Source: Owenia fusiformis
Lineage: Eukaryota; Annelida; Polychaeta; Sabellida; Oweniidae
Direction of reading: 5' to 3'
DNA: 64,000 nucleotides
Assembly (NCBI GenBank): GCA_903813345.2
Contig: CAIIXF020000010.1
Location: 18,113,181-18,177,180 of the forward strand
The number at the start of each line of letters is the position of its first letter. The first letter of the stretch is position 1. Below, one piece after another: positions 1 to 64,000 of the stretch. The notes under the pieces were generated by a model. The model did no database searches, was not told the origin of the DNA, and saw only the letters and a list, made by a program, of their open reading frames with translations. The translations under genes were made by a program, and so were the position numbers.

Positions 1-347
1 TAAAATAAAATAAATTACAGGGAGCTAATATTTAATTAATACACAGACATTAATATAAATATCTTATGAAATAATTCATTAACAACATGTTTTCTTCATG
101 TTTAATTAAAACATAATTGAATTAATATTACGTGATGTTATCCCATCTTGAACTATCAAAGATATCATACACAGTATCATCATTTGATTTTGAATATAAA
201 TGTACAATAGTGCCTGTGAAGCCGAACCTATTTATAGAAGAACAATTCAGATCGCCAAACATCCTTTATATCCAAACACTCGAATGAGTATCATTGTCTC
301 GTTGGATATATTGGATCATTGGATATATCATTTCAATATATAGTGGA

Positions 348-492
348 CAGGCCCGTAGCCAGGGGGGTTCGCAGGGTTCGGACTTCTCCAAGTAATTTTA
401 GCAATATTTGGGCCAAAATTGTCAAATGTGAACCCCCCCTGGAAATTTTTGAAAACTGAACCCCCCCTTGGCAAATCCTGGCTACGGGCCTG
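348..492. mobile_element. MITE-like element, GGCCCGTAGCCAGG family
   Basis: A 145-bp non-coding unit whose ends are inverted copies: CAGGCCCGTAGCCAGG on the left and CCTGGCTACGGGCCTG on the right. Inside are runs of C and G and the phrase TTGGCAAATCCTGG. A second copy at 1584-1749 has the same ends and interior, and a half copy begins near 48153. The ends and the lack of an ORF fit a miniature inverted-repeat transposable element; no parent transposase is visible. Confidence 0.7.
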
Positions 493-1583
493 GTGGAAAT
501 AATATTTTTGGAACACTTATCTTTGGTTTGATATATTATCTTTGTAGTGTCATAGCTTTTTCAAACTGGCCTTTGTTTTAAGTCATATATGTGACCAAAT
601 AAGAATATGTGATGGGATAATGCATGCAAAGTGTTTTTACATGGAGAGATGGATGAATTATTTCTAAAAAAACAAAAGGTTCATTTACAAGGGCTTCACT
701 ATCATCCAATCTTCTTCATTTGATAAGTTTTATATTTTCTGTGCACATTATACAGCACTAAGTAAGCTTAAAATGTTGCTTAATACACAATATAGAATAT
801 ATACAATAAGGCACCTATTACACATAACCATTATGGCCCTTATATGAGATGCATTTTATAAGTTTCAAATAAAATACAAACATTATGGTGTGCAAACATG
901 TGCTCTAATATGGCAGTGGTGTACAGCTAATTTTTGACAATAATTATGAATTTGTTGCTTTTATATGCAATTAAAAAAATAATAATTTCAAATACAAATA
1001 TTATAACATGTGCTCTAGTATGGCAATGATGAGTGGCTAATCTTTTGACAATGATTTAGAATTTGTTGGCATTTATTACATTTTAGTGAAAATATATATG
1101 TACAAGTAGATCAAAGAGGAGTGAGCTGTTTGAAGATCAACTGTGAGGATACCTAATACAGTAAAACCTGTGAAGTGGAATGCCTCAATAATAGAAACAC
1201 TTCGAGTTTCATTACCAATTTTCTCAATATAAGATGACCCTCAGTGAGCGGAACACCTCCCGAGTGGAACACTATTAAGAGGTCCAAAAGGTGTTTCACT
1301 TAACATATAGCTTTTACTGTATTTATATTGTAAAATATACATTTAGTCCCACATCGAGATCATGAATGCACCCCCCCCCCCTCTTGCTCTCATGGAGAAA
1401 GAAACCAGTGGGACTAGGGACTCCATGCAAGACTACATAGTAGTTTCCAATAAATGGTATTTGATTAATGATTAACCATGTACAGTACATATACCTTGAA
1501 AACTTTATGTGCGCGATATTAATAAGTGTCATGTTTGAGCTCAGGGACTCATGCCTTTTGATTTAAATAGATCTGATACACTG

Positions 1584-1749
1584 CAGGCCCTTAGCCAGGG
1601 GGGGTTCCCAAGGTTCAGACGAACCCCCCCCCGGCCAAAAATTCTTTCAAAATCATGCAGTTTTTCACCATTTTGAGCACTTCTCAAGTTTTCTCAAGTC
1701 AATTTTTGAAAACTAAATCCCCCCTTGGCAAATCCTGGCTACAGGCCTG
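1584..1749. mobile_element. MITE-like element, GGCCCGTAGCCAGG family, second copy
   Basis: Its ends CAGGCCCTTAGCCAGG and CCTGGCTACAGGCCTG are inverted copies with one or two changes from the copy at 348-492. The interior shares the C-rich stretches and TTGGCAAATCCTGG. It contains no coding sequence. Confidence 0.7.
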
Positions 1750-2180
1750 CACTGAATACATTTCGTAAGTGATCAACTTGGGGCATATGCCAAAATTTAA
1801 CATTAGACTTTGTAGTTGGCATTTATCATAAACTGGGGTAATTTGACAATTTTGGTTTTTCACCATTTAGTTTAACTCATACAATGACCAGCTTACGTTC
1901 TTTTTGATACTTCAATGTATTAAAATGAATCTGTCATCAAGTTGCCGTCAATATTTAGAAAACTGAAAATACCAAATTAATAGCGCCAATTTAACCCAAT
2001 TTACAATAAATTGTGATCCTTCAGTAAGTAATTAAAGATGAATAAGTTAAATGTCTTATTCCCATGGTCAGTCAGTCATGTGATCTTCTGAGCAGCTAAT
2101 CATATGAGAGGATTCCAGATAGGAATACATAGGACTGTGGGATAGATGATCTTCCTTTGAATATATGACCATATTAGGAA

Positions 2181-5100
2181 CTAGTCTGAGTCACTATCCC
2201 CTCCATAGTCCTTTGAGAATTGTCTTGGCATCACTGGAATAATAAATAATATAATATGTATTTTGTAAAAGTATGCAGATTATAATATTACCCTGCTATC
2301 AGTTAGCCACACTTCCTCTGGCTATAACAAAATATTCCAGTTTTTACAGCATCTTAAATGCAGCATGTACCACCTTCTATACACCCATTAATATGGGGTT
2401 ACACCCATTAATATGGGGTTGATTGCTTTTTTCTTATTTTTTTCAAATTACACTCGCAAAAACTTAAACTTTTGTAGAAAACAAATGACAAACTTATAAG
2501 TAATTGCATTTTTATCACAACTTCTGGATCAGCCCTTGTATGTCAAAAAGTTGGAAGTTGGCAGATTTTTTGAGGAAGTTGAATTGGAAATGGGGAGAGT
2601 GAATGTGAAAGGGAAGTTAGCCAATCATTGGCTCATTGGCCAATGTAATCATATGATTCTTTGTCTTCTAATTATAAAATTCCAATCACATGCCTTTTAG
2701 ATGATTCAAAATACATGTTTTGTCCACCCACAGGCATGTTCGTTGAACTGGTCTCATGTTATCAAAATGAAAGTAATAATCATTTGCCATTCAAAGCTTT
2801 CCTGTTATGATATGAGGACATCTGATTTATCATTCATCCCCTCATTAGTCTCAGGGAATGTTTTCCTTGTTGATAAGAGTTCTGATAACTGAGTACAATT
2901 TTATTAAGGAAGTTCATTCCAAACTTTCCCAAAAATTGACAAAGAAATTGGGGAAATGTCATTTTTTCATTTAATTGAAATATTTCGATTTCAAAATATG
3001 TATTCTACCATAACACGTAAACATCCAAATAAAATTAACCCATTTCATTCGTTATTCCGTGAACAACATTAAAATTCTCATCATGGGTTTATACCTTAAT
3101 AGCTTGCATTGGATATAGGCTATTGTAATTACCAGAATACATGGCCACCTAAACTTAACTCCCGCCTGGATCACTTGTTTTAATATTTGACACAAACCCT
3201 ATCGTTGATAAAAATATCACTCAAAATTATCTGATATTCTATTAAAATTACAGATATTTATAAACTAAGACATAAAAATAGAAAATTGAAATTCCCCAAA
3301 TGGCATTTCTAATTTACCAGATATATCATTATACTTGAAGTGCATACTCTACATATAGTCTATTTCGAAAACTCTTATAGAAATGACAGAGTGGGAAGAA
3401 AATTGCCTATTTTTGACTCACCAACAGTTTTTAATAGAGCTGCTGTATCAGGGTCTTTAGCTAAATCATATGCTGACTTCTTGTCTTTATTCCTAAGGTC
3501 AAGCCTGGCACCTGTTAAATGCAATGAAATAAAATAAAACAATGAAGTCTCAATATTTCAAAAATATATTAAAAGGGATAGTCTAACATCTTGGAAGCAA
3601 TCAAATACAAACCTAATGTTTCCCTTGCAATCCTATTTTTATTTCCCTTTTCTATAAGGACTAGAGAATAAGGATTTCCATATCCTCAGAAATATATGGA
3701 TTGTGTTAGAATTTACTTTTGGTGAATGCAGTGAGGATGAAATTCATGAATACAGTATGTCTTATGTATTTACTTCATCCCTGGTATAAACTGTGTGTAT
3801 GCATTATATTTACTTTGCTGTATTGTGTATATCTTATATGTTCTTTGTATATGCAGTAGTTTCATTAGCAACAGGCGATTTTTACCAGTTGTTTTCACAA
3901 ATTCGCCTCTTGTTTTAGGGACTTTTCAACTGTTCCATGTTAAATTTATGATTTCCATTAATTGTGCCTGTTGTTTTCATTCATATAGATATCAATTACC
4001 TTTCTCTAGGAGAAGTTGGACTGCACTAGCATGACCCTTCCAAGCGCAAGAATGTAGCGCTGTATCACCAATCTTGTTCTGAAAATCACATACAATAAAT
4101 GCTACATCATTTCAAATAGTTGAGATAATTTCAAGAAATACTGTCAATGAAATAAGAGTGTGGTACCAAGTTAAGATGTGTTAAGGATACGAGGAGCGAA
4201 TGTCATGAAATTAGCATCCTAAATAAAAACAAGGTATTTACATACAAAATGTCACTACCTGCCATTTGTTACAGATGTCGAACACCAACCCCTGTCCACA
4301 AATAAGTTGGAGATTATAACAATATATCACAACTAATGAACCAAGCTCTATCATGGAAAACTGAGATGTCACCCACCAAGATGGCTGATGAAAATAGGCC
4401 ATTTTTGGTATGACAGAGAAGATCATTTTTTGGCCCAGCCTGAACATATAAGGGAACATCCCTCTAAAGCAAACACATCCAAACATGGACAACATTTTGT
4501 GCCAGTAAAGCACCAGAAACTTCTATCAATGTGCAACACAATTCAGAACTTGGCAAAACACAGACCAAGACCACTGATACAATGCATTGTATAAATACAA
4601 CAAAAGAGTAACACAATACAATACCAAGACAGTGCAAAGCTTTACTACCTGGAGTGACGAGATTTCTTATCACCTCAGAAATGACCTTGAAACCCAGAGC
4701 GATGAGAAAATCTGTCACAAAATATTTCACTAAAATTGCCCTTATTTAATCAATATTAATCCAATTTACACAAAAATTGTTTTAAAATGTATATAAATAA
4801 TCTCTGCCATCTAATTTTACAAGTTTAGCATCTAAAGTTGTATTGGATGTAATAAAATGTCAAAAGGCGGCAAAAAAGAAAATTTCTCTGGTTTCAACCG
4901 ATTTTGGAGCCTGGGATTCAAGACCAATACCAAGACCAATACCAAATTACATTACAAGAGCAATATAATACAATGATATCAAAGAACAGTTACAAATTCA
5001 ATACAATAATAAAAAATAAAAAAATGCCTTGAAAACAAGAGCAACATAGTTCAAATGCAATACACTAAACCACAAATATGGAAGAATACCAAAGCAAGTG

Positions 5101-8100
5101 AACAAAATGCAATGGAAATATAATATAATACAAGAGCATTATATTACAAATGCAATGCAATACAACTGTAGTACAATACAAGTCTAATACCTGTACATCA
5201 AGTTGAATGTTTCCAGCAGCCAGTAGTAGTTTCATGCAGTCTATGTGTCCACCATGAGCAGCCCAATGTAGTGGGGTATTCCCTGCTTTATCTAGGCCAT
5301 TCACTGACACCTACAAAATGCAGGAGTGTAGGTCAGAGTGATCGTATGGAAAAAATTATTTTCCATTATACAATATGCATAGTGATAACCATTGGGATTT
5401 TTCAAGAAAACTTGTTATTCAAAATAATTGATTGGGGAATTTTTAACAGTTAAAAATTATTTGTTCATAATTACTTTATAAATGTACATTTTTCCAGAAT
5501 TTCTATTCTTGCATTAGTTTCGGGTTCCTCAATAATCTTCTTAGCTGGCGATAATGTGTATGCAATATGTTTTATATTATCAAGAGGAAGAAAAGAATCG
5601 GAACATTTACTATTCCATAATGACACTTAATATCAATTTGTTAACCTGATATTCCCATGTCTAAGATTGACAGAAAACAAATATCACAAAAATATCTAAA
5701 ATCTACCAATGGAATGTCATTTTAACTTCACTGATCAAAATGAGTCAAGGTTCCTATAGCAGGATATGAATAAATGCAACATTGTATCATACATATAAGC
5801 TTATTTGGCAACAGTATATGTACCTTGTTTTTTATACAGTCTTTCATAAAAGATATATTCCCCCTCTTAGCGGCTTCATGCATTGGGTTGTCCACTGACT
5901 CAGTGTTCTCCTCCACTATAAAGCAAATAAAGCAAAGCTTATTATGCATGGTTTCACACTTTTGATGCTGACACAGCTGTGCTGACGAGATCCTAACAAG
6001 GTAATAACATGCAAAATATCACCACCTGCCATTTGTTACAGATGCTGACCACCAAACACAAAACACTCAAATCTAGCTTCAACTGACTGAATGTTAGACG
6101 CTCATAGGCAGAAAAAGTTGTGATATCCTGACTTTACATATTCTGATACGATTTTGGAAAGGTTACATCATGAGCTTTCAACTCTCGTAATTGAAAGCCC
6201 ATGGTTACATAAAAAAAATTCTAATTTAGATTCACGGAGTGCAGATTAAGTGATCATTTGTGAAGGGTATGACTGATAATTGCAGAAAGCAAGCTGTCAA
6301 AAATACTCCAAATGGCTCGGTTTTCATAACACAAGGGTTTTATTATTGTGCTTTTAATTTAATCAATTAGTGAATAGCAGATGTGAACAGAAGAGGAATG
6401 CAAGGGTAAAATTACAATTGAAAAAATTCTATACTTTTCCATGATTGAAGAACAGTGTAAGATCAATACATGTACAAGCAAAATTAGCACAAATGCAATA
6501 AGGGACAACAGTGATAAAATACATTAAGTACAATATCTGTGCACCAAGTATTACATCCTCTACCTAATGGTAAAATAGGAAGCAATTTGGCACTTTCACA
6601 TATATACCGAGCGTATATACAATTTCAACAACTGCTAGACCCCAAAACATCCTTGTTAACAAAACCATTAGGGAGTCTGAATTTCCATCAAAAATCTACC
6701 AGATTTGCACTTCTTCGAAAATGATACCGTCACTTTAACCACCCACATACTAAAAGGGATTATGCATGGAATTAATTTCAAAGCATATATGAGACACATT
6801 GTGTGTGATTGCAGCTTCCTATTGGTTTCAGCCACTTACCGTAGTTGAATGGTATGAGTCCAACCCTGCCATCGCAACTAGCTCTCCACCATTCACTACT
6901 GGAGGTCATGTCTATGATATATAGCGTATCCCCCTCCTCAAATGACAGTTCATCAGACTAAATTGCAAGAAAACCGTTGGATAGAATTATGCTTAAAGAA
7001 TAACCTTCATTACAAAGAAAATTTCATTCTAAAATATATATTCTAATATACATGTATTATCAAATGAGTAAAATATTTCAATCATTTTCATCCAATAAAA
7101 TGAGGAAGTCCAGCAGCTAAATTAATAGCATGCAACTGGGTCACTAACATAATGCATGAGTATCTTATCACCAACATCGAATTGAAAAACTGTTGTTCGC
7201 TTTATTTGATTCACATTCAAAAATGATAAATTAGGATCTTCCTTTTGATTTAAGAGGTGGGTGCAAAACCTGGGATAAAATACAGGTTACTTCGAATAAA
7301 GTACTATTATCCTATTATCTACAAACCTGTTGTGCTTGGTATGGGTAAAGAGCTCTTACAACCTTCACATGACCTAAAAACAATGAAAAATGTATTTAAA
7401 TATCTATGTTTATATGATTTTAATATAAATAATTTTAAGTCAGATTTGAATTTCTGAGAACTTGTAGATGATTTTGAAAAAATAAATTGGTCAATTTGAA
7501 GCAAGTTGAAAAAAGACCTTTTTTGAATATTAGAACTAGATAAATTACTTTCACGACCTTTAACCATACATGTATAATATACAAGGAGGATTGGCACTCA
7601 GAATTATGCAACCTTGATTTTCCAACAATGAACTATGACATAATAAATGTTTCAAAATTAAAAGTTTCAAATTCAGTCAAACCGATGTCATATTTGGCAT
7701 CTACATGTAAAATTACATCTAGCAATGTGGTATTGAATAGAGTCTATCAACTTTGAAAATTTTATTTTCCTTGAAAATGTGACTTCTAGGTCGGGGAGAC
7801 TCCCCATAGACCCCATGTTGTAAAATCACAAAAATGTAAATATCTTTTCTTGTGTTGGGCAGATAATATTTTCTTTCACTGGACATATCTTAATTTGTAT
7901 AACTATCAGATACATAAGGGCAATATGAAAAGTAAACCAGTACAACTGATTAATATTCAAGTTTAAGGGAATTTTGTAATACCCTGCCATGTTATTTCCC
8001 CCGAATCAGCCACCTGGTGGCGAAACTGGTAATTCCCTACTCGCATCTGAGTAATTCTGAAGCATTTTCATGACATCCTTCAAGATCGGATTCATTGTTG

Positions 8101-9712
8101 GAAAATATTGAGATTGCAGTCTGGGCGCCAATCTTTCCTGGTGTATATAGCTATGGGTGTAGCCAGGGGTGCGATTTTTGTAAAATTTGTTAAAATCTTT
8201 TTAAAATTTAATAACAAATTATAGTTTTAAATGCTTAGAATGCACCATACACTATGTGGATTTTAAAAAATCTCCAAGGGTGAAACCCCATACCCCCATT
8301 TTTGGGGCTCACTTTGCTCGCAGTGATGCAGACCTCAAAATGTGCTACCCCTTAACATTTGCTGGCTACGCCCCTGTATTGTGTGTAAGAATCAGCTTTC
8401 AAGAAACGTATGGCGTGAGACATATTAACATCTTTGTACTTTCAATCGAAACCAAAGGTGTTATAACCAACACAAGATTTTGTGCATTGTTGGTTTCAGT
8501 CGAAACTGAAACTGAAAAAAATTAATTCTGACCTGATAGAATAACAAAAAGACCTTTGAAAACATTCCAAATCCAATTAACAGTAACAAACAATCAGTAG
8601 CTACGCACTTTGGAGTATTATTTCTAAGCCAGGGTCACTGGGATCAATTCAAAACGAGACATTATGTCTTTGTTTCAGCATGGTTGAACTTCCAGTAGAA
8701 GAATTTGGTAAGAATTTTTGTTTTCTTAATTTTGTCACCCATATCCATCAAATCTTAACTTCATATTTGGTCAGTATATAGTGCATTGGTTCAGGTTTTG
8801 AAATATAATTACATCTCAGAAATAGATAAAGTACTTTTTACTACTAAACAAATTTGTTCCCTCGCTTAGGAAATGAAGACAGTCCATTTTGTACCAATGA
8901 TACGAAGACACGTTTTATTTGCAATCAAGACATTTGTTTTACTATATTCAATGTGGTAGTACTCTAGTATCCCTATTAAGAGTCACATTTGCACTTGAAG
9001 GCACATTGTAGATGTCTTAAAGGAATGTAACTCTTTTTTGACTGCGTTATCCCATTACTTATACTTCAGATAGTATTGAAATGTGCTGTCTTCATTTCAT
9101 GCTTCAGAAACCTATGTTTTGTCTTCATTTCTCTGAGAAACTGTCTTAATTGTTTCAAGAGGGAACAAATAAGCGAGGACGAGATTTTGCAATTATCTAA
9201 ACAATTACTGTATTTATTACCATATTTCGAAACCAGAACACACGTACTACATGTGGGTCAAATATTTAGTTGAAAATTGAAGGATAAAGATGCTATAATC
9301 GAGAAAACAAAAATTATTATCAACCAGAAGTGAGGGTGGTACATAAACAACACACATGTGACAGATCTTCTCACAAATTAGCATCATGGGAACAAGCTTG
9401 TTCTCGTAAAAAAGGACTTCGTTTACCAAAAAACATTACCCATGGGTGGTGGTTAAAAGATATAGTGTGACTCCTCTGGCAATATCTAGGTTTAGTGAAT
9501 ACCTTTTAGTAAAACAAAACAATCAACATTTTATAGCTTTTGATTGAAAAAAGTTCAGTCAATTAAAATATTTCCTCAATCCAAAATCAATCTTGTCCAG
9601 AATATATCCATCTCAATAACACCAACAGCAGTCAAAATACGCCATTGTATGAAAAAGTCTTACCTGGTTTCACTGGAGCAGGCGGGGGCGGTCGTGAAGG
9701 TCTAGTAGACAT
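2181..9712 (-). CDS. ostf1: Osteoclast-stimulating factor 1 (SH3-ankyrin adaptor), complete, 8 exons
   Basis: Coding exons on the minus strand: 9712-9664, 7373-7327, 6957-6840, 5915-5824, 5310-5191, 4078-4000, 3511-3422, 2233-2181. All junctions are GT-AG, all phases fit, and the sum is 648 nt (215 aa; human OSTF1 is 214). Residues 1-16 form a proline-rich tail ([11 protein letters not shown]...). Residues 17-72 are an SH3 domain with ALYPY (24-28), an acidic EEGD loop, the WW pair (55-56) and IPFNY. Ankyrin repeats follow: [12 protein letters not shown] (80-91), [13 protein letters not shown] (112-124), [13 protein letters not shown] (from 146), then [15 protein letters not shown]. The end reads GGDSDSD, like the acidic vertebrate tail. 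OSTF1 is a cytoplasmic SH3 scaffold known to bind SRC-family and SMN partners. Identification is very secure; function here is inferred from the family. Confidence 0.95.
2381..2420. repeat. Exact 20-bp tandem duplication
   Basis: The 20 bases at 2381-2400 (ACACCCATTAATATGGGGTT) are repeated exactly at 2401-2420, in the last intron of ostf1. Each unit is itself partly palindromic (AACCCC-type ends around ATTAAT). It looks like a small slippage duplication. Confidence 0.9.
8152..8378. mobile_element. MITE-like element in ostf1 intron 1
   Basis: The left end TATGGGTGTAGCCAGGGG and right end GCTGGCTACGCCCCTGTA are imperfect inverted copies, enclosing about 200 bp of non-coding DNA. They resemble the GTAGCCAGG ends of the 348 and 1584 elements, but the interior differs, so this is a sister family. 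Confidence 0.6.
8502..8513 (+). promoter_or_regulatory. ISRE-like motif in ostf1 intron 1
   Basis: GAAACTGAAACT is an exact match to the core interferon-stimulated response element (GAAANNGAAACT). It overlaps a second GAAANNGAAA match at 8508-8517. In vertebrates such sites bind IRF proteins. Whether IRFs act here is unknown, and a site in an intron may be chance. Confidence 0.35.
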
Positions 9713-10067
9713 ATTGAAAGCAAATAATATTGAAAAATTAAAATTTTCTTTTCTGAATTTCACTTCCGGGTTAGCAAACAATAGGTGGCAGCTCAAAAAA
9801 TCAATTAATTCCTCTTGGCGGGAAATTCAACTTTGCAAACTTCCATCTTCCATGCAGTGTCTCGGAATATAGCCCTGTCACAGAGTTTGCCAACTTTGAA
9901 TATTTTTAAAAATAATTTGCTAATAAAAGAAACTTTCACCAAAGGTCTACAACACTGGCGGATCAAGAAACAAACAAGGGGGGGGGGCAAATTTCGAGTC
10001 AGCAAAGAAATTTCCAGCGCCTGTGCGGAAAAAAATTCAGGACCCTAAAACTTAATAAAAACTAAAA

Positions 10068-10493
10068 CTTAAGGTCAGGGTGCATGATGGGAAATTTTCT
10101 GCATTCCTCAATTGAGTCACATGTTATTTTTCAAACAAGAATCACTCCTTCCCCACATTGTCTATATCTTCCAGTTTTGCACAAAGAGTGCACTAATGTG
10201 CCTAGAAAAGACTTGTGAGAAGGATGTTTTGATAAAATGTATAAAAAATGAGAAAATTCAGTGAAAAAAATCAGAAAATTTTCAGAAATTTTTTTCACTG
10301 AATTTTCTCATTTTTTATACATTTTACAAAACAAACCTTCTCACAAGGCTTTTCTAGGCACATAGGTGCACTCTTTGTGCAAACTTGGAAGATGTAGACA
10401 ATTTGGGGAAGGACTTATTCTTGTTTGAAAAATAACATGTGACTCAATTGAGGAATGCAGAAAATTTCCCAACATGCACCCTGTCCTTAAGGC
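10068..10493. repeat. Long imperfect palindrome (foldback), about 200-bp arms
   Basis: The left arm runs from CTTAAGGTCAGGGTGCATGATGG through GCATTCCTCAATTGAGTCACATG. The right arm returns as CATGTGACTCAATTGAGGAATGC and ends CATGCACCCTGTCCTTAAGG. The centre lies near 10277, in a stretch where AATTTTCTGAAAATT-type sequence folds back almost without a loop. The outside flanks resemble the GGCGGATC element family (a CTGGCGGATC start near 9954 and TGGATCCG near 10554), so this may be an inverted dimer of that family. Confidence 0.85.
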
Positions 10494-12376
10494 CAAATTA
10501 TGCCCAAAAGACCCATTATATGAGGCCCTACAAAATTCCTGCCCCCCCCCTCCATGGATCCGTTGACGGTTCAGCTATCCAAAAGCTAACAGGCCGAGGG
10601 GCCAGGGGAGGGGTACAATTCAAGTCAGAAAAAATGTCCGCGGTTGAACAAGAACAAATGGTTATAAAACAAAAAATTGGGCCCAAATTTAAGGCTCATT
10701 TTTGTTTTGGCCTACAATTAGCCTAAAACCACTGAAAGGCCAGGCATGGGCTTTCAACTAGATGACTGAAAGCCCATGGGCCAGGTAATGCCCAAAAAAG
10801 CCATACAAAATTTCTGGGCCCAAAACTATTTTCTGGGCCTAGGAGGAGGTTTTTGAATTGCATGATTTTATACTGTTCTAATTGATAATGAAAACATAGA
10901 AACATGATGTATGTGGCGTATGGTGTTTAAACTGCTTCTTTATTCGGTACATATAATTCGATATCAAATAAAACAATCAATTTACCAAAACCTTTACCCA
11001 ATCTATCGAATGTCTTTTATTTTATCGAATATTATAATCTATACAATTTATATTCGCAGAACAGTTGCACTTGTTCATTGTGTTGGCATTTACATTTGAT
11101 ATTTAAACATGTATTTGTGTGATGCGGCGATTCAATTTGTTTTCCCTAGCGTACATATAGTTCAATTAGTTATATTTAAACATTCGGTATTTAACTTATT
11201 TATATTCGGTAAATACCGAAAGCCACACTCGATAAATTTCGTTATTTTTCGATACTTTACGATACTTTCAGTCACGTGATATATGAAAACGATGTCGAAT
11301 AGCCGCGCGTCCATTTTGCAAAACTCGAGGTCACGTGACAAAATATCGAAGAACAACGAAATTTATCGAATATTGCGTTATTGCATTCGCTAAATAGCAA
11401 ATGAGCTTTCGGTGAAATGCATTAACTATGTTATTGAAAAATAAATTATTTGGTAAAGATAGAAAAACTTATTTCGGTAAGGGTTAAAATAGAAATTTGA
11501 TATTGTGCATTTATGTGTTACTCTTAATGAATAGCCTACCATAACAGTTTACGCAAAAAGTATATCATTTAGTGAATAAAATATGTAATTTAATGCATAT
11601 AGTACATAAGTATTAAGTGATTTAATACATTGGCTATTTTGAAAACTAAATTCGCTGTAACAAATATATAAATGTCTTTACCGAATGGAAAATTGATTTA
11701 GCGAATATAAATATGCCATATGTCGAATTTATTAGGATTTAACGAATAAAGAAGCAAAAATAATGCCATAGTGGCGTTCTTGGAAAATGTGACGTGTGTA
11801 CGTATATCACAGGTATGTATCGAGAGACTTGTCCGCTGTGACGGAGCATGTTATTTTTCATAAAAACACTAAGAAGTCTCAGTAACTACCTACAGAATCA
11901 GGAGAAAATGAAAAGTGAGAAAAGTTGACAAATTGACAATAGACCCAAAGAATCCTTGTCACGTTGATATCTGAACTAGGCCATATGTGTTCGGGACTAC
12001 ATCACACAAGAGTGTCACAAACGTTTAAACCACATCCGCTAAATCTCTGATTGCAGTTGAATCACAATATGAACTGACAAGCGAAGTACGTACATATTGC
12101 TTTATTTCATTATAACAATAAATTTAACGTTTGGGCTACATATTTTACAAATATTCATAACAATTATAATACTAGTATATATAACAATAGGGTATCATTT
12201 TCACGAGAGCCAAAATAATGAATACAATCTGTTCTAAATGACCCAATACTGTCGGAGGGGAGTATCCATATTAAGAGTATTATTTTTTATCCCATGGTTG
12301 CAAGGATATAGATCGAATATCACATTAAGATATTTTTGATATGTGGATCAAGATATCATATTTTAGCAAAAAATTC

Positions 12377-12490
12377 ACAAACCATCGAATATCACTTTTA
12401 AACTATCGAATATCCCGTCTTAAAAAGTGATATTCGATGGTTTGAAAAGTGACATTCGATGGTTTGAAAAGTGATATTCGATGGTTTCGA
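12377..12490. repeat. 22-bp tandem repeat with inverted partner
   Basis: Three units of AAGTGATATTCGATGGTTTG with a period of 22 bp start near 12425, 12447 and 12469. The sequence just before (12377-12415) contains the same word inverted twice (AACCATCGAATATCACTTTT). The whole can fold into a hairpin. Confidence 0.75.
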
Positions 12491-13202
12491 ATTTTTTCAA
12501 AAAAAATTCTTTTTACATTCTTTAATTATTTTCAAAAATATATTTTTTAAATTCGAAATTTCAGAAAAAAAATTCAACATTTTTTCACAATTTTTTCAAT
12601 TATTTTTTCAAATTTTTTCTCAAATTCTACTTTTTTCGCTGATAATGATTTCCCATGGGATAGACGGACAATCCTATGGTTTTTCAAAAATCTCAATTAT
12701 ATCCACTCCATGGATACAAATATCTTCTCTCATTCGCTGTGCTCACTCATGACGATATCAATATCCACTCATGGATATAAATGATATTTTTTCAAAACCA
12801 TAGGATATTTCTATAATATTCGGAATGCATGCTACTCTAGGATATACTCTGGTGTAAAATGCCAGATTTATTAATTATAAGTAACGTAATACAACTACAA
12901 TATGAGATGTACCATGACAAACAACAGGACCGTAGGCTAGCCAGCTTTTGCCAAGAGGGATCACTTTTCAAAAAATTCCAGGCGTTTCACATTTGATTTT
13001 AAATAGCCCGAAATGACTTGAAAAGTAGTCAGAATGGATAGAAAAATGCTAATTGTAATTATTGTGAAAGAATTTTTGAGTTCACTCGCCCCCGCACACT
13101 ACGCGAGGTGTGTAGGTTGGCCCCCTCTGTTTTATATGCAAGGTTAAACTCCCTATTATTTATATTAATCCTATACTATATTATTTTCTCATTCGAAATA
13201 AT

Positions 13203-14627
13203 TTATGTCATTGATTCAAGATGTTCTTCAATGTCATTAAGTCGGACTTCGTGCGAGTCAATACGACATTGCATGTTCGCTAAATGTCCAGGGACGGATC
13301 CATTTTTGAGCGGGTCACAAATGTCCGGTCCCCTGACGAACGCCTTCTTGAGCCAAGCCATTTTATTTTTTTGTCGAGCCTCAATCCTTTCTTCCTTGAG
13401 AGCTTTGGCTCTGGGACCACCGAAGAGAGTATGAACAGAGTATTCAAAATAATCTTCATTTGGGTATATTCCTTTAAGTCCTAACATTCCGTATGGTAAT
13501 CTTTTGAATTCAGATTTGGGTTTGGTAAAAACGGGTATGAGACACCACCTCTTTGTGGGATCAATCATTGTGACCGTCAGGACCTCATCTTTGTGCATGT
13601 CCATCCATATGTCTTCAGTAAAATTTTCCGAGACTATCATGAGTATAAATGTGCTTCGGTTGACCATGTGTTCAGCCGATATTAAATTTGATTGAATTTC
13701 TGTGGAATGGTTCTGATATAAACTTCCATTAATGTTGTAACTCTTCCCAATCAGTTGTATCTGCCTGTTTAAATCTTCAGCCAAGTCAATGTCTTTGTCA
13801 CTATGGTAGATAACATAGTCAAGCTCCTCCATACTGTATTCAATTGGTACTTCAATGCCCATTGACTTCACGGCACTTTCAAGATCTTCTGGATAGTCAG
13901 TTTCGTCATCTTCCGGGGCTGCAAAAATACATTGATCAAATACTTTTAAGAGGTTGGAAAATATTCTCATAAAATATGAGAGATTTTGAAGATGTTCAAA
14001 GTCATGAAAAATTGGACGCATGCGTTTTTATAGTATGTATGTATACCTTTATTTCCTCCATAAATGAAGATTACAATTACAAGAAACATTAATATTTTAT
14101 TGTAACGCTAATTTTGATAATAACACAATATTTTCATAATTAAGGCAAGTGTGCCATTTTTGATATCTGCGAGAGACCTACTACTGGACACTTACTTTAC
14201 TCGTTTAACACAAATCGACCATTTTGAATAAAATAATGTACTTTTCTTTATAGATGAAAATTAGGTATATACATGTGTTAGTTTTAATTTTGACAATAAT
14301 GTTACTTAAATTACATAATTTTAAGAAATTACTTATTGATCATAAAAATAGTTATTGTAAGAAATCATTTTTAGAATGTTACTTTCAACTCTACTTTCGT
14401 CTTTGTCACACTTTTAAACTGGACTTATAATTTTTGGGACTGTGAGCAGTATTCTTATGATCGAAGAATTGCAGCTCTCATTAAAGATAATTATCACGCG
14501 TGGATACTTATCTTGGCATAATTTGTATTTTACATTGTTATATCCTACCTGTAGAATTATCCTTGGAATGTATATTTGTTTCTAAAGCACTGTCTGCAAA
14601 TTCACAACCCATCTGGTTTGCGTCCAT
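13203..14627 (-). CDS. TIR-domain adaptor, small TICAM-like (TIR gene A)
   Basis: Coding exons 14627-14549 and 13918-13203, joined in phase 1, give 264 aa. The ATG is in a good context (AGA ATG G) 39 nt after a splice acceptor at 14667, which suggests a 5-prime UTR intron; an upstream in-frame ATG at 14693 would be used only if that acceptor is not. Residues 57-195 form a TIR domain: strand A ELDYVIYHSDKD, helix-strand STFILMIVSENFTEDIW, the block DPTKRWCLIPVF, and LGLKGIYPNEDYF. The C-terminal 65 residues are basic, then helical. The DPxxRWCxxP block is shared with the CARD-TIR protein in this window (DPDRRWCVVPLY), so the two are paralogues. It lacks the canonical RDxxPG box 2, which points to a TRIF/TRAM-like rather than MyD88-like TIR. 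A cytoplasmic signalling adaptor role is inferred. Confidence 0.85.
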
Positions 14628-15045
14628 TCTATCTTCCACAGAACCCGGTGCTATTACTTTCAAGAACTGCAATATAAGTCCGGATAAGAACATATTATAA
14701 CTCAAAGTTTTCCGAATTAATTATTTCTTAGTTTTGTTAAAAAATAATTCCGTTTTGTATTTCAAGTATTTTGAACTTTCCTGTACACTATTTTTGTAGT
14801 TTTTTCATTCACAAATTATATCGATGCAACTTGTTGAAGTTATTTTAACTATTTGAAAATAGAAAGAAAACTCTAAATATATATACTCAATAAAGTTTCG
14901 CAGAATCAAAATTAATTTGAGATGAAGCAGATTCATCATACGAAATCATGATTTATAAAGTCACTTTAAAAATTGCAATGTCGGACTGTTTTTCCTACTC
15001 TTTGTATTAATCCCCAGTCCCCTTGATCAAGTGTAAACGAAACCA

Positions 15046-15155
15046 GGGTTTCCCCAATAAAACTGTGAACAGACACGTGGTTTCTATACGTCACTCTACA
15101 TCACCCAATACAATAGTTCACTTGGTTTCAGTTTCTCTTCCGCGTTGATTTCCCC
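15046..15155 (-). promoter_or_regulatory. Candidate immune-type promoter elements of TIR gene A
   Basis: About 420-530 bp upstream of the ATG, read on the minus strand: GGGGAAATC (15155-15147), GAGAAACTGAAACC (15137-15124), GGGGAAACCC (15055-15046). The middle one matches the interferon-stimulated response element at 13 of 14 positions. The flanking two look like Rel/NF-kB half-palindromes. Order and spacing are seen; binding is inferred. Confidence 0.4.
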
Positions 15156-15654
15156 TTAACTGACACCGTATAAGGACCTACAATCCATATAAAGCTTCAA
15201 TATTTATGTCTTGAAGTTATCTAGATTAAGACTAAACCTAGCATATTCGAATATTCTATTTGGAGACACAAATGTTGGACATCTTTCAATGAATGCAAAT
15301 ATATACAAAAACACATACCAAGAGGAACATTGGGCCTGTTTTTTATCTGCTACAAAAATTAGTACTTCAAAGGGCTATAAATTTATGATATACATATATT
15401 ACCATTTGTGTGCATGTGATACACCATTCGAAAGGCTGGAGTAGCCTATCTGGTGTCAAAATTGTTTATCGATAATCTTTATTGGGGTTCCAAATGGAAA
15501 TGTCTTCCCATATTTTCAAACATATTGTCAGTTATTGTTAGTTATTCCTTAGTTGAATACACAAACAGATGAATAAATGAATTGACTACAAATGCTAGGT
15601 AGAAAAATTCAGTAGACCCATGCACAAGGTAGAATGACTGATGTACATACATGT

Positions 15655-15855
15655 AAAAGACGTAATACATGCAGATGACGGAAATATGCACAAAGCGAAA
15701 ATATGTGCCCTCAAGGCGTAAATATGCACATGCAGAAGACGGAAATATGCACAAAGCGAAAATATGTACGCACACGGCGTAAATATGCACATGCAGAATA
15801 CAGAAATATGCACATGCAGAGGGTGGAGATGCACATGCACAAGGCGGAAGTATGA
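15655..15855. repeat. Minisatellite, 61-bp period
   Basis: Copies starting at 15671, 15732 and 15793 (each GCAGA...GACGGAAATATGCACAAAG) are spaced exactly 61 bp apart, with the last copy degenerate. Each unit also holds a shorter ATATGCACATGCAG theme. Apparent open frames rich in Cys, Ala and His on the minus strand here are by-products of the repeat. Confidence 0.9.
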
Positions 15856-16948
15856 AACATGCGCACAAATAGATGAATCTTCCATGACAAATGCGCACGT
15901 GTACAAATTCAATATATTATGGAGAAGACTGAAACTGTTGTTAGGGAGATTTCGCTTAGTTAGTTTTGCACCACAGCTAAATAATATAATGTGTTAGATG
16001 ATATTTTACAGTCCACGGGGCAGGTCTCAGAATAAATGCATATGGGTGTGTTTAGATATTAGGGTAATGGCGTTGAATGGCTGACCTTGTGGTCAAAAAG
16101 TGAAATGCTAATATTTTTCTTTCGGAGACCTTATGAATCCTCCATTCTCATAATATTCCACATTTTCTAAGTAAAACCTAATTTGTAAACCTATAATGTT
16201 TACATGCTGCCAAAAATAAAAAACATCAATAACATTCTCATTGAAAATGCTGAATCAACAATGCGTACACAAACAACATTCCGTAACTACACAAAAAACC
16301 AAACAAGGAAGTGAATAAATAGAAAACGCAATGGTCAGTTCTGATGAGACGCTTGAACTTTCGAGGAATCCGGAACTTTTTATGTTGGAATGAACACAAA
16401 TAAACAGGCTAAAAAAGAACTAAATGTGATTTATTTTGATTTCATAATCAATAAGGATAAATGCAAGCAGGAATCACGAAGATTCATCTGGAAAGAACGT
16501 CCATTACTCCGAACATGGTCGTATGATTAATTCATGGGGATTTTCTTAATGGTTGGGATGCGAGTGTACACTTCCACCATCTGTAATTACGAACTTTAAT
16601 TTTTCTGAATTGTGACGCATTCTTTATAATTGATAAAGCATTTTCCACATGATAAAGGGGAAAATGTTGTTTTCTCAGATTAAAAATAATTTGCTGATCA
16701 AACCTCTAAAGAAAGTAAAATGGCTTTATAGAGGAAGAGCAAAAGTTGTCATCGGGAATGGAAGAACGTTTTGTAATGATCAATTTACTACTATTCTAGA
16801 ATTAATCATGCCAATAGTACAATACAATGGAAGAGTTAACAATACCCATTTCCAAGAATTTTATTATATATAGTTTGAAGATTTGGTTTTTTGAAAGGAT
16901 TTAAAGCGTAGGCCTAACGGCAAAAGTTAGGGTGGCTCAATAAATAAA

Positions 16949-17046
16949 TAGGACAAAAACGTATTTCAACATCGAAAAAATTGCTGAACATTTTTTATTC
17001 TTCGGAATTTGCTGTTTTTTCGATGTTGAAATACGTTTTTGTCCTA
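16949..17046. repeat. Hairpin with 32-bp perfect arms
   Basis: TAGGACAAAAACGTATTTCA... at 16949-16980 is the exact reverse complement of 17015-17046. The loop is 34 nt. It abuts the left end of the mariner-type element and may be a solo inverted-repeat element or a filled transposon end. Confidence 0.9.
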
Positions 17047-17081
17047 ATTTACTTTGTCCAATTTGCGGCTTTGTGGCAAAG

Positions 17082-18108
17082 TACAGGGTGGTCCAAAAAA
17101 GGGACACTCGTATTTCAAAAGTAAACATTGATTTTAATGATGAAAACGTATCATTGCCAGTGGATAGGGAATTCAATTATCTTTAATTTGATATACCATG
17201 TTCAAATTTATTGTAATGCCTGTCAATCAGCGTCCACAATACAGAAAATGTCATTTTTGTTTCAAAACGCTTTTTAAAAAACTTACAAAAAACAAGTTTT
17301 TGTCAACATAAAAAGATGCTGAATATGTCTACCATTTTGATCAATTATAGCCCCCAATCTTGGCATAAACTTGTCGACAACATAATTTCAACTTCACAAC
17401 AACACTGCCCTGAATCGATGTAAGGGGTTCATGGTATACCAACTCTGTTGGTTCTCCCCATACGTTGCGGACGGTTGGCATCAGGTGACCTGGGGGAGGG
17501 GGGCAGTGATTAAGGGGGATGAATCAACATGTCCTACACAGACTACTTATCCCTGATCTCATATTCTGATCATTACATTTTCCAACAAGATGGGACTCCA
17601 AGCCAAAGATCCCACAAGACAGTCAAGTATTTAAAGGAGAATGTGCCTCGATTCATCCCCCTAATCACTGGCCCTCGAGATCGTTCTATGTACGGAAAGC
17701 GATTAGGGACCCCCGCATAATTCAAAATCGAATGTAGTTTTAACATGGCAGTGATAATTCACACTGCGCCCTATGCCAACGTTTGCGACTACCACATTTG
17801 GGGAGAATCGACAAAATTGGTGTATCATGAACTCCTTACATCTATTCAGTCCCTTAAGGACAGAATTGTTGAGAGCGGGAATTCATTGTCTCAACAGCAT
17901 ATCAATGATCCTATTGACCAGTTTAATTAGGCCAAGATTGATGACAAAAATCGATCAAAATGGAGGACAAGTTTTTGAAAACCCGTTTTGAAACGTAAAT
18001 GATGTCATTTGTATTATGGCCGCTCGTCGACATGTATTATAATAAATTTGAACTTGTGATAGATCAAATCAAAGGTAATTAAATTCCCTAACCACTGGTA
18101 TAGAAATA
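17082..18108 (+). mobile_element. Decayed Tc1/mariner-superfamily DNA transposon
   Basis: The left end starts TACAGGGTGGTCCAAAAAA, a typical mariner-type terminus. A second, internal pair of inverted repeats is clear: AGTGGATAGGGAATTCAATT near 17158 against the complement of AATTAAATTCCCTAACCACT near 18090. Between them are pieces of a DDE transposase in more than one frame: IFQQDGTPSQRSHKTVKYLKE (17575-17640) holds the catalytic FQQDG aspartate region, and YHIWGE with SLKDRIVESGNSLSQQH (17785-17900) is the region around the third catalytic residue. Frameshifts and stops show it is dead. The outer right end is missing or too decayed to see. Confidence 0.85.
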
Positions 18109-18296
18109 GGCATGTAATAAACTATGCCACAATAACGAAGATACCGTTCAACATTAGTAATTGTATTTTATTGCTTTAAGACACCAGCAAATCTAATTGT
18201 TCGCCTCGGGTGTTTTTCAAATATTTACATTTTGAGATCTAAGAATTGAAGTCCCCACCCCTTCATGTAGGGTATGTCCGAAAATGAGAGTAATTG

Positions 18297-18530
18297 TATA
18301 ATATATTCACCATTCGTCATCATGCTACTTCTCAGAAGTCGAACGGAATTCTTTTACATACGGTTATTCGATAATTACCAAGGCCGTTCAGGTTACTCAA
18401 ATAAGGGAGAACGCAATAGTACATGATACAGACCGCGCCTTGCGCCTAATGGTGGCAAATACGAGGTTGCGCCAATTGCAAGCAATGGATTTGATTCGCG
18501 ATGGAACTCGTGCTGAAACAAAAAAAGGTT
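18297..18530 (+). other. Orphan open reading stretch, possible exon relic
   Basis: About 75 codons are open between TAA stops (upstream near 18295, downstream at 18537) and read ...AVQVTQIRENAIVHDTDRALRLMVANTRLRQLQAMD.... The stretch is more GC-rich than its surroundings. A CAG acceptor-like word sits at 18393 and AAAAAAAG/GTTTGT could be a donor near 18530. I do not recognise the protein and see no partner exons, so a pseudo-exon or transposon fragment is as likely as a gene. Confidence 0.25.
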
Positions 18531-19310
18531 TGTAACTATTTTATTTGTGTTTTCGTCGTATTGTAGTCTCTTTTATCAGTATCTGAACAATGGCCTCTAA
18601 AAAGAAATGACAGAGATTAACTTAAGTTTAAAGTCACAATATTGTTTTTATTTTTATCTATTTTAAAAAGCTAAGCAGTCCATAGTTCTTTTATTTTCTC
18701 AATTAGTAATGCGTAACACCTTTAGATAAAGTGGAAATAGTTCCCATGTTATTTTCCTCTAGGAAAACTCATGCGATCCATTGCTTTCAGCTCAATTTCC
18801 ATAATGGATTGGAACTGATTGGATATCTTTAAAAGAACCGTTTGTCAAAACGAAACATATTGATGCAACAAAAATTGAAAAAAGCAAGGGTAGAAGGGAT
18901 TTGAAATCAGGACATTTCAGAAAAACATGTGGGTGGGTTGTTTGCATCTTCCCTGTCTCAAAGTCGAAATCATTTCATCATCCCTATGAGTGCTTTCCCT
19001 GGAGGTAATACATTGGCCTATACTAACATATGCGCCTGTTTAAACCCTTAGAAAATATCCAAAATCCAACATATGACTGTACGAAATCTGTTGCGATACT
19101 TTCCCTCCGCCTTTTGAACATTTGAGCCCCTTTTTGATAATTTGGCATAGAATCAAAAATTAACCCCCAATAAGACCAAGCGATGCCCAAAAGGCATACT
19201 AATTGTGGTCCTATGCCCCCCCCCCCTGGATCCCCCCAGTGACCATAGACACAAATATTGCTTTATAATAGGTCCGAACATTTGGAAGGAGCATGTACAT
19301 TTATAGTACT

Positions 19311-19385
19311 CTTTACATTCGTTCGACTTCACTTCTTAAAAGAGAGCTTCGTCTTAGTTTATAACTAGACTATGCTCGCAGGGTA
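19311..19385 (-). mobile_element. Short TACCCTG...AGGGTA MITE, inverted copy
   Basis: Reverse-oriented relative of the roughly 77-bp element at 26421-26497 and of 23931-24010. Shared words are CGACTTCACTTCTTAAAAGAG and the CTAGAC/GCAGGGTA end. Confidence 0.65.
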
Positions 19386-19583
19386 CATTTATACAAAGTA
19401 TCTGCATAAAAAGCGTAATATTCACTAAATAGCCTTCCTTTCATTGCAATACTAGTATTGAATTCCATACAAAATGGAGTCCAAAGGCTATGACAGAACA
19501 CACTATTTTTTAGCAATTTAAGCCATGTTTTCATGGTACCTTCCCCCCTGCTTCTTCTCGTATATGGTATGTTTGGCGACATG

Positions 19584-21594
19584 TCATTGTTCATTGAGAC
19601 GAGCTTTCCTCTCCAATTTTATTCTGATTAATTGTTTTTGTTTTTCCTTTTCTTGTTCATCGTACCTAAGGCGGATTTCTGCCCTTGCAACTTCCCGCTT
19701 ATCTTCAAGCTCTTTCATGTTTTCATCTGTTACAGCAGTTTTTTCCAGGCATGTCCTCACGAGATTATCGCGATGGGGTTCTTTTTCCCAATTTGTGCCG
19801 GTCAACACACGCAATTCTGTCGGTATATCCAAGTTTTTTCTGGGGGTTTCGTAAAAGATTGGAATAAGACTACCGCATCTTCCTTTATTAGTTAGACTTT
19901 CATACAATGCTGTGTGAGTCTTATATGTAGCAAGTCTGTTCTTGATAAAGTCATATGTCATATAAAGTAAAATAATAGACCCTCTTTCTAACAAGACGTT
20001 CAGTTGCTCGAACAGATCTTGACAAAGCAGCTCGCACGAAAAACGAACACTTATGGGTCGTTCGCTTTTTACTTGACACCGTTTCTCGAATTCCCTGGCA
20101 AACTTCCTAGCATTTTTCTCATCTTCATCAAGGCAAATTAAACTCACATCCCAATAATCTTCCTGTAGTTCTAAAGGGAGGTTCCCATTTCCTATGAACT
20201 CGTTACTCCCCACTGCAATAGCGCCTTCAATCGTATTCTGTGGTATTCCAACCTTAATTGGCACATCGCTTCCCATTGCTTGTATAGGTGGGTCCATATC
20301 ACCAGCTTCGCAGTTGTCGTTATCTCCTGACTTTTCAATTATCACTTCGCTGTCCTCTTTTAGATCAACATCTCCTACATCACTAAACTGAATAGTACTT
20401 GGATCTCTTAAGAGCATTGTGCTTCTTCTATCAATGTTGTTTACCAACATATTTTCTGCATTCCGGATCGAGACGCATGGTGGAATATGCATTGGTTTAG
20501 GAATATCTGAACACAGTGGAGATTCATCCGGAATTAAGTCCTGTTCACGAGGACTACTGTGGTTTGACCCAGAAAAGGTCAAAGTAGAAAGGGGAGAATG
20601 CATAGAAGAATCAAAATCACGGTCTACTGTGTCGAAGTCGTCTTCTACAACTTCTACAAGCTGAGCATTATTATGTGTTTCACCACTGTCATCGGGATTG
20701 TGTTTGCAATTGAGTTCAACGCGAGATTCATGTATATTAGTATGCACACCTCCATATTCAAGGCCAATGCTTTGTATTTTGTCTTCTTTACAGCAATCAG
20801 ACTTTGGGGTGACAGCATCCTCGACGTCAACATTTTCACATTCTTCTGAGTTACAAGTTCTTGGGCTATCATTTAAATTGGAACTGTGAACAACCTTTGT
20901 ACAATATTTAGCATTGGCGTTGGACTCTTCAATAGCTACATCAATGTTCACATCTTCAGAGTTACGCTTTTCAGTGGTATCCTCTTCATTTTGGCAATCA
21001 GCGTTTGCAGTAGCAACATCATTTGTTTCAGATTTCACACACTTCTCTATTTTCCCAGTTGTGACATTTGAACCAGCCGTTGTAATGGCAAGAAGTAGGT
21101 CCGGAACTTGCGCTCTTCTGCCTAAATAAGTCATATGTAAAGGTCTTTTGAAATGACAGACATACGAAAGAGCAGCTTGATACAGTTTCGCCTTCGTTAT
21201 TGATGAATAGGGCCATTGGGCAGGAAACGGTGTATTGATGTCGTTTTCAGGTATAACTAGAAGAGCGGGAAATTGTTGGTCGGTCATTAGCCCAGGATTT
21301 GTGTCTAGTGTCATTGAAGTCACTTCCTCTGGAGCTAAAATCAAGAGTATATATCCATATTTTAATATTTAGAAACTATTACAAACAAAAAATTGACACA
21401 ACAGTTGCAATCAACGCTGTCACGCTTCCTGTCACTACATTACTAGTCTACTTACTTTCAAGGTTATTTCAATATGATTGTAGCAAACATAACTTCTCTG
21501 TACCTAAAGATAGATTTTGCTCAGGGCCTTTTTCCTGTGTCGTGTTGGCGTCTTCGCCATACCCACTTTCTGCATCTGAATCACTGAGGGGCAT
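19584..21594 (-). CDS. Divergent TIR-domain protein with acidic linker (TIR gene B)
   Basis: Coding exons 21594-21504 and 21334-19584, joined in phase 1, give 613 aa. The ATG (AGG ATG CCC) is the first after an in-frame TGA and lies 67 nt past an acceptor at 21662, so a 5-prime UTR intron is likely. Residues 31-110 form a folded-looking N-terminal part I do not recognise. Residues 110-420 are acidic, Ser/Asn/Asp-rich and probably disordered. Residues 424-562 resemble a TIR domain: DYWDVSLICLDEDEKNARKF, GSIILLYMTYDF, and RCGSLIPIFYET. The last 45 residues are a charged coiled coil (ELEDKREVARAEIRLRYDEQ). Box 2 and the usual C-terminal FW box are not visible, so this is a divergent TIR; its call rests on strand pattern, the LIPIF block and its neighbours. 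An adaptor or decoy role is inferred. Confidence 0.75.
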
Positions 21595-22986
21595 CCTCAA
21601 GGCTTCCCCAGGCGATCCTGTAGATGGTGTTTTATTGGCTCACCGGTGGTAGTGGACAATTCTGCAGAGAAAAATATAATGTTCATTAAATACATTAATA
21701 ACTGTACGATTCTTGCCTTTCGAGGAAGAGAGGTGTGGATTAAAGAGACGTCAGGATTCAAAGATTTGATTTAAGACTCCTGCATTGACAAAGAGAAGTA
21801 TGTGAGTTCTTTTTCATTCAACTACTTTTTACAATAAAGTATCCATCTCTCTCTTTGTCCGGACATCTTCTCTTAGACCGTCCAACCTTGGGTCATCATA
21901 CTTGGTGAACATACTTAGTGGGTCAGATGCCCGGGGGGAGGGGGTACTGGTTTTTCAAAAAGTAGACCCAGTTTTGTACTCAGGCTGGTATCGAAAAATT
22001 TGTCCGCTTTGACGGAGCGTTCTATTTTGAATAGAAACCCTCTAGGAGACACGGTGTTAAAGCATGACGATAAACCTACCGACTGAGATATCCAAGTTCA
22101 TAATTTTTAGTCCATTCTCATGTTTTCTCAGAACATGTGCCTCGGAGCCATTCAAAATATTATCTGTAAGTAAACGTTGTTAAACAAGCCATAAAATGAC
22201 AAATCCAGAACAGGAACGCGGTGTATATTGTAAATAATACGGTTTCAAACGTCGTTAGACGACTACGTATGAATTCCATGGACGGTAACGTATTGTATTA
22301 GTTGTACATTAGATATTTAGCGGACGGTTACGTGCATGTACACCTGTCAAGTCAAGGTTGCTATATCTGATAGTCACTTTCCACGTTATTGTTATAATGG
22401 GTAAGGAATGGAATATTGGATTTCCTATATTTGTTTTCAGGACTCGCAAGAGACGCTCTTGTTTGAGCCTCTATAGGGCAAGGAAAAACGGTGGCTTGCT
22501 TTATTTATGAAACCAATGAAAGTGAAAAAGATAGCTATGAAGAGGCAAAAGAGGAATTAGCATCAGGTACTGATGAAAATGACAAAATTAATAACAATGA
22601 ATCGGGGTTTCATATTTGAACGAGGTTTGCGTAGTTTTGAAATTCAAACTCGACAGTTTTTCGCTTATTTCATGTTATCCCCGGGCATCGATTTGCAAAG
22701 ACTACGTTCTAAACATACATTACTGAATGCATCACCGAATGCGATGCTTACATAAAACGTTCATCATTTCATTGATACACAGTATCAAAATATATATCGA
22801 AGTATTAAAGTATAGTAAATGATGCACCAACCTTAGTTTTCTGTTCTATCGCGGCCATTTTATTGGATAAATCAGTGAACGTAGCCGCCCAACCTCGTTT
22901 TCGGAGGTGGCGTAACTGTCATGCTATAACAGGGTTGGAGATCTACACAATTTAGTTTTTACTCATATGTTTCGTTATATCAAAGA

Positions 22987-23270
22987 AAATTACCTACTCC
23001 ATGCAATGGATATGTCATTTGCGGGTAACTTTAACTTATGTTTGAAGTCCAACAACGTTGAGAGTAAAAGCTATTCAAAACCGCGCGGGAGTATTATACT
23101 CCAAAATGTACCATTTCTTTTAATTCTTTTTAATGGTACAATATAGTGACTCGATAATATTTACACATGTTTTCAGCATAACTCTGAAGGTATTAATGAG
23201 ATGTATTGGTTTTTTAAAAAAATTTAATAAAAAAATAATGTTTCTTTTTCTCCGCTGTGACGGAGCAGTA
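22987..23270 (+). mobile_element. Dispersed repeat, copy 1 (empty site)
   Basis: Starts TACCTACTCCATGCAATGGA and ends TCCGCTGTGACGGAGCAGT. The same sequence returns inverted at 26184-26553. Fragments of the end word (CCGCTGTGACGGAGC) also occur at 11831 and, changed, at 22003, marking a moderately abundant family. This copy lacks the 77-bp insertion present in the other. Confidence 0.8.
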
Positions 23271-24664
23271 TAAACTACACTTTAGAAGAGCGAACGTGTC
23301 AAATCTCTTTCGTGAAGTATTCTGAAAAATGAAACGGAATAAAAGTACACAATTCAAATTCTGGGAAGTATATACGACCACTCCTTAAGCTTTTTTTCTC
23401 AGTTTGTACTGCAATCCAACTTATTTATGGTAACTCATTAAAATGATAGTCTACTTCATTTCAGAATAGGGTATTTGCCTTTCGTAGTGCTTACTGTGGA
23501 TCCATCACCTGACATGGTCATTTTTACGGAGCATTACCTTGTATTATTGAATCAATCACAGATGTTTTAGTTCCACAACGTTCGAACTATTTTTGGGGCA
23601 AAGCATCAGAATATGAATTCGGTAGTATGTTTTAAATGCTTTTTGTGAGGTACTAAAATAAGGAATGCACAAAACAAATGCGTATTTTCTCAGACGTTAC
23701 TTACATGAACAGATAACATACAAGATAGCAATTTAAGATTATCGTTTTGTTTACGTGTTTCGTTGTTCTTGAACCTTGTTCTTGAACCTTGAAACATTTT
23801 CATAGTTTGTAGTTCATCTATTGTTAAACTTAAACCATTTATGTTTATGTATTACTGTGTATTACTGTATGTAGTTGGTAAAGAAAATAATATGACATGA
23901 TATAAGGTTGTGTACTCGTAAGTGGAGTTTACCTGCGTGCAGAGTCTAGTTAAACTATAGACGAAGCTCTCTTTTAAGAAGTGAAGTCAAACGAATGCAT
24001 GCAAAGGGTAAAGTGGAGTGTATCTTCAAACACGAAAATGCAAAATTAGATTTTAAGATTGTTCTTTATTTGAATAACAGTTAGGATTATCTGATGCAAC
24101 TACAGTAAAACATGTGTACAGTGAACACACAGAGCCCCAAAAATGTGTTCCCAGTTGGTAGATGCTCACTCGATAGAGGAAATTTCATATAGAAGTCAGA
24201 GGAATGTGTGATAAGAAGAGGTGTTCACTAGAGAAAGATGTTCATTGATACAGGTTTTACCTTGCAGAACGTTTACCAAAACTTTTTTTTATATTTTTTA
24301 GAGTGCAAAACAATGAGGCATGAATTTCAAATAATTGACGATGGCTCTTAAACAGAAACTGTTTAAAAATGGTCGCTGAAGTTAACTTTTTTTGAAAATA
24401 TATCACGTAATCTTTCTATTCAACTGCCAATTCCTCGTCGGCTGCAAGAAACATTTTTAATAAGGGTAGATATATCATTTTTTATCCATTCTTATAACAT
24501 TTCATATGGTTTTGATCGCCCGTAGAATCAAAAACATACGTGTAATACATAGAAAGTTATGTATTTCTAAATAGACAATTTAAAAACCTATAATTTAAGA
24601 AAAATTATAGCTTTTAGCTGTCTCATTTTTATAGCAGACGACATTTTGCAGATTCACGTGGTGG

Positions 24665-25820
24665 TGGGGTAAGACGGAACGATCGTTCCGTCTTACCCCA
24701 TTTTCATTTTCAAGGTCAAGGTCATTCCAAGGCCAAAGGTCATTATCTAGGTATATCACTTTTTAATACCTAGGGGGCTGCTGTGACCCCTGGCAACTCA
24801 TGATAACGTGACCTGAAGTCAAGGTCAAGGTTTATAAGTCAAGGTCATCTCAAGGTCAAAGGTCAATATTTAGGTCTTTTGGCGTTTCAAGGACCTTGGA
24901 GGGTGCTGTGGCCCTTGGCGACCCATGATTAGGTGACATGAGGTCAATGTCATGATTTGGTGGTTTAAGGTCATTGGGGCTGTTGTGAACTTCTGTGACC
25001 CATGATTAAGTGAACTAAGGTCAAGGTCATTCCAAGGTCAAAGGTCAGTATCTAGGTATATCACTTTTTAATACCTAGGGGGCTGCTGTGACCCCTGGCA
25101 ACTCATGATAACGTGACCTGAAGTCAAGGTCAAGGTTTATAAGTCAAGGTCATCTCAAGGTCAAAGGTCAATATTTAGGTCTTTTGGCGTTTCAAGGACC
25201 TTGGAGGGTGCTGTGGCCCTTGGCGACCCATGATTAGGTGACATGAGGTCAATGTCATTCCACTAATTTGGAAACTTTTCATGTGTTAATGCAAAGAGAA
25301 AACGTTTCCCTGTACCTAGTGTTGATCTGTGTATGAGCATAGTCGACAGGTAAATCCTTGTGTTAACTTTTCTTAAACTTAAAATATAATAAACATTGTA
25401 CCATCTTTACATGGGTAGCAAGTGCTTTTTGGAAAATCGTTCCACATTGGTTATGTTACAAAAATACCGTCACGTGTGCTATTGAACTTAAAATAAAAGT
25501 ACTAATATAGTACTAGTATAGTACCAGTATATGAAAAAACATCAAATCGGAGCATTTTATTCAGATTTCCTTCAGATAATATCAACCGTTCCGTCTTACC
25601 CCACCTGTTCCGTCTTACCCCACGCCTGGTAAAGTTGACCCTGTTGACACGGGAGACGGTTTTGATATGAAATGGTCTGTATAGATAAATTAAATTAATG
25701 TTAAAATCATTTTCAGTAGCTCTGCATTGTAAAATATTATAAACATTTTCAAGGAAACCAATGTTTAATGAACAGTAGCCTATCAAAGATAGGTGTAGAT
25801 TTTCGTTCCGTCTTACCCCA
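24665..25820. mobile_element. 1.2-kb element with TGGGGTAAGACGGAACG inverted ends
   Basis: The left end is TGGGGTAAGACGGAACG and the right end is CGTTCCGTCTTACCCCA at 25804-25820, an exact 17-bp inverted match. The left end is part of a perfect 36-bp palindrome (24665-24700). Two further copies of the end word sit at 25587-25603 and 25608-25622, which suggests nested or repeated insertions. The cargo is the tandem repeat at 24700-25258 and AT-rich DNA. No transposase is seen, so the element would be non-autonomous. Confidence 0.75.
24700..25258. repeat. Tandem duplication rich in AAGGTCA words
   Basis: A unit of about 240 bp is repeated with an offset of 305 bp (TATCTAGGTATATCAC at 24744 and again 305 bp later). 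The sequence is packed with TCAAGGTCA and with AGGTCAAAGGTCA at 24853-24865, 25035-25047 and 25158-25170. AGGTCA is the half-site of nuclear receptors and two copies one base apart form a DR1 element. A diverged relative occupies 26757-27090. Confidence 0.85.
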
Positions 25821-26183
25821 CTCTCCCCTATATAGGCCGTTCAATAAGTAATGACACTAAGGCTGTTACATATGTCGGAATGCAGGATGTCTGTGCGCTA
25901 TTTCGAATAAATTCATATTAGCCCTATTCTACACTACACGTGACATTCCAAGACGTCTTAGAAATATTATGTTCAGTTTACACCATGTTTATTTATGTTG
26001 ATTTCAGTACAAACCGAAAATGCTAAAAGAGTGGTCGTTTTTATATCTCAGATTTACATAACCCCAGATCTCCCAGACAACTTGTCATAATTTAGGAAAG
26101 TGATTTGAGACGTTATCACCTCTAAGGGTACTTTTAAAATATATAATTTGAGTCTTAAATTCTTAACGAAGTTCACAATTAAA

Positions 26184-26553
26184 ACTGCTCCGTCACAGCG
26201 GACAAAAAATTTAAACATTATTTTTTTTATAAAAATATGAAGAATACCCAATACATCAAAATCTCATTAATACCTTAAGAGTTATGCTGAAATCATATGA
26301 ATATATTATCGTGTCACAGTATTGTACCATTTAAAAGAAATAAAAGAAATGGTACATTTTAGAGTATGATACTCCGGCGCCGTTTTCAAAAGCTTTAAAG
26401 CGTTGTTGGACTTCAAACAGATACCCTGCGTGCAGAGTCTAGTTAAACTACGAAGCTCTCTTTTAAGAAGTGAAGTCAAACGAGTGCAAAGGGTATCAAG
26501 CAGAAGTCAAAGTTACCCGCAAATAATATATCCATTGCATGGAGTAAGTAATT
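26184..26553 (-). mobile_element. Dispersed repeat, copy 2, carrying a 77-bp insertion
   Basis: Inverted relative of 22987-23270. Aligning the two by eye shows extra sequence at 26421-26497 that begins ATACCCTGCG and ends AAAGGGTATC, i.e. it is bounded by inverted ACCCT/AGGGT ends. Near copies of that insertion sit at 23931-24010 and 19311-19385, so it is an independently mobile MITE. Confidence 0.8.
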
Positions 26554-26756
26554 TTCTATGGTATCTAGTGAAACATATAAGTAAAAAGATTAATTGTATG
26601 AGTTTCTTAGTGTTTCTATGCAAAATAGCACGCTCTGTGCACATTTTTCGATACCAGCCTGTGTTCTAGGGGTTTTATATCAAAACTTTAGCGGCACGTC
26701 CCCATATAGCCAATATATGGGAGTACCCCCCCCCCCCCCGAGTCAAATGGCATTCC

Positions 26757-27090
26757 TACGAAGGTCAAGGTAATTCCAAGGTCAAAAGTCAATATCTAGG
26801 TGTTTGCCATTTTAAGATCTTTGGCGGTGTTGTGACCCTTGATGACCCATGATAAGGTTACCGAAGGTCAAAATCAACTTTATGGGTCAACGTCATCTCA
26901 AGGTCAAAGATTGATATCTAAGTATTTGCCCCTTGGAAGCTGCTGTGACACTTGGCGACCCATGATTAGAGGCCACCTGATTTCAAAATCAACGTTTGTG
27001 GGTCTAGGTCATCTCTTGGTCAATGTCAATATTGGCGTTTCAATGCCCTCGGAGACTGTTGTGACCCTTGGCGACTAACGATTCGGTAAT
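26757..27090. repeat. Diverged AAGGTCA repeat
   Basis: Shares the phrases GGTCAAGGTAATTCCAAGGTC, CATCTCAAGGTCAAAG and GTGACCCTTGGCGACTAACG with the 24.7-25.3 kb array, in the same orientation, but with more changes. An open frame at 26839-27078 lies inside it and is not a gene. Confidence 0.8.
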
Positions 27091-28759
27091 ACATAGATAT
27101 GCTATCAAATTACAGCAAATCAGACCAAAATATATAATGTAATGTATGCATTCTATATTTTTTATAACCTAAAATGGTTAGATTAAGTGAAATAAGTGAC
27201 CCTGATCAATTTCATTATTTAAGTTGGCAGAACTTGCAGAGTTGAGAAAAAATAGAAATTGTATAATAATGAACAGCAAGTAGGTGCTTATGCAGATCAA
27301 AATGTCAATAACAAATGCAAAAAAATCTTGGTGAATTTCAAAGACTCAATTAATTGTGGGTTTGGCTCCCATCCTAATTTAAATTATGTTACAAGACATT
27401 CGTGCTTAAAATCGTCCATAATTCATTGAGTCCTGGGCGGGGTCCTGGGCTTAAATCCTCACATTTACGGAAACGTAGGCTTACTCAGTTGAAATGTAGA
27501 TTAAAATATTGATGTAACATCCCCCTCCCACAATATATCAATATTCAAATACCTCAATGTAAAGTGAATGAACGATGGAGAGGGTCTTTCCCAACCATAA
27601 ATTATGGGCGCAATAGATTACTTTCTGTCTGGTAGCCTATTTTGATGACCTAATGGCCCCCCCCAATCACACCGGAAGACAAAGTCTTGGGAGAAATCAC
27701 CTGATATTCATTGAGCATGTCTACCTTATGCCCTGGTCTAATGCTTGGACGTCAGGTCAGTTCACTGCCAATGAACTCAAGAGAGTCGAAACCGCACATA
27801 AGTGGATGTGGAGATTCTCATTGAAAACGAAACCTGGCGAAATATCAATATGGAGTCTTAGAAATTGAAACTAGGAAGTGATATTTCAATGTCCCGGGGA
27901 CAGTTTAGTGAACAGTTCATCTAAATGAAGTTCTGTAAGAACAATACTTACGAAATAATCTATGAGGATAAACGTCCAGGTTCTAGTATTACCCTAGAAT
28001 ATCGAAGGCTGCCTGCCAAAGTCGTGTACATGGATTTTTAATTCAATATGGCTTTCCTTTTTTGATACGGGGATTCCCCTTTAACAAAACGAAAATGACT
28101 CATACATTTCCGACTATTGACTCATGGTTGGTTCCCGCGCTACATCATCAGGCAAAGATATCAGAATCTTTCCTAGGAAAAACATAAAGTAGAGTATTTC
28201 ATAAAAAATAGAGTATTTCATAAAGAAATAGAGTATTTCTTTATGTATTTCCTAAGAAGAAATCTGCCATATTTGTCATCAGGTATCAATTAAGACTTAA
28301 GTGTAGGCTCCTGTAGTTGTCAAGATACATTGATGAGATCAAACTCACTGTCCAAATATAAAACATCTTACATAGACCTTGATCATGAATCAATTTTCTC
28401 TTTTACAGACCGAATGAAATTCAAATCTACATGTTCGAAATACGTATCAAGAAAGAGGGAAATTAACATGATTAATGAATGCATTAAAAACAAAACAAGG
28501 AACATGATAATATACATTTATAAAGCGTCAATTCTAAACGCATGTTAACAGTTTTTATTTGTATTTTTTCTTTTCTAATTGCTGTACTCCTTGCCAAAAG
28601 TATGAGAAGCACAAACCTATGTAACAAAAATATATAAGAAGACGTTCTTCAAATGCAATTAGAATATGGAATTAGGAATACAAATGATACCACAAAATAC
28701 CCCAACTATACCTATTAGTCTAAGCTGAGCTCTTAGAGAGTTCGATCGTATAGTACTCA

Positions 28760-28952
28760 CTGGCGGTTCTGGGGGTGGTTGTGGGCCTTTTACTGGGCCT
28801 TTTAAGGCCTTATTTTTTAATTTAAGGCCAAATTTTGGAGAAAATGGGCCTCAAAATTTCAAAATTTGGGCCCACTTACGGGTCTTAGGGCCCCAAAATT
28901 TTTCTGACCTGAAATTTGCCCCTCCCCCCTTGGTTCCCAGATCCGCCCCTGG
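28760..28952. mobile_element. MITE-like element, GGCGGATC family
   Basis: Begins CTGGCGGTTCTGGGGG and ends GATCCGCCCCTGG. The interior carries GGGCC/GGCCC-rich blocks (AATTTGGGCCCAC and GGGCCCCAAAATTT). A second copy, with better ends, is at 42384-42527. Confidence 0.7.
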
Positions 28953-29639
28953 TACTAACCGAATGCAACGACTCTTCAATCAATATCAAATACCAGACTT
29001 TGTTCAAGCAATCTTGCTTTGTAAATATGAATGATTAAAGTCAGACAAATGTCTCACCAAAGTTTTACAGGAATATATTTATTTAGGCGATGTCATAAAT
29101 TCAATAAAATTGTTTCTGGAAAAATACAACTGATAAAATGCTAATGCAGTTGCATGCGACATCAGGCCCATCTCTCGTATTCCATTCATGTGAAGACTAA
29201 TATAGATGGCAACTTGCTACTGTGCACCCCCGTGTGCACCTTTATTCTTTCGTTCCATTGGTGACATTTGGTGTGTCGGAAAATATTGTTCCGACATAAG
29301 GTACACAACACATACATCGATATCTGATTGTATTTTCTAATTCCATGCCATGATGGAAGAATATAAATCATCTTCGAGACTGAGAGATTTTTAAAGTAAT
29401 ATTATTATGTAATCTGATGGATACCATCTAATATACTGCTTTAGCCCATGGTGTATATTGAACATTTTTTGCCATTTACTGTGGCAAGTAACCCTAGGAC
29501 TCGTTTCATTAAACCCAGAGCCCTATTTAACCTCTCGCTGCTGAGACTGTAGAGTAAGTATTTTGTACACCTGATATTTTTTATCACAGTTAATTTGATG
29601 ATCCTTAAGATGGTGGAATATTTCGTCATTTCTGTCGCC

Positions 29640-29770
29640 TGGAATTCCTTTAAGGCTCTCTAGCAGAATTGGCTATCAAAATGCAAAGAGCCTTAAAATT
29701 TAAGGCTCTTTAGCCCAAATGCTAAAGAACCTTAAAATTTAAGGCTCTTTAGCATTTTGGCTAGAGAAGG
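29640..29770. repeat. Cluster of short palindromes (GAGCCTTAAAATTTAAGGCTC)
   Basis: The perfect 21-bp fold at about 29687-29707 recurs in slightly altered form 40 bp later (AGAACCTTAAAATTTAAGGCT), and outer words AAGGCTCTCTAG and CTAGAGAAGGCTC are inverted too. Non-coding hairpin-forming DNA next to the 91-bp array. Confidence 0.75.
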
Positions 29771-29780
29771 CTCTCCAGGC

Positions 29781-30172
29781 GCGGCCTTTTGAAAATGCAT
29801 GCCATAAAATTTCACTTCTATAGATCGTAAAATAATCTAAGTCCAAGAATGTAAAGGATTATGGCCAATGTAAAGCTTTTTGAAAATGCATGCTATAAAA
29901 GTTCACAACTTTCAATCGCAAAATAATCTAAGTCCAAGAATGTAATGGAATTTCGCCCATGTAAAGCTTTTTGAAAATGCCTGCATAAAAAGTTCACAAC
30001 TTTGCTTCGTGAAATATTCTAAGTCCAAGAATGTAAAGGAATATGGCCAATGTAAAGCTTTTTGAAAATCCATGCCATAAATGTTCACAACTTTCAATCG
30101 CAAAATAATCTAAGTCCAAGAATGTAATGGAATTTCGCCAATGTAAAGCTTTTTGAAAATAAATGCCTTAAA
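29781..30172. repeat. Tandem array, 91-bp period
   Basis: TAAAGCTTTTTGAAAAT recurs at 29871, 29962, 30053 and 30144, exactly 91 bp apart, with AATAATCTAAGTCCAAGAATG in each unit. Alternate units share finer variants (AAAGGATTATGGCC versus AATGGAATTTCGCC), so the array probably grew by duplicating a two-unit block. Confidence 0.9.
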
Positions 30173-33138
30173 AGTTTAAAAGTTCAGTAAGTGGGATGTT
30201 TTTAAATTTCTCAACTCGTCATAGTAAAGAAAAAAAGCTTTACTTCAAAATGACATAAATTTTTGTCCCTAAATCTTGACACTGATGAATCCTTGGCACA
30301 ATTGAGTCAATAAAAATACACTATTGAATTAATTAAAGGGCATGATAATGTCAATTTAGGGCTATCATTTTTATTCTAATCTCGTCTGTAAATTGATGGG
30401 ATCAGAAAATTGGGTCATAGTAGATAAAGGTTAATCAGATTATCTATAAAGCAATCAGAACTAGACACATTTCCTGTCCTACAAAAAGCTTATTAAGAAC
30501 TATAATTACACAGACATGTAGTCTCAACTGTTTCAATACAACAGGATATCAAAATCTCCAATCGGCCATTCAATTATTTTGAGAGGTAACAAAAAATTTC
30601 TAATTATATATCTGATTCAATATTTACTACACTGCATGCATGGGATAATTCAATTAATTTTTCCAAGATTTAGCGTTCACAGTTCATAGAAGGTAGGTGT
30701 TCACAAAAAGGAGTTTACGTTTACATGAGAGTCAAGGGAAGAAAAAGGTTTTACCAAATAAAAAAAAAATTTATTAATGAGGGGCGCACTCAAGAGAGGT
30801 TCACTTTACTTGTACTGTATAGAGTCTACCAAAAGTTATTAGAGAGCTATTATTATAGAGTATATCTAGTATTTTAATTCCAGGTAGAATGAATGTTGGC
30901 TCTATCGATATAAAACAAAGCTATAACCTACACCAGAAGAATATTCTGTATGATATCACAACACAAAACAAACATTTTGTCTACTGAACTTTTTATTTTG
31001 GCATATACAAAAAGCGAAAGTACAAATTCAACATTCTTAATCTATATTATGAGAAAATAATCAGCATTAGTTCTGACACACATGCAGAATTCATTGTTAG
31101 GTTGAATCTTTCTTTAATATTCATAACTAAGATGTCACATATGACATATACTATGTATAAGTGCAACAAGCGAATAAGTGCCACAAGTGATATCATACAT
31201 TTAAGTCAGTCTTTTTCTAGCCTTATCAATTTTTTGCATACATATGTACTTTGTGCATCAATTCTTTTATGTATATGTAGTTCCCATATTTTCATATTTG
31301 AGGGCCAACATCAAAAAGAAAAGTGTACATATAAATATATACATGCACTTGAAAAAATAATGATATTATGGTATACTCCCTTATTCAATACAATATTCAC
31401 AAGCTATATACATGGGATTACCAAGCATGGGGCAAGTTGCAATTTCCCCAAAAATTATTTATACAGGAAACTTTTAAACCTTGTTTTTGAAGCTGTGCAC
31501 ATACTGTATTATTCATATAAAAGAAACATTTTCATTTGTCATGACACTTCTTAGAGTCCCAAGACCAACTGAATTAATGTTAAATGAACCTTTATAAGTG
31601 TAACACCTCCCAAGTGGAACACTTTTTAGAGGTACCAAAGGTGTTCCACTTCGACAGGTTTTACTGGTAGCATTAACATGATAAACATAGAAAGCAACAA
31701 GTGCCTCGTCCAGTTCATAATTTGAAAAATGCAATCCAGTTCTAATTAAAAAGTCTAACATATTAAATAACCTATTAAACAGAAATACATTACATGGATG
31801 TATAAATATTATCCTGCCTGCCTTCACACAGACCCAGCAGTACAAGAGAATAGAAAAGAGCACTTTGAAAGTGCAATACAAATATTTACAGTTATATATG
31901 ATTTGTACATAATGTGTATTGTTTCAATACATAAATGGCAAAAATATTCACATGTAGTCTTGGTACATATAGTATTTATACCAAATATATATGTGGATTT
32001 GGCTTTCCAAGTGTTCAGGACAAATGTAATTCTTTTGCTTCTCAGGATTTGTTATTTGTTATTAGACTGTTTTATACTGTAACGCAGATTAATTTAACAC
32101 CCTCTATAATTCACTGATTTGAAAAATTCAAGTTACATACTTTCCAATATTTGAGATAAATCCAGTGGTATTTGTTTTGCCCTTTTATCAAGCAATTTGA
32201 TAGTTTTATTTTGATCATTAAAATATCCATGTAGTTGCCATAGCAACATTATGAGACAAGAATCATGTACATTTATGCAGTATCAACTCTCATAAAAGCA
32301 AATGAATATGATATTGCAAAATCTGAACAAATCCACTCAAAATTAACAAGCCGTCTAATATAAAAAATTGAAAATTGCCAAATTTAATAGTGTCAAGCTA
32401 CAGTATTAATAGTTCATCTTGAAATTTAGTCTATCATACTGGCATAACTAACTGACCGTGGATGTAGAAACCTTAAAACAGTAAAGAAATATTTACAACC
32501 CGCTTCACCATTCTATTACCATACCACAATACCATTCACATTTGAACAATTTTTCATTGCTAGCATACAATAGCCTGTGAATCTGCATCATGTACATGTG
32601 CAGCAATTATCAAAAATGTATTAACTGATTATTACAGAACATTACAACTCTGTATTTACAATATAAAGCACCCTTTATATTATAATTATGCTTACATGTT
32701 TATTTTACAGTGAGAGATTTTCAAATTATTTTGGCAATAAAGCTGATCCCATCTATACAAATCGAAAAATGCTTGTACAGTTAACAGGGGACACATCTAA
32801 GGAAAAATAAAATTAATTTGTGGAATCAGATTTTAATAATGTTTTCTCTCATTCGTTTCCTCTTCAAGAAGGATGCACAAGTCTTTTTCCATTATGGCCA
32901 CATTTCATATATTTTGTGATCATATGATCCTCTCTGAAATAATAATCTGGAATTACTGTTCATCTGGTGTAGCATTACGTTTAACTCATGCTGTACAGTT
33001 TGATGCTTCGCAGATTTGTGGGTGTGGCATTCAGGGTATCAAGTCCGAGACTAAATACATCATACAAGTGATCTTCCTCAGGACATACGAAACATCCAAA
33101 ACATTAACTCGCAGGATAGTGAGAATTATAAGTATTTT

Positions 33139-36100
33139 CTAATTCTTATTTCCCTTATCCTCTAAGCTGTTCAGACTAGACTTGCTACTCTTTCTCATTG
33201 TCTTAAATATACTGCTGTTCAAGCCACTCGACAAGCCACTCGGTGCCGTTTTACTTCTAAAAATGTTAAACAACTTTTTGATTCCAGACTTCGGCTTGTC
33301 ATCAGATTCTTGGGATTGGGTGTCGCTGAAGTCCCTGTTTGCTCCAGCATGGGTGATTTCATCCATTGAAGTAATAGTATTGTCAATTTGTTCACTGTTC
33401 AATGACTCCTCAGTAGCTTCAATGGCATCTTCTAGAGGTCTGTCCACTAAAGCAAATCCTTCCTGTTCACAACTTATGTAGAAAGTACTTTGGCTTTGTA
33501 CTTGCTGATCTTGGTTTGGGGGAATTACATCATCGCCTACTGATGTGTAACCAGGAGGTGGTTCACTGGTATTGGTGACATTGGACATATTGCTGATGTA
33601 AAAATTAATGTTTGAGTCTAAAGGGATCTCTCCAAAGGAACTTAATGGTTGTGGTGGATTATCAGTGGATCCTGACACATTAGCTGAATTCGCCCGTACC
33701 GAAACTGATTTTGATCCAGTGGTATGCAAAGAGGATGATGGATTTGATAATGCTGATGAAGCATCACTGATGCAAAGAGACAAACTAGCATTAGAATCCA
33801 ATGGAGCCTCATTAAAGTTACTAGAAATATGCGGGTCGCCATTACCAGATGCAGATACAGAAACGACTACTCCATCTTGTCCTTCTTCTTTACTGCATAA
33901 AATTGAAGGCTTGCTCAACAGACTTTCATCGGGTCTTGGATTTATTTCAACACTATCAGCTATTTCCTCATTATCCTGAATGGTAGATTCATCTTTGATA
34001 GGTTGAACCGCTCCCAGAGGATCTGCTGATACACACGTTTCAATGGATTGTATTCTGTTCTGCTGGGTTGAAACACCTTTAGCTAGCGGTACATTATTTA
34101 AGTCATCTGTCAGGGATTCAGGAAAGTTTTCAACAGTAATTGGTAGAGCAAGACTGGCAGATGCAGCAGGACTTTCAACTGAAGACTGGTTGTGCTTGAC
34201 TTGTTGTGCTTGTATATTTGGTCTGCTTATTTCTAGATTGTCACTAGTCTCTGGCACCTGGTACTGCATGCTCCGAGGCAATAACTCATCAGGAATCGCA
34301 CCATCAACTGAATCTACATCTGATTTTATACTTGTTGTAGCAAAGGATTTAAGACTTAAATTTTGAGCTTCCTTTTTGTTGAGTTGGCTATTTGTGGCAC
34401 TTATATCACTAGGTGGCTCAGAGGATAAATCATCAGCAACAATTTTTCCTCGATCAAGCTTCTCATCAGTGGTTAATCCAGATGTGCTTGGGCACATGCT
34501 AGCTTCCTCTCCCCCAGTTACTTCCAGACCAGCAGACCCTACCAGAGCTACATTGGAACATCCATCAATGCTTGATTTTTCTTCATTTTTTTGGACATTT
34601 GAACAATCTTTTTTGACATGGCTATCAGTTCCACCAAGCGTTGTGGGTACATCTTTCTTTAATTGATCAGAAACACCCGATGGGTTTATATCCATATACT
34701 GCTTTGGTATTGTACGATCTGGGTCAACATCACCGGTGGACTCAATATGTTGGTTGCCTTGGTTACCTGTGTGATGTTTTGTTGTGTCCCGTGCAGAAGA
34801 GTCATAATACAGAGGTTCTGTATTTTGTGCAGCTTCATTTAGCTCAGGCAGTAGGTCAGTGCCCTCTACTGGTTCCCTGTTAGATGTGATACTGGGATGC
34901 ATAGCTGAAAAGAGGTTCATTGAATTATATGTCAATGCACAATATGTAAATGGTATATATTATCAAAACACACTTATATTAAACTGGAAAACTGAAATAA
35001 TTGGTAGGGAGGGTCAAATGACTCTTCCAAAGAAATTAAAAAAACTCACATAGATTTCTAAATTATTTGCATAAGTTTGTTTCAAAAATATGGTTAAAGG
35101 ATGAGTCTGGGAATGAGTCTGGGTATCGACTTAGAAAATATTGAAAATTGTAATGTCTGAAAAACCAACTCAGTCACACATATTATTAAACTTCAATATC
35201 TTATCCATCTTCTGAGAGTACAAAAACGTCAAATTCTATCTCAATTAATGAAGAATTTTGGCATCAAAGACAGTGCATATCACTTTGTCAGAATTGAAAA
35301 AAACTAATGGGAAATATTAAATGAATTATTTATACAAAAGGTTTGAAACATATCCTCCAAAACATTGCTTACTTTCTTTTTATAGACATTGAATGGTATT
35401 TCTGGATAAGTGAATTGATTTTTATCTGGGTAATCAAAGGATTATAGTCACTCAAAGTTACTGAGCTTCCAGTTTTGAGACTTCAATTGTGTTGGTGAAT
35501 TTACACATACTTCAGTCAAATTCATGCTGAGCACAACATTTTGGTTTCAATTTTATAATCTCTATACATGACCCTAGTGATGAAGAGTCAGAATCAGTCA
35601 AAAAATCTAAACCGGAAAACTGTGCTCATTGTGAAAACTAAAAGTGAAGCAAATTTTTCTCTGACATTTCTTACATCAAATGGCAGCCATCTTGTTTTTC
35701 CCCCTTCAAATTAAACTGGCGGGAAATTCAAAAATTTGAAAAAAATTTTAATCCCTGAATATATTTCAAAAATATGATTTTCTTTTAAATTCTTCATTGG
35801 TCTTAAGTTATTTCTTCTTCGTAAGTCATACATGTTGCCATTGGTGTTTTTTTCTATGATAATGACTATTTTTGTTTGTTAAGATACTTATTCTGACTCT
35901 CAGCAGGGGGTTAATTATGCATCAAAACTCGTGAAAAAGTAAATCTACTTATCAAATATAACAAGGACAGTAATAAAAACCATATTTCACATACATTTGA
36001 CTGAGGGACCAAAAGGGCATATACCCGGACACATCCTTTGCAATTTTGGAAATGTCACATCATGAAGTTCTTGAGCTATAGAGTTAAACATTTAAAAAGG

Positions 36101-39100
36101 CAAAGCCAAATTAAATTGGGCAAAATAAAGTGCAGCCAGTGCATGCTACATTCAGTCAAGGTTACGGAAAATGATTGTAAGGGCACTTGGAATTTGAACC
36201 ATTGGGCCTACCTTTATTGTCCTCATCTCCCGACACTGTGTTAGAGTCTTCTGAAGGTTGCCCTGTGATGTTCAGTGCTGAAATATAATGCCAATAATGT
36301 AATTCAGCACTGATTAAAATCAATTATCTAAAACTTGAAATTGGTGGGGGATTATAACAAGGGATTACTGGGTTAATATTTTTTGTCCATTTTACTTGCT
36401 ATATTTTCAAGCCTGATGGTGCATATAATATTTGTACTTTTCTGAAAAATGATGAGGCAATCGATTATCGTTTCGTGTCTGTTGTTGTTTGTTTGTTGAT
36501 TTTATATTGTGCTAGAATTTTTACCAGATCTTGTCGACCGGGTGCTAGGAATAGTTTGGAGTGTAAGGTCAGGCTGTGGTGATCCAATACTTGGTGATGA
36601 GGCCCTTGGTGAAGCTCCCCCAAGTTCCTGACTCGCTGAGCTTTCTACTGGCTCACTGGAAGGATGTTCCGATGGAACTCGTACTGAGGGTATGGGGTCC
36701 ATTTTTAGCTGGACATTCTCTCCTACTCCTGAAAATGATATTGTATTTCTATATAGTACTGTACAGTACGGTTCTACTGTAAATTCCCTAATCTAAGCAC
36801 ATTATTTATCCATAAAAAGACATGAGCATCTTCCATAAAAGGAATGAAGTTATCTTGGCATCAGTGGTATATGAGGGAGCAAAATGATTTTATGCTCCCT
36901 CACATTGACTGCTTCCTCACATTGACAAGAGTTATTTTATTTTTATTTTTTGGAGAATCAAATAAATGATGGTGTACCGGTTTGAACATGGACTTTCAAC
37001 TTGAAAGCCCATGGTTTGGAGTAAGAAATATTCTAATCGGTATTTAGACTATCTTGGATGATAATTAGAAGCCTTCGTTAAAATACGTTAAAAAGTTATA
37101 ATGGAAAAACGATAATTTCGAGTGTAGGACATTCATGCCTCTTTTAGTAACTTCGTATAAGATCATAAAAGACTTCTGACAAATTATGTGCAGAAGCACG
37201 ATTGACATTGTCATTGCATGTGCTGGGTCATTTCTCTGCAAATAAGCAGCTTTTCAGTTAAAAAATACATTGTATGAAAATCTTGAAATTTCTTGTAAAA
37301 ACGACCTTTTCCCTCACATTAACCAGGCAATGAGATACTGTGATCCTATAGCCATTGAAGCAAATGAGTCAGAGTTCTAATAGTGTTATGAATGACTATA
37401 ATGAATACTCTGTATACAGAAAGAAACCTCATGTGTATATACACCTGTACATGTACACTGATTTATGAAATTTATTCATTTAGGTGTACATTAATATGAA
37501 GGACTTGTGTCTCACAAGGCAACACCAGTCTTATTTTATTTTAGTTCAAACATGTAGTGTCACAACCTGCAATATTATTACAGATGCCAAACACCGAGCG
37601 CTGAATGCCAACTACCAAACACTGACCACCAAACACCATCCAAAAAGGTAAGACCATAACAATACCAAAAGTAAAAAATAAAAATCTTTTATTGTTGTCT
37701 TAATTTTTTTAACTCATAATTATCAAGCAGTGGTGAACCAGCTTACCAGATGATGTTTGGGACTGGACCACTCTAGTTGCCATGGTATTCAGAGTTCCAG
37801 CAGAGGGGCTTCTGCGACTGACTGCACCTTGAAGGTCATCTAAAGATTTGACAAAAATGGGAAAAATTATACATATTTACCTGGATTATGAAAATATTTT
37901 GTGAATCTGACATTACATGATAAACAGATAAATGGAAAGTTGACAATGATGTCAAACATACTCGCACTAAAAAAATATTTTCCAGACTTGAAATTTGGGC
38001 CCCCTTGTGATTAAAACACCATGAAATCCAACAAGGTCCATGTAAAGTTTAAGTTTATGAAGGTTTCACTGTGTCCCATTGATGTTAGGGTTAAACCTAT
38101 TAAGCCAATCTGATTGCTTTAAGGTTTAATTGTGGAAGGAACACGAGATTCAAAAATATATTTATTTTGACAGTAATTACATATGTGGATTCTGACCACC
38201 TCACTTCTTACCTTTTGCTGGATTACTGGACATAAAACTACCCTCAAGAATCTTACGACCCGAATCTTCTTGTTTTGTGTTGGACCCGGACTTTACAGCA
38301 TCAGGACATTGATCTTTTGAGGGTTCGTTTGGTTGGTTCTCTCTTTCTGGTTCATTTGTAGCATCTTCTTCAAGGACGTATGGAGCATCATCACCCAGCA
38401 TGTCTTTCTGATTCCCCTTGCTCACTTCTTTTGTACTTGAAGGGGCTTGAACGATAGCTTGAGCATCACCAATCTGAATAATGTGGAAATTTGAAGTTTG
38501 TAGTTATGAAGATTTTGAAGGTAGACCAACCCCTTTGAAACGTTTTAAATCAAAACTGATTCAGAATTCTACAACATGGTAGGAATGCACACTTATTGAT
38601 CAAACTGTATTTTGAAGCAAATCAACTTTTGGTAACAAGAAGTACTTTTTGGGACCACAATACCACTTTATCTTTGTTGAAAGTAACTAACTAGGCTTTA
38701 ACATTATCTAATGGGGATTTCTTGTGCATAAACTTATGTAGGAATGAATATACAATGTACAACGATTTACCTGAGTACGATCAGTCCTCTCTATGTTGAT
38801 CACCTGGTTTGGGGCTTTAGCCAGTTCCATCATGGCTTTCATCTGTTCAAGTATCACATTTTGATTTTGCTCTAGTTGACCTTGCTGCATCTTGGTGAAA
38901 AACTCCATCATTTTGACCATAGCATCTTGGTTATGAGTCACTCCAGCTGTAGTGCTGACCTTTGGTTGAACACTTGGGGCATGATGTGGAACACTTGGAG
39001 TGTTATCTTCTAATGGTTCAAATTTTTTCTGCTTCAGGTTTTCATTAAACTCATCATCTTTGTTTTGTTCATGTTCTAATGCCCGTTGCATTCGCATTTT

Positions 39101-42100
39101 GCTTTCTTCTTTCTTCCGCTTCTTCTCACGCTCCTTCTCGAGATCAGCAATTGCCCGTCTCGTGACCTCCTCTTGGACCCAAATGTCAATCCTGTCCTTT
39201 AAATCTTGTTCACGCTGTCTTCTGACCCCCCGTTTGTATTGTAACATTTTGCTGATTTTCGAAGGGACCCAATCCATGCAGTCACTCTCTGTCATCATAA
39301 CCCCACGAAGCGTGCGGATACCGAAAGTTTGTGTTGACAGTGTGACCTCAGATTTCACATAATATAGCGGAACAACACACCACCTCCTGTCAGGGTCAAC
39401 AATTGATTCCATAAGGCACTCATCACGGATAAGCTCCGTCCATCTCTCACCTTGATTAAACTCTTCCGTGAACAAAATAAACATGTATGTGCTATGTAAG
39501 ATAGCTGTGGCAAGAGATGAGAAAATTGAAGGCTGGAACAAAATATCATCACTTCCCCTATTCTCGGATTCAGCACAAAATTGGAATAAACAGATTTTAG
39601 GTTTTCCTCCTCTCTCTAATGGCACTTTGTCCTGCATTATTCTCTTAAGTTCCTCAGCTTTAGAACGGTCGGCTGCGCAATAAATGATAACGCCATCAAA
39701 GAAACTCTCTTGTAGGTCGGCTGGTAACTCATCTTCATATATTGGATACGTTTTGCCTCTGACCACATCTTCTATGCTCTCTGGTATAAGAACTTTTGAT
39801 TTTGTTGGACTGGACTGGTCACTGCTACTGAAGCTGCTGCTACTGCTGCTGATGTTTTCACTGCTACTGTTGGAGCTGCTAATGTTGTCACTACTGGAGC
39901 TATTGTCAATGCTCATGTCACTGGGGCTAGTGTTGTCACTGCTTTTGCTGCTGTCACTATTAATACTACTACTGAATTGTGGAACTTGTGGTGTGGTTTT
40001 GTCTTGTAGTGGTTCCTTCAGCATGGCCTTTATCTGTTGTGAATCTTGAGAGGGAATAGGTGATGACATGTTGCCACTTTCTGGAGGAGCTTTTGGAATA
40101 GCTCCACTTTGTGAGTTGATGTCACTTTGTGGAGGAGCTTTTGGAATAGCTCCACTTTGAGAGTTGAAGTCACTTTGTGGAGGACCTTGCAAGGACATGG
40201 CTTGAGTTGGAACTTCTCGGGGAATGGCTCCAGTTTGTGTGGGACCTTGGAACATAGCTCCACCTAGTGGGGAACCTTGTGGTACAGTTCCATTTTGTTT
40301 AAGAGCTTGTGGGATGTCCCCATATTGGTGGGGACCTTGGAGCATGGGTCCATTTTGTGGGAACCCTTGTGGCATGGCTCCAGTTTGTGGCGGACCTTGT
40401 AGCAAAGCTTCACTCTGGTTAAGACTTTGTGGCATAACTCCATTTGACAGGCTGTGTGATGTGCTCGCTGAAGGAGGCCCCCGTGGCTGAAGATCTGTAA
40501 AGCTGTTACTGGTGTCCATACTTGGGGGCCCTCGAGGCGTTAGGCTAAAGTCCACACTATCTGTACCTAAAATATATTACATAATAAGTATATAAAGATA
40601 CATGTATGTACAATTTACCACCTGGAAGATTTTGACGAGAACAGTACTCATGCTTAACAATGAATCAAAGACATTCATCAATGGTCCTCCTTTATTTTTG
40701 ATTTGTGTTATAGTTATCATTTTTAAAACTTCTGCCCTCGCTTCAAGTTTTTAATCTTTTCTGTTCATTTTGATTGAGTTATGTAATAATCGTAAGAGAG
40801 ACATTAGAACAGAATGTATGTTTGTATGCGGTGTATATTGGTGAATATACCCCTTTGACTTTGTATGCATCCGCTGGTATCATTCATTCTCCCAGCTCAT
40901 TAAGGGTATACACAGCAGTCTGTGTAACACAGGTTGTCAATGGGGAATATTTACCATCATACACTCTGTTCTTCAAAGTCCATCCCTCAATTGAAGACAA
41001 TAGGCTAGAATTGATATTTTTCATTTCATTTCTGAACTGAAACAGATGCTAAGATTATTCAAGTAATGTAAAACAGGAAAGTTCAAAATACCCAGATAGA
41101 CTATTTTAACCAATCATCATCTTGGGATTCTTAACTTCTCAGAAGTATAACAAAAGCATGTTAAACATATCTACTTCTCCAACAAACCTTTGCTAAAAAT
41201 ATTCCTATTGCATGTCACAGTGACATTGAATAATAATTCAGTCCATTTTTAGTTGAAATTGACTTATGTATGATTTAATCGGAATTTGATAGGCATACTT
41301 TCAATTAATTTTTTCAAATATCATAATTATGTCACAATGTGCATCATTATCATTAAATAATCTTGTTGTATATGCCCTTCATTATAGTAATAAAAATATG
41401 TCATCTAATTTTTGTATTTTTCATAAGGGAAGGAGGAAATAACTGTTTTAATTGTTCATGGTCACAAAACAATGAATCAATGGGAATAAGTAATGTTTTT
41501 TCAACAAAAAAGATGTCAGTCAATGTCAATGTGTTCATAGTAGTTTTGAGAAATCCCAGTTTTGATGAATCATCATGTACTAAGTGACCTTGAATATGAT
41601 TGGGTAAGACTTAAGAAAAGGCATTTGGAATATTTGTTGAATCATTTTGCTTTACATCTGTAAAGTGATATTCTCTATTTAATCTAGATTTAACAAAGGA
41701 CAGTTGGTGTAGGCGTATTCATTACCTCACTTTTTTCTTATATCGTTCCTGGGGATGTGGGAGGGGGATTTGGTAAAGGATAAAAATCTGAATAAATATG
41801 CGGTGGTGTTTTAATGGTAAGGGGGCTACCAATATCCTTAGTAGTTAGGAACTCTTAACCCCTCTGCCCAGCCCTCTCACAGAGAAATATTTACATATGA
41901 TTTGTTTGGTCTCTTTTAATGTAAAAAGTACTGAAAAAGTAAATAAACCAGATGTAAATAGTTCTGTGAGCCCTCTGTCTGATAAATTTTCGCACATTTA
42001 CATACCTGGTTCAATCTGTTTGGCCAATGATGTTTGTCCATTTGCTTCAAGAGCCTTTTGCAATTGTGACTGCCAGTTCTCATGCTTCATTACACAATTC

Positions 42101-45100
42101 AACAAAGTCATTGTAGCTAACCTTTCACCATTATTCGATTGTTCAGCAGTGATCTGTTCCTGGAAATAACAATTAAAGCGTAATAAGCATTGTTTTGTCT
42201 ACGAAGTATAAAAATGGTAAATTAGGATTTATGACACTTTTGGTTTAAATACTGTAAAACATTTTTGAATTAACGCCCAAAAGAATCTGTTACAGGTGCA
42301 ATACAAGACTGAAATAATTGTGGGTATAACAGAAGCATTAAATGTGTTTTAAAATTTGAAATGAACAGATAAGGCATGTTACACTGGCGGATCTTGTAGA
42401 AAATTTCAAAATTTGGCCCCTCTTTTTAGTGTTAGGGGCCCAACATTTTTTTCCGCGCAAGCGCAGAATTTTTTATTCTCAGACCTGAAGTTTGGGCCCC
42501 CCCTTGTTGGTTCCCAGATCCGCCCCTGATGTTGATAGCATTATACATATCAAATTACCTCAAATCAAGAGGTCACATGCATCATTTTGAAAGTACTTTT
42601 TAATAAATGGCCCGTGGGCCATAAAATGAGAAGAACTGCTTCAAGAATGTATTTAACTAGTTAGCACTATATTTCGTTTTCATTCAAATGTTAGCTTTTG
42701 CATTCAAAACTACAGTTTCACTTTCATTTTTATTTCTTAACACTTAATTCTTTTAATAGTAACATTACTGTTTACAGAACAGTTCTGCAGTAGGTTATAG
42801 TTTACAGTAACTTATGAATCACGATAAATCAGGTCATTGCAACAAATATTGCTCATTCTTGAAAGTTATCATATATATATAGATTCTTTTTAAACAATAG
42901 GGAGTTTAAGCTTGCATATAAAATCTAAACGCCAACCTATACATATGACCAATCGCCCATATAAATATATATACTGGCAAAGATGACTCTATGCTATTGC
43001 ATAACAGCATTATTGGTGACCTAAGTTAGACTGAAAAAATGGATAGTTTTCTCTTGGATGTTGTTTACCACCTGATGGCAATTCAATGCCATTCCCCTTT
43101 CAGAAGCTCTTGACAAATCACAATATAAATTAATAAATAAGAAGCCATTCACAAAGTTACGAAAGGGTCAGAGGTGCTATTAAATCTACAAATGAAAGCA
43201 AGCATGACACCACTATTTTCGTAATTTTACGAATCATTTGTAGCTTTACGAATCTTACGAAAATGCAACTTTATGAAATTCGCAAAGTATACAATGGACT
43301 TATGAACATGATTTTTTTTAATTAACCTTAATTACTCAACAACTATCCATTAAGCAAAATTGAAAAAATCCTGTTACATGTATTTAAGGAATAAAGACTG
43401 AGATTTTATGATTTATGGCGTAATATATGACCAAAAATGTTATCCTGTTCATTGTTAAAAGACCAAAATCGCATATCGATTGAGGTCTTTGGCAATGGCC
43501 AGAATAAAATTTGAACTTTGAAGTCATATATTTGACATAAATCATAAAATCGAGGTCTTTGTTACGATTCTAATATGATAATAAACAGACAAGAAACACA
43601 ACTATTTGCATTTATGAATTTCAGGGGTCATATATACTCCAATAAAGACCAGTAAATTAATTGTTCTAGCTATTGTGATGTCACGTTTCATATTAGAATC
43701 AGTCTTAATCCCCATACTCTCCTATACCCAAACATGGGAGATCAAAATACTATAAGTTATTGAATGATTTGAAGTGCAATACAAGATATATTCTGCTTGA
43801 GAAATTCCGTATTGGAACGAGACGAAGTTGAGTGCCAATACAGAATATCGAGAGCAGAACATATCCTGTATTGCACTTCAAATCATTCTATAACATTTTT
43901 ACCGTGTGATCCTTTGTATTGCTACTGAGAATGTCTCCTTGGTACCAATATTTTCTGTATTGCGACGGAGATGATCAATGGGGACAATCTCAGCAGCAAT
44001 ACAGATTGGTACAGCACAAGAACTGACCAACCAGAAGGCTTCATTTTAAGATCATACGATGAATATGTATATTCTCACTTTTAGTAAAAAATGAAGCCAA
44101 TATAAGTTATTGAATGATTTGAAGTGCAATACAGGATATATTCTGCTCGAGAAATACCGTATTTGAACGAGATGAAATTGAGGGCTTCATTTTAAAGATC
44201 ATACAATAAAAATATTCTCTGGGTATAAAACGACATTAAACTGTCATAAAAAATGATGTAGCGTGATCGTAACCTACCTTATCAGTTTTGGTGAGGCACG
44301 GAAGGTAAGGCAGATATTGCTTGGGGTTTATCCTATCTACAAATGCAGGCATATTGTTGTGGATGTGTCTCTCAGCTTCCCTTTCTGTCTTGCCTGAAAT
44401 TAATTAATGAAACGATTTTCAGAACTGTATTGTGTATAAAGACAACAGGGTCTTGAGAATATGATTTGATCAGAAGTTGTTGTAAATTGGGTATTCTACC
44501 CTATACAAAACATTGTTCTCAAATCACTAGAACTGAGTGGGTGGTGATAAAAATAGTCTACAAAGTGACAAATTCACTATTTTTAGATTATTTTCATTTA
44601 TTATATACCCAATATGTATTCTGATGCTCATTGCTTGTTTATGGCCACATGCTGTGAAATATATGATTCAGAACTGAAATCATGAAATATATGTCTGAGT
44701 AGACAGGATATTCTTGAAGGGATTTTTTAAATTTATTTTTAATTAAAATTAATTCATAGTCTGATTGAATGGTGGCTATGTAAAGAATTATGTTTAATTC
44801 AGAGTGTTGAGTTTTTCTAACAAATACTTAATTAAATATCTTCAAAATAATATGTTTATATTTTGCAGGGTACCAGAATTGAATAAAGTGTACAACAAAA
44901 ACTTTTAGCATTGACTGGTGACTGTTGACGCCAGAAAAACATGGCAATAGCATGAAGAAATACTGACAGGTAGCTAATTTTAACCTCTTTATACTGTAAC
45001 AGTAACATCTGTCTAATTCGAATGGCATTGGGAACAGCTAAAAGTGTTCAAATGAGGAGGTTGTTCACATTTCAAGGTTTTAGCATTCGCGCAATTATGA

Positions 45101-47899
45101 TTTTTGAAGAAATGTGAACTTACATTCTCAATAATATTTCTAGTTATATTGACCACATAGCTTCATGGCATTCCAGTGATTTGAAAAATTAGTAGTTCGG
45201 ATTAGCCAGATGTTTGGATATACAGGTTTTACTGTATTGTCTCAGTGGAGAAAATAGCAGTGGTGAATTTAGCATTATCTTTATATATGGAGAGAAAATA
45301 TGTGGCTTGAAAGACAGGTAAACTAATAGAGCATCCAAGAAATGAAGTGGATATATGTATAACATGGATGCAATGATGTATTTCATACTTGAGTGGGGGT
45401 AGATATCACGCGGGAATATATATCATATCTGAGGAGCGGGCAGGATATATTGTATATGTCCCGCTCTAGGCCAAATGCAGGCAGGTATAATATATCCATC
45501 CCGCTCCCGGGAATTTTTTCAAAAATTTAAAAACGTTTAAAAATTTAAATTTCAGAAGTTTAAAAATTTTTTAAAAAGTTTAAATGTTACAATTCTATTG
45601 TATTGAGCTGAAGGAATATTATGAAAATGTTAAATATAAATTGTGCTTTTACAGTATAGGCCTATCTTGTCATTTGAAAAAGGTGGTAAAGGTTATATCT
45701 ACCCCAAACCCACTCAAGTATGAGATACACCAGTTATATACGGTCGGTTTTGGATACAGTGTTTATCCCGCGGGAAATAGGTGTATCTCCCTCGGTCCCT
45801 GTGGTCCTTCGTGAGATACACATATTTCCCTTGGGATAAACCCTGTATCAAAAATCTCCCAGTACTTACTCACTTCGAGAGCCATGTTATATTTTGAAAC
45901 TTATGGCTCTCAAATGGGAAAGTGAACAGCTGATTAATAGTGACCTTTGAAATCGAATTAAGTCGATCCGCGGCTTACTTTTGGTCTCTAACTGTATCTT
46001 ACATCAGTATCATCAATCCGTGTAAGTATTGGAGCGCTGAAGTACTTCCCTTTCGATCAAGACTTGTAATTGTTAGTCGAGTGAATGTTTTTACTGCCAA
46101 ATTCCAATATGGCGTTTTCTGCTCGGACATTTTCGTAAATCTCCGGAGTTTGTCCGAACCTAACTAATTCTCAAAATTCATTTCGTTCGTTGCGTATCTC
46201 GCTCCTAGCAAACCGCCATATTGGAAATAGGTCTAAAAAACATTCACTCGATGAACAATTTACAAGTCTTGATCGAAAAAGAAGTATTTTAGCGTTCTAA
46301 TACTTACACGGATTGATGATACTGATGTAAGACACAGTTAGAGACCAAAAGTAAGCCGCGGATCGACTTAATTCGATTTCAAAGGTCACAATCATTCAGC
46401 TGTCCAAATGCTCCGTGGGAAAGCTATTATATATATCAAAATCCAAATAGCTTTCGCAGGAAGTAACCCAGTACATAACCCTTATATATATGATGTAGAA
46501 AAGTCAGCCAGTCTATAGCTCAGTAGGAGAGCAATCAGATAGATCCTGGGAGGTTGCAGAGGTTGATTCCCAATGAGATGGACTGACTTTTTCACATCAG
46601 CCCTAAGCAAGTAAGCATGCATAGAAATTGTCCACCTTGGGAGTAATCACTTTACTAAATTACTTGAAATGAGCAATATAAATCAAGTATATTAAAAAAA
46701 CGTTTATATCACTCAGGGTTTGGGAGTAATTAAACAATTTTAACTTCTCTCTGGCATAAAGTACTTTGCAATAAATTATATAAATAAACTAATTTTCAAA
46801 ATGGTTGCTCACTAGCCAAGTTGTCATCAGAAGAAATAATATGCTTTTAAGTAGCCACCTATAAAATTTTTGAAAAATCGCACACATGTACTTGTAAAAT
46901 AACACACATAAAAATGGTGGCCATTTTTCAAAATGGCCGACTACTCCCCAAAGTTTTATTAGACACTGTGCCATGCTTAGAGTATTCACATATCAAATAT
47001 GAACAAAATCGCTCCACTACTTTTCGAGTTATAGTAAACTACGTTAAAATGGCGGCCATTTTTCAAAATTTTTCAAAATGGCCACCTTCTACCAAAAGTG
47101 TCTTTAGACAGTGTGCAATGTTTATAGTATTCACATACCAAATATGAACAAAATTGCTCCACTACTTTTCGAGTTACAGCAAAAATCGTAAAATAACGAG
47201 TAAAGGCCGCCATTTTTCAAGATGGCTGCCATGTGCTTTTTTAATATCTACATTTGTAGCTTTATTAATGTCCTTTATAATTTTTTTACACTAAAAACAT
47301 ATTGCTATTACAGTTTTACATATTGTACCTAAATTACTGTAAAATCGGCACTAAAATGGCCGCCATTTTGAAATGAGCGGCCATTTTGAAAATCGGCTTT
47401 CGAGCAGAACTTCTACCCCCATAGGGTATATGTGTACAAAATATGAACAAAATCGGGCCAACGGTATTTGAGTTATTGCCCGGTCGGATGGACGGACGTA
47501 CATACGGACGGACGTACGTACGGACGGACGGAGGCGTTCCCTATATCCCTCCGAACTTCGTTCGATGGGATAATAAACAATGTACACATAATTACTCTCT
47601 TTTAGAATTACTTTACCTGAAAAAGGTGGCCTGGCAATAGGGGTTGAGGTACTGCTATTACTCATACTTGAGGAATGCAGTGGTCCAGTATGAGAAATTT
47701 GATAAGGTCCTATAATTTGCTGTCCAGTGTTTGGTAGTGGCACGGTATGAGCCTGACTAGAATAGGATTGCATGGTTCTATTACCATGCACATGTGCCAC
47801 ATCAATGTGGCTAATTGTGGGTTTGTAATTTGTCATATTTTGTCCTAACTGCATATTTGATGGGGTTTGGTTGGATTCGGGACTAAGTGGAGTAGCCAT
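33139..47899 (-). CDS. CARD-TIR adaptor protein (MAVS-like CARD fused to TICAM-like TIR)
   Basis: Coding exons: 47899-47617, 44393-44278, 42159-42006, 40566-38771, 38473-38212, 37839-37747, 36728-36525, 36277-36212, 34904-33139, all GT-AG with matching phases; they total 4740 nt (1579 aa). Exon 1 starts with ATG in a strong context after an in-frame TGA. Residues 1-95: polar, Gln/Ser/Thr-rich. About 97-184: a CARD with YLPYLPCLTKTDKEQI, whose LPYLPCLT equals human MAVS. 218-350: Pro/Gln/Gly repeats. 383-435: Ser tract. 473-628: TIR with FFDGVIIYCAADRS, STYMFILFTEEF, DPDRRWCVVPLY. 628-700: charged coiled coil. The rest is Ser/Thr-rich, ending in basic GIKKLFNIFRSK. No membrane anchor is visible, unlike vertebrate MAVS. 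Likely an innate-immune signalling platform; the role is inferred. Confidence 0.88.
39236..39703 (-). other. TIR-domain segment of the CARD-TIR gene
   Basis: Encodes about residues 473-628. The core strands read DGVIIYCAADR, STYMFILFTEEF and WCVVPLYYV. The block DECLMESIVDPDRRWC aligns with DEVLTVTMIDPTKRWC of TIR gene A. There is no RDxxPG box 2, and a long loop (ESENRGSDDILFQPSIF) takes its place, as in TRIF/TRAM-type TIRs. The intron just before this exon is phase 1, as in TIR genes A and B. Confidence 0.85.
42384..42527. mobile_element. MITE-like element, GGCGGATC family, in CARD-TIR intron
   Basis: Begins CTGGCGGATC and ends GATCCGCCCCTG. The inside includes CCGCGCAAGCGC and GGGGCCCAAC blocks, matching the element at 28760-28952 and the outer flanks of the long palindrome at 10068-10493. 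Confidence 0.8.
42528..44277 (-). other. CARD-TIR intron 2 remainder
   Basis: AT-rich intron between the two CARD exons. It holds a foldback at 43752-43894 and a part copy at 44100-44220. Words near 42900 (AGGGAGTTTAAGCTTGCATAT) return inverted near 62090. No further exon was seen; splicing the exons across it gives an unbroken CARD. Confidence 0.65.
43752..43894. repeat. Foldback repeat in CARD-TIR intron
   Basis: AAGTTATTGAATGATTTGAA and GTGCAATACAAGATATATTC at the left return inverted as GTATTGCACTTCAAATCATT at the right. A second left arm, nearly the same, begins at 44102. Confidence 0.8.
45866..46465 (+). mobile_element. Foldback element, copy 1 (600 bp)
   Basis: Inner arms are inverted copies of each other: AAATCGAATTAAGTCGATCC, then GACTTGTAA and ATTCACTCGA blocks, returning as GGATCGACTTAATTCGATTT. 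The whole unit has an inverted relative at 50222-50816 with both outer ends preserved (TTACTCACTTCGAGAGCCAT and CTTTCGCAGGAAGTA). It has no coding capacity that I trust. Confidence 0.85.
46510..46584 (+). tRNA. Degenerate tRNA-like unit, probably the head of a SINE or a pseudogene
   Basis: The 75-nt stretch has a Pol III A box (TAGCTCAGTAGGAGAGC) and a B box-like GGTTGATTCCC. AGTCTAT at the start can pair with ATGGACT at the end, allowing one wobble. The D arm GCTC/GAGC is good. The anticodon stem is weak and the T stem does not close, so it is unlikely to be a working tRNA. Confidence 0.4.
46791..47578 (+). mobile_element. Dispersed repeat, direct copy A (788 bp)
   Basis: Starts AATTTTCAAAATGGTTGCTC, carries many AAAATGGCGGCCATTTT words, then a GGACGGACGTACG-type simple repeat, and ends CCGAACTTCGTTCGATGGG plus ATAATAAA. 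Copy B at 48606-49270 is in the same orientation with the same ends. The fixed 3-prime tail after a simple repeat suggests a retroposon-like or rolling-circle origin; the class is uncertain. Confidence 0.85.
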
Positions 47900-47976
47900 G
47901 ATTGTTCTTTTTCATCCTTGTGTCACCCTATGGTGTTCTATACATCAATCAATATCTAGGGCATGGTGCAGCTTAT
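47900..47976 (-). promoter_or_regulatory. 5-prime leader of the CARD-TIR mRNA with three upstream ORFs
   Basis: A splice acceptor TGCATTTCAG ends at 47977, so the first coding exon likely begins at 47976 with 77 nt of leader. It holds three upstream ATGs: 47964-47956 (ATGCCCTAG), 47945-47928 (five codons) and 47915-47883, the last of which overlaps the main start in another frame. Such leaders usually lower translation of the main ORF. The main ATG itself has A at -3 and G at +4. Confidence 0.55.
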
Positions 47977-48605
47977 CTGAAATGCATAAACACAGTATTG
48001 TTATTAACCTGGGGTGCACTCTAACACGGGGAGTAAGTCTACCCCCCTCATATTATGTTCTTTATATTAAAATATAGACTACAGAATATAAGAGGGAGGG
48101 GTGACTTACTCCCCATGGACTATATAGCTTGTGCCAAAAATGATTGGCTTTCTGGCCTGTAGCCAGGGTTTGCCAATGGAGGGTTCATTTTAAAAAAAAA
48201 TTCTAATTGGTAAAAAAATTGGCAAAATCACTTGAAAAGTGCTCAGAATGATGAAAAACTGCATGATTTTGAAAGGGTTTAGACAGAGGGAACCCCCATT
48301 TTTGGCTTTTGAAAAATAAAAATTGACAACTGAATATATTGAACTTAAGTTATATAGCATCATCTATCCTAACTAGAGGTCATACCCAATAACTTAGCTA
48401 TATATCATCACATCCAGTCTGCGGCCGTGTACTAAAGGAAAAGTCTGATTGAGAGCGATATTTATAGTACACATGATTATTGATTTTATCTAAAACCAGA
48501 ACAACGGCAACGCCAAAGGGTAGCGAATCCCATCGAACAGAAATGGCTGGCATTTTTACAAACGAAATATATAGCAAATATCATAAAACATCACACCAGA
48601 AAGGC

Positions 48606-49270
48606 CAATTTTCAAAATGGTTGCTCAATGCTCACTAGCCAAGTTGTCATCAGAAGAAATAATATGCTTTTAAGTAGCCACCTATAAAATTTTTGAAAAA
48701 TCGCACACATGTACTTGTAAAATAACACACATAAAAATGGTGGCTATTTTTCAAAATGGCCGACTACTCCCCAAAATTTTATTAGACAATGTGCCATGCT
48801 TAGAGTATTCACATATCAAATATGAACAAAATCGCTCCACTACTTTTCGAGTTATAGTAAAATACGTTAAAATGGCGGCCATTTCTCAAAATTTTTTTCA
48901 AAATGGCCACCTTCTAGCAAAAGTGTCATAGGACAATGTGCCATGCTTATAGTATTCACATACCAAATATGAACAAAATCTCTCCACAGTTTTACATTAC
49001 AGTTTTACATATTGCACCTAAATTACTGTAAAATCGGCCCTAAAATGGCCGCCATTTTGAAATGAGCGGCCATTTTGAAAATTGGCTTTCTACTAGCAGA
49101 ACTTTTACCCCCATAGGGTATATGTGTACAAAATATTAACAAAATCGGGCCAACAGTATTTGAGTTATTGCCCGGATGGATGGATGGACAGACGGACGTA
49201 CGTATGTATGGACGGACTGACGGAGGCGTTCCCTATATCCCTCCGAACTTCGTTCGATGGGATAATAAAA
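48606..49270 (+). mobile_element. Dispersed repeat, direct copy B (665 bp)
   Basis: Same start, same order of GGCCGCCATTTT words, same GGACGGAC simple repeat and same CTCCGAACTTCGTTCGATGG end as copy A at 46791-47578, with one internal deletion. Together the two copies flank the first coding exon of the CARD-TIR gene in direct orientation. Confidence 0.85.
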
Positions 49271-49387
49271 ATCAAAGTGTTTGCTATATTCAAACACAGG
49301 TTGAATTCTAAAGATGGCAGCTTGGTCAGCAAAGGTAAAATGGAGAAAACTTTTTGCGAAACTGTCAAGTGTAACAATGAATTGATA

Positions 49388-49706
49388 ATTTGCGATCACC
49401 AGATGGATTGTATTTTGTAGTGACATCACAATTAGGCTACACTGCTGTGCTTTTTTGATTTTGAGAGGTTATCTTCTGTGTTTCATACTTTATTGATTTA
49501 TTTTTCACGAAACTATCCGATTTGACTAGATGAACATTCATTCTAATCCCATGCTAAGTCTAAGATCTTACTGACATGATTTATTGTAAAAGCCCTAATT
49601 TCCGCTATATTCGCGTCTGGGTGTTCAGCGCAAATTCAAGACGATGTTGATTAAAGACCACATTGATTCAGTGGTACTGAATACTTGAATTCTGATCGCA
49701 AAAGGT
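49388..49706 (-). mobile_element. Element with TTTGCGATC inverted ends, short copy
   Basis: Ends TTTGCGATCACC and GATCGCAAAAGG. Interior words (TCCGATTTGACTAGATGAAC, GATTTTGAGAGGTTATCTTC, CACGAAACT) appear inverted inside 60403-60915, of which this is an internally deleted, opposite-strand relative. Confidence 0.75.
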
Positions 49707-50221
49707 CAATTGCAACAGATAGGCAAAGATTTGAACTCAAATTATGCAATGAGATACACAATGCTGTGTTTAACACAATTGTCGTCATGAATAGCAAGCA
49801 AATTAAGGGATGAGTGAGAATTTCAAATAAATGCAAAAGTGGATGGAAATCTGATGCCAGAATACCTTTGAACACACCTTGGAAGAAGGTAAATCCATCT
49901 TATCCAACATGTTATGAAAGTGTAATATTTGAGACCTTTGTATATTTCTTACGGCAATCCAGTGGCGATGTTCACATCTTAACAGTTTGATTGACAGGTT
50001 AGCGCTAACTTAAACAGCCTTTGAACTGTTTGAAGTGTCAATGTTTTGAGCCCCCCTTTTGAAGCCAACTTCCCAGGCAATCCTTACCATTTTTGTACAT
50101 GTCCCCAGGCATGACAGGGCTTGCAAAATGGTATAACATTGTCACGGTCATACCAGGCTTTCACAATAACACAACCAAGGTCATGGCAGAATCCTTGCGA
50201 AACTTAAAAACACTAAAATTT

Positions 50222-50816
50222 ACTTCCTGCGAAAGCTATTTGGATTTTGATATAATAGCTTTCCCACGGAGCATTTGGACAGCTGAATGATTGTGACCTT
50301 TGAAATCGAATTAAGTCGATCCGCGGCTTAATTTTGGTCTCTAACTGTGTCTTACATCAGTATTATCAATCCGTGTAGTATTAGAGCGCTGAAATACTTC
50401 TTTTTTGATCAAGACTTGTAAAATGTTCATCGAGTGAATGTTTTTTAGAGCTATTTCCAATATAGCGGTTTGCTAAGAGCGAGATATGCAACGAACGAAA
50501 TGAATTTTGAGAATTAGTTAGGTTCGGACAACCTCCGGAGATTTACGAAAATGTCCGAGCAGAAAACGCCATATTGGAATTTGGCAGTAAAAACATTCAC
50601 TCGACTAACAATTACAAGTCTTGATCGAAAAGGAAGTACTTAAGCGCTCCAATACTTACACGGATTGATGATACTGATGTAAGACACAGTTAGACACCAA
50701 AAGTAAGCCGCGGATCGACTTAATTCGATTTCAAAGGTCACTATTAATCAGCTGTTCACTTTCCCGTTTGAGAGCCATAAGTTTCAAAATCTAACATGGC
50801 TCTCGAAGTGAGTAAA
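50222..50816 (-). mobile_element. Foldback element, copy 2 (595 bp)
   Basis: Inverted relative of 45866-46465 over its full length; both copies keep the internal palindrome around the centre. A small fragment with the phrase CTCAAAATTCATTTCGTTCG also lies at 54582. Confidence 0.85.
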
Positions 50817-51764
50817 CTTAAATAACATGGTGACCGTCGGATTTGTACGATCACCGGGCGTGTATTAGCGCATTGGCGCGTAGTGTGCAAAAAAGCGCCG
50901 GTCACAGAATTTAATAAAAATTGCATATGCCCATGGCCTTAAATATGTGGGGAGAATTAATACATGACTAACCCTCTACGAGGCCTGCAAAAACTAAAGT
51001 CTGCTTTAGACACACTGACTCACTGATGGTGAACTGAAGTGAAAATAAAATTCTTTGACCTACATGATCATTTGGTCAAAATTACTAAGACTGAGCAATA
51101 AACTGTATGAACATTTGACAGAATGATATTCAATAACTTTCCAAGAATCTTACCTGCTAGGCAACAATCGGCTATATATAAGATAAGTTGATTTTCAAAG
51201 AAATTTTACAAAAATTACCTTCCTTACAAATGACGTATTTTTGAGGAATACCAAGGGGATTCCCCTTTTTGAGTTCTTGGAAGCGGATGGATATGAGTAC
51301 TTTATTTTTTCTAGTACCGATGTATACATAGCTATTTGGACATGATTGATTGGTAAATGCACCTTTGTAAAACATTTCTGAACAATTTCATAGTTCACAG
51401 TGACCTCTAAGTTGCTGTATTGTTCTAAATAGCATATTAATTTTGAGAACTACTTTATATGGCTCAAAACGGCAAGAAGTCCCTATTTCCGGTTTGCAAA
51501 TTTCTCAAAAGATCACATTTTATAGAAAATGGTAAAATACAATGCTTAACGGTCTAATTGACTTAGCAAAGCAACAGTAAGTACAGATAATATTTATCTT
51601 CCAAACAATTAGCCAGTTGCCAATTCGAGTTTCATCAAAGAAGTCCAATATTGACCAAAAATAAAAACAAGAATCTTTTTTTTTTTGGAAAAAATTTCTG
51701 ACACTGACAGACACTGACAGTGCCTTTTTGGTGATTCATCATTCATTTAGAATTTGAATAATTT

Positions 51765-51778
51765 GAGAAAATGAAACT
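51765..51778 (+). promoter_or_regulatory. Exact interferon-stimulated response element match
   Basis: GAGAAAATGAAACT fits the consensus RNGAAANNGAAACT at every fixed position. It lies in the space between the divergent CARD-TIR and TIR gene D starts, 3.9 kb and 1.6 kb from their ATGs. Binding by an IRF-type factor is inferred from the vertebrate consensus only. Confidence 0.45.
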
Positions 51779-52817
51779 AAAGAATAATGTAAAGTGGAAT
51801 CACTGAGTTTATCTTGCCATGAATCAATTTTAATTCAGCAAATTTTTTTTATAATAAGATCAGAAGCTCAATGAATATCCAAGATGAGATACCGAATCTT
51901 GTTCCATGATGATGTACATGTATGTCCAAATATCAATTTAATGCCGATGTCACATTTCTGGAATCATGGAAGCACCTTCATATTTGGACAGACACCGTCT
52001 GGCTGATAAAAATTAAATATCACTTTTTGGGCCTCTTATCAATGCAGGATTGCTTTTATACCTTTCATCATTAGTGATCAGAAAGGTAAAGATTAACTGG
52101 AAGCTTAGAATTAGGTATAGTTTGTCTATAATTTTTCTGACTGAAATGGCTGCACAATCCAAACTTAGAAATTTGAATTTTTTTGAATGGCTCATCTTGA
52201 GAAGTATTTATTGAGCTACTGATTCTACTATAAAAGAGTGTTGCCAGCATCTATCGACATCATTGAGGTAATCTTGCCATGACATGATGAAATCATATAT
52301 ACAGTAATTTAAGCCTTCATTTTTTGTTTTAATATTTGAGAGTAAGGCCTATTTGCAAAGAGATAACTTAGATCGTAAGACTCCATTGGGTACAGGGTAG
52401 CTGTATCTAATAAACTGTACTTCTACTTAATTTGGAGGCTGTTTCAATTTGGCAAGTAGATTAGTACCATTAGTACATTGTAATATTGCAAGTCCACCAA
52501 ATTAAGTAGCCACCAAATGTTCAAAACAGCAAATCCGCCAAATTAAGTTGCACCAAATTAAGTGCAAGTACAGATATAGAAGTACTTCTGCCAGTAATAT
52601 ATAACTCTTATTGTATTTTTTAACTTTATTCTACGCTACTATGGAATTATAACCATTAAAGGACAACTGAAATAGCTTTTCTCAACTTGCAGCTACAAAC
52701 ATGCGGTTTTCTCCATTGTAAGCCCAACGTAGAGTTCTTGCGATAGCCATTATAAAATAAATGTTAGATAACTGCTAACGGTCATAAATAACGAAATAAA
52801 ACTAACTGATCAATCAA

Positions 52818-52995
52818 ATTGGCCCCCACGTGATAAGTAACGTCATATACAAAATATAGCTTTGGTTTATTGGTACCTTAGTAATCACAACGTCACGGCA
52901 ACCATAGGATTGTAGTGTAAACCAAAACAAAACATTTTGGCATTATGACGTTATGGGCCACGTGGGGACCAGTGAGAGATCACGTGGGGGCCAAT
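52818..52995. repeat. Inverted repeat around TTGGCCCCCACGTGAT
   Basis: TTGGCCCCCACGTGAT at about 52820 returns as ATCACGTGGGGGCCAA near 52980; AACGTCAT/ATGACGTT words also pair inside. It contains three CACGTG E-boxes and could be a small MITE or part of the promoter of TIR gene D. Confidence 0.6.
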
Positions 52996-53396
52996 AACGT
53001 CACAACCAATTCGAATATTGCTTATTAAACAGCTATAACGATCGTTAAAGTGAAATAGTTTTCGCACTACTGATGAGAAAACATGTTCAAATACATTTAT
53101 CAAAAAATTATATTGATTCCTTTAGGTTAAAAATACCATTTCATATCTGCTTTAAGCTTTCTTCCATATTTACCTTTCCCCTCGGGTGGTCATTTCTTAT
53201 CATTGCTCAATAGCCCTATCCAGATAACTTGTTGCATATTATTCCAGGAAGTGCTGTTGGTATAAAACCATAATGAACCTTGATGGATGAGTTGGAATTC
53301 AAACCATAGCCTAATGAACTAGGTCAACACCTCCTGATACATACCACCTCTCACAAGTATCAAGCCAAACATATTATTGGATTTAATATCACCTTG

Positions 53397-53963
53397 ATGG
53401 CTGCTTCGCTTCCTTCACGTAGCATATCCGTAGCAGAAAAGCCTCAGCAATATGACTTCTATTTATGCTATAACCAAAATGATGAGAACGATGCCTGGAA
53501 GCTATGTAAAGCTCTTGAAGAAATAGAACTTGACAATGGACGAAAAATACAAGGATTCATTGATTGCAGAGATGGACACCCCGGTAAATCAATCTTCTCA
53601 AATATGGGAGAAGCCTTACAGTTGAGTAAAAAGGTCTTGGTACTGCTTACGGAGAACTCAATGTGTGAAAAAGCATTTACAAGCGATAAGGAAGGTGCTC
53701 TGTTTGAGTTCAAAGTCCACACCACATTACAGATTTCAATGGAAGATTTCGTTCGTGGTTCTCAGGTGCCTGGGAGTATTGGGACATATGTTGTACCAGT
53801 GTTTAATGGGTTCTCTCCCAAAAGAGCCCCTCCTTTGATGAAAAACTTGTTTGGTATAGATTTGCAGCAGAATAATCCATTCACAGATGTCACCACAAAG
53901 TTTAAGAAACTCTTCTCACCAGAAACTGGAATTCAGCGTACAATCAGTTATGATTCACTTTGA
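53397..53963 (+). CDS. Single-exon TIR-domain adaptor with canonical box 2 (TIR gene D)
   Basis: The ORF gives 188 aa from the first ATG; the frame is open upstream to a TAG at 53307 but has no earlier ATG. A good acceptor (CATATTATTCCAG, ending 53247) suggests a 5-prime UTR intron. The protein is nearly all TIR: box 1 YDFYLCYNQND (19-29), box 2 RDGHPGKS (58-65) with the classic RDxxPG, strand KKVLVLLTENS, and GTYVVPVF followed by an FKKLF helix. A short Ser-rich tail follows. There are no other domains or membrane segments, so it resembles a minimal cytoplasmic TIR adaptor. It is more canonical than the three minus-strand TIR proteins. It starts 5.5 kb from the CARD-TIR gene on the opposite strand. 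Whether it acts as an adaptor or an NAD-cleaving TIR cannot be told from sequence by eye. Confidence 0.88.
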   Translation: MAASLPSRSISVAEKPQQYDFYLCYNQNDENDAWKLCKALEEIELDNGRKIQGFIDCRDGHPGKSIFSNMGEALQLSKKVLVLLTENSMCEKAFTSDKEGALFEFKVHTTLQISMEDFVRGSQVPGSIGTYVVPVFNGFSPKRAPPLMKNLFGIDLQQNNPFTDVTTKFKKLFSPETGIQRTISYDSL

Positions 53964-54182
53964 TTGTACCAAACTGCAATATACATGGATACAGAAAGAT
54001 AAAACAATGCTAAGACATATTGTTATTCATATGATATTAGTTAGAGTTACTAACCAGGTTTAATAGATTTGTTACAAAGCATTTTGACAAAAAAGTTCCA
54101 GTCGGTAACAAAGGATTTTTGTTGAGGTGTCACACAGTCACAAAATACTTTGTCAGGAAGTTTTTAGTCAAAATGCTTCGTG

Positions 54183-54214
54183 ACAAAGCAGGGTTAAATT
54201 TAACCCTGCTTTGT
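54183..54214. repeat. Perfect 32-bp palindrome
   Basis: Every base from 54183 to 54214 pairs with its partner around the centre AAATTT (half: ACAAAGCAGGGTTAAA). Flanking words GTGACAAAG and TTTTGACAAAAAAG belong to a larger, looser fold from about 54075. Confidence 0.9.
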
Positions 54215-55335
54215 AACAGGTACCATTGAAACAAAAATTCGCTGTATTACATTGCATTCATCACTATGCATGTTTTAGGCTCCTAGACATATTGGTCACA
54301 GTAGGTGTTTAGGGAGAAAACCAGAGGGGCAGAGACTTAAAGAAGTAAAACTAACTGTTTTTGAATGCTCATATTTTGCCCCTGGTATTATGATACTGTT
54401 TTTCCAGAGTGCAGGGGCCCTGAACAGTGCTTGAAATACTACATGGTTGTCTCGTTATCACACCAAGCAACGTTTGTGTAGAAATATAAACTGATAAAGA
54501 GAAGTCCATCCATTCATTTGTTTGTTCATTCATCTATCCAGCCAATAACTTTAAAAATACTTCATCCACAGATTTGACATTCTCAAAATTCATTTCGTTC
54601 GTTGCATACCTTCACTACATCTCTGACGTTTTTAAAATAGTTCTAAAATTCCCGGGGCACGATCTTAGAAAGCTTCAAAAATTAGTACGATCTGTAATAC
54701 TTTATCAACAACGCCGAAAATTTCATATAACATAAATTATAACGTTTACAAATGATTTTACCATTCAACTGTCTTAAGGCCTCTGCTCAAGAAAGAATGT
54801 TTAAAATGCCCATGTGTTTATCTATTAAAAGGATTTAGCAGAATGGCCACCATATATTGTTTTTGGATAGAACATATTGCTATCTCATATATATTTATTA
54901 TGAATAATTAGCACATGTTAGATAATTAATTCTTCAGTTAACTGTTAGTTTTATTTCATTGATGATGTTATGTACCTTGTTCAATATTTTTTTTACAAAA
55001 AAATTATTTCATTTTACATGATTTACAGCACAGATTGAATATTTTTATATTGTACTGTATTGTATTTTATACCTTGTTCAATATAGTAATGCTCTGTAAT
55101 TGCTGTAGGTGAGCAATTTTTGTTTTCATACGTTTTAGGTCCTAATTAGATTCAGTTTTTATTGATTAAGTTTGATACATTCACTAAAGAAAAAACGGAG
55201 GACATATGAGAAACCAATAAATAACAATTACAACAAGTTGTTTTTTCTCAATCTCAAATACAGTGAAACCTGTCTAAACTGAATGCCACTGGGACCTGCC
55301 AAAAATTCTAGCAGATGTTCATATTTCAAGGTTTT

Positions 55336-55690
55336 ATGTCACCACTAAAAGGTGGTGACATATTGTTATGGTCTCCATTTTTTGTGATAGCAGTTGGCAT
55401 CAGGTTCGTGGCGGTTGGTGTCCGTAACAAATTCTTACAACTTCCAATAACTTAACAAATACTGTTTAGACTCTGACTTCAACTTTTTTCAAAATCATCT
55501 ACAAGTTCTCAGAAGTTCAAATCTGACTTTAGATTTGACTGTCAGTGAGCTTCTCAAGGTAAAAAAGATATTTTTTCTACTTGCCTCAAATTGACCAATT
55601 TTTTCAAAATCATCTCAAGTTCTCAGAAGTTCAAAATTGACTTCAGACTGAACACATAATATTGTGAGCAACGAGACGGTGACATTTTCA
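55336..55690 (+). mobile_element. Dispersed repeat with TGTCACCACC-type hairpin end
   Basis: Starts with the hairpin TGTCACCACTAAAAGGTGGTGACA. It continues GGCGGTTGGTGTCCGTAACAAATTCTTACAACTTC and TTTTCAAAATCATCTACAAG. An opposite-strand copy ends at 61310 with the hairpin at 61284-61309, and part copies lie at 60095 and 7400-7560. Confidence 0.75.
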
Positions 55691-57153
55691 TGATTTTGTC
55701 ATGTTAATGCCTCATTTAAATGTGTGAGCTGGTGATAAATAACAAATTTTGGACTGAGAAAAGACTTATTAAAGTGTTCAGATTGGGAGGTGTTCAGACT
55801 AGAGAGGTTTTTGGATATATGTTGTAGTCACCAGGTTGTATATGAAATAGTTTGGTTCCTTTTGGGCTTAGATTTAAATGCAGAAATGTGTAAATATCTG
55901 GTGCTACCCTAGAGTTAACATTGTGTACTGCTTATTCCAATGTAATTGTGTATATTTTTGTACATGTATGTGCATGCATGTTTATGCCAGCGTAAAATAA
56001 ATTGTATGAAATTGAAAATTAATAAAAAAAAGTATAACATATACTTTTCTTTTGTTATTGTGCATTCTCTAAAATAAAACAATTTATTAATTTGTGTTGC
56101 TACTGGGTCTGTGTAAACCACAACCAGACACCTGATCCAATGCAACCAATTCCTATTATTGCCAGAAATAATTAGTTACATGTTTGTCAAGACGTTTTCA
56201 GTTACATTATAACAAAATATAACCAATAAGAGCCAGGGTCAATTGGCGCCTGGTTGCAGTTTGCACACTTCGGTTGCTACCTAAGCGTATTTAAAGTTGC
56301 TACCTAAGCTTACTTACAGAAGGAGTGGTATCGATATGGTGAACTTTTTGGACAAGCATTTCTCTTAAACCAGTAATCAAAACATTCTGAAAATTTTAAA
56401 CATCATCAATTTAATGGTCATCTTTTGGATGGTAACATTATAATTTGAAATATATATAAATGCTTTTTTCTATATCGTTTTAGAAAACACATCAGACACT
56501 CCTTTTGTTATTGGTATCATATGTTCAGAATGAAATGAAACATCTACCCGGACCTCATTGAAACAAAACGACATAAACACAACGTGTTTAGGTCTCACAA
56601 TATTGTAATTGTACCAAGGAAAGTTTGGTTGATTTATAATAAAGGTTTATCTTAATTTTTAACTATTGTGGGGGGTTTTGTTTTAAGTTTTTGGATATTT
56701 TTTGTTAAATCAACCAAAATTTCCTTTGTATAACTATAATATTGAGAGGTCTAAGAAATTTTGTTCCAGCAAGGTTCGGAAAGACATTTTATTTCATTGT
56801 CAAGAATTGGTAGAAAGGAACAAAAACAATTGCACTAAAAAACAAAAAATGTTAACAAAAACAGTTATAAAAAAAATATATAAATAATTTTTGCATTAAA
56901 TTGTTGCCAATCAGTCAACATTACATAAAGGACCATGTTTTTTACAGAATGTTTTAAATAATTTGTTTAAGAGAAAAACAATGTTGAATTCAGTTCACCA
57001 TATCGATACCTATCCTTTGTTCCATCCATGTTCAATGTTTACACCTGGACTGTCACATGCAGTGCACTGAAGCTGAACTAATTACACCCAATTCACTCAA
57101 TCAATAGTTGAATTGTAAACAAATACTAAATCAAATTTTAAACTGTATCCTAC

Positions 57154-57882
57154 TATCACACCAAACTAGTTTTCACTACGTCCTCGAAAACAGACTTCAA
57201 CTGTGTACGAACGGACTGGACGTACTTAAAACCGTTTGAGGTCTATTTACAAACTTCATCGAACGTACTCGAACGGGTAGGTCCCCTAGAACTTAGAACA
57301 TGCTCAAAATGCTCTCGTGGAACCGTCGTACTTCAATCCTACTAGGGACGTTTTAACAACGAGTTGAACTATCTGAGGACGTAATGAGAACGAGGTAGAA
57401 CTAATTGCAAACGGGTTAAAACTGATTGAGAACGTATTTAAGACTGCTTATGAACGAGTTAGCAAAATCATAGCTATCACACCAAACTAGTTGCCACTGC
57501 GTTCTTCAAAACTGGTTTTAAACTGTGTGCGAACGGAATGAACGTAGCTGCAACTTTTTAAGGTCTATTTACGAACTTCATGAATGTTCTCAGACGGGAA
57601 GGTGATTTTAGAATTTTGAATCGATTCAAAATTCGATGGCGACCATACCGTTCTGTTATCAGGTCATGACGACCTTCTAGTCTAAGGGACGCGTTATACG
57701 ACGTTGCACACCAACCTGGTGTGACCTGAACGAACTGCGAATGAGATGGACATATTGAAGACTGCTTATGAAGGAAGTAGCTAATTATTTTAGACATATT
57801 TCCCGACCACAGCCAGATTGAGCCCGTTTTACGAAGTTTTCGTAGGACTGGCAAGAACGGGCAAGAACTAGTTTGGTGTGAT
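57154..57882. mobile_element. Element with ATCACACCAAACTAGTT inverted ends
   Basis: ATCACACCAAACTAGTT at 57154 is matched by AACTAGTTTGGTGTGAT at 57866-57882. A second left end sits at 57476 and repeats the next 60 bp with changes (CTGTGTACGAACGGACTGG versus CTGTGTGCGAACGGAATGA). So either two elements are nested or one was partly duplicated. It has no transposase and is followed by a G tract. Confidence 0.8.
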
Positions 57883-59402
57883 GGGGGGGGGGGGGGGTAG
57901 CTGGCCTGTTACATGCAGTGCATCGAGGCTGAACCAAATACACCCACTCACTTCTCAATACACTTACCTCGTAGTCAATACAAAAAAATCAAATATTCCT
58001 AAAATTGGATCCTAACCTTTCATAAAATCAGTGTGGGGTTTAAGTGAGATACACCATTTGTACTTGATAAATAATAGCTGAGGGCCAATAGTACTCATAG
58101 TTTATCTGTTACAGAATATACTTTTTGTTTACTTTTGGGGTCTGTATTATTTTTATATAGGATGAAGGTAATTTTTATATTTATTACAACAAAAGCTTGG
58201 CAAGGTTCGAGGAACATCATTAGCCAAAGGGGGACTAATGACTGTACTAAGGACATCCCTAGCACAATTTCCAGACACTAAGAATTGTTCTGACGTTGGC
58301 TCATTGTTATTGTATGTTACGACCCCACTTATGTTGTGGACTATAAGTCCTGGAATTGGATAAGGCTCATTGTATTATACTGTTTTTCTCCAAATGAGCT
58401 TAATGTTAACATTTGCTAAATTTTTCAGATGTGGTCACATTTTTGGCACAACCCTATATATTTTGGGCATTGATCTGCATCCAATTTGAACAATAGTATC
58501 CACCCTTCCAAAATGGTTTAATTTTGGTTCTTTAAAATCAGCTTGAATATGTAGAGCTTAAAGACTTAAAGGATGAGAAGGGGTGACAAAAATCAAATGA
58601 AAAACACCTCAACTTTTGCGAGTCTTATTTGCATTGAAGATGATAATTTGTATCAGATTCCAAGCCATTTCATAAGAAGTAGATATAAAATTATGCATAC
58701 CATGCATTTTCAATGTAATCAAACGCTTAGTTGTAGCAGAAGTCATTTAGAGATACTATTTAAATATGAATCAAATGTGATGAGAAATGGTTATGAGAAC
58801 GATATCAGCTCAGTTCAGCGGTGCTATTCTTATTTGATTTCTTTCCGCTCACTTCGTACCCTGCATGCAGAGTATAGTTATAAACTACCCTCTGCCTCAT
58901 ATAGACTATATTACAGTTAAGCAACCCGCCCCAAAGATTGGTGCCTGTGACAGCCTGGGTAATAAATCATTTCAAATCTACCACACTGACCCTTTCTCAA
59001 CCAATCAGCAAAGTGGAAGGAACACGTGCTAAATATATACTTATTAACTATGCAGGGATGTTAGAGGAATTGGCCATATAGAAAGTCGTCGGTATTTCGA
59101 CGACAAACTTTGATTGGCTCGGTGAGATCAGAGATTTATTGTAAACTGAAAGAGTTTTCACCAAGTATTTATTCATGGTACATTACTCGACAAATAAGTA
59201 TAAAAAGTGATTCTAAATTCATTTAGCTACAATTGAACCATTTGGCTTTAAATGGGAGAAACATGGCTGAATTTATAAAACTGAAAATAGTAACCTCCTG
59301 TACAATTATACATGTTCTATTTGAGATCAAACCCAAAAAAGAGAGACATATAATTGTGATATAAACCCACAATAAGATATTGATTTGGGGTAGAATATCT
59401 GT

Positions 59403-59408
59403 TTTATT
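59403..59408 (-). terminator. Poly(A) signal of mL41
   Basis: AATAAA on the minus strand, 77 nt beyond the stop codon, the first exact hexamer downstream and at a usual distance. Confidence 0.6.
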
Positions 59409-59484
59409 ATTTTATGTATTATTATTTTCAGAACAGTATTGTCCAGTTGTAACTTTCTTTGAAAATTTAATTTCCTCTATTGTC

Positions 59485-62400
59485 CTATTGCTTGTACTTT
59501 GAAAGATTAGTTTCATCAGGTACTGAACCAAGATATTTATTTAATGCTTCAGTGTCAGATATACTGTTATGCTCTTCAGCTTCTTTTTCTAATTGTTCCA
59601 GTGTAATTTTTCCAGCTCTAAAGTCTTCTATGATTTGTTTTGAGTAACATGCGTCGAACAGATTCCGTGGGGTGAATTCTCCTTGTACAACATCTGGGGT
59701 TTTCCAAGACACATAAGGTTTCAACTGAAAATAAAGGCAATGTCATTCACATTTAATTTTTTCTGTATGCATACTTCATACTGTACCCATTTTCTGAAAG
59801 GTACAAGGGTCCTGACTTTATATTTAATTCTGAGAAGCTAAACTGTAAATATTCTTTTTCTTTGTTTGTTGAGCCATCTCAAATCATTTTTGCTTCCAAC
59901 ATTTTACAAGGATGTATACTTTACTATATACTCAGTATCAGTGATTGCGATCTATGAATATAAGTACTATAAGCAGGGTCAACTAGTAATATTGAACTTT
60001 GATGCAAGAAATATAATCTGAAATATTTAGGTTTAAGAGAAATGACCTTGATGTGACTGATGTTTCAAATAAAGGAAACAAGGCATAAACATGACAAAAT
60101 GTCACCACTTGTAGATGATTGGTCAATTTGAAGGAAGTTGAAAAAAGACCTTTTTTGACTCTCAGAAGGTCATCGAAGGTGAAATCTCAAATCTAAAGTC
60201 AGATTTGAACTTCTAAGAACTTGCAGATGATTTAAAAAAAAATTCAATTTGAAGCAAGTTGAAAAAAGAACTTTTTGACCCTGAGAAGGTCATAAAAGGT
60301 CAAATCTTTTTTGACTTCGAGAATGTCATTAAATATCAAATCTATGATCAGATTTGAACTTTTGAGAACTTGTAGATGATTTTAAAAAATTTGGTCAATT
60401 GACCTTTTGCGATCAGAATTCAGGAATTTTGTTTATGGATACTGTTGTCACGTATTTCGTCTTATTGGTATGACGTCATATAGAAATGATATTAGACATG
60501 ATGGAATCACGAAATGGCGGACACATGGCAGTTTTGAGCTAAAAAATATTGTCGTTTCTTATATAAAAACCATAGGTCGAATATTTACCAGGTATGCCGA
60601 TTTGACTAGATCATGAGTATGTCTATATATATGCGAAGTTTGGGTGAAATTCATACTAAACATCGATGCCTATAAGCGCCCCCCGTTTTTGTCAAAATCG
60701 GGGGGCGCTAAACCGCTATCTAAATCATGTCAGTAAGACCTTAGACTTGGTATGTGCTTAGCATGAATGTTGATCTAGTCAAATAGAACGCTTTCGTGAA
60801 AAATAAATCAATAAAGCACGAAATATAGAAGATAATCTCTCAAAATCAAGCATCTAAAGCTGGGTGACCTAATTGTGACGTCACTAAAAGACAGAATCCA
60901 TTCGGTGATCGCAAATCATCAATTAGTATCAAATTGAAAAAATACATTTTTGACATTAAGAAGGTCATTGAGGGTCAAATATTAAGTCAGATTTGAATTT
61001 TTTATAACTTGTAGATGATTATGAAAAAATTGGTCAATTTGAAGCAAGTTGAAAGAACACCTTTTTAAAGTTTTTTTTACCTTGAAAAGGTCATTGAAGG
61101 TAAAATCTGAAATGTACCGTAGAGTCAGATTTGGACTTCTAAAAAGTTGTGATTTTGAAAAAATTGAAGTCAGTCTAAACAGTATTTGTCAAGTTATTTG
61201 AAGTTGTAAGAATTTGTTACAGACACCAACCACCACCCGCTGATTGCCAACCACCATCACAAAAACGGCGACCATTCTCAATATGTCACCACTTTTTGGT
61301 GGTGACATAAATGAAATGGAAAATTCTTAGTTTTGAGAATGATAAATGGTACCTTGAAATCTGTAAGATCTGGAACAACAAATTCTGGTATACGTTCGGG
61401 TATCACTTGGTAGAGTTTGCCTATTTTTCTCCCAGTGGCCTGGACCCCCTGAGCTGTAAAAAACAAATACATAATGGTGTAATATTTTTCTCTGATTGCA
61501 TACACTATTATTCTGTGGAACTAATAAATTCAATTTTAACACACCCTACCTATTTTGTAATTTAAAATCAACTCAAATATACATCTATATTTATAATGAA
61601 GCAGATATCAGGCAAACATATTTGTAACATATTTTTTGATCGATAACATCATCGGTTATAAAATTGGAAGTGTGTTATAATTCTATGTTGTTGCATAAAC
61701 ATTTTATTTATTCAAATATTTCCATGATTTGATTTTAAATACTTCTAAATGATTTTCAAATCATTACTATTTCTGTTTTTGATAAAATATGTTTAAAAAT
61801 TATCATAGAAAAAACGATCATTCAGAGTTTAGGGCATTTGCACCTTTCTTAGTAACTTTGTATAAGATCATAAAAGACTTCCAACGAATTTTGAGCAGAA
61901 GCACAATTGACATTGACATTGCATGTGCTGGTTAATTTTCTCTGCGAATAACAAAGAGGATTGAAAGCCAGGGTTCCAACTCAATATTAGGGAGTTTGCA
62001 ATGTTTTCACAATCTAAACATGAACGGATATTTAAACGATGCTTTTGTATGGGCGATTGGTCATTCATATAGATTGGCCTTTCGACTTCATATGCAAGCT
62101 TAAACTCCCTATTCTTTAATCTACAACTTGATGCAATATTGCTATTCGTGCCGGTATATTTCCATATGTTCTGGGCCAATATAAAGATGGCAGCACCAAC
62201 AGAATCCTGTATTATCTTTAAGAGAAACATAGATAAACACAGATCGATTACAATGCCATCTTTATTTAAAAATGATTGTTATCGCCCTTAGCCTATATAT
62301 ATTTCTACGGCTGCAAGGAGAATGGTTGATATTCTTGATTGATTGATTGATTGAACATACTTAGCAGTTATGTCCCTATCATTGAATATATGCCTAAGGT

Positions 62401-63966
62401 CTGTCACCAATATAGCCCAAGCTTGCGAGGGTTATATTACGACAGACCGAAGGCATATATTCAATGATACGGACATAACTGTTGTATTACATACTTTTAT
62501 ATCATGGATACGTTATATCAATGACGCCACGTGTCTGTGTGCGAGTGAAATTAGGAAGAAATGAAACATGACGTCCCGATGATATCATAAGATTGTCATG
62601 GTAAAAGGTTTGGCGGCTATACAGGAATATATAGCCGACCTCCAGCTCCATTGACTTCAATACAAATGCTTCCCTGGGTATGTAATACAATGTAATAGAG
62701 GTTAAGGTGTAGCGTGCAATTGACCAAGATGACATAGTAATAGGTGTGCTTAGTGAAATTCGCGAAATATAGCTGAGCTGTAAAAAACAAATACATAATG
62801 GTGTTATCTTGGTTCAAAAATTTTTTCAAAATCCAGCATAGTTTTGTCACTTTCTGTTTTGTCATCTCCTTTTTAAGTACCATTGCACCTTAAATATTGA
62901 ACAGTAGTCCAAAAAAGAACCCACACCCAAACCCCCTCAAAGATAGTTCGCTTCGCTCGTGGCGTACACTCACAAAATACCTACATTACGCCACTGAATT
63001 TGAACTATACTAGAAGAAAATGTGCAACTTTGAAAGTTGGTAACGCTGGTCACAGACCTCTGCCAGATACCTCTCCTTGGTGTCTAGGCTCAACGAATAT
63101 ACTCAAGGACAAGACACAAAATCTTCAGAAAATTTATATTTCCTTGATTTTGGAGTCAGTTCATCAATAAATATCACATGTCACACCTCAAATGATGCGT
63201 ACTGTTGTTAGATTGATCTTCAATCACTAAAGCCACACATTCAAAGGTGTCTGTTGATAAAAGCATAAAATAAGCGAGCATATTTATAATGGAGTATATT
63301 TCTGTTGTTCAAATGTTTATTCCCGAAGTCAAATGTCTTTTCTGAGAATGAGACGCCACTCCGGATGACGTCACATCAGAGATTACCGAGAAACACCATG
63401 ACGTTTCTTAAACTCCTGTAGAAACAATAACAATGGTTTGTTAGGCGCCGCGATCCTTTACTTTCATTGGCTGTTTGTTGCGGTGTGACATAAATTTTTT
63501 TGGTTTGTGTCTGATCTTCTTATTTATTCACTGAGCCTACTTCCAAATCCAATAGGGGCTGGATTGGCTCCAGATCTGTGACTCTGGTAGGAACGTTAGG
63601 TACCCGGTCACAGCAACCCCGTTACACAATCGAAAGATCATGCTCTCTTTTAGATGAATTTCCAACAATGTTTACTTCTAGTCTATTTCACATTTCATTA
63701 CCTCTAGTAGCCAACTTTTCAAGCCACTGTTTCCTTGCTCCTGGTTTTCCTGGTGCCATCATTTTCGGGGTCATCTCGAATCTTTTATCATATGGCACAT
63801 CTTTCTTGAATTTAGCTCTCCTCTTGTTCCTTCGGAATTTGACATGTTTGTACATTTCTTCTCCCTTATCTTCTCCATACCTCAGCCATTTATTACGTGT
63901 TTGTGATTGATAAATGCATGGTAATCTTTGATATAATCCTTGGAAAAGTTTTTTACCAACTTCCAT
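59485..63966 (-). CDS. mrpl41: Mitochondrial large-subunit ribosomal protein mL41, complete, 3 exons
   Basis: Coding exons 63966-63702, 61453-61353 and 59724-59485 join in phases 1 and 0 with GT-AG borders, giving 201 aa. The ATG follows an in-frame TGA two codons upstream. The family signature is plain: PEFVVPDLTDFK at 111-122, continuing across the splice as LKPYVSWKTPDVVQGEFT; human mL41 has PEFVVPDLTGFKLKPYVSY. The first 88 residues are basic and fit a mitochondrial targeting region plus an rRNA-binding extension. The protein is longer than human mL41 (137 aa), with extra length at both ends. Its role is structural, in the mitochondrial 39S ribosomal subunit. The promoter must lie beyond 63966, outside the window. 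Confidence 0.93.
59725..61352 (-). other. Second intron of mL41, mostly repeats
   Basis: Contains two part copies of the GTCAATTTGAAGCAAGTTGA family (about 60095-60400 and 60945-61310) separated by the 513-bp element at 60403-60915. This order suggests the TTTGCGATC element inserted into the older repeat. Confidence 0.75.
60403..60915 (+). mobile_element. Element with TTTGCGATC inverted ends, long copy
   Basis: Ends CCTTTTGCGATCAG and GATCGCAAA. Inside, AGCGCCCCCCG at 60675 pairs with CGGGGGGCGCT near 60710, making a strong GC hairpin that is unusual in this AT-rich DNA. The opposite-strand copy at 49388-49706 lacks this hairpin. The open frame at 60407-60616 lies inside it and is not a gene. 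Confidence 0.75.
62365..62481. repeat. Inverted repeat, about 43-bp arms
   Basis: CAGTTATGTCCCTATCATTG, then AATATATGCC and GGTCTGTC, return as GACAGACC, GGCATATATT and CAATGATACGGACATAACTG. Only a few bases differ. Confidence 0.85.
62773..62804 (-). promoter_or_regulatory. Duplicated splice acceptor (decoy or alternative) in mL41 intron 1
   Basis: These 32 bases are identical to 61449-61480, which span the tract TTTGTTTTTTACAG and the first bases of mL41 exon 2. On the minus strand this gives a second complete acceptor about 1.3 kb upstream of the real one. Reading on from it, a frame stays open for about 50 codons without resembling mL41. Confidence 0.7.
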
Positions 63967-64000
63967 ATTTCAACCGGAAGTACTGAAATCCACGGTGGTC

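Follow-up and report, generated by a model that had tools for sequence, protein, structure and literature searches.

MAVS and TRIF are usually presented as two distinct adaptors. Among the closest described systems, oyster CgMAVS and scallop CfMAVS are reported to combine a CARD with a Death domain and a transmembrane (TM) segment (PMC5557890, PMC9879056), and Aplysia is reported to lack both MAVS and TRIF (PMC9334734). The base of the TICAM family has been placed in amphioxus, among the basal chordates (PMC9440496). Placozoans have two proteins with both a TIR and a CARD, which are called MyD88-like in a report that found no RIG-I-like receptors (RLRs) there (PMC6321704). Finally, STING-TIR fusions are described from oyster and Capitella (PMC6723221).

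A stretch of 64,000 nucleotides from the annelid Owenia fusiformis (GCA_903813345.2, contig CAIIXF020000010.1; hereafter, the window) contains a predicted gene, gene A, whose product joins what looks like a MAVS-type CARD to a TIR that is TRAM/TRIF-like at profile level. Pointing to an annelid, the genome has six matches (E<=1) to the erythrocruorin linker domain of Pfam, an annelid marker; all lie within 22 kb on C6, and three exceed the cut-off (best 5e-7). A preliminary description of this DNA could not say whether such fusions had been described in other invertebrates. They have, in the reported placozoan TIR+CARD proteins, so a CARD and a TIR in one protein are not in themselves new (PMC6321704). 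For a protostome protein that pairs a CARD of MAVS type with a TICAM-like TIR, a limited search of the literature found no description. Two immune alarms that are separate in vertebrates may share a single adaptor in a worm.

A predicted nine-exon gene

Gene A is predicted to comprise nine minus-strand exons, from 47899 to 33139 in window coordinates, that splice into one frame of 1579 amino acids with no internal stop. GT-AG borders are present in all eight introns, and the start phases of exons 2 to 9 (1, 0, 1, 0, 1, 1, 1, and 1) are consistent throughout. The unbroken frame first described is thereby confirmed, as are its nine clean exons; the accompanying count of ten coding segments is not. 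The protein order is: CARD; low-complexity linker; TIR; charged helix; and long Ser-rich tail.

33139-47899, minus strand: gene A, whole; nine exons, 1579-aa protein
47617-47899, minus strand: exon 1; start ATG with 94 residues of low complexity; the least certain exon
44278-44393, minus strand: exon 2; N-terminal half of the CARD; phase 1 at its start
42006-42159, minus strand: exon 3; C-terminal half of the CARD; phase 0 at its start, followed by phase 1 at the start of exon 4
38771-40566, minus strand: exon 4; Ser/Pro/Gln-rich linker, TIR, and charged helix
39227-39721, minus strand: TIR of gene A; profile-level likeness to TRAM/TRIF
39050-39226, minus strand: charged segment after the TIR, presumably helical or coiled-coil (by eye and composition)
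38212-38473, minus strand: exon 5; RHIM-like spacing at the exon 4/5 junction, which fails profile tests
37747-37839, minus strand: exon 6
36525-36728, minus strand: exon 7
36212-36277, minus strand: exon 8
33139-34904, minus strand: exon 9; Ser-rich tail and stop codon

Frames as long as those open in exon 4 (598 codons) and in exon 9 (588 codons) are expected by chance, given each exon's own base composition, with probabilities of about 8e-16 and 3e-17. The predicted ATG (47899) is preceded by only four codons of its open frame, which begins at 47911, and so an in-frame stop stands just upstream. An AATAAA was located by eye about 440 bases 3' of the stop codon.

Repeats are present at the 5' end. 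Two copies of a dispersed repeat flank exon 1 (window 46806-47577 and 48629-49269; 91-98% identical in the listed stretches), and intron 1 contains an inverted repeat (window 45923-46406; 147-nt arms, 93% complementary) that could be a small DNA transposon.

The CARD

The Pfam CARD_2 model matches exons 2 and 3, once spliced, with 79.4 bits (E 2.1e-22; residues 5-89 of 91). Exon 3 alone scores 46.2 bits, and the gain on splicing supports the exon 2/3 junction. In the PDB, 22 of 23 distinct sequences matched at E<=10 are MAVS (9), RIG-I (7), or MDA5 (6). The top whole-chain score belongs to MDA5 (28.8 bits, summed from two stretches); the best single-domain score among the matches listed belongs to MAVS (27.3 bits), and the alignment to the MAVS chain includes the identical octapeptide LPYLPCLT.

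The same genome provides controls. Its one reported RIG-I_C-RD match marks an RLR gene with two CARD_2 domains (41.7 and 48.4 bits, spliced by eye), behind which lie DEAD and RIG-I_C-RD exons. Neither of these CARDs retrieves MAVS from the PDB: CARD1 matches six sequences (MDA5, 1; RIG-I, 3; S100-A3, 2), and CARD2 matches 22 (MDA5, 6; RIG-I, 6; Apaf-1, 8; others, 2). When five sequences were compared with each other, the gene A CARD and MAVS were mutual best matches, as were MDA5 CARD2 and CARD2 of the Owenia RLR, in a design that favours gene A because the MAVS and MDA5 stretches were taken from alignments to it. In the same comparison, CARD1 of the Owenia RLR preferred MDA5 (15.4 bits) over MAVS (11.6 bits). 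Across the whole genome the CARD_2 model yields five matches with gene A at the top; the remaining four score higher with the plain CARD model, which they match as well. The plain CARD model itself has 38 genomic matches, none inside the window.

By profiles and by these same-genome controls, then, the gene A CARD looks MAVS-type, and the MAVS-like CARD of the preliminary description is supported. (An intron position common to this CARD and RLR CARD1 was considered and rejected, as the introns lie roughly 2-3 codons apart by eye, in phases 0 and 1.) A search of the genome for a second MAVS, with the human MAVS CARD stretch as query, returned a single match, at chance level, and failed to recover even gene A; it therefore says nothing about the absence of a second MAVS.

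The TIR and its neighbours

Pfam scanning of exon 4 found neither TIR nor TIR_2, and a PDB search with the gene A TIR alone returned five sequences at chance level, with no TIR chain among them. (An AEP-like, or primase-like, Pfam match on this region, with E 0.024 and 14.9 bits vs a cut-off of 27, is taken as chance.) Three further TIR or TIR-like genes lie in the window:

13203-14627, minus strand: gene B; two exons, 14627-14549 and 13918-13203 (by eye); without a CARD
19584-21594, minus strand: gene C; two exons, 21594-21504 and 21334-19584 (by eye); without a CARD; a diverged TIR-like region, then a charged helix
53397-53963, plus strand: gene D; one open frame; plain TIR protein (Pfam TIR, 4.9e-6)

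The gene B TIR is 26% identical to that of gene A in a protein search of the genome (E 5e-6), and 25% identical over 152 columns in a tblastn search of the window (E 1e-9); its own match to Pfam TIR_2 (0.012) is under the cut-off. Gene C emerged weakly, at E 0.0097, when 1551 window frames were searched with its TIR as the query. The A+B profile missed it, placing it at 0.45 below a chance row at 0.24, and Pfam detected no TIR in it. The clear B, the weak C, and the plain D around gene A (13203-21594 and 53397-53963) look like a local TIR-gene cluster. Elsewhere, the genome contains at least 123 TIR-family matches, many in long open frames; genes A to D are not among them.

Profiles that include the paralogues point toward TICAM2 (TRAM) and TICAM1 (TRIF). 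With A and B, all four PDB sequences at E<=10 are TICAM proteins (TICAM2, three, best 9.5e-5; TICAM1, one, 0.76), and MyD88 is not among them. With gene C added, 29 sequences are matched, headed by TICAM2 (2.4e-7); TICAM1 follows at 4.4e-4, with MyD88 (from 0.004) and TIRAP (from 0.007) in lower ranks. With all four genes, TICAM2 again is first (4.1e-10), then TIRAP, TICAM1, and MyD88. Searched alone, gene B has TICAM2 as the three best of its five weak PDB matches (0.079 to 0.31), and gene D finds IL1RAP, TIRAP, and TLR7 best, with TICAM1 only at 0.86. It is therefore chiefly gene B that carries the TICAM preference, and A and C agree with it. When 25 fetched PF01582 loci of the genome were searched, no match of the A+B profile was better than E 1; once C and D were included, the profile matched TLR-type loci (best 4.9e-6).

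Predicted from the sequence without an alignment, the structure of the gene A TIR is poor (pLDDT 41). From an alignment of the four window TIRs, it shows alternating strands and helices (pLDDT 64.1, pTM 0.63). Foldseek places human TRAM first (4.5e-4, probability 1.00, TM-score 0.53, rmsd 5.5); all of ranks 1-9 are TIRs, with bacterial TIRs after TRAM and TRIF in sixth place. VIA-align 2 puts four non-TIR rows (receiver and pilus-assembly entries) above the first TIR and, at Z 8-10, interleaves TIRs with receiver domains; fold comparison by itself therefore does not decide the TIR call.

The gene A TIR is thus TRAM/TRIF-like at profile level, given the paralogues in the profile. The preliminary description had called it TRIF-like: TRAM is in fact nearest and TRIF next, and the likeness appears in profiles with the paralogues but not in direct Pfam or PDB matches. 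Of the checks that it proposed, the Pfam search recovered the CARD (as CARD_2) but not the TIR, and structure prediction gave a divided answer, with TRAM first in Foldseek but non-TIR rows on top in VIA-align 2.

TIR NADases such as SARM1 have a catalytic Glu four residues after a Trp. In the alignments, this position is Ile in gene A, His in gene B, and Gln in TRAM. The missing Glu favours a scaffold over an NADase, and the gene A TIR probably acts as a scaffold.

Motifs of MAVS and TRIF

Hydropathy analysis found no transmembrane segment in gene A, a C-terminal anchor included. The highest 19-residue mean is 1.61 (residues 532-550, inside the TIR), and the five highest windows all begin at residues 526-533. 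Lacking a detected anchor, gene A is not filed as MAVS. Overlapping pieces of the protein were scanned against Pfam: TRIF-NTD was not matched, and no piece matched the Death domain. The death-fold domain that is present is CARD_2. TRAF motifs occur at chance level; pLxIS occurs twice (0.51 expected, P 0.086).

TRIF has a RHIM located after its TIR. In gene A, a candidate RHIM at residues 774-788 fits the spacing by eye only, with no Pfam or PDB match, and was rejected. A profile built from the three genomic RHIM matches has its best place in gene A elsewhere, at about 0 bits, and 44 of 506 scored shuffles (1000 made) did equally well or better. A pattern written post hoc from the site occurs once in gene A and not at all in 68,423 letters of window open frames. 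With neither TRIF-NTD nor RHIM found, gene A is not filed as TRIF.

(RHIM-like sequences do occur elsewhere in the genome: matches at G000 C3:19306660-19307096 and C6:83605-83658 score 23.5 and 21.0 bits, over a cut-off of 20, with E 0.036 and 0.22, and a third, neighbouring match scores 17.7 bits.)

Origin of the gene

The CARD occupies exons 2 and 3, a pair entered and left in phase 1. When exon 1 is joined directly to exon 4, the frame is kept for 693 codons without a stop; the pair can thus be skipped in frame, and a splice form lacking the CARD is predicted. In the models of genes B and C, a short first exon and a phase-1 intron precede a TIR exon, with no CARD. This arrangement suggests that a CARD cassette entered the phase-1 intron ahead of the TIR exon in a duplicated TIR-adaptor gene. 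The CARD may instead have been lost from genes B and C, or CARD exons upstream of B or C, such as a split CARD, may have been missed. The direction of gain or loss is one that we infer: the phase 1-1 cassette and the CARD-less models of B and C make later insertion the easier reading. For the same reasons the "ancestral-style adaptor" of the preliminary description is not favoured.

Proposed role and its rivals

In the reading preferred here, to which we give a probability of roughly one half (0.48), gene A encodes a soluble, cytosolic adaptor whose MAVS-type CARD takes the RLR signal and whose TRAM/TRIF-like TIR passes it on. The expression, partners, and output of gene A are set out here as we infer them. 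Viral RNA would open the RLR CARDs, by analogy with vertebrate and oyster RLRs. The opened CARDs would nucleate assembly of the gene A CARD; the crowded TIRs and charged helix would then recruit other TIR proteins, possibly the products of the neighbouring genes; and the Ser-rich tail might provide kinase or TRAF sites leading to NF-kB or IRF activation. (The genome has eight matches to IRF DNA-binding exons.) A stronger version, which we consider doubtful, has gene A by itself turning RLR signalling into TIR signalling, so that the RNA-helicase and TLR branches meet there, with the CARD toggled by skipping of the exon pair. A merging of RNA-helicase and TLR-type inputs was already put forward in the preliminary description, and it stays a hypothesis.

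Rather than one gene there may be two neighbours, with exons 1-3 forming a small CARD gene and exon 4 onward a TIR gene of its own, in which case the fusion would exist only on paper. The predicted junction of exon 3 to exon 4 (42006 to 40566) crosses an intron of 1439 bases, as reckoned from the exon ends. Reading on from exon 3, a stop is reached after two codons, and a transcript ending there would encode a CARD-only protein; an in-frame Met 14 residues into exon 4 makes an internal start conceivable. Moreover, B and C as modelled are just such CARD-less TIR genes with short first exons of their own, and exon 1 of gene A is low-complexity with repeats on both sides. However, the exon 3/4 junction is in frame and has GT-AG borders on both sides, and the exon 4 open frame extends only about three codons upstream of the splice acceptor, with no Met in those codons. 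Two separate genes seem rather improbable.

If the fusion is genuine, it might nonetheless serve the TLR side only, as a MyD88 variant in which a CARD takes the place of the death domain and draws in further CARD proteins, instead of answering to RLRs. The placozoan TIR+CARD proteins were named MyD88-like in the report that describes them (PMC6321704), MyD88 is among the PDB matches of the multi-gene TIR profiles, and the 38 CARD and at least 123 TIR matches in the genome put other partners at hand. Yet the domain is a CARD_2, with gene A at the top of the five genomic matches and none of the plain CARD matches in the window, and MyD88 ranks behind TRAM and TRIF in the A+B+C and A+B+C+D profiles and is absent with A+B. 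We judge this role unlikely. Lower still in our estimation, and improbable, is a negative regulator that sequesters RLR CARDs as well as TIR proteins, thereby dampening both pathways. It would accord with the missing transmembrane segment and the chance-level TRAF motifs, and self-association of oyster MAVS is reported to require its TM domain (PMC5557890); but nothing points directly to inhibition, and the TIR and helix of gene A could themselves supply multimerisation. In principle, CARD and TIR assembly need no membrane anchor.

If the stronger version holds, with gene A by itself turning RLR signalling into TIR signalling, then TICAM-type TIR adaptors would predate chordates. A side observation concerns STING: 4 of 14 STING_LBD matches in the genome have a same-strand TIR match 1.0-3.5 kb upstream (G000 C7:10960518-10983382 and C346:219576-223504), an arrangement suggestive of TIR-STING genes, of which three are in tandem. 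Taken with these apparent genes, the stronger version would mean that both cytosolic nucleic-acid branches end in TIRs.

Comparison with known systems

Gene A resembles MAVS in having its MAVS-type CARD close to the N-terminus, ahead of a long low-complexity stretch. Unlike MAVS, it has a TIR, with no TM segment by hydropathy and no Death match, whereas oyster and scallop MAVS are reported with Death and TM. TICAM1/TRIF and TICAM2/TRAM are the nearest solved relatives of its TIR, by profiles with the paralogues, and TRAM is first in Foldseek. Unlike TRIF and TRAM, gene A has a CARD, with no TRIF-NTD match and no RHIM by profile; and it comes from an annelid, whereas the family base, as surveyed, is in amphioxus (PMC9440496). 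The placozoan proteins combine the same two domain classes in one chain (PMC6321704). They are likened to gene A at the level of domain class, and that report found no RLRs in placozoans.

A protostome fusion of this kind, MAVS-type CARD to TRAM/TRIF-like TIR, would demonstrate that the two branches can be wired together. Gene A would also give a testable case of adaptors rebuilt by exon shuffling, for which the lophotrochozoan STING-TIR fusions offer a parallel. There, too, an adaptor of a nucleic-acid pathway has been given a TIR (PMC6723221), and the Owenia genome apparently has such pairs of its own; the fusions differ from gene A in belonging to the STING branch rather than the RNA-helicase branch.
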